From contig OX637407.1 in NCBI GenBank assembly GCA_951799425.1, positions 627,501 to 691,500 of the forward strand: a DNA stretch of 64,000 bases. Direction: 5' to 3'. The number at the start of each line of letters is the position of its first letter. Positions within the stretch are counted from its first letter, which is position 1. The DNA comes from Ilex aquifolium. Lineage: Eukaryota > Streptophyta > Magnoliopsida > Aquifoliales > Aquifoliaceae. This document shows positions 1-64,000 of the stretch, in pieces. Under the pieces are notes generated by a model. The model had not been told where the DNA came from and did not search any database. It worked only from the letters and a program-made list of their open reading frames with translations. Both the position numbers and the translations under genes were made by a program.

Positions 1-8
1 CTTATGGA

Positions 9-701
9 TTGCTAAACAAGCTCTTCCACTACAATCTTATGCCAAGGGGTGCTGAAAAGAAGCCAAACATAGAGAAGCTGACCCTCTTGGATGCGGTCAT
101 TTCTAGGAAGGCCGTTGACTTTGCCCTTCTTATTTGGCAGGAAATGAAAAATTTTGTTGAATTGCAGAAGCCCATGATTAAACTGCCATTCGGGGACTTG
201 GTAACCCGGATGTGCATGCACAAAGTTAAGGGCTATGCGTTCGACAAGATTACCCCGCCTGAGTTTGGAGCCATTAGCAGGACCAGTAAAAAGAAAAGGA
301 AAGCAATGAGTCAAGGAAAGCGAGCCAAGAACATGGTTGCTGGTTCTGAGGCCCCCGGGGCATCTTCATCTGCTGGGCCATCTGATGCAGCACCTCCCCT
401 TTCAATCCCTCAGCGCCTCGATGCACTAGAGACTATAGTGCATGGGATCGAGGCTATTGTGCTAGGAATGGAGGCTATGATGCAAGAGCTATTTTTACAT
501 ACCTTCCCTGGGAGACCCATCCCAGAAGTGCCCACTAGACCAGCTCCGGCCACTGCACCTTCTGCTTCTGCCCCCTCTGCCCCTACAGCAGTCGAGGAGG
601 AGGAAGAGGATGATGATGAAGAAACTGAAGAATCGGGGGAGGGTGAGGAGTATAATGAAGGTGAAGAGTCCGAGGAGGATGATGGCTCTGGTGATGATTA
701 G
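9..701 (+). CDS. ORF3 (plant transposon-protein domain), C-terminal half, of E1
   Basis: This is an open frame of about 230 residues, homologous by eye to the minus-strand ORF3 of E7 (shared stretches LPRG.EK.PNIEKL.LLD, LPFG.LVTRMC and AFDK.TPPE.GAI). It is the C-terminal half of the 'putative plant transposon protein' domain found in the extra 3' ORF of Athila-group elements, sometimes called env-like. After the domain come a basic segment (about residues 93-107), a Ser/Ala/Pro-rich linker, a short helical region (about 135-165) and a strongly acidic Asp/Glu tail (about 196-230). No signal peptide or membrane segment is visible in this half, so an envelope role is not supported. The methionine at position 9 is probably not the real start, because the N-terminal half lies outside the window. 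Function is unknown. Confidence 0.75.
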   Translation: MLNKLFHYNLMPRGAEKKPNIEKLTLLDAVISRKAVDFALLIWQEMKNFVELQKPMIKLPFGDLVTRMCMHKVKGYAFDKITPPEFGAISRTSKKKRKAMSQGKRAKNMVAGSEAPGASSSAGPSDAAPPLSIPQRLDALETIVHGIEAIVLGMEAMMQELFLHTFPGRPIPEVPTRPAPATAPSASAPSAPTAVEEEEEDDDEETEESGEGEEYNEGEESEEDDGSGDD

Positions 702-1010
702 GATGATATGTAGTAGTTTATAGTTTGTATCTCTTCTTTTAGGGTTGAATTGGATGGAATGGAGTCGTAGGCTATTTTGTCTCTTTTGTTGTCCTACGTT
801 ATGTACTCCAACTTCAGAACACATTAATGAAAATACCACAATTTCGGATTCAATCTTGTCTATGTTATTTTGAAATTGCATTATGATGTATGCTTTTTAA
901 TTGATTGAATGAATGGTTAGCTAAATGGATTGGGTGTGTATTATACTTATTGTTTTGTGATTGGAAATAATCTTTTGCTAAGGGACTAGCAAAACTTAAG
1001 TTGGGTGGTG
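702..1010 (+). other. 3' UTR and polypurine tract of E1
   Basis: AT-rich sequence between the ORF3 stop and the LTR. It ends in a purine-rich tract (996-1010, core TTAAGTTGGGTGGTG) immediately before LTR start TGATTAGCAC. The phrase 'aagggactagcaaaactta' just upstream is also found, on the appropriate strand, beside the 3' LTRs of E7 and E13, marking it as the conserved plus-strand priming region of this group. Confidence 0.7.
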
Positions 1011-1264
1011 TGATTAGCACAAAACTTTGTATATTTTGATGTGCTAATCATCTCTTTTTAATTGTTTTTGAGATTTAAATGATGGGAGTTAGGTTAATTG
1101 AACTCTTAACGATGATATTTGGTGTTTGCAGTTAAATGATGCTAAACGAGACCTCTTAAGGCCTTCCCCAATCATGTGAGGCAAATGAAGATGAAAAGAC
1201 AGCTTGTGGATAGCTTAGTGGAGGAGGAAATCAGAAAATCAAGAAACCAGCCAAACCGTACCGG

Positions 1265-3161
1265 TGATGAGAGCAAAATATTGCATATTTGATGGCCTCA
1301 TTATATGCATTTTAACTCAACTTTTGCATTTAAGTACTTAGTGTTAGCCAAAGTTGTGAATAATGTTGATATTTTGATGTTGCATGTTTTGATAGCTTAA
1401 ATGATGGATTTTAGGACTTTGCAACTATGTTGGATGTGAGGTGAAGTGGTGGACTCATGAAATGAGGATTGAGAGGCTTGGAAGGTAAAGAAATCAAGAA
1501 AAATGCATTTTGGATGAAGACCTTCCGGAAGGTTTATGAAGACCTTCCGGAAGGTTTAGCCCACTGGAATTTCGTAATTTTGACACTGTACCACTGTTTT
1601 TCTAAATTTTGACCATGATCTACTTCGAATTTGAAAAAGTGCAAAACAAGAAAGTTGTAGATATGGATGTCTTTTTTATTGTGTCAAAATTTTAGATCAA
1701 TCCAACGGTTGGATCAAAATTTATTATTTTTCTACCAAAACTGGTCCAGAGCTGTCACCAGATTCCAGTAGGTTAAACCTTCCGGAAGGTTGTCATCGTT
1801 CTTCCGGAAGGTCTTGCCTAGAATGCAAAAAATAGCCTGCAACTCAACTTTGCGGCTTGGGGGTCCCACCTAATCTTCTCCCACTTGCTCCCCAACATTA
1901 TCTTACACAAGCACATGCTTCCCTTACACATTTGGAGGATTTTGGAGGCTTTGCATTGAAGAAGGCATGGGAGGGAAGTGGGCTACCATGGGGGTGTTGT
2001 CCTAGCTTGTCCAAGGCAATCAACTCAGCCCCTCTTTGGTGTAAGACCTGCACACACCTAGGGGGACCCTCCATGGACGAAATTCAAGGCTCTCACTCTC
2101 CAATATATTTTCAACATTCAACACACAAGAAAAAGGGTTGGCTACCTAAGCTTAGGATTAGATATAGAAAGCTCCAAGGGGGAAGATGATGAATAGTGCT
2201 CAAAGTGACGTTTTTGCATTTTTCTTCCACTCTTTCACTTGTAGTTTAATGTAAGAACCTTGTAAGCTTCATTTATTGTCTTTAATGTCATTCCTTTCAA
2301 GTTTATTGCAAGTTTACTTTCATGTTCTTCATTTCACCATTGTTATTTAAGTTTTCTTCATTTCAAGCTTGTATATTGGGTATTGCATATTTTTCCTTCA
2401 TAGCTTTAGATTTCTTGTTGTAAGTTAAGTTTCATGCTCCATTTCCCTTCCATGTCTATTTACATTATGCTTGTCTTTCATTTATGCATAAGTAGCTAGC
2501 TTTTAAGTTGGTTAGTCCAAGGGTGAATTCCATTTGGGGATTCCATTCCAACTCTCTTTCATTCCTTCTCTCGGTGTATGTTGGCTCGGTTTGATTGGGT
2601 TGAGGGTGGATAAATTGGTGAGTCTTTGATATTCCGTAGGCCTAGTCACGGTTTATACTTGGATACTCACCATTTTATCCCTAGCTTCCCATGAATCAAT
2701 CGTACTTCTAGGCACCATTGGAGGAAGGCTTTGAGTTGGCTTGATATTCCCATTGGAATGAACCTCTTGGATTAGCCAACACTTGCTTTCTTGCATTTTC
2801 ATTTTGAACAAAACTCAACAAAACACAAATACAAGATTTTACACTTTCTTTTCTCTTTTTGCAAAATCACTTTCACAAAACTCCCTTTCCTTCCCTGAAG
2901 AGACGACCTTGGAATACTTTTCCAAGTAAAACACCGACAACGAAAGACTCCTTGCGATTGGGGAGCACTTTTGTTCACCACACACGCATTCCATTTCATA
3001 ACATTTTGTTCATTCCATTCATTTCCATCACCATTCCATTGTTGCCTAATCTTTTGCATCATTCCGAGTGAGAGTGACACTCACCCATTCCTATAAGCCA
3101 TACACACAATTAGGGATGATGTTTAGGGGTTAGGGAATACAACACGGTTTTCATTCAATCA
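1265..3161 (+). mobile_element. E2: solo LTR (Athila type) with target duplication ACCGG
   Basis: This solo LTR is 1,897 bp, beginning TGATGAGAGC and ending CAATCA. Exact 5-bp duplications ACCGG flank it at 1260-1264 and 3162-3166. It closely resembles solo LTR E4 (same opening, same CCTTCCGGAAGG palindromes, same 'aaagttgtagat' block). The insertion lies inside a CGTACCGGTACG palindrome of the E1 LTR. The uninterrupted duplication shows a clean insertion followed by LTR-LTR recombination. Confidence 0.9.
1521..1812. repeat. CCTTCCGGAAGG palindromes in E2 LTR
   Basis: Perfect 12-bp palindromes lie at 1521-1532, 1543-1554 and 1778-1789, with a 10-bp core at 1801-1810. The first two centres are 22 bp apart. 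These are in the U3 part of the LTR, upstream of the pyrimidine-rich leader. Confidence 0.85.
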
Positions 3162-4559
3162 ACCGGTACGCGTACCAGTACGCTCAAGCCACTGGTGTTC
3201 ACCGTACCGGTACGCCTTGCTTGATTTGCCCAACTGCCCTGCAACTCATGATTGCTGATTTGAGGAACCCACCAACAGACATCCCCTGCTCCCCTGACGC
3301 ACCTACAATGCTAGTTACCCCTTTCTACACCTATGATTACAAGTTGGAGTCTTGGTGATAAATGAGGAGAGAGAAGAGAAGAAGAGCTGGTTGTGCAGAC
3401 AAACTCTGCAGCCCTTCTGTCCAGCCCAGTACTACTGCACCTCTACTGATGGAGGTCATTTTCTAGAGACTAGGGGACCTCCCCAGGCACGTTTTGGAAA
3501 GCCAAGACCATGGAATGGAGGGGCATTTAGCCGGAGGCAGATATAGATAGATATAGAGAGAGAAAGTCTGGAGAAGAAGATGAATAGTGTTCTAGAGAGA
3601 TAAATTTCAGATTTTTGCATTTTCTTCACTGCATTATCTTGTAATCTGCTGTAAGAACATTTCAAACTTCATTTCAATACCATTAATGTTGTTTTCCTTC
3701 AAGTTCATTGTTAGTTTAATGCTCTCTTAACTTTTCACCATTAATGCAACAAGGTTCATCATTTTCTTAGCTGTAAATGGGTCTTAAATGCATCCTTCTC
3801 TAATTTTTGTCTACTTGCATTTTAGCTATTCAAGAACTTCCTCTCTTGCAAAGCATTTTTCTTACATAGTCAACTTCATTACAAGCATGAGTAGCTAAAT
3901 CCTTTAGTTGGTAAAACCAAGGGGAACCTCCTCTTGGGTATGCCATGTCAACTCATTCTCCTCCTTTTCCGGAGATCAATGGTTCGGTTTGACTGGGTTG
4001 TGGGTGGATAAATTGGTGATTCTTTGATATTTCGTAGGCCTAGTAACGGTGTATGCTTAGATTCTCACCCTTAGTATCCCCAACTTCCCATAAATCAATC
4101 GTTCATTTATGCTCTATCGTAGGAGGGGTTCGAGTTGAGATGGCATTCCTATTGGAGTAACCTCTTGGCTTTACCAACATTTGTTTCTCATTTGATTTTC
4201 ATCACCATACACCACCAAACAACTTTCAACAACCAAAATATTTTACACTTTTTCTTTCACCCAAAATCACCTTCCCCTTGGTTTACTTCCTTCCCCGTGG
4301 AAACGACCTTGGAATACCACCGAGTAAAACACGACCCGCAAAAGTCTCCTTGCGCTTGGGGAGTACTTTTGTACACTTACACACGTTTTTGTGCATTCAT
4401 ACATCACATTTCCACCATTCCCATTTTCCTTTCCTCTTGCCCTTTCTTTTGACACTATCCCTAGGGAGAGTGACACTCCCCTTATCCATACATTACACAT
4501 GTTGAGGGATAGATTTTAGAGGTTAGGAAATAACAAGGTTTTTGGTCAAGCAATGCCCA

Positions 4560-4936
4560 GCTACTCTTTTCAACACTTGGTCGAGCAATGGTAATGGGAA
4601 GTGGTCTTTTCTCGTGCATAAGTTGAGTTTTCGGTAATCAATACACACTCTCCATCCGGTGATCACCCTTGTTGGAATAAGCTCGTTCTCCTCATTTGCA
4701 ACAACCGTGACTCCCGATTTCTTGGGTTCTACTTGCGTGGGGCTAACCCACTTACTATCGACAATCAAAAAAATGATGTCCACGTCAAGTAGCTTTAGCA
4801 CCTCAGCCCTCACCACATCCTTCATGATTGGATTCAACCTTCTTTGTGGTTGTCGAGACTGCTTGGAGTCTTCTTCAAGGTAGATGCGGTGTGTGCAAAT
4901 GAGGGGACTTATCCCCTTGATGTTGCAATTGTCCAA
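4560..4936 (-). pseudogene. pol: Reverse transcriptase, N-terminal part, of E3
   Basis: The minus strand encodes a typical Athila RT entry: 'GISPLICTHRIYLEEDSK', 'RRLNP.MKDVVRAEVLKLLD', 'SKWVSPTQV', then the conserved 'GWRVCIDYRKLN...KDHFPLPLLDQVL'. The same stretch is present in E16 at 60180-60554. The catalytic FMDD region is not included because E1 begins here. RT copies element RNA into DNA inside the virus-like particle. This copy is a fossil. Confidence 0.85.
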
Positions 4937-4988
4937 CCAATCGCTCCCTTGTGCCTCCTCAACACTTTCAAGAGATCCTCTTCTTGCT

Positions 4989-5815
4989 TCACCTCCAAAG
5001 TTGAGCTATCACCACCAGAAAGGTCTTGTCATCCCCAAAGTATGCATACTTGAGATTGGATGGTAATGGCTTCAACTCCAAGACAAGTTTTTGCATATCC
5101 GATGGAAAGATCTTCTTGTCTTTATGTGGGAGCTTCTCAAATGTAGGAGTCCATTTTTTTACCCCTTTCAAGCTCTCCAACTCCTCTTGATCATCAACCT
5201 CTTCCTCCCCTTCTTTCAACATGCCCAAAAGCTCCAAGTGCTCCTCCACCAAGGTATCAATCCTATTGACTTCGTGCACTTCCACATCATCCCCCGGTTG
5301 TTTATTCAAGTTAAAAACATTGAGATTCATAGTCATGTTCCCAAATGCAAGCTTCATAAGACTGTTCTTGTAATTGATCATAGCATTAGATGTGGCAAGA
5401 AAAGGTCTACCAAGTATGACAGGGATTTGGGAGCTTAGGTTTGCAACTGGGTGAGTGTCAAGCACAATAAAATCAACAAGGAAGTAAAATTTATCAACTT
5501 GGACTAAAACATCCTCACTACTCCCCTCGGTGTTCTGACACTACGATCCTCCAATTGAAGAGTGATTGGAGTTGGCTTCAACTCTTCAAGTTGGATTTGT
5601 TGATACACCGAGTATGGTAGGAGGTTGACACTTGCCCCCAAATCAAGAAGAGCTTGCTCCATCCGGAAATTCCCTATTGTGATGGCAATGGTAGGGCATC
5701 TGGGATCCTTGAACTTTGGTGGGGTGTTAGTCCTCAAGATTGAGCTCACTTGGTCGGTGAGGAATGCCTTCTTAAGCACATTTATCCTTCTCTTTACGGT
5801 ACATAAATCCTTCAA
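4989..5815 (-). pseudogene. pol: Protease region of E3 pol
   Basis: Two minus-strand frames carry the Athila aspartic-protease signature: 'ALLDLGASVNLLPYSVYQQ' with the DLGA active-site motif, and 'IPVILGRPFLATSNAMINYKN', the usual ILGRPFLAT flap region. The protease would cleave the Gag-Pol polyprotein. The same two motifs appear in E9, E13 and E16. This copy is broken and not functional as read. Confidence 0.85.
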
Positions 5816-5854
5816 AATCTTGGCACAATGTACTTACATCCCTCCCCCATGTGA

Positions 5855-6524
5855 TTAATTACGGTATAGGGCCTTATCGGGGTCCTTGTTTAAGAACTCT
5901 CCATTGCACATCATGTCAATGAATTGCCTATGGTCCGATGTGATCCCTTCATAGAAGAAACTCACCAATTGCCACGATTCAAAACCATGATGTGGAATGG
6001 ATTGTAGCAATTCCTTGTAGCGATCCCAACAGTGATAAAATTGTTCATTGGGCTTTTCCGAAAAGTTTTGAATTTGCTTTTTAAGCACGGTGGTTTTAGG
6101 CACCGGAAAAAATTTGTTTAAAAACTCGGAGAGCATTTGCGCCCAGGAGGTTATGGATCGAGGCCACAAGGAATTCAACCACGTTTTGGCTTTATCCTTA
6201 AGGGAAAAGGGAAACAATTTCAAGCGAGTTGTGTCTTCCATAGCATGGTTAGTGAGGAAGGTTGCAACTATATCCTCGAATTCCTTGATGTGTAAATAAG
6301 GATTCTCCCTTTCAATTCCGTGGAATTGAGGAAGTAGTTGCAACATTCTCGGCTTGACTAGGAATGCATGAGCTTGGACCGGTAAGAGAATGCTTGAGGG
6401 AGTGGTGCTATGTGTGGGTTGGTGATAATCCCGCATTGATCTCGCCGGAGGATCAATGGGGATATTGTTCCCTTCATTCCTAGGAGGAAAGTGCATTTTA
6501 GGGTTTGGAATTCTTGGGTCTTGC
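5855..6524 (-). pseudogene. gag: Gag (capsid region) of E3
   Basis: The minus strand encodes an Athila Gag core: 'PQFHGIERENPYLHIKEFEDIV', 'RLKLFPFSLKDKAKTWLNSL', 'FLNKFFPVPKTTVLKKQIQNF' and 'ERYKELLQSIPHHGF'-type motifs. Gag forms the particle that packages element RNA. The upstream end continues at 8064 on the other side of solo LTR E4. The first few residues of the open frame beyond 6524 come from E4 and are not Gag. The copy is broken. Confidence 0.85.
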
Positions 6525-8058
6525 TGATGAGCACAAAACATTGCATATTTAACGGCCTCATTACATGCATTTTAACTTAACTTTGCATTTAATTACTTAG
6601 AGTTAGTCAAAGTTTTTAATAAAGTGGAAATTTTGATGTTGCAGGTAATTATAGCATAAATGATGGCATTTGAAACCCTGCAACTAAGTGTGGATGAGTG
6701 GTGAAGAGATGGACACATTAAATGAGGATTAGGAGGCTTGGAAGGTGAAGAAACCAAGAAAAATGCAATTTGGATGAAAACCTTCCTGAAGGTTTGGCCA
6801 TAAACCTTCCGGAAGGTTTAGCCCATTGGTTTTCCCATTTTTGACATAGTACCTCTATTTTTCCCATTTTTGACCTTGATCCACTTCGAATCTGAAAAAG
6901 TTCAAAACATTAAAGTTGTAGATACGGATGTTCTCTGTATTGTGTCAAAATGTCAGCTCAATCAGACGATTGGATCAAAAGTTATGGCAATTTTACTAAA
7001 AATGGTCCTGAGTTGTCACCTTCCGGAAGACCTTCTGGAAGGTTTAGCATACTGGAATGAACCTTCTGGAAGGTTTGCATCAACCTTTCGGAAGGTTTTG
7101 CCCAGAATGCCCAGAAATCCTGCAACTCATGCTCCACTTGCTTAGGGGTCCCACCATTGATTCTCCCACTTGTCACCTAATATCCCTTACGCATCTACAT
7201 GCCTCCCATCACCCATGCTTGGACTTTGGAGGCAATGACATTAATGAGGATGGGAGAGAAGGGGGCTACCAGGGGAGTTGCAAGCTAAGCTATTCCTAGC
7301 CTGTCCAATGCATCAAATCACCTCCTATGGATGGGAGGCCTGCATTAATTTAAGTTCTATGTTTCATTTTCATTTCTTCTACATGTCTCTTTACATTATG
7401 CATGTCTTTCCTTTTATTATGAGTAGTTAGATTTTAAGTTGGCTAATCCAAGGGAGAATTCCCCTTGGGTGTGCTACTTCAACTCATTTTCATTCCTCGT
7501 CGTAGTGTACGTTGATTTGGTTCGACTGGGTTGAGTGTGGACGTGGTTGTGAGTCTTTGATACACCGTAGGCATTGTCACGGGGTATGCTTGGATCCTCA
7601 CCTCCATTTTAGTCCATCACTTCCCACGAATCAATCGAACATCTAGACACCATTGGAGGAAGGTCTTGAGTTGATTTAGCATTCCCATTTGAATGACCTC
7701 TTCGGATTAGCCAACACCTTTTTTCCATTGCAGTTTCATTCACAAACTTCAAATCACCAAAACTCAAACTCAAAAGATTTTTCACTTTACATTTTTTCAC
7801 AAAATCACCTTCACCACACTTGACCTTTCCTTCCCTGAGGAGACGACCTTGGAATACTTTTCCAAGTAAAACACGACACTCAAAGACTCTCTGCACTACA
7901 CACACATTTTATTCACATTTCATTCTCCACTATTTCGTTGCCCTATTTCTCACATCATTCCGAGGGAGAGTGACACTCCCCTATTCGTATAAGCCATACA
8001 TACATTGTTTGGGTTGGTGTTGAGAGATTAGGGATACAACAACGAAATAAATCAAACA
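6525..8058 (+). mobile_element. E4: solo LTR (Athila type) with target duplication CTTGC
   Basis: This solo LTR is 1,534 bp, from TGATGAGCAC to ATCAAACA, flanked by exact duplications CTTGC at 6520-6524 and 8059-8063. It is a close relative of E2. It interrupts the gag and leader of E3 in the opposite orientation. No coding sequence is seen inside. Confidence 0.92.
6781..7096. repeat. CCTTCCGGAAGG palindromes in E4 LTR
   Basis: Palindromes are at 6781-6792 (one transition) and 6805-6816 (perfect), with centres 24 bp apart. A cluster of perfect and once-changed copies follows at 7018-7096. Most imperfect copies differ at the central CpG. Confidence 0.85.
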
Positions 8059-8063
8059 CTTGC

Positions 8064-8340
8064 ACTCCTCCCCCCTTGGGACATTAGCATTAGCACTCAA
8101 ATCCTCAAAGCTATCACCGGCATCCTCGGGTGGGTCTTGGTCAATATTATGTTGGGGCCTAAGGGTCGCCTAACCAATCTATTTTGATCGTCCCGTCCCC
8201 ACATACAAAACAATATCTACAAATGAAAAGCAAGTACACAAAATTATATACAAGGAGCGACGTACCTCAGCCTGTGTTGAGAATTCACGGGACTTACCTC
8301 CGTCGTCCGAAAATCACCTTCTCAATTCAACGCTTTGTCT
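8064..8340 (-). other. 5' leader and start of gag of E3
   Basis: Sequence between the primer-binding site and the E4 insertion. It corresponds to the untranslated leader and N-terminal gag of E3. No clear open frame of its own is seen. Confidence 0.55.
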
Positions 8341-8358
8341 TCCCCGGCAACGGCGCCA
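8341..8358 (-). promoter_or_regulatory. Primer-binding site (tRNA-Asp) of E3
   Basis: On the plus strand this reads TCCCCGGCAACGGCGCCA, identical to the 3' end of plant tRNA-Asp as I know it. On the element's own strand it is the minus-strand priming site used by Athila-group elements. It lies 4 bp from the end of the 5' LTR at 8363. Confidence 0.92.
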
Positions 8359-8362
8359 AAAA

Positions 8363-9979
8363 TGCTTGATCTTTATTCCGTTCTTTATTCCGTCGACCCT
8401 AATCTCCAAACATCATCCCGTAATATGTGTATGGCTTATGTGTGTGGGTGAGTGTCACTCTCACTCGGGTTCGATGCAAGAAATGGGAAAACGGGTGTGT
8501 GAATGAAATGTGTGTGTGTGTGAACAAAAGTGCTCCCCAAGCGCAGAGAGACTTTCGAGTGTCGTGTTTTACTTGGAATTCGTATTCCAAGGTCGTCTCC
8601 TCAGGGAAGGAGGTGAATTGTTTTGAAGATGATTTTCGTAAAAAAAAAATGTAAAAATCTTTGATGTTTGAGTTTTGGTGAATTGTGTTCTTGATGAAAA
8701 TGAAATGAAAACAAGTGTTGGCTAATCCGAAGAGGTCATTCCAATGGGAATGTCAAATCAACTCAAGACCTTCCTCCAATGGTGCCTAGATGTTTGATTG
8801 ATTCGTAGGAAGCGAGGGACTAAAATAGAGGTGATGATTCAAGCATATCCTGTGACAAGTCTACGGTGTATCAAGAACTCACAACCACGTCCACACTCAA
8901 CCTAGTCAAACCAAATCATCGTACACTACGAGGAGGAATGAAAAAGAGTTGATTTAACATACCCAAGAGGAATTCTCCCTTGGATTAGCCAACTTAAAGC
9001 TTAGCTACTCATATTTAATGCAAGAACATAAATGAAATAAAAAGGCATTGTGAAGAAATGAAGATTGGAACTTAAATTAATGCAAGAAAAGATAAGCTAT
9101 GAAGTAGTGCATAGAATACCCATTTTAAAAGCTTGATATGAAGAAAACTCAATACAACAATGGTAGAATCTTAAATGTGTAACTAAAATTGCAATGCACT
9201 TGTAATAAATGACATTAAAGGTAATAAATGAAGCTTACAAACGTCTTATAGAAGATTACAAGTGAAATGGATGGAAGAAAATGCAAAAATCTAAGCTTTC
9301 TCTCTCTAAACTATGTCTTCTTCCTTGGAGCTTCTCTCTCTACGCTTGCAAATTCGTCCATGGAGGTCCCCCTAGGTGTCTGACAGCCCTTCGATCCATA
9401 GGAGGCTGATTGGATGGCATTGGGCAGGCCAGGACAGCCTACCCAGCAACTCCCAGGCTTCCTCTCATTTCTCTCCTCCTCATTAATGCTTGAGCCTTCA
9501 AAATCCAGGGCTAGGGTTGAGGAGGCATGTCTGTGTGTAAGGGGTGTCAGGGAACAAGTGGGAGACCCATAGGTGGGACCCCCATGTGGCAGAGCTTGAG
9601 TTGCAGAATCTGGCATTTTTTAGCAAAACCTACCGATAGGTCGATGGCCAAACCTACTGGTAGGTTTTACTCCAGTAGCCAAGACCTACCGGTAGTTTTA
9701 TGACAAACCTACCGGTAGGTTTTAACTTGTTTAGCTCAATTCTTGGTTCTTTCACCTTCCAAGCCATCGTAAAGCCTCCCCCTCATCTCCATTTACCTTA
9801 AGCACCATGATAGGGGCCTAACATGCACCATTTAAGCTCTTTTACCTGTAGACACGCCGAAACTCCATTAATAGCTCTAAACATTGCAATTCCTCCCATT
9901 TTTACCATAAAAGCAAGCATAAAAGAGGTGCAAATGTACACATTATATGCAATATTTCTTGCTAGTCAGATAGCGCTCA
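8363..9979 (-). repeat. 5' LTR of E3
   Basis: The LTR is about 1.62 kb. In sense orientation it begins TGAGCGCTATCTG (plus-strand end at 9979) and ends ATCAAGCA (8363). It shares the conserved R/U5 blocks with the LTRs of E1, E7 and E11 and carries CCTACCGGTAGG palindromes at 9628-9721. Confidence 0.85.
9628..9721. repeat. CCTACCGGTAGG palindromes in E3 LTR
   Basis: Four copies occur, two perfect or nearly so and two with a changed central base. Adjacent pairs have centres about 24 bp apart. Confidence 0.85.
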
Positions 9980-11549
9980 TTGTCATAGTCATATGTGAGT
10001 TTTCTTGTGTCTTGTTTACAATAATTCTGCTCACATATGGGTGTTGGGACGCGCCTCCACGGACCTGATACACATGATTTGACTTTAGAAGACTCCTTTT
10101 TGGATAGGGATTGCTCGCAAACCAACCCTAGACCTTCTAGTATATATATAGGACCTTTTTTAATGTTGTGGGGGATCTCTCTTCCCAGAATCTCCTGAAA
10201 CTTTTTTATTATTTTTTTAAGATCTTGCTCATGGCTAGTGAGTAATCCTCTTCCTATTCTCTAGTTAGGGTATGGTTTTCATGAATGTATCTTGAATATT
10301 TTATGAATGCAATTATAATTTCCTTTTACTTGAATGATTTGTCTTTTTAAATATTCTTTGATTGAATGAAAGATGTTATTAAAGTAATGTACTCTGTTAA
10401 CTTATTTGATTAATCATTAACAAGATTGAGTTCTTGTTTGATTAATACTTATAATTCCCTGCGAGTTTATAATGTTAGTTATTATATTCTTATTTTCTTT
10501 TCACTCAACCTTTGGTTTTCAAAGATATATTTTTTTGTTAGTTACACTGACATTGGAAGTTAACTGAGACAAACTTATTATAATCCATGAGTATGATATT
10601 TGACTTATATGAATGATACCTGATCCCGAAGTTAGAGAATAACCTTCTTTCATAGAAATTTCCTTTAATTCTGTTTGAATTACTAACACTCAAATCTCTT
10701 TAATCATTCTTTCTTTTTACCTTCCTAATTCCATACCAATTTCCATGAGGATCGACCTTGGTCTTACCGAGTATTACTACTTCTTGACCACTTGGACTTG
10801 GGTGCACCTTTTGGGATCAAGCAGACACCCATTCGTGGTTATTTGATCATACTTCTCCAATTAATCATATTTGAACATTGTACTCATGTTAGAGGAAGAT
10901 GTATCACTCTTAAAGTTTTTCCACCATAAGACAAAAAACTCCTTTGTTCCTCAATTTCCTAGCTTTTCTTGCATGAAGTAATAACCTCATCAAATTTCAT
11001 CTTCCCTCACACACTTCAACATATTTTAATCTTATACTTTCATAACGTTATAGGGTTTCAATACAATAACGTGTCACCGTCACCAATCGTAGAATAATGA
11101 CCAAATAACAATAACCTCAAGGACATCCCAAACTTATGCCTCATAAATAAAACTCCAAGCCTTAAAGATTCATGCTTAGGATTCCTTACTAACTAAAACA
11201 AAATATCATAAGTTTCCTAAAATAGTTCATAACAGCATGGTAGATAGCTATCATATCCATCCCAAAAAGTACATCAATTCTTCTAAGTTTGCTAAAACAC
11301 ATGAATTTGACTAAACAATCCATAACCTAACTAAGCATCAACTTACAAATTTCTTATAAGCACACAGTTTCAAGAAGATTCAATCTTATGGTTCCCTTTT
11401 TTTTTTTGCTACTATTGCACCAACTCACCCTCAACTAATAAACACTTAATTCCCAAAAGTTTCAAGCCTAGAACTACTTTCATCCAATAACTGACACTTT
11501 TAGTGGCTAATTCAAAACCTATAATTCCCATGTAAGACCTAATTCCTAA
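9980..11549. repeat. Old LTR and chromovirus debris
   Basis: There is no gene here. About 10038-10827 looks like a plus-strand gypsy LTR remnant: a TATA run (TATATATATAGG near 10141), a leader-like segment, a 'gatcgaccttggtcttaccgag' block of the type common in U5, and a terminal ATCAAGCA near 10820-10827. No target duplication was recognised. About 11215-11300 on the minus strand resembles a Tekay-type protease (FGMD.IAIYHAVMN). The rest is AT-rich with no recognisable content. Confidence 0.4.
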
Positions 11550-11561
11550 GCTCTTATACCA
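11550..11561 (-). promoter_or_regulatory. Possible initiator-Met primer-binding site
   Basis: On the minus strand this reads TGGTATAAGAGC, 11 of 12 bases like the TGGTATCAGAGC site complementary to plant initiator tRNA-Met used by Tekay-type chromoviruses. It lies just outside an LTR-like end (TGTAATGCCCC at 11566). It would imply a minus-strand element to its left, whereas the coding to its right is plus-strand, so its ownership is uncertain. Confidence 0.5.
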
Positions 11562-11565
11562 AACT

Positions 11566-12200
11566 TGTAATGCCCCAAAATTCACCCTATAAGGCATCAC
11601 TATTTATACAACATCTAACCATGAGTGTAAAACCACATTTATTTATAATAATGTGGTGTGCATTTATATATCTAATGATTAAAATATGGTTTATATATGT
11701 TGTATTAGAAGATACTAAGATTTTTGAATCGTGTTTGCATGTTTTGGGGGATTTTGGAGAGAATAAAATTGTACACTATTGGGGTATTTTAATCATAATG
11801 TTTTACACTAAAATCGGATGGAGATAATTTTTAGACAACAGAAACTAGACCTCTAGGGCTACAAAAGTGTATTTCATAAATTTTTTTTGAATCGACTTTT
11901 AAGTAGGGAAAAATTATATTGGAAGTTAAGGCAGAATACTGGGTCCACGTTCAAATGCAAATCACTTTCGAACAGGGCTTAGTTACAGTAGTTTGGTTTC
12001 TAACAGAAATTGAGATATTGCAAGCAACGAACGTTGGAATGTCAGTTATGTTTGAACAAGGCACGTTCGAATGCCAATCCCCATTCGAACGCAAGTGAAA
12101 TTTTGACAACGACCAAGCTCATGATGATTGTTCATATGTTGAACATATTTCACAATGGGGTGGCATAGTCATTAGCCCAAGTACTTGTTAATGGGGGCAA
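11566..12200. repeat. LTR-like sequence with TTCGAA palindromes
   Basis: This begins TGTAATGCCCC, a start typical of Tekay LTRs. It has degenerate TTCGAA palindromes around 11947-11972 and a clear pair at 12064-12073 and 12082-12091. It precedes Tekay gag coding. The right end and orientation are not certain, and the length (about 0.6 kb) is short for the family. Confidence 0.45.
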
Positions 12201-12224
12201 AAATTGAAGGATAACGGTGCTGAC

Positions 12225-12971
12225 GGAGTTCCATCGACAACGATCACCTAATTTTTAGGGAAGCTCTAATTCAATGGAGGATGATAGGTGTATTTGGAGG
12301 ATCAAGAAGATGTGTGACAGTATGGAATTGTTGCAAATCTCCGAGTTTGTTTGGCCACCTACTTACTGGAAGAAAAGGCTGACCATTGGTGGGACTTGAT
12401 AAAAATAATAAGCTTGGATGGTATGACCTGGGAGGCTTTTGACCAGGTATTCCAAAACAAGTATTTCCCTGAATCTGTGAAAGACCAAATGAGTGCAGAC
12501 TTATTGGCTTTATAGCATGGCAATATGATGGTAGCTGAGTATAAGAGCAAGTTTGATGAGCTATCCAGTTATGCCACGGATTTTATATTTACCGAGGTCA
12601 AGAGAGCTAAATAGTTTGAGCACAACTTGAGACCTATTATTAGGGAGAAGCTCGTGGCTCATAAGATTTGATACTATAGAGATCTAGTTAATCGAGCTAC
12701 ACTGGTGGAGAGGGGCACATAGGAGACTTAGAGGCGACAAACCTTGGCGAGAAGAGACTCAATGAGGACAGGTAGTAGTAGTGGAGGAGTTCAAAGGACA
12801 ACTCTATATCGTCACCCCGAGCAGGCGATTGGTCAAAAAGGTCAACTTGTTCATGGTGCTGGGACCTTTCAGGAGAGAACCAAGGTGGATCTTAGGCCCT
12901 GCTATGGTTGTGCAGACGTAGGGAATATTCGAGCTAACTGCCAATTGTTTCAAACCCAGAAGAACACCTAG
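12225..12971 (+). pseudogene. gag: Gag of E5 (Tekay-like)
   Basis: Fragments read 'ATYLLEEKADHWWDL', 'TWEAFDQVFQNKYFPESVKDQM' and 'AEYKSKFDELSSYA', the standard chromovirus capsid signature. Downstream is a zinc-knuckle-like 'CYGCADVGNIRANC'. Gag forms the virus-like particle, and the knuckle binds RNA. The copy is badly broken and fits the position just before protease. Confidence 0.85.
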
Positions 12972-13079
12972 GTAGCGGGACAGAAAAATGCTAACAAGCT
13001 TCCACCACAAAGGCCACTACAGCAGAAGAACCCACGAATAGTAGCAATCAACAACAACAACCAAGGACGAGTCTTTGCC

Positions 13080-13520
13080 AGAACTCATCAGGATGAGGAT
13101 ACTTCTAACGTAGTGGTGGAAGGTATCATTTTAATTTATAACTCTTGGGCATATATTTTATTTGATCCTGGTGCCACACACTCTTTTATACGCACCGATT
13201 ATGCTATAGTATTGAGTTTGAATTTTGATACCTTAGAGAATGAGTTGAGCGTGAGTTTACTTACGAGGGAACAGTTGGATACGAGTAGAGTGTGTAAAGG
13301 TTTGTGCTCCAAATTGGAGAGCAAGATTTGGAGGTAGACTTAGTGGCACTAGATATGAAGGGGTATGATGTGATATTTAGGATGGATTTATTGTCTACTT
13401 TTCATGCTGTAATGGATTGTTTTTGGAAACGAGTTGCATTTAAATTACCAGGAGGGGTAGTTTTCATCTTTACCTATGAGTGGAATTCTTCCCACCCATT
13501 TCCCACTACAGACAACTAAT
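13080..13520 (+). pseudogene. pol: Protease region of E5 pol
   Basis: Reads 'GIILIYNSWAYILFDPGATHSFI', which aligns with the chromovirus protease entry (usual core D[ST]GATHSFI), followed by 'EVDLVALDMKGYDVIFRMDLLSTFHAVMDC', the expected Tekay protease C-terminal region. Its place between gag and RT agrees with gag-PR-RT order. Fossil. Confidence 0.85.
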
Positions 13521-13609
13521 TCTTGAAAGCTAAGGAGGGCAGTAGTTTGAGCTTCCTAACCAGCTTAATGGGAGATGAAAGAGTTAAATCCCAGCCTGAC
13601 TTTGTATTG

Positions 13610-14192
13610 GTGGTGTGAGACTTCCCGGATGTATTTTTGAATAAACTACCTGGATTACCTCCATAGAGAGAGATCGAGTTTACAATTGATCTTTATCTGG
13701 GTACTAAACTCATATCCATTGTTCCTTATCATATGGCACCTTTGGAGTTGAAGGAGCTAAGGAACCAGTTGGACCAACTGTTGGCTATTGAGTTTATTCG
13801 TCTAAGAACTTCACCTTGGGGAGCCCCAGTCCACTTTGTGAAGATACAAGATAATACTCTCAGGTTATGTATGGATTATCAGAAGTTGAATTAGGTAATG
13901 GTGAAGAATAGGTATCCTCTACCAAGGATTGACAACTTATTTGATTAGTTTAAGGGCTCCCAATACTACTCCAAGATTGATCTTCGCACTAGGTATCATC
14001 AATTGGGGATTAAGGAGGAAGACATTCCTAAGACTATTTTTTGCACAAGGTATGGTAATTTTGAGTATATAGTCATGCCTTTTAGATTGACTAATGCTCC
14101 TATAGCATTTATAGACTTGATGCATATTTGGATCAATTTGCTATTGTCTTCATTTACAACATTATGATCTATTCACGGACACATGAGTACAC
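13610..14192 (+). pseudogene. pol: Reverse transcriptase, N-terminal part, of E5
   Basis: The sequence encodes Tekay RT hallmarks in pieces: the 'FPDVF...LPGLPP.REIEF.IDL' entry, '[19 protein letters not shown]', '[12 protein letters not shown]', '[11 protein letters not shown]', 'NRYPLPRIDNL' and 'SKIDLR..YHQL'. It stops at the insertion point of solo LTR E6 and resumes at 16266. Fossil with several breaks. Confidence 0.85.
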
Positions 14193-16265
14193 TGATTGTC
14201 ACAAAAACGATGTCTTTCCTAACCCCTAATTACTATCCCTCAATGTATGCAATGTATGGACGGGGGAGAAGAGTTTCTTCCCCTAGGGATAGTGTCAAAA
14301 GAAAGGGCAATGAGGAAAGGGAAATGGGAAGATGTAAATATGGGATATGTATGCACAAAAATGCTCCCCAATCGCAAGGAGACTTTCGTGTGTTGTGAGT
14401 TACTTGGAAAAGTATTCCAAGGTCGTGTCCACAGGGAAGGTAGTGAATCAAGATTGAAGTGATTTGGTGAAAAACGGAAATGTAAAATCTTTTGTCTTGA
14501 GAGTTGATTGGTGAAGTGTATGCTAATGAAAATGTAATGATAAAACAAGTGTTGGCAATTCCAAGAGATCACTCCAATGGGTATACCACCTCAACTCAAA
14601 TCACTCCTCCGATTGAGCATGAATGAACGCTTGAATCACGGAAAGCCGAGGATGACATCGGTGAGTATCTAAGCATAAACCGTGACTAGGCCTACGGTTT
14701 ATCAAAGACTCATCGACTCATCCATCTTCTGTCCGGTCAACACGAACCATTTGACTCTAAAGGGAAAGAGGAGAAAGAGTTGAAATGGTATCCCCAAAGG
14801 AGATCCCTCTTGGTCTTGCCAACTAGAGGATTTAGCTACTCATACTTGGAATGGAGATGACTATGTAATGGAAGTGCATTGCAAATCTATGAACTTCTAA
14901 AGCTACTAAGTGCAAGAATTTATGAGCTAAAAGAACATGCATTTAAACCCATTACATAGCTATGAAAGTGAAGAACTTGAAGCATTAATGGTGAAATATT
15001 AAATGAGCATTCAACTAACCAAACATGAAGGGAAAACAACATTTATGGCATTCAATGAACTACTAAGATTCTTACTCAAGATTACAAGACAAATGCAGTA
15101 GGAGAAATGGTAAAATCGTCACTTTCTCTCTCTAAAAACCACTATTCATCCTCTTCTCTGCCTAGAGCTCCTCTCTCTAAAACTATATCCTGTAATACAT
15201 GATGAATGAATACCCCCCCAAGGAGACTCTTGCTTTCCCCCCAAAACGTGCCTGGAGAGAGAGGGAGGTCTACAGAGTTGATCTCCATCACTAGGGGTGC
15301 AGCAACATAGGCTGGACAGGGGGTGAGGCAGAGCTGTCTGCCCACCCAGCTTCCTTCTTCTTCTCTCTCTTCATTAATTATCAAGACTCATCCAAATCAA
15401 TGCAGGGGTGAGGGAGGCTCCAGGATGTGTAAGGGATATCAGGAAGCATGTAGGAGAAGTGCATGTGGGACCCTCCAAGCCGCAAAGTTGAGTTACAGGC
15501 TGTCTGGAGAAAAGTGCAAAAACCTTCCGGAAGGTCGACATACACCTACCGGAAGGTCGCTGAAAGAACAGTTAAATGAAAAGAATCAAATGCAAGAACT
15601 TCCGGAAGGTCGACATCAGTAGCAAAAATCTTCTGGAAGGTTCATTCCAGTAGCCAAAACCTTCCGGAAGGTTCATTCCAGTAGACAAGTCTTCCGGAAG
15701 ATTTTGGCAGTCAAAAAGAAACTCAAGGCAAAACCTTCCGGAAGGTCCATTCCAGTAGCCAAAACCTTCCGGAAGGTTCATTCCAGTAGAAAAGTCTTCC
15801 GGAAGATTTTGGCAGTCAAAAAGAAACCCAAGGCAAAACCTTCCGGAAGGTCCATTCCAGTCGACAAGTCCTTCCGGAAGGTTTTACTCCAGTAGCTAAA
15901 ATCTTCCGGAAGGTTCATTCCAGTGGACAAAACCTTCCGGAAGGTATTAGCTGTGAACAAGGCATCCAGGGTTTTTAGCAAAACCTTCCGGAAGGCCGAC
16001 ATACACCTTCCGGAAGGTTTTCAGACTGTGAGCAAAAATTGGATTTCTTTCCCCTCCAAACCATCCTTAAAGCTACCCCATACACTCCATTAGCCTCATA
16101 TAACACCATGGGGGTTTAAATCATGTCATTTACATCATTTTACATGCATTCACCCAAAATTCCATCAAGCCACAATCAAAACCAAAACACTCCCATTTAT
16201 TGACAAAAAAAGGTGAAACAAAAGCACATTAGCACACCATACATGTCATTGTTATGTGCTAATCA
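14193..16265 (-). mobile_element. E6: solo LTR (Athila type) with target duplication TACAC
   Basis: This solo LTR is 2,073 bp, with plus-strand ends TGATTGTCAC and GTGCTAATCA, flanked by exact duplications TACAC at 14188-14192 and 16266-16270. In sense (minus) orientation it begins TGATTAGCAC, like the E1 LTR. The RT reading of E5 continues on the other side. Confidence 0.93.
15523..16018. repeat. Dense CCTTCCGGAAGG array in E6 LTR
   Basis: About fifteen copies of CCTTCCGGAAGG or once-changed versions lie in 500 bp, the densest palindrome array in the window. Part is a tandem duplication of a unit of about 104 bp (compare 15676-15760 with 15780-15865), each containing several palindromes. 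Confidence 0.9.
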
Positions 16266-16701
16266 TACACACAACTATTAGGGTGGTACTAAAGACATTA
16301 AGGGAGCATAAATTGTACACCAAGTGGAGCAAATGTGAGTTTTGGATGAAGGAAGTGGAGTTTCTCGAGCAAGTGGTGTCGGAGCAAGGAGTAGCGACTA
16401 ACCCTGTAAAGATTGAAGTAGTGATGAAGTGGGAATCACCCCAGAATGTGACAGAGATCTGTAGTTTCCTAGGCTTGGCAAGCTACTACATGAGGTTTGT
16501 GGAAGGGTTCTCACAGTTGGCTATGCCAATGACACGTCTTATGAAGAAGGGAGATAAATTTGTGTGGACTGAGGAGTGTGAATTAGTCTTTACTACTCTG
16601 AAGGAAAAGTTGACTACCGCACCAGTATTATTATTTTAGATAGTGGTGAGGGGTATGATGTGTATATGGTTGCTTTTCTAAGAGGTTTGGGATGCGTATT
16701 G
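16266..16701 (+). pseudogene. pol: RT C-terminal part and start of RNase H of E5
   Basis: The open frame at 16256-16639 reads 'RVVLKTLREHKLYTKWSKCEFWMKEVEFLEQVVSEQGVATNPVKIE', then 'FLGLASYYMRFVEGFSQLAMPMTRLMKKGDKFVWTEECE..FTTLKEKLTTAPVL', the classic end of chromovirus RT and the connection. The following 60 bp begin RNase H ('ASLRGLGC'-like) before E7 begins at 16702. Fossil. Confidence 0.9.
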
Positions 16702-18385
16702 TGCTTGATGGTTTTCGTTGTATTCCCTAATCTCCTAACATCATCCCTCAATATGTGTGTGGCTTAGCGGGATAGGGGAGTGTCACTCTCCCTCAGAATG
16801 ATGCAAGAAATGGGGACACGGAATGGCGGATGAATGAAATGCGTGTGTGGGTGAACAAAAGTGCTCCCCAAGCGCATGGAGTCTTTTGAGTATCGTGTTT
16901 TACTAGGAAATCGTATTCCAAGGTCGTCTCCTCAGGGAAGGATGTTAATCGTGTTGAAGGTGATTTTTGGTAAAAAAAGGGTAAAGTGTAAAAAAAATTT
17001 GTTGTTTGAGTTTGGGTTATGATTGTATCTTGATGGAATTGAAATAGGAAACAAGTGTTGGCTAATCCGAAGGGTTTGTTCCAATGGGAATGTCAACTCA
17101 ACTCGAGACCTTCCCCCAATGGTGTCTAGATGTTCAATTTATTCGTGGGAGGTGCGGGACTAAAATGGAGGTGAGGATTCAAGCATACCCCATGACAATG
17201 CCTACGGTGTATCAAGAACTCACAACCAGGTCCACACTCAACCCAGTCAAACCGAACCAACGTACACTACAAGGGAGAAAGAAAATGAGTTGAAATGGCA
17301 TACCCAAGAGGAGGTCTCCCTTGGATTAGCCAAATTAAAAACTTAGCTACTCATACTTAAAGTAAAGACAACAATGTAATGAGAAGACATTGTAAAGAAA
17401 TGAAGATTTGAGCTAAGTTAATGCAAGGAAACATAGACTATAAGAAAGTGCATTTAAGACCCATCTTAAAGCTTGAAAATGAAGAACTTGAATCCATTAA
17501 CGGTGAAATGCAAAATGAAAGACTAAACTAGAAATGAACTTGCAATAAATGACATTAAAGACATTAAGCAAAGCTTAAAACAAGTCTTACCATAGATTAC
17601 AAGGCAATGTAAGGAAGAAAATGCAAAAAATATTCACTTCTCTCTCTAGCACTATTCATCTTCTTCCTTAGACTCTCTCTCTCTATATTCCATGTATATC
17701 TATCTAAAAACTAAATAATGGTGAATGGAGCCTTCCTCAAAAACGTCCATGGAGTGTCCCCTATCATGTGTGATGTGATCCCAATCAATAAGGGCTGCCA
17801 AGGAATGGGTTGGACAGGCTAGTGCAAGCATAGCCTGCACACCCAGCATCTTTTCTCTCCTCCCTCCTCATTAATTGCCAAAGCTCCAAAATTCCAAGCA
17901 TGAGTGTATGAGGAGATGTATGTGTGTAAGGCATGTCAGGAATGAGTGGGAGAGTGCTTGGTGGGACCCCCAAAGTTGCAGAGCTTGATATGCAGAATTT
18001 GGTTGTTTTCAGTAAAACCTACTGGTAGGTCAATGAAAACCTACCAGTAGGTTTCACTCTAGTGAGCAAAACCTATAGGTAGGTTTGCGGTAGGTGCAGG
18101 ACCAGTAGCTAAAACCTACCAGTAGGGCCTACCGGTAGGTTTTCTCTTGTTTGTTGATTTCTTGGTTCCTTCACCTTCTGAGCTCTCATCAAGCCTTAAT
18201 CTCAGCTCCATTCATCTTGAGCACCATGAGGGGGCTTAACTATCATCATTTAACCCCTTTTATCTGCAAACATACCGAAATTCCGTTAATAGCTCAAATA
18301 GTCCAATTCCGCTCATTTTAACCGTAAAAGCAAGTGTAAAAGAGATGTAATTGTACATAAAATGTGTAATGTTTTGTGCTAATCA
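16702..18385 (-). repeat. 3' LTR of E7
   Basis: The LTR is 1,684 bp. In sense orientation it runs from TGATTAGCAC (18385) to ATCAAGCA (16702). It is closely related to the E3 5' LTR. It carries the CCTACCGGTAGG array at 18018-18140 and the conserved R/U5 blocks. Confidence 0.9.
18018..18140. repeat. CCTACCGGTAGG array in E7 LTR
   Basis: Five or six copies, mostly with one transition, occur in about 120 bp. The first pair has centres 22 bp apart. The whole block, including the non-palindromic phrase 'tttgcggtaggtgcagg', recurs inside the element at 20391-20512. Confidence 0.88.
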
Positions 18386-18400
18386 CACCCCCCAACTTGA
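18386..18400 (-). promoter_or_regulatory. 3' polypurine tract of E7
   Basis: The plus strand reads CACCCCCCAACTTGA directly beside the LTR. On the element strand this is TCAAGTTGGGGGGTG before TGATTAG. It primes second-strand synthesis in this group. Confidence 0.8.
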
Positions 18401-18699
18401 GCTTTGCTAGTCCCTAGCAAAGTTTATTTTCAAACCAAGAGTATAAAAATACAACAATCCATTTATACAAGCAATTCATCCAATCATTCAAAATACAAAA
18501 ATCACAATGCAATTTAACGAAATGAACTTGGCAAAGATGGAACAAAAACTGTGGTATTTCATTAATCACTTTCAAAATTGGAGTACATGGAGATTGAGTT
18601 CAAAGAGATACAAAATGGCCTAAAACCTAAGGACTCTTCTACTACGCCCACGACTCCACTACAAGCTATGCACAACCCTACTCCAAAAGGACAAAAACA

Positions 18700-20100
18700 A
18701 TAACATCCCTACTCATCATCTCCGTCACCACCCTCATCACCATCATCATCTTCATCATCACCAACGTCAATGTCAAAATCACTCTCACCCTCCTCCTCCT
18801 CATCTGTATCCTCATCAGTATCTCCCACCTCAACTATAGTGGAGGCAAAGGGGACAGAGGCAGGGAGGTGGAGGTCCAGCAGTCAGATGTGGTGGTCCAC
18901 CTGGGATGGGCCTTCCCGGGAATGTATGCATGAATAACTCTGTCATCATCGCCGAAATACCATGCACAGTCTCCTCCAATGCATCGAGGCGCTGATATAC
19001 TGTGCGCTCCAGTGCAAAGGTCAATGGGACAAACTCAAACGGGCCAGTAGATGGCCCAGCAGATGAAGGTCCCGAGAAGATAGGCTCTATAGATGGTGCA
19101 GAAGAAGAAGGTCCAGCAGCCTCTGACTCTGGCCTCGAAACCCTAGCCCGCTCACTACGGCTCATTGTCGTCCTCTTCATGCTACTGGCCTTTCCAATAG
19201 CCCCGGTCTCGGGGGGAGTGAGCTTGTCAAAGGCATAAGCCTTTACTTTGAAATGCTTGCACATTCGAGTGACCAAGTTCCCAAAAGGTAGATTGGCCTT
19301 AGGCTTTTGGGTCTCGGCGAAGTCCTTCATCACTTCCCATACAAAAAGTGCAAAGTCTACCATCTTTCCTGACATTACCACATCCAAAAGGGCCAACTTT
19401 TCAATGTTAGGCATCTTCTCAGTGCCCCTCGGAAGCAGATTACAATGAAGAAGCTTGTTCAAAATCCCATATGAATGTTTGAGGACCCCGACTTGGACCG
19501 TTCCCTTAAACTAAGTCGGGTCCTCATACATCAAAGCTATGTACTCAGAGATAGTATTGGTGCCAGTGATGTTATGCGGGTATACCGGGGTAGAGGGAGG
19601 CGGCCTCTCGTAGTGTAGGAGGGTAGCAATAATCGTAGGGGTCTCATCGAACATCTTACCCCTTACGTTCGTCCTCAAACCCTCACCCTCATCCACCACC
19701 TTGAGTTTTTGGTAGAATTCCCGGCATAAAGATAAATTGAACCCATCCACCTCAAACCAAAACGCCACCCATGAGCAACAATGATCCTAATGACCTCGTT
19801 CCTTGGACCAAGGGATATGTGGTCGAGGAACCTCTCGCACGTAACGTTCTTCTCTTGGATATTTTGGTACCTCGCCTCATTCCTAGCTTTCTTCCTTTGC
19901 TCATTACGGTCTCCACTTGAGCCCTCCCCACTCCTCTTGCGGGTACTTGTGTCCTCGGGCTGTGGAGAGTTAGGCTCGGTGCGTTTTGTTCGGGCCATGC
20001 ATAGTAACAGTGACCCTTGGGTCAAGAGTGCAAAAAGAGCCCAGACAAAACCCTCAATTGGGTCCATAACTTCCCGGAGAATCATCACTTCACGAGCCAT
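18700..20100 (-). pseudogene. ORF3 (plant transposon-protein domain) of E7
   Basis: Three overlapping or adjacent minus-strand frames together cover a gene of about 460 codons with about two interruptions. The N-terminus begins MARTKRTEPNSPQPED with a basic nuclear-localisation-like stretch (RKRSGEGSSGDRNEQRKKAR), then 'ERFLDHISLGPRNEVIRIIVAHGW' and 'YPHNITGTNTISEYIALMYEDPT'. Next comes the domain half matching E1 ORF3 ('PRGTEKMPNIEKLALLD', 'LPFGNLVTRMCKHFKVKAYAFDKLTPPE'). The C-terminal tail, coded around 18710-18830, is rich in Asp/Glu. No transmembrane segment is evident. The family is known as the extra 3' ORF of Athila elements, and its function is unknown. Confidence 0.8.
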
Positions 20101-20390
20101 TACAAAGATCTTGCAGATTTTGAAAAGAGTAAAAGGGATTAGGGATTATGGAATTTTTGGCAAACTAGGGTTTCAAAAGAGGGATTCTTCAAGACTTCAC
20201 TAAAAATCACTAAACCAACAGCCCTAGGGTTGAAGATTGAGAGATTAATGGAGTAGGAGGGAGATTTGGAAGCTAAGGAATGTTTTGAGTGAGAGAGAAT
20301 TGCTCTAGGGTCTGTAATTTAGGAGGACAATGAAGGGTTTCCCCAAAAAAATTCAATTAAAAGCCCTAATTTTGGCATTCTAGGCGAAAT

Positions 20391-20512
20391 CTACTGGTAG
20401 GTCGATGGAAACCTACCGGTAGGTTTTACTCTTGTGAGCAAAAAATACCGGTAGATTTGCGGTAGGTGCAGGACCAGTGGCCAAAACCTACCGATATGGC
20501 CTACCGGTAGGT
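20391..20512 (-). promoter_or_regulatory. Internal palindrome block upstream of E7 ORF3
   Basis: This is a second copy of the LTR's CCTACCGGTAGG array, colinear with 18018-18140 over about 120 bp, including palindrome spacing and the shared phrases 'tttgcggtaggtgcagg' and 'ggaccagt'. It lies about 290 bp upstream of the ORF3 start at 20100, and a CT-rich leader-like stretch lies between. No clear TATA box is visible in this copy. Probable internal promoter relic. Confidence 0.7.
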
Positions 20513-20867
20513 TTTGCCTTATTTGCAAAATACCCCTACTGTCCAACACACTTCCACTCCTCTTCATTTCAGGACCTACCCTACACACTCTAACACTCTC
20601 TTTATGACCTCTACTCCACCCTAAACATGTACTACACTTGTAAACCACAATTTGAACCATCATGCCCAAATCATTACCGAAATTGCAATGCGATTTAAAA
20701 TTTTGATGCATTCAACACACAAGGCATGGATTTCTATATTTAACTATCAAAATGAACAACCACAATGTAAGACACATATGCAAATAACAAGGGCATTCCT
20801 ACTTCATTCAAATATCAAAAACTTGAGCAATATTCCCCTATTCTGTAAGCATGGAGCTAGTTAACGA

Positions 20868-22873
20868 TGGCTTGATCCAAATGTATACACTCAAGTGCAG
20901 GCGGTCAAGCTGTAGTAATAATCCGGTTTGAGTCCGGAGTCGAATCCACAGGGAACTTTTGTTGATATTTCTAAGGCAAGCAGTGGTAGAGACCTTTTGA
21001 TTGTAACCTTTTTGATTTGCTGCGAGATATGGGTTTTGCTGGACAGAATACAAGATTCTTTCCAGAAAGATTTTCTTAACAAAATAGGAGATGAATGCTA
21101 ATTAAAAAAAGTCACCCTTTAGTGCAAGGATCTGGACATGTAATTAGTAATCCGGTTTGTCATAATTGTGCTTGATAACTCAATTAACTCCCGTGTCAAC
21201 AGCAAGTTAATCGGAAGATAAAGATGGATTGTGAGAATTAAGAACATGATTCTGATGTCTTTCTAGAAGTTTACAAGAATTGCCTGTGCCGAGACTTAAC
21301 CCGTCTACAAACAAGCAAGTGTTTCTACAAGACATCCAATCATGATATTAATAGTCCATTCTTTAAATGAAGTACATTAAGGGGGGAGATTGAAGGGTAG
21401 TCATGAGGATCTAGCCGGGGTACTTGCCTTGAACTGATGAGTCTTTCTATGCAGGAGTCATCCATGTCATAGAAAGAGCTCACAATTATACAAAGTACCT
21501 TAGCTTTGCTAGATGCAATCAATCATCCGATAACAAGAAGAAATAAACGTTAAGCATAAAAGAACATTGCACAAATATGATTCCCGGATAACTTGTACAT
21601 GTCTTTCTCCTCTCACTAAAGAGTGAATGAGAAACTACTCACTCTTCATGGCTTGGGTAAAGCTAGAAAAGTGAGTGATGATCATCCCTCCAAGTGGAGA
21701 ACTTTAAAAGATAAAGTAACAACAAACGCGGAGCGAATCTTCCACAAAGAATGAGTGAATCACGTTCCACCCTTCACGGCTTTAATCAAGCTCTAGAAAA
21801 GTGGAAGAGTTTCACTCTGCTAAGAAAGAAGGAAGCTCAAGCAATGGAAGTGAAATGCATGAACAATAAAAGTAGAAGAAAGCTAGTCACATTTGGAGGG
21901 TGGCTTCCTCAACCAAAGATTGGAGGGTTGCTTCCTCAACCAAGATGGGAGCTATTTCTCTTCTATGCATGAGAAATGAAAGCATAAACATAAGCATAAG
22001 CATAAAACTACTGTTATAACAAGCAAGAGATGTTGGGCTAAAGCCAAACTAATCTCTAAAATAAAGACTTCATAAGGAAAATGAACTAACTACAATGAGA
22101 GTGGGAGTCTAAGCCTCCATCACTATCTACTTTCTACTATGCTCTCCTTTTAGCTCTCCAGCAAGGGGAGTATTTATAGGCAAGAGGAGGAGGCAGGGGG
22201 GTGAAAGAATAGTGTTTGCCGCCCAAGTCAAAGTGAACAGTCAACAACTCTGCTGCCAGTCTGTGGATAACGTTCGAACGTGAGTTGGCGTTCGAACGTT
22301 CTTTCTGTTTTTGCACTGAGGGCATTCGAACGTTGACTGCCGTTCGAACGTTTCTTCTTGTTTTTGCACTAAGGGCGTTCGAACGTTGACTGCCGTTCGA
22401 ACGTTTCTTCTTGTTTTTGCACTAAGGGCGTTCGAACGCCAGCTTTGCTCTGACCCCTTTCACTCGAGTGATATGTGGTCTTCTGTGAAGTTCAGTTCCA
22501 ACTCTCTACAGTGGTCTGGTCTTCCATCAACTCAAGTGCACGTTCGAACGTGAGTTGGCGTTCGAACGTGCACTCAAGTACTTCAGAGCTCCAGTCTTCT
22601 TTCCTAACTGCAACACGCCTTCTCTTCAGCAGTTGAGCCTGCTACAGTGTATTGTGGACGTTCGAACGTGAGTTGGCGTTCGAACGTTCTGGCTGTGCTC
22701 CAAGCTTCTCCAATTTTGGGCTCTAATGTACTGGTGCTGCATCCAAGTGTGGTACTTGTTGTTCTTGGGTCCTTGTTCAGTTTAGGGCCTGAAATGACAT
22801 CACTTAAACTCCATTAAAGTACCATTAGTCTTAAAATGTCATAATAATATGTCAACTTTAAGTACTAATCAGT
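20868..22873 (-). mobile_element. E8: solo LTR (Athila type, TTCGAA class) in E7 spacer
   Basis: This LTR is about 2.0 kb, starting TGGCTTGATCC and ending TACTAATCA, clearly the same family as the E16 LTRs ('tggtagagacc', 'gagtcgaatccacagggaact'). GTTAAC lies 2 bp outside the left end (20860-20865) and directly outside the right end (22874-22879), probably the target duplication with slight decay. It has a TATA box on the minus strand (TATTTATAGG at 22171-22180) and TTCGAA palindromes at 22270-22688. Confidence 0.8.
22270..22688. repeat. CGTTCGAACG palindrome array in E8 LTR
   Basis: About eleven copies occur, most in pairs with centres about 18 bp apart (10-bp palindrome, 8-bp spacer, 10-bp palindrome). 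They lie just upstream, in sense orientation, of the TATA box at 22171-22180. Confidence 0.9.
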
Positions 22874-24392
22874 TAACACATTGTTCAAATGGCCGAACTA
22901 AGCACACATGAGCATCACTATAGCCTTAAATACTAGTCTAAAGTATGCACCTACACATTCATTTTCAAACTCGTGTGTGTGTGAATTGGACAAGTAATTT
23001 GAGCATTTACACAACAGAATTCATATTCGAATGGCTAGCCAAATTCAGTTTCAATGCAAAACTCACCAAATGTCACTTTTAGCAATGAAACACACTCTAG
23101 TTATCCTGGCATGCACTCCATGTGTACATGTGAGATAGAATCTTGTGTACAAAACAAAGTGTGCTCACATGTAATCCAAAAATGAAGTTCATGTATGAAA
23201 ATGAAGCGACTTTGGCATAATCTCATGAAAGGAATGTTAAGGCATTGGGTAGCAAGACTAACTCATCTTTTTCTTTAAAATTATGCATCTCTCATACTTC
23301 TCTAGATCAATTAGGACTTCAAGGGTTATAATTTGGCCTTGGGGCGATATTGTGGCAAAAGAAATGAACGATATAGGATAACAAAAAGGGTTGTTCCGAG
23401 TGAAAGACTTTTATTTCAAAAACACTTCCCTTTTCATGGGATTTTCATTCTTACACCATCACCACACTATTTGTTTCTTTTCTTTATTTTCCTTAACATT
23501 TTCCTTTTCTTTTGATCATTCTTTTCTTCTTCTCACCCCTTTTCTTCCTTTTCTTGGATTTTCATTATTTTTCCAATGAACTCCTCAAGTTTCAACATCA
23601 ATTTATCCCTTTGTTTGAGTTTCCACACCATACATCCTTTTCTTTTACAATTACACATATTCAGCTCTAGGAACAACCAAGGTGAGGTAGATTCTTTTAT
23701 CATTTTGCACTGGCTTGGTCAAATGTGTGGTATAGAAACGAATTTCAATTAAGGATCAATCACGGCACTACGAATAATCTTTTCACAAGAAAAAAGGGCA
23801 AAGGCTCAAAATATTCAAACATGGCCTAAGATCACCTCTAGATAAGCATGGGGGAGCCTTATGCATTTCAAGACAAGTCAATCAACTACACACATGCACC
23901 TAGCCAAGACAAACATAATTAGATTATTGAACAAATTTGACATTGAAAAATTATTCCTTGAGTAAATATAAGTTCCCTACAAAAAGGATTGGCACTAAAC
24001 CTCTCATGGGTCCTTACTCATCTCCACTATTTATGCCATGCCTAAAATATGAATCCAATCCGTAAATTGCTAAAATTACACATTCAGGGAGCACATACGA
24101 TTGAGTTCAAAAGCATATACATGTGTGATACTCACGCATAAGATTAACTTCTATAATATGCTCATGTGCTCAAGGTTCGAAACAAAAATCAATATATCAT
24201 CCAACCCAAGCACTCTTAATAAGGGAATACAGATCAACATTCAGATATTTTTCACAAAAATTTTCAAATTTTTTTTTCCACATAATTCGCACTGATGTAA
24301 ACAAAAATCTGTATGATATGTGAAAGGTGAATTTTCACCAAAAAAATTTGTATTATCCACAAACATTGGTGTATCATGCAAATGGTGCACCT
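22874..24392 (-). other. pol-ORF3 spacer of E7
   Basis: AT-rich sequence with polypyrimidine runs (about 23440-23580). No coding similarity is recognised. It corresponds to the long non-coding spacer that separates integrase from ORF3 in all the Athila copies here. Confidence 0.5.
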
Positions 24393-24407
24393 CACCCCCC
24401 AACTTGA
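24393..24407 (-). promoter_or_regulatory. Internal polypurine tract of E7
   Basis: The plus strand reads CACCCCCCAACTTGA, identical over 15 bases to the 3' polypurine tract of the same element (18386-18400). It is about 230 bp past the integrase end. Candidate central polypurine tract. Confidence 0.6.
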
Positions 24408-24633
24408 GTCATGCATTGTCCTTAATGCAACAAAAAGATATGATGTGCAATGAAATACTGTAAAAAGATGAGTAGGGTTAGAGAACACCTCGCATTTGAG
24501 CTTTTGACAAAATACCAACATCTGCAACTAGGAAAAAAAAAATTATACGAAGAAAGAAAGAAAGTAAGTAACATGAAATAAAAGTAAAGTAAGCAAATAA
24601 AAGCGACTGTACACTAAAAAGCATAAAAACTAG

Positions 24634-25545
24634 TTACCCCTCCACGAATTCCGGATAAACCGGGTCCGTCAAATCCTCCTTCACTCCTTGTCCTTCAAAA
24701 CCCTCAAAAAATGGCTTAAGTCTTTGGCCATTGACCTTAAATGTCCTGCCATCCTCGGGGTTTATGACTTCCACGGCTCCATTGGGGTAGGCCACCTTGA
24801 CAAGATAGGGGTCATCCCAACGGGATCGGAGTTTCCCTTGAAAGATCGAGAGACGAGAGTTGTATAAAAGCACTTTTTGGCTAGGCTCAAATAACTTCCT
24901 CACAATAGATTTGTCATGAAAGATCTTAGCCCGCTCCTTTGAAATTTTTGAGCTCTCATACGCATCTCTTCAAATCTCTTCCAATTCATTCAATTCTAGC
25001 TTCCTATGCTCTCCAGCCATTCTCAAATTGTAGTTTAAAGTCTTTATGGCCCAATAGGCCTTGTGTTCCATCTCAACTGGCAAATGGAAAGTCTTTCCAT
25101 AGACAAGCCGATAGGGAGACATGCCTAAGACAGTCTTGTAGGCAGTACGGTAAGCCCATAGGGCATCGGTCAGTCTAACTGACCAATCTTTCCTATTTGG
25201 GTTCACCGTCTTCTCTAAGATATTCTTAATCTCCCTATTAGCCAACTCGGCTTGGCCATTGGTTTGTGGGTGGTATGCGGTGGATACCTTATCTATGACA
25301 CCATATTTATGCATCAATGAAGCAAATGGTCTATTACAGAAATGCGACCCACCATCACTTATCATTGCACGAGGCATCCCAAACCTCGAAAAGATGTTTT
25401 CTTTCAAGAATTTGACCACGACCTGGTAGTCATTGGTCTTGGTTGGGATAGCCTCCACCCATTTGGACACGTAGTCCACTGCCAATAGAATATATAGATA
25501 GCCAAACGACATAGGGAAGGGACCTATGAAGTCGATGCCCAACAA
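24634..25545 (-). pseudogene. pol: Integrase of E7
   Basis: Two minus-strand frames cover the catalytic core and C-terminus: 'IDFIGPFP...[19 protein letters not shown]' (first catalytic Asp region), '[14 protein letters not shown]' (second Asp), '[20 protein letters not shown]' (Glu), '[25 protein letters not shown]', then 'KVLLYNSRL..FQGKLRSRWDDPYLVK..YPNGAVEV'. Integrase inserts element DNA into the chromosome. It matches E16 at 57758-58858 nearly throughout. Broken copy. Confidence 0.9.
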
Positions 25546-25628
25546 TCAAATATTTCTATAACAAGTACAGGGGAGTGGGGCATCATGTTCCTTCGGGTCA
25601 CACTACCCAAACGTTGGCATCTATAACA

Positions 25629-26886
25629 TTATTTACAGAATGAAATACAATCTTTTATCAGAGTGCCCCAATAAAAACCTGACTGTAGAATTTTTGCCGA
25701 AGTTTTCTTCGCAAAGAAATGGCCACCATATGCCTCTGAATGGCAGAATGCAAGGACTTCCCGTTGTTCATTTTTCGGTACGCATCTCCGCATGACTTGG
25801 TCAGGGCAGTACTTGAATAGGTACGGGTTGTCGCAGTAGAAGTATTTCACATCTGCCATAAATCTTTTTCGATCCTCTAGGCTCCACTGCGGTGGTATTT
25901 GTCCTGTTGCAAGATAATTACATATGTCAGCATACCAAGGACAAATAGAATGAATTGAAATTAAATGTTCATCAAGGAAGAAATCTGGGATAGGAATGTG
26001 CCCATCGGCCTCTTGCACCACCAGTCGGGATAAATGATCCGCCACCACGTTCTCCACTCCCCACTTATCTTTGATTGTCAGATTGAACTCTTGGAGTAGG
26101 AAGATCCACCTGATGAGTCTCGGTTTGGCATCCTACTTAGAAAACAAATACTTCAAAGTAGAGTGATCAGTATAGACTATTATCGGTGAACCTATGATGT
26201 AAGAACGAAATTAATCCAATGCAAATACTACTGCTAGCAACTCATTCTCAATGGTGGTATAGTTCATTTGAGCTTCATTAAGGGTTTTCCTAGCATAGTA
26301 TATTACATGCGGTCTCTTATCCTCCCTTTGACCGAGCATTGCGCCGACCGCGTAATCACTCATGTCGCACATAAGCTCAAAAGGTAAATCCCACTTGGGT
26401 GGTCACATAATTGGAGGTGTAGTGACATTCTTTTGAGTTTTATAAAAGATGCCTCACAATTATCCGACCACTCAAATGGGACATCCTTAGACAGTAAATT
26501 GGTCAAAGGTCGGGCCAATGCACTAAAGTCTTTAATGAAACGACAATAAAAGTCGAAATGACCCAGAAATGACCTAATATCCTTTATGACCTTCGGTGTA
26601 GGGAGGTTGGAAATGGCATCAACCTTTGATTTGTCCACTTCGATCCCCTTCGCCGAGACAATATACCCAAGCACAATTCCTTGTGTCACCATGAAGTGAC
26701 ACTTCTCCTAATTCGAGACTAAGCTCTTCTCTTCGCATCTCTCAAGAGCTCTCTCCAAATTCTCCAAACACCCACTGAAAGAACCCCCAAAGACTGAGAA
26801 GTCATCCATAAACACCTCTACAATCTTCTCCACCATATCACTAAAGAGTCCCATCATGCAACATTGAAAGGTTCCCAGGGCATTAC
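25629..26886 (-). pseudogene. pol: RT C-terminal part and RNase H of E7
   Basis: The RT part shows 'ALGTFQCCMMGLFSDMVEKIVEVFMDDFSVFGGSF' with the catalytic FMDD, followed by 'VLGYIVSAKGIEVDKSKVDAI...LPTPKVIKDIRSFLGHFDFYCRFIKDFS'. RNase H and the linker to integrase follow, with 'VVADHLSRL' and 'FYWGTLIKDC'. The E9 LTR begins at 26887, directly upstream of the FMDD region. Broken, several interruptions. Confidence 0.88.
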
Positions 26887-28309
26887 TGTTGTCCGAATTT
26901 GATATTGACAATTTACGTACAGGTATACACGATCAACAAGTAATAAAGTGATAAGTAGAGTATCGTTCCCACCGAGAATTATTACCAATAATTTCCTAGT
27001 ACTAACTTTATATCAATTCAATTTTATTTAAACAATTGGAATTGAACTATGAAATAACTAGTTTAAAACTAAATCTAAAATTAATAATCAATGATTGAAT
27101 TTAACGGATTAAAGAATTTAAGATTACAACTTCCCCTAATGCTTCGTACAAATCTTTCCACTCTCTTTCCAGTTAATTGATCAAAATAAGTTGTTAACTG
27201 AGACTTCAAAATTATTTATCAAACATCTTTCGATAGTATGATAAACATATCTCTCCCAATTAAATTACTATATTCCTATGCAAAATAAGTTGGAATAGAT
27301 TCATTAAGTTCAAACTCTCATAAAAGTTACACACGGCATATAGGTATATTCCTATCCTATACACAAACCCAGCTATTCAATCCTAAGAAGAATCAACCAG
27401 ACGCATGTCATCATATTCCGATCTAAACCTAGAATTCATCTCTCAATTTCATCTAGGTTATCCAATTGATTGATGGCCAAACAATCATATATTAAGCACA
27501 AAATATGACAAACAACTCGTGTATGATCAATAGAACTAGAATCGAGAGCAGATCAAATTAACTAGACATTAGGTTCCGTTGCAATCTTAATAAGAATTTA
27601 GTTCATAATGTAATTGAAAAACATCATCCTCAAATTAAACAACATCTCAAAAAATCAAGAACTAAAAGTAAGAGAAAATGAATGAAAACTTAGTTGCAAT
27701 CTTCAATCTCTCTCTAGCCTTCAAGTCCGATTTTCTTCGCGTCGCCTCCTTCTATTCTTGCCTTCAATTTTCTATCAATCCTTGGTCTTATTCTTATGTT
27801 TTCAGCCCCCAAAATCAATCTCTCCCTTTCCAACTCAAACCCTAGCATATATGTAGCATTAGAGTCCAATTTCGGGTCAAAAACAAGTCAGAATTCGCGT
27901 CAAGAGCCAACACAAGCAACACAAGCGCCTAGGTGCTGAAAAGGCGCTGCTTGGACAGAATGTGGGCGCTGGGGCGCTGAAAAGGCGCTGGCCTTTTTTT
28001 AAGCCTTCAGCTCCCTTGTTGTTTAGCCTTCAAAAATCTAACACTTAGGCTCCAAATTGACCTTGTTTCCTTCCAAATGATCTTGTTTCCTTCCGAATGA
28101 TGATTCCTACCAAATAACATCAAAACACACAAAACAAATAAAAAGGAACATAAAATAATTGAAAACTTACAATTTCATCAAGCCGAAAGTACTCAATTCG
28201 TAGGTATAAAACAATGGATCAATATGAATCTAAATAATGGCCCTAAAAGTTACTACAAATAATAATTCACGGGAAACTCCAAAACAATGCAAAGTCCAAC
28301 ATCTCAACA
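26887..28309 (-). repeat. 3' LTR of E9
   Basis: The LTR is about 1.42 kb, with plus-strand ends TGTTGTCCG and CTCAACA giving TGTTG/CAACA inverted ends. The inner boundary at 28309 is set by this end and by the purine-rich tract beyond it, so it is a judgement. It contains GCGCC/GGCGC motifs at 27925-27993. Confidence 0.8.
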
Positions 28310-29556
28310 TACTCCTTAATTTTACCTCTGCTCATGACCCTTTAAATACATGTGCATATTCGAACTGTTTAAACTAGCCATCACCCAGATAAATTTACGT
28401 AGTCAAGCGCTCCATAAGAGATACCCAATATCAACTCTATGAACTTACGTTTCACATCATCCTCTGCTAATTAAGGCAAAATGTATAACTATAAGGTACA
28501 AATATTTTTTTGTTTTTTTTTTCGTCTCTCTCTCTCTCTCTCTTTTCTTCTTTTTCATTCATTTGGTGAGTGCATTTTATGCTCCATCTCACCTCCTATT
28601 GAGCGAGTGCGTTTTACGCTCCATCTCGTTCTCAACATGTGTTTATGAGTGAGTGCGTTTTACGCTCCATCTCTACTCACCACATGCCCCTTTCTTGTTT
28701 CTTGTCTTCTTATGTTTTTTTCTAACTTATGAAGGATCAAATCAAAATAATTTTCCAAAAACTCTCTCTCTTTTAATTTTTTGTTTTTTTACTAACCCAT
28801 CATAACCAATATTTTCCCCAAACTTATATGAATGCCTAAAATTTGCTTTGAAGGATGCTTAAATAAGTTTTCTAGAGTTTCACTGATATCTCCCACAAGC
28901 ACTTAGCCAAATAAATTATCTAAATGATAACTAACCAAACAGATGGATATGTGCTCATGCATGAAAAGATCATAAAAAGTGTAAAACCAACTAGTATGTC
29001 AAACTACAAACTCAACATGTTTATCAATTTCCCTTGAATTAACAATTAATCATATTCATCATTGGCCATGATCAAATTTACTCAACTCATTGCTCAAGTT
29101 GTACTAAAACATGCAATCTAAATGCAAAACATACTATCTAAATGCATTCCTAATAATGCGAATGGAAACAAGAAAACACTCCCAAACTTAAACTAAACAT
29201 TGTCCTCAATGTATAAAGTATAAAAAATTAAGACAGAGGACTTCCCTGAGACTTCGCTAGTTCGCATCATCGTCAGCATCCTCGTCGTCCGCGAAGTCGG
29301 GAGTGTATTCGGGAAACATAGGTGGGTTGTTCTTGGCTCCTTGTAAGGCTTTGTGTGTGCTCCAACTTTATGTTCAATCCTTGGGACCTGCAAGAAATTG
29401 ACATACCAATTAAAATGCACTAACTAACTAACTACATTATTTCTTAAAAAAAAAAAACTAAATTAAAATAAAATGAAATAAAACTTAGAAACTAAAATTT
29501 GGGTTGCCTCCCAATTAGCGCTTGTTTTATAGTCTTCAGCCTGACTACTCCCTGTT
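28310..29556 (-). other. 3' spacer of E9 with a minisatellite
   Basis: Non-coding. It holds a CT dinucleotide run (about 28523-28546), a three-copy repeat of a 23-bp unit (GAGTGCGTTTTACGCTCCAT core) at 28568-28590, 28605-28627 and 28651-28673, and an internal polypurine tract (29177-29191). No ORF3 was found in this element. Confidence 0.65.
29177..29191 (-). promoter_or_regulatory. Internal polypurine tract of E9
   Basis: The plus strand reads CACTCCCAAACTTAA, followed by 'actaaacattgtcctcaatg'. The same order (tract, then a 'cattgtcc' phrase) is found at the internal tract of E7, with a close variant in E16. Confidence 0.55.
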
Positions 29557-29865
29557 TCATCCCGGGTCGGCAAGGGTAATTGAAGTCTTTTCACAATCAA
29601 TGTCGCCGCCCCAATAGTGCTTAAGTCTTTGCCCTTTCACCTTGAAAGTTCTCTTCGAGTTAGCTTCCTCAACTTTGATTGCTCCATGTAGGAACACCTC
29701 TTTATATAGCTTGACGTTCTCAAGAGGATCTGAAATACAACTTTCTACGAATACCTCATTCACTGTCTTTTCAACCAAATCAACCCGAAAACATCCTTCC
29801 GCTTCCTTTGAGAATTTCATAGCTGAAAATACATTGAATGTAACCTCTTGATCTTGGACTCGCAT
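29557..29865 (-). pseudogene. Protease tail and integrase-C-terminus-like frame of E9
   Basis: An open frame of about 100 residues whose first part matches the sequence after Athila protease ('VTFNVFSAMKFSKEAEGCFRVDLVEKTV') and whose last part matches the integrase C-terminal end ('IKVEEANSKRTFKVKGQRLKHYW'). No catalytic pol sequence is seen in E9. The frame is unlikely to encode an active enzyme. Confidence 0.7.
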
Positions 29866-29880
29866 AGTTAGCTCACCTTT

Positions 29881-31959
29881 TTATACATCGATAAGTGTTC
29901 TTCCCGTTGCTAAGAATGGTCGCCCAAGAATAATAGGTATTTCCTTATCTTCCTCACAATCTAAGACTATGAAATTAGCTGGAAAAATGAACTTATCCAC
30001 TTTAACTAGAACATCCTCAACTATGCCACTTGGATAAGTGAGTGATCTATCCGCAAGCTGTAATGTAACATTTGTAGGCTTCGCTTCCTTCAAACCCAAT
30101 AGCTGATAAATTGAGAGTGGCATCAAGTTGATACTAGCTCCTAAGTCACACAAAGCTTTCCCAAAAAACTTGTTGCCTATTGTGCATGGAATTGTAAAGC
30201 TACCCGGATCTTTGAGCTTTGGTGGTAGCTTCTTTTTAAGGATAGCACTGCACTCCTCTGTAAGTGCCACTGTCTCAAAATCGCCTAATTTTCTTTTCTT
30301 TGACAAAATTTCTTTCAAAAATTTCACATAGTTAGGCATTTTCTCCACTACTTCTGCGAAAGGGATATTTATTTGGAGCTTCTTAAACACTTCCATGAAT
30401 TTAGAGAACTGTTTATCCCACTTCTGTTTTTGCAAACGTTGTGGAAACGGCACAGGAGGAACAATAGGTCTCGGATTGCCTCCATTAAAATTTACAACTG
30501 GATCACATTCCTTCTTTTCATGGTCTACATTTCTGCTATCTTTTATTTCTTTACCCTCACTATCATCTCCATGTGATTGTCTTGGAGTTCCACCAACAAC
30601 CTCAGGTAACTCTTTTCCGCTTCGTAATGTAATAGCATTACAGTGCTCCTTATCTTCCCTCTTAGGATTGATCTCCGTATCACTAGGTAGAGTGCCTTGA
30701 GGTCGGTTGTTAATGGCATTAGCAAGCTGACCCATTTGATTTTCCAGGTTTCGGACTGATACTTCCATACTATTCATCCTTGTCTCACTTTGTGCTATAT
30801 ACCTGGAAAGCAGCTCCTCCAAATTTGACTTCTTTTCCTGCTGTGGTGGAGCTTGATTCTGAAAGCCTGATGGGTATAATTGTGTTGGAGCAGAAGTTTG
30901 GGCTTGATTAATATTCCAAGACAAGTTCGGATGAGTCCTCCAACCAGGGTTACAATTGTTGAAATTATTGTTATATTGTTGCATGTTGTGGTTACCAATG
31001 TATTGTACCGACACTGGATTAATTGCACATTGATCACTCGGGTGGTTCCCTGCACACAATTCACAGACAACTGCCACACTCTAAATAGGTTGCACCCCTA
31101 GAGAATCAATCTTTTTTGATAACGTAGCAACCTGTGCAGCCAATGCAGTAACTGCATTAACTTCATAAATCCGTGCTTCCTTTGGCTGATTGATCCTTGT
31201 AGAGAGCCACTGATAATTGTTGGCAGCCATCGTCTCCAATAACTCGTAGGCTTCATCGAAATTCTTCCCCATTAATACCCCTCCTGCAGCTGCATTGATA
31301 CTAGTTCGGGTAGCACTAAACAACCCGTTGTAGAACGTTTGAACTTGCAACCAATTAGGAATACCATGGTGAGGGCATTTTTGGAGTAAGTCTTTGAATC
31401 CCTCCCAAGTTTCATATAAAGTCTCAGAATCATGTTGTGCGAATGATGTGATGTCGTTCTTCATCCTTGCAGTTTTAGCTGGTGGAAAGAATTTAGCTAA
31501 AAAATTTTGAGCTAAATCTATCCACGTGGTAATAGAACCCGATGTCAATGAATGCAACCAACTCTTCGCCTTATCACGAAGTGAGAAAGGGAAAAGTCGG
31601 AGTCTAATCGCATCTTCAGAAATCCCATTGTATCTGAATGTGTCGCATATCTCCAGAAAACTCAACAAATGATCGTTTGGGACATCATTAGGCAAACCCC
31701 CAAACTGCACTGAATTTTGAATCATTTGAATGGTACCCGGCTTGATCTCGAAATTATTTGCTTGAATTGCGGGCCTTTGAATGCTCGATTGTATTTCCGT
31801 CACAAGCGGCATAGCATAATCCCTTAACGATTTATGTTCTTCTTCAGCCATAGTTTCTTGATTATATACTTCTTGACACTGCTTTCTCAAGTTTCGGAAC
31901 CTTCTTTCGATTTCGTCTTCGTACGGTAGTAGCTCCTGACCTGTAGATCGTGTTAGCAT
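29881..31959 (-). pseudogene. gag: Gag and protease of E9
   Basis: The first frame (292 residues) is Athila Gag: 'EIKPGTIQMIQNSVQFGGLPNDVPNDHLLSFLEICDTF', 'RLRLFPFSLRDKAKSWLHSL', 'FLAKFFPPAKTARMKNDI' and 'WEGFKDLLQKCPHHGI'. The second frame (398 residues) begins with a zinc knuckle C-x2-C-x3-H-x4-C (CELCAGNHPSDQC), continues through a low-complexity linker and ends with protease motifs 'ALCDLGASINLMPLSIYQLLGL' and 'IPIILGRPFLATGRTLIDV'. This is the best preserved gag-protease in the window. A single early interruption separates the two frames. Confidence 0.9.
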
Positions 31960-32089
31960 ACAAAATTTAAGAGTGCTTGCGAAAACAATTAAAACAAAAA
32001 ATTAAAACAATTAAAATAGAAAATTAAATAAGTTTAAACTAAGATCAAACTGATTGAAATAAATATTGAAATAATCACTAGAATAATTT

Positions 32090-32105
32090 CCCGGCAACAG
32101 CGCCA
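32090..32105 (-). promoter_or_regulatory. Primer-binding site (tRNA-Asp) of E9
   Basis: The plus strand reads CCCGGCAACAGCGCCA, one base off the tRNA-Asp 3' end. It lies 6 bp inside the 5' LTR, which begins at 32112. Confidence 0.88.
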
Positions 32106-32111
32106 AAAACT

Positions 32112-33437
32112 TGTTGTCCGAATTTGATATTGACAATTTACGTGCAAGTATACACGATCAACAAGTAATAAAGTGACAAGCAGAGTATCGTTCCCATGGA
32201 GAATTATTACTAATAATTTTCAAGTACTAACTTTATATCAATTCAATTTTATTTAAACAATTGGAATTGAACTATGAAATAACTAGTTTAAAACTAAATC
32301 TAAAATTAATAATCAAGGATTGAGTTTAACGGATTAAAGAATTTAAGATTACAACTTCTCCTAATGCTTCGTATAAATCTCTCCACTCTCTTTCCAGTTA
32401 ATTGATCAAAATAAGTTGTTAACTGAGACTTCAAAATTATTTATCAAACCTCTTCCGATAGTACGATAAACATATCTCTCCCAATTAAATTACTATATTC
32501 CTATGCAAAATAAGTTGGAATAGATTCATTAAGTTCAAACTCTCGTAAAAGTTACACACGACATATAGGTATATTCATATCCTATACACAAACCCAGCTA
32601 TTCAATCCTAAGAATAATCAACCAGACGCATGTCATCATATTCCGATCTAAACCTAGAATTCATCTCCCAATTTCATCTAGGTTATCGAATTGATTGATG
32701 GCCAAACAATCATATATTAAGCACAAAATATGACAAACAACTCATGTATGATCAATAGAACTAGAATCGAGAGCAGATCAAATTAACTAGACATTCGGTT
32801 CCATTGCAATCTCAATAAGAATTTAGTTCATAATGTAATTGAAAAAAAATCATCCTCAAATTAAACAACATCTCAAAAAATCAAGAACTAAAAGTAAGAG
32901 AAAAGGAATGAAAACTTAGTTGCAATCTTCAATCTCTCTCTAGCCTTCAAGTCCGATTTTTTTTGCGTCGCCTCCTTCGATTCTTGCCTTCAATTTTTTA
33001 TCAATCCTTGGTCTTATTCTTATGTTTTCATCCCCCAAAATCAGTCTCTCCCTTTCCAACTCAAACCCTAGCATATATGTAGCAGTCCTATTTTGGGTCA
33101 AAAACAAGTCAGAATTCGCGTCAAGAGCCAACACAAGCAACACAAGCGCCTAGGCGCTGAAAAGGCGCTGCTTGAACAGAATGTGGGGGCTGGGGCGCTG
33201 GAAAAGTGCTGGAAAGGCACTGGCCTTTTTTTAAGCCTTCAGCTCCCTTGTTGTTTAGCCTTCAAAAATTCAACACTTAGGCTCCAAATTGACCTTGTTT
33301 CTTTCCAAATGATCTTGTTTCCTTCCAAATGATGATTCCTACCAAATAACATCAAAACACACAAAACAAATAAAAAGGAACATAAAATAATTGAAAACTT
33401 GCAATTTCATCAAGCCGAAAGTACTCAATTCGTAGGT
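32112..33437 (-). repeat. 5' LTR of E9
   Basis: It aligns with the 3' LTR from TGTTGTCCG to 'attcgtaggtata' with only scattered differences, then meets E5 sequence. A perfect 14-bp palindrome AGCGCCTAGGCGCT is at 33145-33158, followed by further GGCGCT motifs to 33222. Confidence 0.85.
33145..33222. repeat. GCGCCTAGGCGC palindrome and GGCGCT repeats in E9 LTR
   Basis: One perfect palindrome is followed by several AAGGCGCTG-type half-sites. The 3' LTR has the equivalent block at 27925-27993. In sense orientation it is upstream of an ATATATG TATA-like run, the same relative position as the palindromes of the other LTRs. Confidence 0.75.
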
Positions 33438-33440
33438 ATA

Positions 33441-34034
33441 CATATTCTTGCAGAAAGACCTGAATCTCCAGCAAAAAAGGTGGGTTGAATACTTAGAAGA
33501 TTATGATTTCACACTTAAAGGCTAATGTGGTAGTGGATGTACTCAACAGGAAGTCCCGGGGTGTAGTAAATTCCCTAATAGTGAGTAGGTGGAAGATGAT
33601 AGAGGCTTTGGAGGATTTTGAGTTGCTGGTGGATAAATAAGAGGATCGACATTGCTTATTTAATCTTGTAGCTCAACCAATTCTTCGACAAAGGGTTATG
33701 GAGTTACAACAATTAGATTCAGATTTGGGCACTATCCGAGGCAAATTAGAGAAAGGTGAGATTGTAGAGAATTGGTCCTTACACAAGGATGAGTTACATG
33801 TAGGGAAAGATTATGTGTCCCAGATAACGACCACGTAAAGGAAAAAGTGTTGGAGGAGAGCCATTGTTCTAAATTTTCAATACATCTAGGTAGCACCAAG
33901 ATGTATAAAGACATGAAACGTTAGTACTGGTGGAAGGGAATGAAGAGAGATATGGCCAAGTACATTGCAAAGTGCATAGTTTGTCAAAGAGTTAATTTTG
34001 AGAATCAAAAACTGGGAGGATCATTAAAATATTT
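33441..34034 (+). pseudogene. pol: RNase H end and integrase zinc-binding region of E5
   Basis: Reads 'KDLNLQQKRWVEYLEDYDFTLK' and 'VVVDVLNRKS', the RNase H end of Tekay-type pol, then 'HIGSTKMYKDMKR.YWWKGMKRDMAKYIAKCIVCQRVNFENQKLGG', the integrase zinc-binding HHCC region with the C-x2-C pair. It is interrupted by solo LTR E10 and continues at 36450. Fossil. Confidence 0.85.
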
Positions 34035-36449
34035 TGTAAAACCCGGGAAATTTGAACTTTTTCCAAAAAAGGGCAAAATGGTAATTTGCCACTATAATGC
34101 GTATTTAAAATACTCATGTTCTAGACCTCGGATGAGTAAACGGAGTTCGCCGTTGGATTCGTATCGCGGAAATTTAGTCACCTTGTCAAATTTCGTCGAA
34201 TTCCGAAGTAGTCGGATTTTGCACGTCGTTCGAGGCAACTGCGTGGCGATTCACCCTACGAACGTCCCCATAAATAAGTTTTATAAAATTTCCTTAAAAT
34301 TAAGTTAAAGTTCAAATAAAATTAATTTGAACTTAAACTGGGATCAAACGAATCGTTTCGGGACGAAATCGGACCCGATTAAGCGAGGGGCACGTGGCGC
34401 GACGTGGGCCGAGTATTTAAAACTATAAATAGGGGTAAATATCTAGAAGATCAGATTTTCTTTCCCCTTGTGTTCTTGTTTGGCCGACCAAGAGAGAGAG
34501 AAGAGAGAAAAGAGAGAAAACCTTGATCTTCAAGCTTTCTCCGTCGATTCCCGGAGTTCCGTCGCTCGGATTCCGTCGAGCCAAGAGCTAAGTTCGATCA
34601 CATCGACAAGGGCTACGCAACCATACCAAGAGCAAGGGATTTCACCGAAGATCCAAAGGAGGAGATTTGGGCGAAATCTAGTCTTGGGCTCGGGAAGTAT
34701 TCTTGAAGCTTCATTCGGGTGAATTACGCTTCAAGAGGTAGGGTTCTCCCTACTTTGGTGTAATCTTCCCTTAGATGTTGGTAGTTTCAAGGCTTGATAT
34801 GTTATGTATAGGGATAGACCTTCATATATAGGTTTATGGTTATAGAAATGGTTTAATCTATTTTCTAGCTTGATTTTGGTGTATGAAGTTACATGTGATT
34901 TATAATGTAACTTAGGGAAAATTTGAGGCATGCTTTGTGTTTTATAAATTGTGCCTAGAAGGTGTTTGATTAAATGCCTTGCTTGAATGGAATGGTTGTT
35001 TTGATTTAATTGAAATAACATGTGAAGTTCAACTTGTGAAGTCATATGCTATTGATATGATTGAATGTGTTTGTTGATATATGCATATGTTGATATATTA
35101 ACATTGAAATGAATATGGCATTTATATGCTTAGGATATAAATTTACCATGGACGTGTTGAGATTATGCATGGGTTGTTCTTGACATATTGAACATCATGT
35201 GGTATGCAATGGGACATAGCATTGCATATGCACGGAAGCATTGCATTACATGGGTGTGTGCATGGTTGATGTCAACACCACACTTGGTGATTGACGGTAT
35301 GGCTTGGGAAAAGTTGGGTCGAAGACCTAGCTAAGCCGCTTGATTGCATGATAAATTGGGTCGGGATGAGCAAGAAGAGGCATGACGACCTCTCGGGTGA
35401 AAGACCTGGTGATTTGGAGGGTGCACTCCGTTGGTATAAGAGTCCATAAAGTGTACGGGTGTGGAAGACCATTGGTATTGAGCCCATGAAGTTTCTGATC
35501 CCAAGAATGACCCTAGTTTTGAAAATGTCATTTGATGTAAACATAAATGACGGAATGAAACACTTTGACATTGCATCGTGTAGTAGGAGTCGGAGAGGAC
35601 TCGGGTTGAATTGCATGAGTGGGTGTCATCTCATTTCATGGCATGGTAGTATTGCATTCCAACTTAGAATGCTTGTTCTTATGAGAAATGGTTGTTTGCA
35701 AATGAATGTTGCATGAGCATGAGCATTTAGGGGGAGAGTAGCCCTTGTAGGATTTACTCTACTGGGCGTTGGCTCACCCTATACGGGAAACATTTCAGGT
35801 GTGGGGTTTGCACCGGCGGATGGCTCACTTGGAGAGCATCAAGCATGAAGCGGGCCGGCTTGTGGCCTTAGTTAGAGTTTTTGTAAAAACTTTTGTATAA
35901 ATTCCATTTTGATGTGTAAATTATAGAATTAATTGTAATGGAATTTGTATAAGTTATGTATTATATGGAAAATCTCATTAAACATGTGTTGGATGAGTTT
36001 TGGGAGGTTTGGAATGGCTTGGAAACGAAAATCAGGTAAAAGGGGAAATTCTGGGCCAGGCGTACCGGTACGCTAGGGTCCAGAAGGTGTAGCGTACCGG
36101 TACGCGTACCGGTACGATCAGGTCCAGAGGTCGTAGCGTACCGGTACGCGTACCGGTACGCTCTCCAAACTTCAGAATTTTTTTTATTTTCTTTTTCTTT
36201 TGCCAAGTTCTTGGGCTATGTTTTCCTCCCTCCTAATGTTACAAATGGATAATAAGGGGATACCAATGGTGGTATATTGGATCTCGGATAGGTCAACCAA
36301 CCAAAAGAAATTGGACTTGTATTTTTCTTTTATCCCGGTAAAGGGAATGTGGTGCCGCGGTATCGGGTTAAGCGACATCCACGGGTATTTCCGCGGGTTG
36401 ACGGGTTGTCAACGGTTAATACAGGACCCCCGGATTTTGTGGCGTCACA
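34035..36449 (+). mobile_element. E10: solo LTR of a Tekay-type element with target duplication TATTT
   Basis: This solo LTR is 2,415 bp, from TGTAAAACCC to GGCGTCACA, with exact duplications TATTT at 34030-34034 and 36450-36454. A TATA box (TATAAATA, 34424-34431) and a GA-rich leader give plus-strand sense. The same family recurs at 49385 (E14). A CGTACCGGTACG array lies downstream of the TATA box. Confidence 0.92.
36061..36160. repeat. CGTACCGGTACG array in E10 LTR
   Basis: Five perfect 12-bp palindromes lie at 36061-36072, 36093-36104, 36105-36116, 36137-36148 and 36149-36160. Two pairs are directly abutting, and the paired units recur every 44 bp. The same palindrome is present in the unrelated E1 LTR. 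Confidence 0.95.
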
Positions 36450-36656
36450 TATTTACCTATTCTCGAGTGGAAGTGGGATCATGTTACTATGGATTTTGTG
36501 TCAGGGATACCTAGAAATGTCAAGGGAGATAACGCCATTTGGGTGATTGTAGATAGACTGACAAAGACTGCTCATTTTATACCTATCAGGACCACGGATA
36601 CTCTAGTGACTTTGAGTCAGCTTTATATTTGGGAGATTGTGAGGTTACATGGGGTA
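36450..36656 (+). pseudogene. pol: Integrase core, first part, of E5
   Basis: Reads 'LEWKWDHVTMDFVSGIPRNVKGDNAIWVIVDRLTKTAHFIPIRTTDTLVTLSQLYIWEIVRLHG', the chromovirus integrase core around the first catalytic Asp. Interrupted at 36657 by E11, resuming at 39228. Confidence 0.9.
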
Positions 36657-37907
36657 TGCTTGATGGTTTTCCCTGATGTCCAACACGAACCCGAATTGTG
36701 TGTATATGGCTTATAGAAATTGGTGAATGTCACTCTCACTCGGGTCCAATGCAAGAAGTGGAAAAATTATGTGTGGATGAACAAAAACATGTGTGTGTGC
36801 AAAATTGCTCCCCAAGCGTAGAAAGAGTCTTGCAATGTCGTGTTTTACTTGGAATGGGCATTCCAAGGTCATCTCCTCAGGGAAGGAAAGATCGAATGTT
36901 TTTTAAGGGTGATTTGGAAAAAAGTAAAAACAAAAAAATCTTGTGATTTGAAGTTTAGTGAGTTTTAAGTTAAGAAATATGCAAGAAAGCAAGGTTGGTT
37001 AATCCATAGAGGTCATTCCAATGGGGATGCCAAATCGACACATTTCATTCAACCAATGGTGTCTCGGTGTTTGATTGATTCGTAGGAAGTGAGGACCTAA
37101 TGTAGTTGTGTTGGGCCAAAGCATACCCCGTGACAAGTCTACGGTGTATCAAAAGCCCACAACTATGTCCACACTCAACCTAGTCAAACCAAACACTTCA
37201 CACTACGAGGAAGAATGAAAGAGAGTCGATTTCACATACGCAAAAGGAAATCCCTCATGGATTAGCCAACTAAAAGTTTAGTTATGAATGGTAAAAGAAA
37301 GAACAAACATGAAGTAGAGAAACATGGTAGTGGAATGGAACATGAACTTTGTATTAATGCAAGAAGAAAGTTTAAACTACAAAAGAAATGACATTCATAC
37401 TCAAAATGCAAAGTTTGAAGAGAAAATACCCAAATGTAAAAATGAAATACAAGGACACTCAGCTAAACTTGATTACAATTAGAATAAAAGAGATTAGAGT
37501 GCAAAAGGGAAATATTACAAGTTAAATGGAGCTACTACAATGAAAATGGTGAAGGGAAATGTAAAAACCCAACTTTTCCCTCCAAAACTTCATTTTCTAC
37601 CTTGGAGCTTCTCTCTAAAAGTCTTGTAATTTGAAATTGTGTGTAACAGCCCCAATTTTCGTCCCCTCCTCTCTCCCTTAGCATGAGTGACTGACTTGGA
37701 GTGATTGGAGAGAGGTTGTCCACCAAAACAAGTAAATCCAGTCAAAGCATAGTCCTCCCGTACTTTTCCAACCACCCCATCTCTCTCTCTTTCCACCCCA
37801 TTCCCTCATGCTTCAAATATGAGTTTTTGGGGTTAGGAAATCATCATGGGGAGTTAAAAATATCAGGGCATGGTTTAGAGGATAAAAGGTGGGCCCCCGT
37901 GGTTGGT

Positions 37908-38609
37908 AGGGGTGCAACTCGGGCGGGTTGAGAGGTCAACCCTAGCCCAACCCTAGGTATATAATTTTCAATCCTAACCCTAACTCTAACCCTACCTCAA
38001 CCCGAGGTACTCAACCCGAGTACTGCTCGAGTATAATTCAGGCGGGCTTAGGTTGAATTTGGGTTGGGCTTGGGTTACTTAATTTAGGTTGATTTTTTGA
38101 AGTGTAGATTTGATTTTTTCAAGTGTAGATATGATTTTTTCAAGTGATCTGAGATGAAGGGCGGGGCGCAGATGAAGAAAGAGGGAGTGAGCGAGGGAGG
38201 AGTGACGAGTGAGAGAGGGAGGCTGAGAGTCTGAGACTACTCAGACAAGTGACGATTGAGAGAGGGAGGCTGAGAGAGGGAAGAGTGATGAGTGAGAGAG
38301 GGATCTGAGAGTGATGGAGGCGCAGGGTTGAAGACTTGAAGTGAAGTGAAAGTCTGGACTCTAAAGAGTGAAGATAAATACTAACCCTAGTTAAATATAT
38401 TTATGTATATTCGGGTTCAACCCAATTTTAATATTCGGGTTCAACCTGACAACTCCAAGCCTCAACCCTAGGCTTGCCCAAATTCAATTCGAGTTGGGAT
38501 TTTTTTGCCCAAGCCCAACCCAAGTATTAAAATTTTTAACACAAGCTCTATTTTTTTCGGGTTGGGCTCAGGTTGAATTCGGGTTGGCCGGCCCAAGTTG
38601 CACAACCAA
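37908..38609. mobile_element. hAT-like MITE (non-autonomous DNA transposon)
   Basis: A 702-bp insertion flanked by 8-bp duplications TGGTTGGT (37900-37907 and 38610-38617), the size made by hAT transposases. Imperfect inverted ends share GTGCAACT(C/T)GGGC a few bases in, and subterminal CAACCC/GGGTTG motifs repeat on both sides. There is no transposase frame. The interior has telomere-like CCCTAA runs near 37978-38000 and a GA-rich tandem stretch (about 38150-38320). Shifting the boundary by one base gives a 7-of-8 duplication instead. Confidence 0.8.
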
Positions 38610-38656
38610 TGGTTGGTGGAGTCATGTGGAGAAGTGTCTGAGCTTTCTGGGCATGT

Positions 38657-38765
38657 TCTACCAGTAGGTCATGGGGCTTCTACCGGTAGCTCATGTCTAA
38701 TAGGGTCTTCTACCGGTAGGTTGTAAGCTCCTACCGATAGCTCATAAGGGGTCTGCTACCGGTAG
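38657..38765. repeat. CTACCGGTAG palindromes in E11 LTR
   Basis: Five copies of CTACCGGTAG or once-changed forms lie in about 110 bp, with flanks of the GCTC/AGGT type. Further left-over 'accgatacc' units follow at about 38925-38990. Confidence 0.85.
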
Positions 38766-39227
38766 CTCATTTCTAGCTTTCTTAAATTTATCATAACTTT
38801 TGATCTCACCATCCGATTGAACTGAAATGTTGACACAAAATAGAGGACATCCAGATCTACAACTTTCATGTTTTTCACTTTTTCAGATTCGAAGTGGATC
38901 ATGGTAAAAAATACAAAATACCGAAGTACCGATACCAAATGGTGTGAATATCGATACCAAATGGTGTGATACCAAGTACCGATACCTCCTTGATTTCTTT
39001 CACTTTTAAGCCTCCAAATCCTCATGTAATGTGTCCATCTCTTCACCATTCATCCACACTTAGTTGTAGGGTTTCGAAAGCCATCATTTACCCTATGATT
39101 ACCTGCAATATCAAAATTTTCACATTATTCACAAATTCGATTGACTCTAAGTAATTAAATGCAAAGTTGAGTCAAGATGCATGTAATGATGCTGTTAAAA
39201 ATGCGATATTACGCGCTCAACAGGGTA

Positions 39228-39600
39228 CCACTATCAATTGTTTCTGATCGAGATAGCCAATTTGTGGCTAAATTTTGGCAGAGCTTGGTGAAGGCATTGG
39301 GGAAAGAGTTACACTTTAGTACTATTTTTCATCCTCAGAAAGACGATCAATTGGAGAGAGTGGTTCAAATGGTGGACGATATGTTAAGGGCTTGTGTTTT
39401 AGACTTTAAGAGCAGATGGAGTGAACATTTACAATTGGTGTAATTTGCCTACAACAAAAGCTACCAAGCTAGCATTGGAATGGCGCCTTATGAGGCATTG
39501 TATGGGAGACCATGTAGATTACAAACATGTTGGGCAGAATTTGGAGAGAGTAGCTTATTTGGACCAGAAATTGTTAGAGAGACTACCAAAAAAGTCTTGT
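39228..39600 (+). pseudogene. pol: Integrase core, second part, of E5
   Basis: Reads 'PLSIVSDRDSQFVAKFWQSLVKALGKELHFSTIFHPQKDDQLERVVQMVDDMLRACVLDF', containing the second catalytic Asp (SDRD) and the region of the catalytic Glu, then 'YGRPCR'-type sequence. Fossil with several breaks. Confidence 0.88.
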
Positions 39601-39680
39601 TAATTTGGGAAAGATTACGCACGACTCAGAGTAGATAGAAAACCTATCCTGATAAGAGGAGAAGACCTCTAGAATTTCAG

Positions 39681-40075
39681 TTGGGAGACTATTTGTTTCT
39701 TAAAGTGTCACCAAAGAAGGGAGTGTTCAGATTCGGCAAGAAAGGAAAGTTAGCCCCGAGGTATGCCTGTCCATGTAAGGTGATTAGAGTTGTGGGAAAG
39801 GTTGTCTATCAACTCAGATTATCGGCTCATTTATCAAGAGTACATGATTTATTTCACGTATCAATGCTAAGGAAGTTTGAACTTGGTACATCGCATGTAG
39901 TGGATTTGGAAGGAATTGAAATTCAGGATGGAGCAACTTATGAAGAATAACCGGTGAGGAGCACCAAAGAGAAGGTGATTCACAATAAGGTCATATTACT
40001 GGTGAAGGTATTGTGGCAACACCATGGAGTGGAGGAAGCTACATGGGAACCAAAGTTGGAGATGCGGGAGAAGTC
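39681..40075 (+). pseudogene. pol: Integrase C-terminus and chromodomain of E5
   Basis: The open frame at 39681-39950 reads 'GDYLFLKVSPKKGVFRFGKKGKLAPRYACPCKVI..VGKVVYQLRL...VHDLFHVSMLRKF', the GPY/F-type integrase tail. The next 120 bp encode 'STKEKVIHNKVILLVKVLWQHHGVEEATWEPKLEMREKS', a group II chromodomain of the Tekay type, believed to direct integration to heterochromatin. It ends where E13 begins. Confidence 0.88.
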
Positions 40076-41279
40076 ATGAGAGTATAATATTGCACATTAT
40101 AAACCTCATAACCATTCATCTTAGTTATGTTTGTCACTTAATTCCTTTTTGTTAGTTAAGTTTTGTATTTTATGGTGATTGTGGGTATTTACAGTTGAAT
40201 TGATGCAAAAACATGGAATTACATGTGTTTCAATGCCATGGAAGACTTGGGGCATGGTTTAAGAGGTCCAGGAGTGCAGCCAAGGCCATTGAAAACAAAA
40301 GTGAGGAAAAGACCACTTCTACCGATAGGTCTTCTACAGGTACAACTGAAGTCAGAAAGAGGTTATACTAGTAGGTCATCATTCCTACTCGTACGTGCAA
40401 TCCAGAGAGTTTTCCTACCAGTAGGTTAAAGATATAAGGGCATCCTACTAGTAGAAGAGCAAATTAATCAGTAGAAGGAAAACAATGAATAGTCCTACCG
40501 GTAGGTCATTTTTTGCTTCCTACCGGTAGGTTCCTGTAAATCTGCCGCGAGGACGGATTTGGAAAGACAATGTGCTAGGTTATTTTACATTATTTGCAAT
40601 TTCAATTCTTGCAATTTCAATTCTTTCCCTTTTGCTTTAATTTACAATGATGTTTTCTCCAATTGCTTCCAATTTACTTTATATCATGCGTGAGTAGTCA
40701 TTCACCGGTTTGATCGGATGAAGTAGTCTCATCTATGAATTGGAGATTTTGACTCAAAATTAGGGCAAGTCTGTTGTCGAGTTATTTGGGTCAATTGAAT
40801 AGGTTAATTGGAAAGATGTTCAATTGTATATCTTCTTACTTACTCGTTGACAACTAAAACTTGACATGGGTAATTCTTTTAATCAATGCAATTGAATTAA
40901 TTATGCTAATCGATTCAATTGATTTGGGTACACACTTGTAAATTAAATTGGGTGTTTAATGAATATCTACCACTTGGGTGGAGCCTAACTGTAAGTCAAT
41001 TGAGTTATAGAATTTGAGTTAAAATGCCTATTCACGGTGAGGTGACCTCTACCGATCAACCGATTTTTTTCATTTAAGTGTTATTTCTTTAATTAATTAA
41101 ACTTGTCAACTCTCAAATACTCTCAAAATTCTGAACTTTTATTTACTTTTGTTTTATCACCCTTTGAATCAACTGTCTTCCCTGAGGAGACGACCTTGGT
41201 AATCGATCGAGTTATAAACGATACCCCTTTCTGCGATTGGAAATTCATGTTAATTCAATACAACTCTAAGGAGCAAGCA
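40076..41279 (+). repeat. 5' LTR of E13
   Basis: Begins TGAGAGTATAATATTGC and ends GAGCAAGCA, immediately before the primer site. It carries several degenerate and two perfect CCTACCGGTAGG palindromes, and a 'gaggagacgaccttgg' U5 block. Confidence 0.87.
40494..40530. repeat. CCTACCGGTAGG pair in E13 5' LTR
   Basis: Perfect palindromes lie at 40494-40505 and 40519-40530, centres 25 bp apart, joined by a 13-bp spacer. The 3' LTR has the equivalent pair at about 48434-48469, followed by TATAAAT. The internal pair at 46003-46039 has the same 25-bp spacing and a similar spacer. Degenerate copies extend left to about 40318. Confidence 0.88.
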
Positions 41280-41284
41280 TTTTT

Positions 41285-41302
41285 TGACGTCGTTGCTGGA
41301 GA
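41285..41302 (+). promoter_or_regulatory. Primer-binding site (tRNA-Asp type) of E13
   Basis: Matches 14 of 18 bases of the site complementary to plant tRNA-Asp, 5 bp past the LTR end. Its position and partial match identify it. Confidence 0.75.
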
Positions 41303-41449
41303 AGGCAAGGTGTTTCAAGAGGTGATTTGATGATCACCAACGTAAGTCTCATGATTCATGTCACAGGCTCAGGTGCGTTCTTCACTATATTTTATCTTTA
41401 ATTTGCTTATTTGTTCTTAGTTTCTATGCATAATCTGGTTTTAGTTGTT

Positions 41450-43150
41450 TAGTATTCTTTTGCATGTGGGTAAGGGATACACTTCATAATAGACTTGTAA
41501 GACTTAACCCCACACACACTGAAATAAAGGGAATTAACACTGAGAACCCACAGAACGTGGGTAATCAGGGACATAACTTTCCCATCATTCCACCTAGTCC
41601 TAATAATTGGAATGCTGGAAATAATCTCCCTCCGGCCCCTATATGAGTGGATGATGAGGGATTATCTTCAACCCACACGTTTTTCCACTCCTTCATGCAT
41701 ACCTTTTCCTATGCAAGCACAGACTTTCGTTATAAAACTAGGGATGCTCCAACTGCTTCCCCAATTTCATGGTGTGGATAGGGAAAACCCCTACCTCCAT
41801 ATCAAGGAATTTGAGGAGGTTGTTGACACATTCCTAGAGTAGAATATGCATGAGAAAATGACGACAATGAAATTATTCCCATTCTTATTAAAGGACAAGG
41901 CAAAAACTTGGTTCAACTCTCTAAAGCCTTGAACTATGTCTAATTGGGTTGATTTGCAAAAAAGATTTTCCTAAGAAATTTTTCCCAATTCATAGAACAA
42001 CTGCTTTGAAAAAACAAGTTCAAAATTTTTCTGAAAAATCCAATGAACAATTCTATGACTGCTGGGAGAGATTTAAAGATCTCTTAAATGCTATACCACA
42101 TCATGACTTTAAACCATGGAAAGTGGTGAGTTTCTTTTACGAAGGAATCACACCAACTCACTGCCAATTCATCGAAATGATGTGTAATGGCGAATTTTTG
42201 AGTAAAGACCCCGAAAAGGCATTAAACTTTATTCATAGTTTAGCAGAGAATGCCCAATCTTGAGATATTTCTGATCCCGTTGACCGATCAAAACAGTCTA
42301 ATCCATCCTAGTATGTTTGGGGTGGAAAAATGCTTTGAGAGAGCAAGATGAGTTGTTTGCCAAGATTGTTCATCTATCAAGGAAGGTTGAAAACTTAGAG
42401 GTTAAGAAAGTGAATGAGGTGGTAAGTGTGCCTCAGGAGGATCCTTGTTCTTTATGTGAATCGGTTGAGCATTCCATGAAGGATTGCCTGACCTTACCAG
42501 TTTGTAAAGAGGTCCTCCACAAGTAGGTGAATGCCTTTAATCAAACTAGGCAATAAAATTCTCCCTACTCTAACATATAATTAAAGATTGGCGTAGCCAC
42601 CAAACTTTAGTTGGAGAAACGACACCGCTGCTCAACCCTCTACCTCTATGTTATATGCCCTTCTAGTTCAATATGTAACTGGTCCTGTTAAGTCTTCTAC
42701 CAATCATTCTTTGCACCCATCACCACAAGAGTTTGTTTAGAACTTGAATCTACATGGGTTTGTCCCCCAAGGGTAAGCTAGTGTCCCTCCATACCAACCT
42801 CCATGCAAGAGAAACATCGAGGATGTTCTCTACCAATTCATTCAAAGCCAGAACACCATCAACAATCAGACTAACCAAGCTTTGAATGATATTCAGTCTC
42901 AAATGTCCAAGTTGACCAACAATATGCGGGTGATGTGGCAAGAAAAGGAAAAAAAATTTGACCAACAATATGCAAGTCAACATGGGATTGAGATTCTGAA
43001 TGTCACACCTTCTGAGGAGCAGCTTAAGTCAATAACCACTCTTCGGAGTGGTAAAGAAGTGGACAAAACTATCCCACAAAAGGTCTCTAAGCCTACAGAA
43101 AAGAGATCTAGTGTAACACCAAGGATAGGGAGTGTGCTAAGTTTTTAAAA
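41450..43150 (+). pseudogene. gag: Gag of E13
   Basis: Pieces read 'QLLPQFHGVDRENPYLHIKEFEEVVDTFL', 'FFPIHRTTALKKQVQNFSEKSNEQFYDCWERFKDLLNAIPHHDF' and 'SFFYEGITPTHCQFIEMMCNGEFLSKDPEKAL'. A zinc-knuckle-like 'CSLCESVEHSMKDC' follows, then 'ITTLRSGKEVDKTI', which usually precedes the protease. Very close to E3 Gag. Several breaks. Confidence 0.87.
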
Positions 43151-43930
43151 GATTTGTGCACTGTTAAGAGGAAATTGCATGTCCAAAAAAAGGTATTTTT
43201 GACGGCGCAGGTCAGTACCATTCTCTGAACTAACACCCCACCTAAGTATAATGATCCTAGCTATCCCACCATTGAAATTACCATTGGAGATTTTTGGCTC
43301 GAACAAGCACTGTTAGACTTAGGTGCCAGTGTGAATTTACTACCTTACTCGGTCTACAGGCAGTTAGGCTTGGGAGAATTGAAACCCACTTCAATTACTC
43401 TTTAGTTGGTAGACCAGAGTGTAAAAGTACCAAGGGGGTGGTAGAGGATGTCTTAGTTTAGGTAGATAGGTTTTGCTTTCCTGTCGATTTTATAATACTG
43501 GACACTACATCAGTTGCTAACCCAACTGCACAGATTCCCATCATTTTAGGACGCCCATTCCTAGCAACATCCAATGTACAAATAAATTGCAGGAATGGTG
43601 TGATGAAATTCTCTTTTGGGAATATGACTGCTAAATTCAATATTTTTCATATAGCAAAGCAAGTGGGTGGTGAAGGAGAGTTTTGTGAGATAGACCTAGT
43701 AGATAAGTGTGCGGGGGAGAAGTTTAAAACTTCTATGTATTTTGATCCTCTTCAATTATGCCTGATCAATTCTGAATGTAAGGTTAATAATTCCTAGGTT
43801 GTCTTTTATACTGATTTGTTAAACAACTCTCAGGAGTTACAAGATGTGGAGAGGAAACTCCAATAAGAACTATTCTTTGGAGAAGACAAATCCCGAGAGA
43901 AGTCGGGTATTGGGCAATTGGAGCCCGGTT
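43151..43930 (+). pseudogene. pol: Protease region of E13
   Basis: Reads 'LLDLGASVNLLPYSVYRQLGLGELKPTSIT' with the DLGA active site, then 'VDFIILDTTSVANPTAQIPIILGRPFLATSNVQINCRNGVMKFSFGNMTAKFNIFHIAKQ'. After this the reading drifts into the spacer with no RT motifs. Confidence 0.85.
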
Positions 43931-46002
43931 GAACTATTTGAATAAACTGTTTCTTTTTGTATAGTAGAGTTGTTAGTGAAATTTTTATTTTTGGTTTAAT
44001 TACTTCTTGTTAATTTCTTTTATGGTAATTTTTTCTTTTATTGTTTTGCAGTTAGTATTAGTTAGGTGTTGCTCAGGTATTCTTTTTTCCTCACTTTTAC
44101 TTATAATTTTACTCGTTGCATTATCATTATTGCATTGAGCAAAATGAAAATTTTAAGTTGGAGGTGAGGTTACACCATTGTGTTGCTCCTATTCATTTAT
44201 TTATTTTGTTTGGTTCAGTTGTAGCAGTTAGTTGTACATAGTGAAAATTTTCAAAAATTTTGAAAAAAAAAATGTCTATTTGAATAATACTTGTTTCTCA
44301 AGAACCGTGAGGTTTAGATATATTTTCTGATACCTGAATTGGTTACATATTGTACTTTGGAGACTTGTAGTCTATGCTCAAATATCATGCCCATGTTGGC
44401 ATTTAGAGACCCAAACTTTGTTCACAATGAGCATGCAATGCCTGTTGAGATTTATGAGGCTAGGTTCATGTTTTGAAAAAGCTTGACATCCATAGTACAG
44501 ATGCATGCATAAACCCAGTGAGTTTTGTGCTTATCATTCTTGGAGGGCTATAATACATTTACTCTTTTGATACTCATTTCAAATCCATTGTTTTCCAATA
44601 ATCTCATTACTCTAGTGTTGGTTAGAAGCATAAGAGTAATGAGTTTTTTATATCTCTATAAAGAGCAACACTTTGCCATACCTTCTGAAAGATGATTTTA
44701 GGGCATCTTTGAATTTTACTTGAGCCTTAAGCCTATTCTTTCATTGCATTATCTTTACCTCAATTAATAGCCAAGCCAGACATATAACTATATATCCCAC
44801 CTTGGTTCTCCCTAAATTTTTTCTTTGATAAAAGTGAGGAATTGTGGTAAAATAAAGAAAGAAGAAAAAAGAGACGATGAGAAATGAAAGAGGAGAAAAA
44901 CAAAAATTTTGAAAAAAAATGAAAAGAAAAGTGAAAAGGGAAGAAAAAATGAATGAATGAAAGAGCCAAAGGCTAGTGAAGAAAGAATGAGGAATATGAG
45001 TTTTCATGTTGTATACAAAGAAAGGTTTAGTGAATGAGAACATGGAAATTATCAAAGGGATAACCCATTTTTGAATTCTTAAATCCGTTATTTCTTAAAC
45101 CTTCACCTAAGGCCCCATAACAACCATAGAAGTCCTATTTGATTCAGAAGGTATGGTTGAGTGTGTAAGCTTTGATTTATAGGAGATATACCAACTACAT
45201 TACTTGTATGTCTTTTAATATTCCTTTCATGAGATTATGTCAAGGTTGTTCATTGAAATTAAGCACTTCAATTCTTGAGAAAATATGTGAGTAAACATTG
45301 TCTTAGTTACATAAATTCGATCCTCACATATACATAAGAGGGTATTAGTCATTGATAATTAGAGAATTTCTTTTCTGAGTGGGGAAGCCTTGGTGAGTTT
45401 TGGCATTGAAACTAACTTTGGATAGCTAATAGGCATATGAATCTGGGTTGATGAATCTTTTAAGGTGCATGATCATATCACACATGCATGGGTTTTGAGT
45501 ACTAACATGATGGTGAATATTTTTGTATAGCCTTGAAGCCTTTAGGGGACCTGTGTGCTAATTAGTTTGAGGAGATACGATATATCTTTGATCTCACAGT
45601 AATTGAGAAATAATAAGTTGGAAATTAGACAAAGTGAAGTTTGTAGGTATATTCTCTGGAAACCTTCATAAGGCAACACTCATCTACTAGGGTAACCTAG
45701 GGGTTTAAAGGCTTAGTGCATAGGCTAAATGCATTTGTGTTTCCCACGAAAATGGTTTTGTATTTCTAGTTTGCAATTAATTTTTCATTTTATTAGGTTG
45801 TTTATTATGCTCTAGATTCTTCAGAATTGTATTTATCATAAATTGCACTGCATATACTTGAGAATCTGTGGTACATTGGAATAGGATTAAGACTCTAATT
45901 TGGGTACTTTTTTAGTTTTAGGATTTAGGGTTAATTAGTGTTGTTTTTAATCAATTTTGTAAAAAGAAAAAAAAAAGAGAAAACTTTTAAAATTCTGATT
46001 TA
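43931..46002 (+). other. Spacer of E13 with internal polypurine tract
   Basis: AT-rich and non-coding. A purine-rich TTAAGTTGGAGGTG tract lies at 44153-44166, about 220 bp past the last coding similarity. The rest resembles, in general composition, the pol-ORF3 spacers of E7 and E16. Confidence 0.55.
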
Positions 46003-46069
46003 GCTACCGGTAGGTCAAAAAGTGCTTCCTACCGGCAGGTTCCTATTCAAATCGAAAAAATATATAAGG
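46003..46069 (+). promoter_or_regulatory. Internal promoter-like block upstream of E13 ORF3
   Basis: A palindrome pair (GCTACCGGTAGG at 46003-46014, CCTACCGGCAGG at 46028-46039) has the same 25-bp spacing and a spacer (GGTCA...TGCTTCC) matching the LTR pairs. It is followed by GGTTCCTAT and a TATA box (TATATAAGG at 46061-46069), then a CT-rich leader to the ORF3 ATG at 46212. It looks like a transplanted U3 core promoter. Confidence 0.75.
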
Positions 46070-46211
46070 GTTCTGTCGGTAGGAAAAAATTTCAATACTA
46101 CCAAATCTTAAGACCCATCCCTCTCAACTCTCTCTCTACCTTCCGAAAATCCCTAAACCCTCAATCTCCTCAATCACTCTTGGAATCCAACTTTGTTCTT
46201 AGTTTCTAAAA

Positions 46212-47640
46212 ATGGCTCCAAGGAAATTTTTGTCTCCAACTCTCCCTCTCTGATGAAGCTTTTGAGTTTACACTCCTACCATGGGTTCTATTCATCTCAA
46301 TAGTCCCTCTGATTTTGTTGGGTATGGCCTGAATGTTGGGTGGCCAGAGGACACCTCAGGTTAAGAATACATCAGCGGCTAAAGGTGTGGCTTCTTCATC
46401 CACTCTGGCTTCTGGAAAAGAGAAAGGGAAAATAAAAATGGGGGTTCAATCTGATTCTGAGGAGGAGGATGAGGCACCTCCTGTGGCAAAGAAAGCAAAT
46501 AAGCCTAAGAAGCCCGAGTACAAGGAGACTATAGAGAAGAGGGGTAATGTGTGAGCGGATGGTGGATGCCAATAGCTTAGGTAAGACTCCAGTAGTTAGA
46601 GTACTCGTTGATCGAGGGCTTGATTTTTTCTTTAAGCCCGTTGAAGGCTATATTTTAGCTCTATGTTGTGAGTTTACTTAGGTTGAGTTTGGTTGTTGCA
46701 GATTTGTTATTGATGAGGACTAAGGTCTGGGGGAAGGTGATTGATGTTACGCTAGCTTCTATAACTAAATACCTAAGCTATACGAGGCTTCAGCCCACTG
46801 AGATTGATTATCCCCACATCACTTTTGCTACCAAGGATGCCTTGGAGTATGTGTCAGAGATGTATGAGCATCCTGTGAATTTCTAGGGGAAATTTGTACA
46901 TGGTCATTTGGATGGGGATTATAGGTTGATGAACATGATTCTCCATTATAATATGTACCCTAAGGGCTCATAGAAGCAACTAGGGATGCAAAAGATTACG
47001 TTGTTTTATGAGTTCATGTCAGGTTGAGGATCGACATCGCCTTGATGATTTGGGGCGTGTTGAGAGATTACTGCACCACATGCAGGCCAAAGGGGAACAT
47101 GCCCTTTGGTAATATGATCACCTAGCTTTGTCTGAAGTCTGGTGTGAAGAGATTGGCATCCGATATTATGAGTCCTCCAGAGTTTGGGCCCATAAGTAGT
47201 GTGGGACATAGGAAGAGCTCAACTATGTCGAGGGCTAGTGGTTGGAAAGGTAAGAGTACAGCCACTCCTTCCACTACGACTGAAATTGCTACGGAGACTG
47301 CGCCGACCTCTCGTGCCATTGTGAATCAAAGGATGAGCAAGTTGGAGGAGCGACTTGGTGGTATAAATAATGGTGGGAGGACTACTAGGAGAGCTCTGGA
47401 GAGGGTTGAGTCCAAGGTAGACGTGTATGGGGATGTTGGGGATGTTGTTTGAGCTTGATTTTCCTAGAGCGACGATTCCAGAGGGGACGACAACACCTAC
47501 TTCTACCCCAACTCTTGGATCGTGTTCCACTCCTATTTCTGCTACACCTCTCAGTATGGCTATGGAGCGCACCACTGAGGAGGATGAGTCTTTAGAAGAT
47601 GAGGGAGGGAATAAGGGTGATGATGATGCATCTAACTGAT
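46212..47640 (+). pseudogene. ORF3 (plant transposon-protein domain) of E13
   Basis: Fragments begin at an ATG (MAPRKF) and include a Ser/Lys-rich N-terminal stretch with an acidic patch (SDSEEEDEAPP), then 'EYVSEMYEHPVNF' and 'WGKVIDVTLASITKYLSY' of the domain, 'LASDIMSPPEFGPIS' near its end, and an acidic tail (EEDESLEDEGGNKGDDD). It corresponds to the ORF3 of E7 and E1. Broken in several places. Function unknown. Confidence 0.78.
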
Positions 47641-48000
47641 AGGCCCACTCTTTCTATTTCTTCCTACTTTTCTATCTCTTTAGTTTTTCTTCTTTTTATT
47701 AGTTTAGTAGAATCTTAGGAATTTCATTTTGGGTAGTAGTAGCCAATAGAAGAGTCGATAGGTAGAGGCTACTACACTTTTGTTCCTTGTACCCAAAATC
47801 ACACAATGGATATATATATATATACATAGTCTTTTGATTCCAATTGTGTGCCATTTATTCTTCAAGCATACGCATTTCAATTAATGATATTGATTAAATG
47901 GTTGAGTATGCTTTGAAAATTATAGTATTATGTTAGGTAGTTTAATGTTTGTTTATCTTGTTTTGCAAAGGGACTAGCAAAATCTAAGTTAGGGGTGTGA

Positions 48001-49384
48001 TGAGCGTATAATATTGCATATTATAAGCCATATAACCATTAATTTTAAATATGTTTGTCGCTTCATTCCTTTGTGTTAGTCAAGTTTTGTATTTGATTTT
48101 GGGTGTTTGTAGTTGAATTGATGCACAAGCTTGGAATTACACGTGTTTCAATGCCATGGAATATTTGGGGCATGGTTTAAGAGGTCTAAGAGTGCAGCCA
48201 AGGCCATCACAAGAAAAATTAAGGAAAATACCACTGCTATCGATAGGTCTTATACCGGTACAACAAAAGCCAGAAAGAGGTTCTACCAATAGATCATCAC
48301 TCCTACTGGTAAGTGCAATCCAAAGAGTTGTCCTACCAATAGGTGAGTACTGTCCTACCAGCAGGTTGAGGATAGTAGGGCGTCCTATTAGTAAAAGAGC
48401 AAAGCAACCAGTAGGAGGAAAACGGTGAACAGTCCTGCCGGTAGGTCATTTTTTGTTTCCTACCGTAGGTTCCTATAAATCGGCTACGAGGAAAGATTTG
48501 GAAAGGCATCTGTTGGGTTATTTTAAAGGCTGTGATTGGTGGATTAAAAATAGAGAAATCAGCACAAGACTCCCTATAAATACTCAAGTCTAGCAAGAGA
48601 GAGTAGGATCTTATTCCATTGTTTAGTTTCACCGTTCTTCTTCTTCTCTCTCCTAGGGTTTTTAGTTTTCTTCTTCCTTTTAGTTTTTCTTTTTTTTTTT
48701 TTACTTTACAAGCTCTATTTAAATTCAAGTCTTTAAATTCTGCAAAGCAACTACTTTTGTTTTCTTGCTACGAATGATTTCCTTCCATTGCTATTTCAAT
48801 ACAAGTTATTTACATTATTTGTAATTTCAATTCTTACCTTTTTGCTTTAATTAACATTGATGCTTTCTTCAATCGCTTTCAATTTAATTTCTATAATGCG
48901 TGAGTTGTTGTTCACCGGGCTGATCGGATGAATTAGTCTCATCTGAGAATTGGGGATTTTGACTCAAAACAAGGGCTAGTCTACTGTCGAGTTATTTGGG
49001 TCAATTGAATAGGTTAATTTGAAAGAAGTTCAATTGTATATCTTCTTGCTTACCCATCGACAACTAAGACTTGGCATGGGTAATTCTTGTAATCACTGGA
49101 ATTGAATTAATTCTACTAATCGATTCAATTGATTTGGGGTACATAATTGTTAATTAAATTGGGTGTTTAATGAATATCTACCGCTTGGGTTAAGCTTGAC
49201 CGTAAGCTCATGTGAGTTATAGAATTTGACTCAAAATACCTATTCACGGTGAGGTGATCTCTACTGATCAACCGGTTATTTCATTTAAGTGTTATTTCTT
49301 TCATTAATTAAGCTTTTCAACTCTCAAATACTCTCAAAATTCCGAACTTTAATTTCTTTTTGTTTTATCACCCTTTGAACCAAC
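48001..49384 (+). repeat. 3' LTR of E13 (split by E14)
   Basis: Begins TGAGCGTATAATATTGC directly after a purine-rich tract (47984-48000). A palindrome pair at about 48434-48469 precedes the TATA box TATAAAT (48474-48480). The LTR is cut by E14 at 49385. Its remaining end should lie beyond the window. Confidence 0.87.
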
Positions 49385-50835
49385 TGTAAAACCCAAAAAA
49401 TTTAAAATTTTGTTAAAAAGGGCAAACAGTAATTAGTCGTTACGGTGCGGGTAGAAAACCAGAATTTTTCTAGAACTTGGATAACGAAACGGACCTCACT
49501 GTTGGATTCGTCTCGCGAAATCTAGCTACCCAGTCAATTTTCATCGAATTCTGAGACAGTCAAATTTTTTGCATCTTACAATACGATCGGGAGTCATGCT
49601 ACTAAAATAAACACGATTAGATTTTATTCATAAGACTCAAAAAATAATTAAAAATCAATTTAATAAAAATGTAACAAATTTAACCCAAGACGAGAATTAA
49701 TTGATTCAAGATAAAATCGGATCAGACAGGACATGTGGCTTAATGAGAGCCAAGTATTAGGGGGTATAAATAGGGAAGAAAATCAGATTTTCTACCCATT
49801 TTACATCTACAATTTTCAAAAAAAGGAGAGAGAAAGAAGAGAGAGAAAAGCTAAGGGTTCTCCTTCACTTCTACCTCCGATCTACAGCAATCTGACCATC
49901 GGATCTCTTCGGGCCAAGAACAAAGGTTGTTCTATGCAATGAAAGTTGCGCGTACGTATCAAAGATCGTGGGTTTTGTCACAATCTCGTAGACTTGATTT
50001 TTGATATCAAAGGTTGGAAGCTTGATTTGGGTCTTTTGGAGATTCTCCTAAGTAGTATTATGCTTTAAGAGGTAGAGTTCATTTCCTAACTACGTTTATT
50101 TCCAACCTAGGGTTGAAATATGAAATTGGTAGAGTGTTAAAGATGAAATCTCATGTATAACGCATGCCTAGGGTGTTAGAGAATGGAAATGGCTATAAGA
50201 ATATTTTTAAACCAAGTCCAGCATGATTAGGTGTTGATGAAATTGCTTGCCTTGAAATTTCATGAGGAATTGTGTTGATTTGGGCATGCTATGTGTTTAC
50301 ATAATCTTTGTACCTTGTAGGTGTTTGATAAAATGCCTATGGTTGATTAAGTGTGTTATGTGTGTAGAATATGCTATAACATGTTTAGTGGTGTAGTGGA
50401 TTATATGCTTTATGATATAATTAACAATTGAGAAATTGGGAAATGTTGGTAGACATTGAATATGTTCATAATATGCTGATGATATGATGAACATGACATG
50501 TTAAATACAATTGTGCATTACATTTACATATGCACAGGTAACATCGCATTCGTGGGCATTTGACATGAGTGTAAGTGAATGTGCATGTTTTTGATCAAAC
50601 ACCATCCTTGGTGGGTTGATACATGGGCTCGGGAAAGTTGGACCTAGGTTCGGCTAAGTTGCACGGGTTGCATTGAAAATAAGGGTCAGGGTTAGCAAGA
50701 AGAGCTAGATTCTCTATCGGGTGCAAGACCCAGAAATTTCGGATACGCACTCCCGTTGGTATTGAGTCCATAAAGTGTGTCAGCGTACGCGAAGCCATTG
50801 GTGGAAGTCCATAGATGCCGTGTTAGTTGGGTACC
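49385..50835 (+). mobile_element. E14: partial LTR of a Tekay-type element
   Basis: Starts TGTAAAACCC and matches the E10 family at the start, at the TATA box region (TATAAATA at 49765-49772) and at the 'cactcccgttggtattgagtccataaagtgt' region. About 1.45 kb is present before E15 begins, so the rest should lie right of the window. E14 interrupts the E13 3' LTR. Confidence 0.82.
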
Positions 50836-51242
50836 TGATTAGTAGTTAAAATTAGCATATTACTATGCCCTTTTAAGACTAATTATACTTTGATGGAGTT
50901 TAAATGATGACATTTCAGGGCATAAATTGTACAAGGGACCAAAGGCGACGGATATCAGACTTTCAAGCAACACCAGCATATTCTGGAGCAAAATTGGAAA
51001 AGCTTGGACCAAGGCAAGAACGTTCGAACGCCAATCAACATTCGAACGTTACCTTCAATCATGTGAAGACCAGACTTCTGAGACATGGCGTGTTGCAGCC
51101 AAAAAGGAAGACCCTGAGGTACTTGAGTACCACGTTCGAACGCCAATCAACGTTCGAACGTCCCCTAGAATCATGTGAAGACCAGACTACTGATACATGG
51201 CGTGTTGCAGCCAAGAAAGAAGACCTTGAGGTACTTGAGTAC
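50836..51242 (+). repeat. E15: start of an Athila LTR (TTCGAA class)
   Basis: Begins TGATTAGTAG and is nearly identical to the reverse complement of the outer 400 bp of the E16 3' LTR. It therefore lies head-on against E16, which is inserted in it at 51243. It carries two TTCGAA palindrome pairs: 51021-51048 and 51133-51160. Confidence 0.85.
51021..51160. repeat. CGTTCGAACG palindrome pairs in E15
   Basis: Each pair is two 10-bp palindromes with an 8-bp spacer containing CCAAT, centres 18 bp apart. Confidence 0.9.
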
Positions 51243-52988
51243 TGACTTGATCCGAAATGTGTACACCCAAGTAGAGGCGGTCAAGCTATAGTAATAATCC
51301 GGTTTAAGTCGGGAGTCGAATCCACAGGGAACTATTTGTTGGTGTCTCAAAGTAAGCAGTGGTAGAGACCAAATGATTGTAACCTTTGAGATTTAAAGTT
51401 ATGAGGTTTAGGGATTTTTTGCTGGGCAGAATATAAGATTCTTTCCAAGAAAATTTTCTAGACAAAATACAAGATAAGCTCAAACGTAAAAAGTCACTTT
51501 TTAGTTCAAGGATCTGGACATATAGTTAATCAGCCGGTTTATTATACTTGTGCTTGATAACTCAATTAACCCCCCATGTCAACAGCAAGTTAATTAGAAG
51601 ATAAAGATGGACTATAAGAATTAAGAACATGGTTCCGATGTCTTTCTAGAAGTTTACAAGAATTGTCTGTGCCGAGACTCAACCCGTCTACAAACAAGCA
51701 AGTGTTTCTACAAGACATCCAACCATGACATTAATATTCGATTCTTTAAATGAAGCATAATAATGGTGAAGATTGAAGGGTAGTCATGAAGATCTAGTCG
51801 GGGTACTTGCTTTGAACCAATGAGTCTTTCAATGCAAGAGTTATCTATGTTATAGAAAGTACTCATGGTTATACAAAGTACCTTAGCTTTGCTAGATGCA
51901 GTCAATCATTCAATAAGCAAGGGGAATATAAAGCATTTAAGCATAAATGAAATGCACAAATATAACTTCCGGATAATTTATACATGCCCTTCACCTCTTA
52001 CTAAAGAATGAATGAGAAACTACTCAATCTTCATGGCTTTGGTAAAGCTAGAAAAGTGAGTGATGCTCATCCCTCCAAGTAAAGGAGTTACAAAGTGAAA
52101 CAACCTAAACACAGAGCCGATCTTCAACGAAGAATGAGTGAATCATGTTCCATCCTTCACGGCTTTGGTAAAGCTCTAGAAAAGTGGAAGAGTTTCACTC
52201 CTCTAAGAAAGAAGAAGGCTCAAGCAATAAAAGTGAAAGAAATAACGAAAGTAGAAGAAAGCTAGTCACTTTTAGAGGGTTTCCTCCTCAACCAAAAGAT
52301 GAACTATCTCCCTTGATACAAGTAAATATAAGACAATTCTACAACTATATGAGTGGGAATCTAAGCCTCCATCAAGCTCTCTACAAGTCCTCTTTTACTC
52401 TCCTAAAATGGGAGTATTTATAGGCAAGGAGAAGGAGACAAGAGGGGAAGAAGGAATAGTGCATTGCTGCCCAAGTCCAAGTGAAAGCTAACCACTCTGC
52501 AGCCAATCTATAGACAACGTTCGAACGTTGTCTCTGTCTTTGCTTGATGGGCGTTCGAACGCCAGATGGGGTCTGACCTTCCCACTCAAGTGGCCTGTGG
52601 TCTTCTGTGAAGTTCATTTCCACACTCCATGCAGCATCATGGCCTTCACATGATTCCAGGGGACGTTCGAACGTTGATTGGCGTTCGAACGTGGTACTCA
52701 AGTACCTCAGGGTCTTCCTTCTTGGCAGCAACACGACATGTCTCAGCAGTCTGGTCTTCACATGATTTAAGGTAACATTCGAACGTTGATTGGCGTTCGA
52801 ACGTTCTTGCCTTGGTCCAAGCTTTTCCAATTTTGCTCCAGAATATGCTGGTGTTGCATGAAAGTCTAATATCCATCGCCTTTGGTCCCTTGTACAATTT
52901 ATGCCCTGAAATGTCATCATTTAAACTCCATCAAAGTATAATTAGTCTTAAAAGGGCATAGTAATATGCTAATTTTAACGACTAATCA
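51243..52988 (-). repeat. 3' LTR of E16
   Basis: The LTR is 1,746 bp, with plus-strand ends TGACTTGATCC and ACTAATCA. TTCGAA palindromes at 52513-52805 lie upstream, in sense, of a TATA box (TATTTATAGG, 52415-52424 on the plus strand). Confidence 0.92.
52513..52805. repeat. CGTTCGAACG palindrome array in E16 LTR
   Basis: Includes one 20-bp perfect palindrome centred on TTCGAA (52513-52532), one single copy near 52550-52562 and two pairs with 18-bp centre spacing (52664-52691 and about 52776-52804). Confidence 0.92.
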
Positions 52989-53004
52989 CACCCCCCCCAA
53001 CCTA
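52989..53004 (-). promoter_or_regulatory. 3' polypurine tract of E16
   Basis: The plus strand reads CACCCCCCCCAACCTA directly against the LTR, i.e. a G-rich purine tract on the element strand. Confidence 0.82.
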
Positions 53005-54839
53005 AATATTGCTAGTCTCTAGTAATACAACAATTTGAATGAAAATCTATTTCTAATGCCATTTTCGTAGGTCATCCGGTTGTATTTAGCTTATGCAACA
53101 AGCCGTTGAACCACTAGGTTTACCCTAATGGACAAGTGTTGTCTTGTGAGGGTTTTCAGTGAAGCTACCCATAAACTTCAATCGAACAGATGTGCATGTG
53201 GGATTGGTGGTTAAAGTAACCCTCAATTTCGACTCATATCCCGCATGCTCCTCTTCCATAGGTATTTAGTCTATGCAAAAATTAGCATCTGTCACATTGG
53301 TATTTGAAATTCCCTGTGTAGCAGGAATGATCATTCTATCAACAAGAATTGTTATATAACAAACATTCCACGTTACCACCTTTCATGGATAGCTTTGATT
53401 TCACAAACCTCTCTTAGAATGCTCTCAGCAAAAAAATTCGCTCCGATTATAGTGACTTATCTCTCAAGGGACATGTGATCAAAAGATGGCCAATCGAAAA
53501 ATCACATGCACAATTAGTAAGGGTGTGAAGTTAATGGAAACAAACTAATCATGTTTTGGCATAATCTCATGGAGGAATATTGATGCAAATAAAGAAATAC
53601 TATTTAACATGCCCCAACTTTTGGTGGATGACACACACATGCATCAGACTTGAGATCACTTAGGGCTTTTTATAGGTTGTAATGTGGCCAGAGGTCAGTG
53701 GCTAACGAAATGACGTCAAATAGTATTCAAAAAACTATCTTTTCATTATGTAGTGTAGCACACCTCTTTCTAGCTTTTCGACCTTATGCCAAGAAATGGT
53801 ATTTTTTTTCTTTCATTTTTCTCATTTTTCACTTTCTTGGAAATTCCCTGTCTCTCTGTTTCTTTTCTTTTTCAATTGTTTCCAACAGTTTTTCTTTTAT
53901 TGAACAGCAGCCACTATCGTCTTTTTCCTTTCTCTTGCTTTTCTGTATCATACTGATAGATAAGAGGGTGTAAGAAAATTAGATAGCAAGGTATGTCAAG
54001 TATATGTTCTTGTGGCTCGGTTATCATATGGGTTTCTCGAAAAAGAAATCATTCTTTGAAGGCTCAATCATGGCTAACTAGGGATATGATTTTGTAAAAA
54101 AAGGGGCTAAGGCTCAAAATTAAATCCAAGATGGCCTAAGATCCTTTCTCAAGTATGTGCATATGCATGTGTCGTATGAACAAATTCTGGGTGGGATATG
54201 TTAATAGATTGCTTTTGTTGCTTCAATCAAAGCAAGTTTAATGAGATTATTCAAGGATAGATAGTGAAAAACCTTACTTGAGTAAATGTTGATATCCTCT
54301 CAAAAGCATCGCAAGGCTCGAAACTTACCATGGTATTCTTCATTATCTCCATTGATTATATCAGGTTTGTCATGGAATGTTGGTTATATATCGATTCCAT
54401 TTTTGAGTCTGGTCATCTTGTACCTTAAGAATAATAAATATCAATGTACATTTGATACTTTAAGCATAGAGAAAATACCATTTTTCAAGGATCTATGGTT
54501 TTAAGTCTAGATTGCTAAGTTATGTGTCAAACCGATCATGTGATTAGTCACTTTAACAAACAGTCTCAAAATCCACATTTTTTCCATCATTTATTAACAA
54601 TATCATGCTAATTCTACACATGCATTTACAAAGATAAAAGTGATAAACTGAACCATTCATTTCACAAAATATGATCGTTTAACACAAACACCAAGGATTC
54701 AATTCATCGAACCAAAGAAGTAACAAAACACACAAAAATCTTAAACATCCACAACAAACCACAAAAGAAAAATCTCATCCATAAAAGAAGAAACAAACAC
54801 ACAAAACCACAATCAAGTACAGAAATATCTCATCCTCAC
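53005..54839 (-). other. ORF3-LTR spacer of E16
   Basis: AT-rich 3' untranslated sequence with T-rich runs (53790-53960). No gene or repeat is recognised in it. Confidence 0.5.
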
Positions 54840-55941
54840 TCTCCTCCAGCTCCACCCCTCAAGTAGCCGAGAATCTCCTCCTACTGTCGGAGAATCTCAG
54901 CTTGCTTGGTCTCAATGCCAAGCATGATATCTCTCAGTGATCTCCGGGTGCTAGAGCTAGGTCCTGCCTCTGGTGGCTGCTCCTAGGCTCTCTCAGTCTC
55001 TAGCTCTCTCTCCTCCTCCTCATCGATCTCCTCTTGCACCTCATCAACTCCTCGGGTAGGGGGCACCTCATGTCTTGCCGTCGGGCCTCCACTATGACCT
55101 TGGCTTCGTCGAAAAGAAGCCTTGTTAAGTGGTCCCATTGGCCTCTATATAGTCATCTCAGGCCTCACCCTGATCCCATGGTCTCTGCACATCTCAGTCA
55201 CTAGGGTGCCAAACGGGAGCGAATTCCGCTTCACATCGCATCCTTTCTTCATTTCATTCAAGATGAGAGAGGGGAGGTCTATGTTGTAGCCTTTCCCAAG
55301 AGCGTAGAGAAGGCGGGCCATTTCGGGCAAGATCTCGTTCTTGCGCCCAATTGGGGCGAAGTTCAAAACCACAAGCAAATTAAACATCTTGTATTTGTCA
55401 GTCAGTTCCTCTTGTCGAAAAAATCTCCGCCCAGCCCAAGAAAAGTTAGCCACCCCCGTCAGCTCCGCTCCAACCACATTCATAGCTACGTTCTTCCTTG
55501 GGGGGTAGGTGGGCTTGGGTACCCGAGGCACTTCTTGCCTATTCTCTCTTATGCAGTCTTCATCTACATCGATGTGGGACCCCCTTACATAGCTTTTTAG
55601 CGCCCTGTTGACTATTTCGACATTGGAGTAAAACTCCCGCACCAAGTCAACTACGGCCTCTCCGCCATTTCGCAAATACAACTCCCAACCTCTCCTTTCC
55701 ATATTCTCCAAAATACCCAACTCAACAAAATCCTCTAATACCACATCATGCTCACAAACTACCGCATTGTTTTGGTAAAAATTCTCATACCTATCTGCTT
55801 TGAGAGCCATGGGGAAGCGAGTCTTGTCATATCTACGGACAATGGGTGGCCTCCCTTGTTGCTCTTCGATCACCTCCTCCACGAAATTGGGCTCTTAAGT
55901 GGCTGGGTTGCGCCTAGCAGGGAGCTTGACCCTTGGAGGCA
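54840..55941 (-). pseudogene. ORF3 (plant transposon-protein domain) of E16
   Basis: The main open frame (245 residues, 55145-55882) carries the domain: 'RRYDKTRFPMALKADRYENFYQN', 'VLEDFVELGILENMERRGWELYL', 'LVREFYSNVEIVN', then 'LNFAPIGRKNEILPEMARLLYALGKGYNIDLPSLILNEMKKG' and 'NSLPFGTLVTEMCRDHGIRV'. The same gene extends at both ends, from an ATG at 55941 (MPPRVKLPARR, basic) to a Glu-rich tail near 55000. Compared with E7 and E1 the domain is conserved and the ends are variable. No signal peptide or membrane segment is seen, arguing against a true envelope. About two or three breaks. Confidence 0.82.
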
Positions 55942-56153
55942 TGATGTTTTCGGGTTTGAGGTTTTTAGGGCTTGAGAGTTTTGATTTCTTTGTGAAAATA
56001 AGGATTTTTGATGTGGGAATGGTCTTGGGAGGGTCAATTTTAGGTAGAAATGGGGAATGAATGGTGTTTTGAGGACTGGGTATAGAAAAGGCACCCTAGG
56101 GTTTGGAGGTTTTTTCAAAATTTTGGGGGTTTTGGAATGAAGAAGACGAACCA

Positions 56154-56437
56154 GGCTTTTATAGCCTGAGAATTGACGTTCGAACGTCAATGGCGTTCGA
56201 ACATGTGTAGAAGAATTTTTAAAAGATCGTTCGAACGTGAGTGTCGTTCGAACGTGGTGAGCTCCCAGTACTTTTGAGTTCTGTCAAATACCAAAGTACT
56301 GTAAGCTCTCCTCGTTCGAACGTTCTATTGGCGTTCGAACGTGCTGAGCTCCCAGTACTTTTTGTTTCCATCAGAAGCTTCAGCAGAGACTGAGTACTAC
56401 AAGCAGGTAACGTTCGAACGTCGCGTGACGTACGAAC
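56154..56437 (-). promoter_or_regulatory. Internal promoter-like block upstream of E16 ORF3
   Basis: Seven or eight TTCGAA palindromes, mainly in pairs 17-19 bp apart (56174-56437), are followed in sense by a TATA box (GGCTATAAAAGCC, itself nearly symmetric, 56154-56166), a CT-rich leader and the ORF3 ATG at 55941. One pair keeps the LTR phrase CACGTTCGAACGCCAAT. Palindrome class and pairing match this element's own LTR. Confidence 0.8.
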
Positions 56438-56449
56438 ATCAGATCAAAA

Positions 56450-57757
56450 ATCAAAAAAAAATTATGCACATTAATATGCACAATAAGATAGGGTTATATA
56501 CACAAATTTGAACCAAAAATTCATGGCGTCTCAGGATAAGTCCCTACCCACGCTTTAGGTTGGTATTCTAGGACATTCCTTACTCGGCCCATATTTTCAT
56601 TTTAGTCAAAAGAATTTGTACAAAACAACAAAAATATTTTTACACTTTTTACAAAAATTCGGACCCTTGGCTTTCATCCCAACAAAAGTACAATTTCCTA
56701 TAAAAAATAATCTAATCCGAGTCTCCCTCCGTATCTGTGTAGTTCGAACAACCAGTGACTCTCCCAATTTCCTCTCTCACAAATCGGTTAAGCACAGTAC
56801 CGGAATAGGATGGCGTGTCAGGATAATCCTTACTCTGCCCATTTACTATCCAGTCTAATCGATCGAGTGCGCGACCGAAAATTGGTTCAGAACGCTGATT
56901 GTATCTTTAATCGTGAAAGACTCTGCCACACTGTTTACAGACACCAAGCCTTTTGGCACGACGGCGTTTAGCAAAAGTGTTTCTGCCATAGAGGGGTTTC
57001 GCTTGCTGTACTCGGAGTTTGGCTTTCCTTACCAGTCTTGCTTTTCTCATGATCACAGTATGCACATTAGATGGAAAAGTGCGTAGAACTCCCAAACTAA
57101 ACCAAAAAAGTTTAACATTCATGCTTTCTAAACTTTAAGACTCACTATCTGGTTATTTAACGTCTGCTAGTCACGAAGACGATTGAAGCTGACTCACTAA
57201 CATAATCATTAATTTATACAAAATACGAGGCAAGGTATACAATATGATCATAACAGCAACAACAACAGCAAAAAAACAACAAAAATTTTAAAAATTTACG
57301 GGCACAAAATGGCACAAAATATGAACTGTAGTTCTCTCCCCCCAACCTAAACTGAACATTATCCCCAATGTTTCGAATTTACCAGTGTATGGATCTTGGA
57401 GATGAGGTTGAAAGGTAGAGATATGTTCATCTGCCGAAACCTACAAACAAAACACAACAATTTAATCATTTTTGGCTAGATCTGGGTTTTCGTTTGGATG
57501 AAAACCCTTTAGCGTGAGTGCAAACAGGAGTAAGACACCCATGTACAAATAGAGTAAGCAAATGGTAATCATGAGACAAAGGACTAGGTCTTCGGGGTAT
57601 ATGGACATGGGGTTGTTGGGGTTGGGTCGTTTTTACAAAGATCAGAGAAACGAAGAAGAAGAAGAAGAAAAAGAAAGAAAATGAGAGGGGGGCCAACAGA
57701 GGTGGACGTGGGAAAAGAGAGAAAAAAGTGAGGGCCTTATAAAGGCGTCCTCTCGGG
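56450..57757 (-). other. pol-ORF3 spacer of E16 with internal polypurine tract
   Basis: Non-coding apart from the small basic frame at 56925-57068. A purine tract (plus-strand CTCTCCCCCCAACCTA, 57334-57349) lies about 410 bp past integrase, followed by 'actgaacattatccccaatg', a close variant of the phrase at the internal tracts of E7 and E9. Confidence 0.6.
56925..57068 (-). other. Small basic frame in E16 spacer
   Basis: A 48-codon frame from an internal ATG, longer with an upstream ATG at 57122. It is very rich in Arg/Lys (MRKARLVRKAKLRVQQ, then FAKRRRAKRLG) and ends with CKQCGRVFHD, a C-x2-C pair. I do not recognise the family. The composition would suit an RNA-binding or nuclear-targeted peptide, but chance cannot be excluded, and no counterpart was found in the E7 or E13 spacers. 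Confidence 0.35.
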
Positions 57758-58858
57758 TCAGGCAGGGTTGGATTTTTCCTGACTCGATCTGTTTGAGTGT
57801 CGGCAGGCGCGAATCTCGGAGGAATATTCTGGATCCATTAAAAGAATGGTCTCCACATTTTTCACAAAGTCCTCAAAAAATGGTTTCAACTGCTGACCAT
57901 TAACAGTAAAGATATTACCGTTCGATGGGTTTTCCACTTCTACTGCTCCATATCCAAACACCTTTTTGACAATGTAAGGCCCAGTCCATCTTGACTTCAA
58001 CTTACCAGGAAAGAGGCAGAGTCTTGAATTAAACAATAGGACTTTTTGAGAAGGTTCAAAAGACTTCCGCACAATGTTCTTGTCATGAAAAATTTTCATC
58101 CTGGTTTTAGCAATCTTAGCATTCTCATATGCTTCATTTCTCAATTCCTCCAATTCATTTATCAGAAGTTTCCTTGCTAGTCCGGCCTTGTCCAGGTCAA
58201 AGTTCAATGCTTTAATGGCCCAGTATGCTCTATGTTCCAATTCCATAGGTAGGTGACACGGCTTTCCATAGACTAATCGATAAGGAGACATGCCCAAAAT
58301 TATTTTGAAAGCAGTGCGATAAGCCCAGTGTGCATCAGTTAGTCTTGATGACCAATCTTTGCGGTCTGGATTTACCATTTTGTCTAAAATTAATTTGATC
58401 TCCCGATTAGCTAATTCAGCATGTCCACTAGTTTGTGGGTGATAGGGGGTTGCAATTTTGTGAAAGATCAAGTATTTTCTCATCAAATTCCAGAAGGGAC
58501 GATTGCAAAAATGGGCACCCCCATCACTTATGATTGATTTCAGAATTCCAAATCGGGACAAAATATTTTCTTTTAAAAACTTGATCACTGTGCGGTGATC
58601 ATTATTTCGGCATGGAATTGCTTCAACCCATTTGGATACATAGTCTACGGCCACTAAAATGTATAGATAGCCAAAGGGAGGGGAAAACGGTCCCATAAAA
58701 TCGATGCCCCAACAGTCAAACATTTTAATCACCAGAATGGGGTTTAAGGGCATCATGTTTTTTTTAGAAATGTTTCCCAACCTTTGGCATCTATCGCAAT
58801 TTAAACAAAAGGCATGAACATCTTTGAAAAGTGTGGGCCAGTAAAATCCATACTGCAA
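57758..58858 (-). pseudogene. pol: Integrase of E16
   Basis: An open frame of 366 residues. It starts in the zinc-binding region 'CLNCDRCQRLGNISKKNMMPLNPI', then the catalytic core '[31 protein letters not shown]' (Asp), 'IISDGGAHFCNRPF' (Asp), '[20 protein letters not shown]' (Glu) and '[26 protein letters not shown]', and the C-terminal 'LLFNSRLCLFPGKLKSRWTGPYIVKKVFGYGAVEV'. It is the best integrase in the window. Its upstream joins to RNase H are broken. Confidence 0.92.
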
Positions 58859-58978
58859 GATTTTTGCAGCGGTTTTCCTTGATGAAAAATGGCCACCGCA
58901 TGCTTCAGAATGACAAAATGTTATTACCTGACTGCTTTCATGAGCGGGGATGCAACACCTTATGATTTGATCCTTACA

Positions 58979-59816
58979 TTACTTAGATACGTAGGGATCC
59001 TCCCAAAAGAAGTTACGAACCTCCCTCAGAAATTTCTTTTTGTCCATCATGGTAAAGGACGGAGGGAGCGTACCAGTAGCAAGGAAGTTAGCAATATCAG
59101 CGTACCATGGTGTCTCATCAATTGTGAACAGTTGTTCATCGGGGAATTTCTCATTGATTGGCAATCCATCCTCGTGAAATTCATACATTAATCTGGACAG
59201 ATGATCTGCCACCACATTCTCAACACCCTTTTTGTCTTTAATGATCAGATCAAACTCTTGGAGCAAGAGTATCCATCTTAAGAGCCTTGGCTTGGCATCC
59301 TTCATTGTGAACAAGAATTTTAGGGCTGCATAGTCAACGAATACAGTAACAGAAGAACCAACGAGATAGGAACGGAATTTTTCCAAAGCAAAAACTACAG
59401 CAAGCAATTCTTTCTCAGTCGTTGAATAATTCATTTGAGCATCATTCAAAGTTTTGCTTCCATAGTAAATCACATGTGGTTTCTTGTCCTTTCTTTATCC
59501 CAACACAGCACCTATACAATAATCACTTGCATCACACATTAGTTCAAAGGGTAGAGTCCAGTCAAGGGGTTGCATGATTGGAGCAGTTTTTAACATACCC
59601 TTAAGCTTTTCAAAAGCTTTCTGGCATGCTTCATTCCACACAAAAATTACGTCCTGACTCAGAAGATGACACATGGGTTTGGCTATGGTACTGAAATCTT
59701 TTATGAATCTCCTGTAAAAACCTGCATGCCCTAGGAATGATCAGACATCCTTTACAGTCTTAGGGGCGGGCAAATTTCCAATCATATCTATTTTTACCTT
59801 GTCAACTTGCATGCCC
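58979..59816 (-). pseudogene. pol: RNase H of E16
   Basis: Reads 'MIYYGSKTLNDAQMNYSTTEKELLAVVFALEKFRSYLVGSSVTVFVDYAALKFLF...PRLLRWILLLQEFDLIIKDKKGVENVVADHLSRL', a clear gypsy RNase H with the TEKELLAVV and ADHLSRL landmarks. The stretch up to 59816 holds the RT connection region. RNase H removes element RNA from the hybrid. Confidence 0.9.
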
Positions 59817-60554
59817 TCAGACGACATAATGTGACCTAAGAAAATGTCTTGTGTTACCATGAAATGATATTTTTTTCCAATTGAGCACTAGATTGGCTTC
59901 TTTACACCTTATCAACGCCTTTTCTAGGTTGGCCAGACATAAATCAAATGAGTCACCATAGACAAAGAAGTCATCCATGAATACTTCCAAAAATGTCTCA
60001 ACCATGTCACTGAACAAGCTCAGCATGCATCTTTGGAATGTTGCAGGAGCGTTACAAAGTCCAAATGGCATCCTTTTGAATGCAAAGGTGCGAAAGGGGC
60101 ATGTGAATGTGGTTTTCTCCTGATCATTTAATGTTATCTCAATTCGATTGTACCCGAAATATCCATCCAGGAAACAGTAGAATTCATGGCTTATAATTCT
60201 CACTAGAACCTGATCAAGAAAGGGAAGGGGGAAATGGTCTTTCCTAGTCACCAAATTGAGTTTTCGATAGTCAATACACATCCGCCATCCTGTGACGACT
60301 CGAGTTGGGACTAGTTCATTTGCATCATTTTTTACCACTGTGACCCCGGACTTCTTGAGCACTACTTGGGTTGGACTAACCCATTTGCTATCGGAGATGG
60401 GAAAGATTATCCCTGCATCTAAGAGCTTGAGTACCTCCATTCTCAAAACTTCCTTCATGTGAGGGTTCAGTCGTCGCTGCATTTGACGAGAGGGTTTTGA
60501 ATCCTCTTCAAGGTATATAGCATGATTGCAGATTAACGGGCTTATACCTTTCAA
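59817..60554 (-). pseudogene. pol: Reverse transcriptase of E16
   Basis: An open frame of 245 residues with 'SKWVSPTQVVLKKSGVTVVKN', 'GWRMCIDYRKLNLVTRKDHFPLPFLDQVLVRI', 'YCFLDGYFGYNRI', 'KTTFTCPFRTFAFKRMPFGLCNAPATFQRCMLSLFSDMVETFLEVFMDDF', including catalytic FMDD. This is the only RT in the window in one frame from entry to FMDD. Regions on both sides are broken. Confidence 0.93.
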
Positions 60555-60670
60555 GTTAGCGATGGTCCACCCAATGGTGCCTTTATGGCTTTTAAGAACT
60601 TCAATCAGTTTAGACTATTGCAAGCCTGTGAGCTTAGATGAAATTACCACTGGGTATGACTCGTCCTCTC

Positions 60671-61942
60671 CTAAGAATGCATATTTGAGGTCAGATGGGA
60701 GAGGTTTAATTCAGGCTTTGGTGGCCTGTCACTTGATGAGAGTGGCTTTTTGCCACTTGGCGAAATCTCTTCGAATTTGGGGGCCCATGTCCCAACAGTA
60801 TGAGTGGGGCACGTCTTTGGGTCATCATTTGTTGTCTCAGATGAGATAGACTCTAGTAGAGAAGATTCAGTAGGGTTCTCACAGAAGGTGTCATTCAGAT
60901 GTTCCTGTATCAAAGATTCAATGGAGTTTATTTCCTCTTCTTCCTTGTCCTCTCCCGGGTGCTTAGCAATATTGAAAATGTTCAGCTCGAGAGTCATATT
61001 CCCAAAAGTTAATTTCATGAGTCCATTCCTGCAATTGATTAGTGCATTGGAAGTTGCTAGGAAGGGTCGACCAAGAATGACGGGAATTTGATTCTCCGAA
61101 TGTATTGCAGGCTGAGTATCTAGAACAATGAAGTCAACAGGGAAGACAAAGTTGTCCACTTGGACAAGTACATCTTCAACAATGCCCTTAGGGATTTTGA
61201 CAGATCTGTCAGCCAACTAGAGTGTGACACAAGTGGGTTTGAGTTCATCCAGACCCAACTGCTGGTAGACAGAGTATGGTAGCAAATTAACACTGGCTCC
61301 AAGGTCTAACAATGCTTGTTCTATTCTGAAGTTTCCAATGACACATGACACAGTCGGACACCCCGGATCCTTGTATTTTGGAGGGGTTTTGTGTTGAAGC
61401 AGGGCAGTGGCTTGTTCTGTCAAGAAGGCTCTTTTTTTGACATTCTGGCTTCTCTTGACTGTGCACAAGTCTTTTAGAAACTTGGCATAAGACAGAACTT
61501 GTTTGATTGCATCCAGAAGTGGGATGTTGATTTTTACTTGCTTAAAAAGCTCATAAATTTCAGGCTGATTATTCAACTTCTGTATGGTTTTGAGTCTATG
61601 AGGAAAAGGAGCAGGAATGGAACACGAAGGTTCTCTTTCCTCAGAAGGTTCTGGCACTTGTTCAATCATAGGCTTAGGTTCTTCTTCAATTACACGTTCA
61701 GGCTCAATTGGTTCAGGCTCAAATGATGAGTTGACTGGGATTGACTCAGGTTTTGGCTTTGGAATTAGCATGTCTCTGATGGTCTTGTCAATCACCTTGC
61801 CACTTCTCAGTGTAGTGACAACTTGGGCTTGGTCTTGTGGGTTTTCCATGATCGAAGGGTTCTCCACATGGAATTGGCCTTGTGGTTGTTTTGGTTGGGC
61901 AGGGAACTTGCCCTTTTCATGTGTGGCCATGGATTGGGTCAA
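60671..61942 (-). pseudogene. pol: Gag C-terminal linker and protease of E16
   Basis: First frame: a Pro/Glu-rich linker ('VTTLRSGKVIDKTI', 'PFPHRLKTIQK'), then 'EQALLDLGASVNLLPYSVYQQLGLDELKPT' with the DLGA active site. Second frame: 'MADRSVKIPKGIVEDVLVQVDNFVFPVDFIVLDTQ...IPVILGRPFLATSNALINCRNGLMKLTFGNMTLELN'. The same order as in E3, E9 and E13. Confidence 0.88.
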
Positions 61943-61984
61943 CTTTTGGATGTGGCTTTTAAGATCCTCGAAAGATTGAGTGGT

Positions 61985-63326
61985 CTAGGTTTTGAAATCA
62001 GTGAAAGCCTGTGTGGAATTATTGTTGTAGTTCATTTGGCTTTGCATGAACTGATTCAGTGTGTCCTCAAGGCTCCTCTTTTGTGGTGGTTGGTATGGTT
62101 GATATGCGGGAGGTCCTTGAGGTGGTGGGTGTGAACCTTGTTGTTGGTTCATGGGAGTCGTTTGTGTGTTCCTCCAACTGAAGTTCGGGTGGTTCCGCCA
62201 CCCTGGATTGTATGTTTCAGAGTATGGGTTGGAGTAAGGCTTGTTGAAGTTGGAAACTGCATTTGTTTGTTCCAACAAGACCTCCTTGAACGCTGGGATG
62301 GTAGGACACTCCCCAGTAGGGGTCCTGTTAGCGCACAGATTCCACACACTTGTTATGTGGAAGGGCTAACATCAACTTGATGGACTTTTTTCATCTCTAA
62401 AGCTTCAAGCTTTCGAGACAAAGTAGACATTTTTGCTCTCAGGTCGTCATCATCTCTCAATACATACTTACCCCCTAGGGAAGTAAATGGTTTGGCTTCT
62501 ACAGTGGTAGGAGAGGCTGAGTCCCACATCTGAGAACTATCAGAGATGGTGTCAAAAAAATTGAATGCCTCTCCGGACTTTTTTCCATAAACTCTCATTG
62601 GGCCATCATTTCGACAAACTGGCGTAGTCTAGTGGGCAAGGAGTCATAGAAAAATCCTACCAAAGTCCAATCCTCAAAAGTATGGTGTGGGCAGGATTGG
62701 AGAAGATCTTTGAATCTCTCCCAACTTTGGTAAAAATTTTCTCCTTCTTTAACCGAAAAATTCATGATTTGCCTTTTGAGTGCATTCGTGCGGTGTAGAG
62801 GAAAAAACTTTCTGAAAAATTCATTTTGTAATGCCTGCCAGTTAGGTATTGAAAGAGTTTTTAAAGAATTTAGCCATTGTTTAGCTTTGTCCCTTAAAGA
62901 GAAAGGAAAAAGTTTCACCTTGGCTAGTTCAGAATTGTCTTGAAATGTTCCACACACTTCCTCAAAATCTTTTATATGCAGATATGGATTTTATGCATCC
63001 AATCCATGAAAAACAGGTAATAAATGCACTGTCCCCGGCTTTACAGTAAAGAGGGGAGCATTTTCAGGGAATACAAAACAAGAGGGGACACTATTTCTTG
63101 TGGGATTTAAGTAATCCCGCAAAGTTCGAATGTTAGGCACTTCCCCCTCTCTCATAGGGACTTCTCCATTTCTCTCATTATTTGCCATATTACTCTCACA
63201 AGAGTCTACAACTGATCTAGGTGAATTTGGTTCAGGCTGATTCACAAACTCACAAGATTCTGCTGACAAATTTTGATAGTGAGGAGTGCCCTCAAATATA
63301 AAAATAAAGAAAATAAAACAAAACAA
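61985..63326 (-). pseudogene. gag: Gag of E16
   Basis: Pieces read 'MANNERNGEVPMREGEVPNIRTLRDYLNPTRNSVPSCFVFPENAPLFTVKPGTVHLLPVFHGLDA', 'KVKLFPFSLRDKAKQWLNSLKTLSIPNWQALQNEFFRKFFPLHRTNALKRQIMNF', 'WERFKDLLQSCPHHTFEDWTLVGFFYDSL' and a Gln/Pro/Asn-rich tail. A coiled-coil-like 'LRAKMSTLSRKLEALEMKKV' lies between. Broken in a few places. Confidence 0.88.
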
Positions 63327-63404
63327 AATTATTCACAGTAAACCAAAGAATATATACAAAAATAAAGGTCTTTTTACCTTTTACCTTAAAACACCTTTTA
63401 TAGT

Positions 63405-63422
63405 TCCCAGGCAACGGCGCAA
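63405..63422 (-). promoter_or_regulatory. Primer-binding site (tRNA-Asp) of E16
   Basis: Matches 16 of 18 bases of the plant tRNA-Asp 3' end, 6 bp from the 5' LTR at 63429. Confidence 0.88.
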
Positions 63423-63428
63423 AAAACT

Positions 63429-63905
63429 TGACTTGATCCGAAATGTGTACACCCAAGTGCAGGTGGTCAAGCTGTAGTAATAATCCGGTTTAAGTCCGGA
63501 GTCGAATCCACAGGGAACTATTTGTTGGTGTCTCAAAGTAAGTAGTGGTGGAGACCAAATGGTTGTAACCTTTGAGATTTAAAGTTGTGAGGTTTAGGGA
63601 TTTTTTGCTGGACAGAATATAAGATTCTTTCCAAGAAAGTTTTCTAGACAAAATACAAGATAAGCTCAAACGTAAAAATTCACTCTTTAGTTCAAGGATC
63701 TGGACATGTAGTTAATCAGCCGGTTTATTATACTTGTGCTTGATAACTCAATTAACTCCCGTGTCAACGGCAAGTTAATCGGAAGATAAAGATGGACTAT
63801 GAGAATTAAGAACATGGTTCTGATGTCTTTCTAGAAGTTTACAACCCGTCTACAAACAAGCAAGTGTTTCTACAAGACATCCAACCATGACATTAATATT
63901 CCATT
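63429..63905 (-). repeat. 5' LTR of E16 (first 477 bp, then split by E17)
   Basis: Begins TGACTTGATCC like the 3' LTR and stays colinear with 51243 onward until E17 enters. The remainder should lie beyond the window. Confidence 0.88.
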
Positions 63906-64000
63906 TGACTTGATCCGAAATGTGTACACCCAAGTGCAGGCGGTCAAGTTGTAGTAATAATCTGGTTTGAGTCCAGAGTCGAATCCTCAGGGAACTATGG
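63906..64000 (-). repeat. E17: start of another LTR of the E16 family
   Basis: TGACTTGATCC opens a second copy of the LTR end in the same orientation, inserted into the E16 5' LTR after CCATT (63901-63905), the likely target duplication. It continues past the window end. Confidence 0.82.

Follow-up and report, generated by a model that had tools for sequence, protein, structure and literature searches.

Palindromes common to the LTR and the region ahead of ORF3 in Athila-like retrotransposon relics of Ilex aquifolium, and a probable internal promoter

In Sireviruses, palindromic motifs occur in the LTR ahead of its TATA box and, in envelope-containing elements, also ahead of ENV (77 of 79 linker copies); the palindromes were taken as support for an internal promoter, which was not conclusively identified in that report (Bousios 2010, PMC2829016). 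For Athila6A of Arabidopsis, transcription start sites, ORFs, and an intron have been defined and an ENV ORF promoter named, and nearly all copies that keep this promoter are RDR6-RdDM targets (Panda 2016, PMC4977677). Maize Grande contains gene23, an antisense ORF with its own promoter (cited in PMC7264820). The 3′ ORF of sunflower Athila elements has partial similarity to the PF20167 domain and predicted nuclear localisation signals (PMC11728184). A tRNA-Asp primer binding site is given for Diaspora and Calypso in a figure legend.

We describe here an Athila-like relic, the focal element, in a 64-kb stretch of Ilex aquifolium DNA (hereafter the window, meaning the whole stretch analysed), which is rich in LTR retrotransposon relics. 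The extra gene of this element, ORF3, probably has its own promoter, because palindromes like those of the LTR cluster with a TATA box just ahead of it and two other element families show a like layout with motifs of their own.

The focal element and its ORF3

The focal element (family A) lies on the minus strand and is classified as an Athila-like Ty3/gypsy relic from its gene order and its ORF3 (PF20167). Self-homology places its 3′ LTR at 51243..52990; the 5′ LTR (63429..64000) is represented by its 3′ part only, with U3 beyond the window edge. Pfam matches locate gag at 62595-62990, RT at 59817-60614, RNase H at 58979-59494, and integrase at 57758-58978. The protease region was placed within 60671-61984 by homology to other copies (tblastn); the focal piece has no Pfam match, and one homologous copy matches Asp_protease_2. 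The order gag - PR - RT - RNase H - IN is therefore present, in frames that are interrupted (57758..62990). Integrase precedes RT in Ty1/copia elements. A polypurine stretch lies between ORF3 and the 3′ LTR, and GCGCCGTTGCCTGGGAAC, a possible primer binding site, is found just inside the 5′ LTR end.

An inverted fragment of the focal LTR (50836-51242) abuts the 3′ LTR end, with 50836-51184 being 96% complementary to 52640-52988. The LTR end sequence restarts 476 bases into the 5′ LTR (63905-63998, 94% identical to 63428-63521), which suggests a tandem or nested LTR past the window edge.

An extra sense ORF of the Athila type lies between integrase and the 3′ LTR. It begins with the ATG at 55942 and is broken in this copy, where an in-frame TAA (55897-55895) ends the first segment (55895..55942, minus) after 15 codons. 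The rest (55145..55894, minus) continues in the same frame and matches PF20167 (Transposase_32; E = 2.5e-24). A search for ORF3 homologues yielded seven short proteins among 346 candidates, which were used for alignment only.

The palindrome block and its relation to the LTR U3

Between integrase and ORF3 lies a cluster of palindromes (56172..56438, minus), the proposed activating region. It contains seven exact TTCGAA (56179, 56196, 56230, 56247, 56315, 56334, and 56413) and an eighth, degenerate palindrome (10-mer 56429-56438, two mismatches). These form four pairs with spacings of 17, 17, 19, and 18; all nine pairs found in family A LTRs have a spacing of 18. The TATA-proximal palindrome, ATTGACGTTCGAACGTCAAT (56172..56191), is perfect over 20 bp, and the gap between the last palindrome and the initial T of the TATA box GGCTATAAAAGCC (56154..56166, minus) is eight bases. 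The expected number of TATAWAW matches is 0.037 per 60 bp of strand. One pair keeps the LTR flank phrase CACGTTCGAACGCCAAT, which occurs at 56327 in the block and again in the 3′ LTR, at 52677. An earlier reading of this DNA from its letters (the sequence-only reading) had claimed seven or eight palindromes in pairs spaced 17-19 bp, a TATA box directly ahead of ORF3, and an LTR flank phrase in one pair, and our analysis agrees with it on all of these points. It had also described a CT-rich leader. The region from the TATA box to the ORF3 start (55943..56163, minus) is not strictly CT-rich: C makes up 32%, and the leader is better called G-poor (7%) and A-rich (36%). It runs for 219 bases from the TATA box to the ATG without an earlier ATG. 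Judged from TATA spacing, transcription would start at about 56128-56138.

The density of these sites was compared with simulations and with the rest of the window. In 5000 first-order Markov simulations of the 284-bp block itself, TTCGAA occurred 0.31 times on average and at most 4 times, compared with 7 in the block, and perfect palindromes of at least 10 bp occurred 0.35 times on average and at most 4 times, compared with 6. Random 284-bp pieces of the window (n = 4679), drawn so as to avoid the block and the main LTR zones of family A, held at most 3 TTCGAA. The same pieces held up to 8 palindromes of 10 bp of any sequence, since palindrome arrays also exist in other element families. The whole window contains 42 TTCGAA, compared with an expected 15.5 ± 3.8.

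The U3 of the focal 3′ LTR has five exact CGTTCGAACG sites between 52518 and 52803, upstream of the LTR TATA box CCTATAAATACTC near 52423; the TATA-proximal palindrome (52512..52533) is perfect over 22 bp. In local alignments of 55700-57757 to the LTRs and other family A pieces (blastn, 7-base words), homology between block and LTR is confined, among the matches listed, to paired modules of ~31-34 bases. The best module, CACGTTCGAACGCCAAT plus the second palindrome, has 94% identity. A large U3 duplication was rejected as the origin of the focal block, since, among the first 40 alignments, these modules were all that aligned to the LTR. The description of the block as a copy of U3 in the sequence-only reading thus holds for modules of ~31 bp and is not supported as a large duplication in the focal element; a longer shared stretch, of 139 bp, is found in family B. 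Within the block itself, sequence is duplicated locally at a step of 87 bases, with AAAAGTACTGGGAGCTCA.

At 11946..12098 (plus) the block has a decayed homologue, 64% identical in an alignment of 158 columns (E = 6e-10). It scores 84 against the block and 57 against either LTR (Smith-Waterman), and 368 control pieces of the window reach 41 at most; no ORF3 was detected behind it. This homologue indicates that the block is an old part of family A and not a one-off insertion.

Other families and the placement of the motifs

The family B block ahead of ORF3 (20387..20525, minus) carries CCTACCGGTAGG palindromes and has 139 bp in common with its own LTR U3, being 86% identical over that length to 18015-18153 in the same orientation. 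It stands ~290 bp ahead of 20100, the first of the ORF3-B ATGs considered; the intervening stretch contains one ATG and no clear TATA box. Family B ORF3 (18833..20100, minus) has broken frames and several candidate ATGs after 20100; its two PF20167 matches (E = 1.1e-10 at 18833-19510 and 2e-4 at 19514-19786) are both below Pfam's cut-off. The family B 3′ LTR (16725..18387, minus) has exact and degenerate U3 palindromes at 18018-18139. At 15523-16018, where a family B LTR has its U3 end, 14 exact CTWCCGGWAG are arranged in ~31- and 105-base steps.

Family C has a pair ahead of ORF3 (46003..46068, plus), in which each palindrome is one mismatch from CCTACCGGTAGG, followed by the TATA box TATATAAG from 46061 and the ORF3-C ATG at 46212. 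The leader is 155 bases from TATA box to ATG without an earlier ATG. The LTR pair CCTACCGGTAGGTCATTTTTTGCTTCCTACCGGTAGGTTCCT reappears at 46003 as GCTACCGGTAGGTCAAAAAGTGCTTCCTACCGGCAGGTTCCT, and the module has local scores of 65 and 63 to the two family C LTRs, with a control maximum of 48 (462 pieces). These LTRs lie at approximately 40070..41250 (5′ LTR, plus), with a pair CCTACCGGTAGG N13 CCTACCGGTAGG at 40494-40530, and at ~47996-49400 (second LTR, plus); family C may be a composite element. The ORF3 remnant (46212..47449, plus) was identified by similarity to ORF3-B (39% over 61 residues and 48% over 31 residues) and gave no Pfam match (0 of 4 pieces). Basic clusters that look NLS-like by eye occur in the N-terminal parts of ORF3-B (RKRSGEGSSGDRNEQRKKAR; 19678-20100, minus) and ORF3-C (VAKKANKPKKPEYK; 46333-46551, plus). 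There is also a fourth ORF3 at 3-698 (plus), with a PF20167 match below cut-off (E = 1.9e-8); the DNA upstream of it falls outside the window.

In one relative, A2, no ORF3 was detected. Its LTR (20868..22880, minus) contains 10 exact CGTTCGAACG, with palindromes at 22271-22686 upstream of its TATA box at 22179. The internal part examined (22881-26886) contains no exact CGTTCGAACG and two isolated TTCGAA. No tblastn match to ORF3 was obtained in A2 with the focal ORF3 as query, a query that also misses ORF3-C, and the integrase end is only 1757 bases from the LTR. A2 is a single element without a detected ORF3 and so one negative case. Apparently nested in the A2 RT is an element whose LTRs would be the 95% identical direct repeats at 26887-28208 and 32112-33440, which flank a gag-protease region. 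Two conserved noncoding stretches link these relics, one common to A2 (23019-23240) and C (45215-45442) and the other to A (53059-53180) and C (45635-45755). In A and A2 they are close to the polypurine tract; in C they precede ORF3.

The 64-kb window holds 55 sites that match one of the two motif classes exactly, 24 of them CGTTCGAACG and 31 CTWCCGGWAG. The latter comprise 19 CTTCCGGAAG and 11 CTACCGGTAG, making 30 perfect palindromes, and one half-changed site; symmetry is thus kept although the sequence differs, with local duplication reducing the number of independent events behind these counts. The sites are restricted to two kinds of place: 46 of the 55 are within LTR intervals, 9 precede an ORF3, and the remaining 43.6 kb has none, with LTR intervals that we set from self-homology (one, 36666-39223, is interrupted). 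Because the intervals ahead of ORF3 were first drawn around the sites, a recount was made over a fixed 600 bp upstream of each of the three ORF3 ATGs and again gave 6, 2, and 1. Sites inside one cluster are not independent, and the pattern amounts to three clusters and one negative element, with all replication coming from a single 64-kb window; the non-LTR clusters lie ahead of an ORF3 in three cases out of three. A third motif class was seen at 36061-36162, with five CGTACCGGTACG palindromes, one of them perfect over 28 bp.

The cores are kept between two LTRs. Between LTR A and LTR A2, 50 of 50 core positions agree, compared with 371 of 486 positions outside (p = 5e-6), and 60 of 61 agree when the cores of A2 are used; the comparison was run in both directions and with two extents, and the aligner may match repeated motifs and so inflate identity. 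Core conservation was not significant between LTR A and its inverted fragment (p = 0.61), between the family B internal block and LTR (p = 0.20), between the focal block and its relic (p = 0.12), or between LTR B and LTR B3 (p = 0.20). On average, symmetry does not reach beyond about 10 bp, and no selection for longer symmetry was seen in family A, with 1.25 of 5 further positions symmetric compared with 1.70 in cross-site controls (24 sites), or in families B and C, with 2.39 of 5 compared with 2.35 (31 sites). Only 52518 and 56177 among the 24 family A sites, the TATA-proximal sites of LTR and block, are symmetric at all five further positions.

A likeness of the motifs to bZIP, W-box, CHR, or tRNA B-box sites is possible, and we make no claim of it. 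No plant regulator of the motif appeared in the literature matches listed, as judged by titles and the starts of abstracts. Viral contigs gave no match to one pair pattern; nine prokaryotic contigs matched a looser pair pattern and were taken as chance background.

A proposed internal promoter, alternatives, and comparison with described systems

In our interpretation, ORF3 has an internal RNA polymerase II promoter of which the block is the upstream activating region, acting through a factor common with the LTR; we give this a probability of about three in four. The succession of palindromic sites, TATA box, ATG-free leader, and gene fits the anatomy of an internal promoter. In the proposed mechanism, a sequence-specific protein, in the simplest case a symmetric dimer, would bind to every 10-bp palindrome CGTTCGAACG. 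Bound in the LTR U3, it would promote the full-length RNA; bound at the internal block, it would promote a short ORF3 mRNA that starts ~30 bp past the TATA box and has a leader without an ATG. The same sites stand in U3 ahead of the LTR TATA boxes (52423; A2, 22179), which suggests one factor for both promoters. Such a common factor would account for the likeness of internal and LTR palindromes within a family, and other families would use other palindromes. A second promoter for ORF3, as put forward in the sequence-only reading, is accordingly the best-supported interpretation, with a like layout in families B and C, and stays one drawn from sequence. Counting against it are the broken ORF3 of this copy and, in family B, the lack of a clear TATA box and the single ATG before 20100.

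It is unlikely that ORF3 is made only by splicing of LTR-initiated RNA, with the block as an intronic enhancer or a U3 passenger. Splicing from the LTR transcript is possible given that acceptor-like sites are present in all three leaders; TTTGTTCTTAG in the family C leader is acceptor-like, as is CTTTGTTCTTAG shortly 5′ of the family C start. A passenger would be unexpected ahead of ORF3 in three families, each with its own motifs, and absent from the one relative without a detected ORF3, and the TATA boxes directly downstream of the palindromes in A and C also count against splicing alone. The published record points both ways. The sequence-only reading took Athila ORF3 to be usually assumed to arise by splicing, an assumption that agrees with acceptor sites predicted for BAGY2 and Athila (Bousios 2010, PMC2829016) and with the intron of Athila6A, and that is at odds with the ENV ORF promoter named for Athila6A (Panda 2016, PMC4977677).

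We regard as quite improbable a reading in which the palindromes are the target of a family-specific factor that may be the ORF3 protein; ORF3 would in that case encode a nuclear regulator, expressed from a promoter of its own. Such a protein would activate its own promoter and the LTR or shield them from silencing. Motif and reader would then turn over jointly between families (CGTTCGAACG, CTTCCGGAAG, and CTACCGGTAG), much as they do in element-specific anti-silencing systems.

A role in RNA, in which the pairs fold as hairpins in the full-length transcript for dimerisation, packaging, or small-RNA processing, is very improbable. The block folds unusually well (-111.3 kcal/mol, z = -8.6, 0 of 200 shuffles as good), and an RNA role is possible on that account; a low folding energy is nevertheless expected anyway, because any two copies of one palindrome can pair. 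The flanks are complementary at 10 of 15 positions in 2 of 13 pairs, and over all 13 pairs complementarity is 4.1 of 15, not above the 4.9 found for different pairs (n = 156). Unpaired sites also exist, including the longest family A palindrome (52512-52533), and 55000-57800 gave no Rfam match at gathering thresholds.

Least probable is that the CpG-rich palindromes are a chromatin feature, an unmethylated island or silencing target, rather than activator sites: CpG observed/expected is 1.61 in the block compared with 0.50 in the window (0.43 in the leader), Sireviruses are described with CpG islands at the same two places (Bousios 2010, PMC2829016), and nearly all Athila6A copies with the ENV ORF promoter are RDR6-RdDM targets (PMC4977677), but the CpG excess arises largely because each palindrome brings three CpG, the TATA box and ATG-free leader are left unexplained, and such a feature and a promoter are not mutually exclusive.

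The internal promoter reading can be set beside three described systems. The closest likeness is to the RM boxes of Sireviruses, which are likewise short, many-copy, element-specific palindromes found in the LTR and ahead of an envelope-like gene. RM-bearing elements without the gene are reported to have no internal copies (Bousios 2010); here, three families with ORF3 have them and A2, in which no ORF3 was detected, does not. Sireviruses are Ty1/copia elements, whereas the elements described here are Ty3/gypsy, with integrase downstream of RT. The CGG-CCG core signature reported for Sireviruses is absent from CGTTCGAACG, CTTCCGGAAG, and CTACCGGTAG, the cores here being TTCGAA in family A and ACCGGT or TCCGGA in families B and C. 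An internal TATA box and an ATG-free leader are visible here in A and C, whereas the Sirevirus internal promoter was not conclusively identified (Bousios 2010).

The ENV ORF promoter of Athila6A is alike in lineage name and in place, being internal and serving an ORF downstream of pol; compared by description only, the available text mentions no palindromes shared with the LTR (PMC4977677). Grande gene23 is likewise an additional ORF located between pol and the 3′ LTR and has a promoter of its own; it differs in being antisense, whereas ORF3 here is sense (PMC7264820).

Given these three precedents (Bousios 2010, Panda 2016, and Grande), neither an internal Athila promoter nor palindromes in two places is a new idea. 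What is new here is that elements of the Athila lineage carry palindromes at both sites, the LTR and the stretch preceding ORF3, and that the motif at both is the family's own; no earlier report of such shared palindromes in Athila was among the open-licence PMC matches listed. How and why the Athila-type extra gene is expressed is unsettled, and this palindrome code offers a concrete candidate cis-element for an internal promoter. That the palindromes differ between families and agree between LTR and internal site within each suggests a trans-acting factor that co-evolves with them. The appearance in Ty3/gypsy elements of an arrangement described for the Ty1/copia Sireviruses suggests convergence or a general solution for elements that carry an extra gene.
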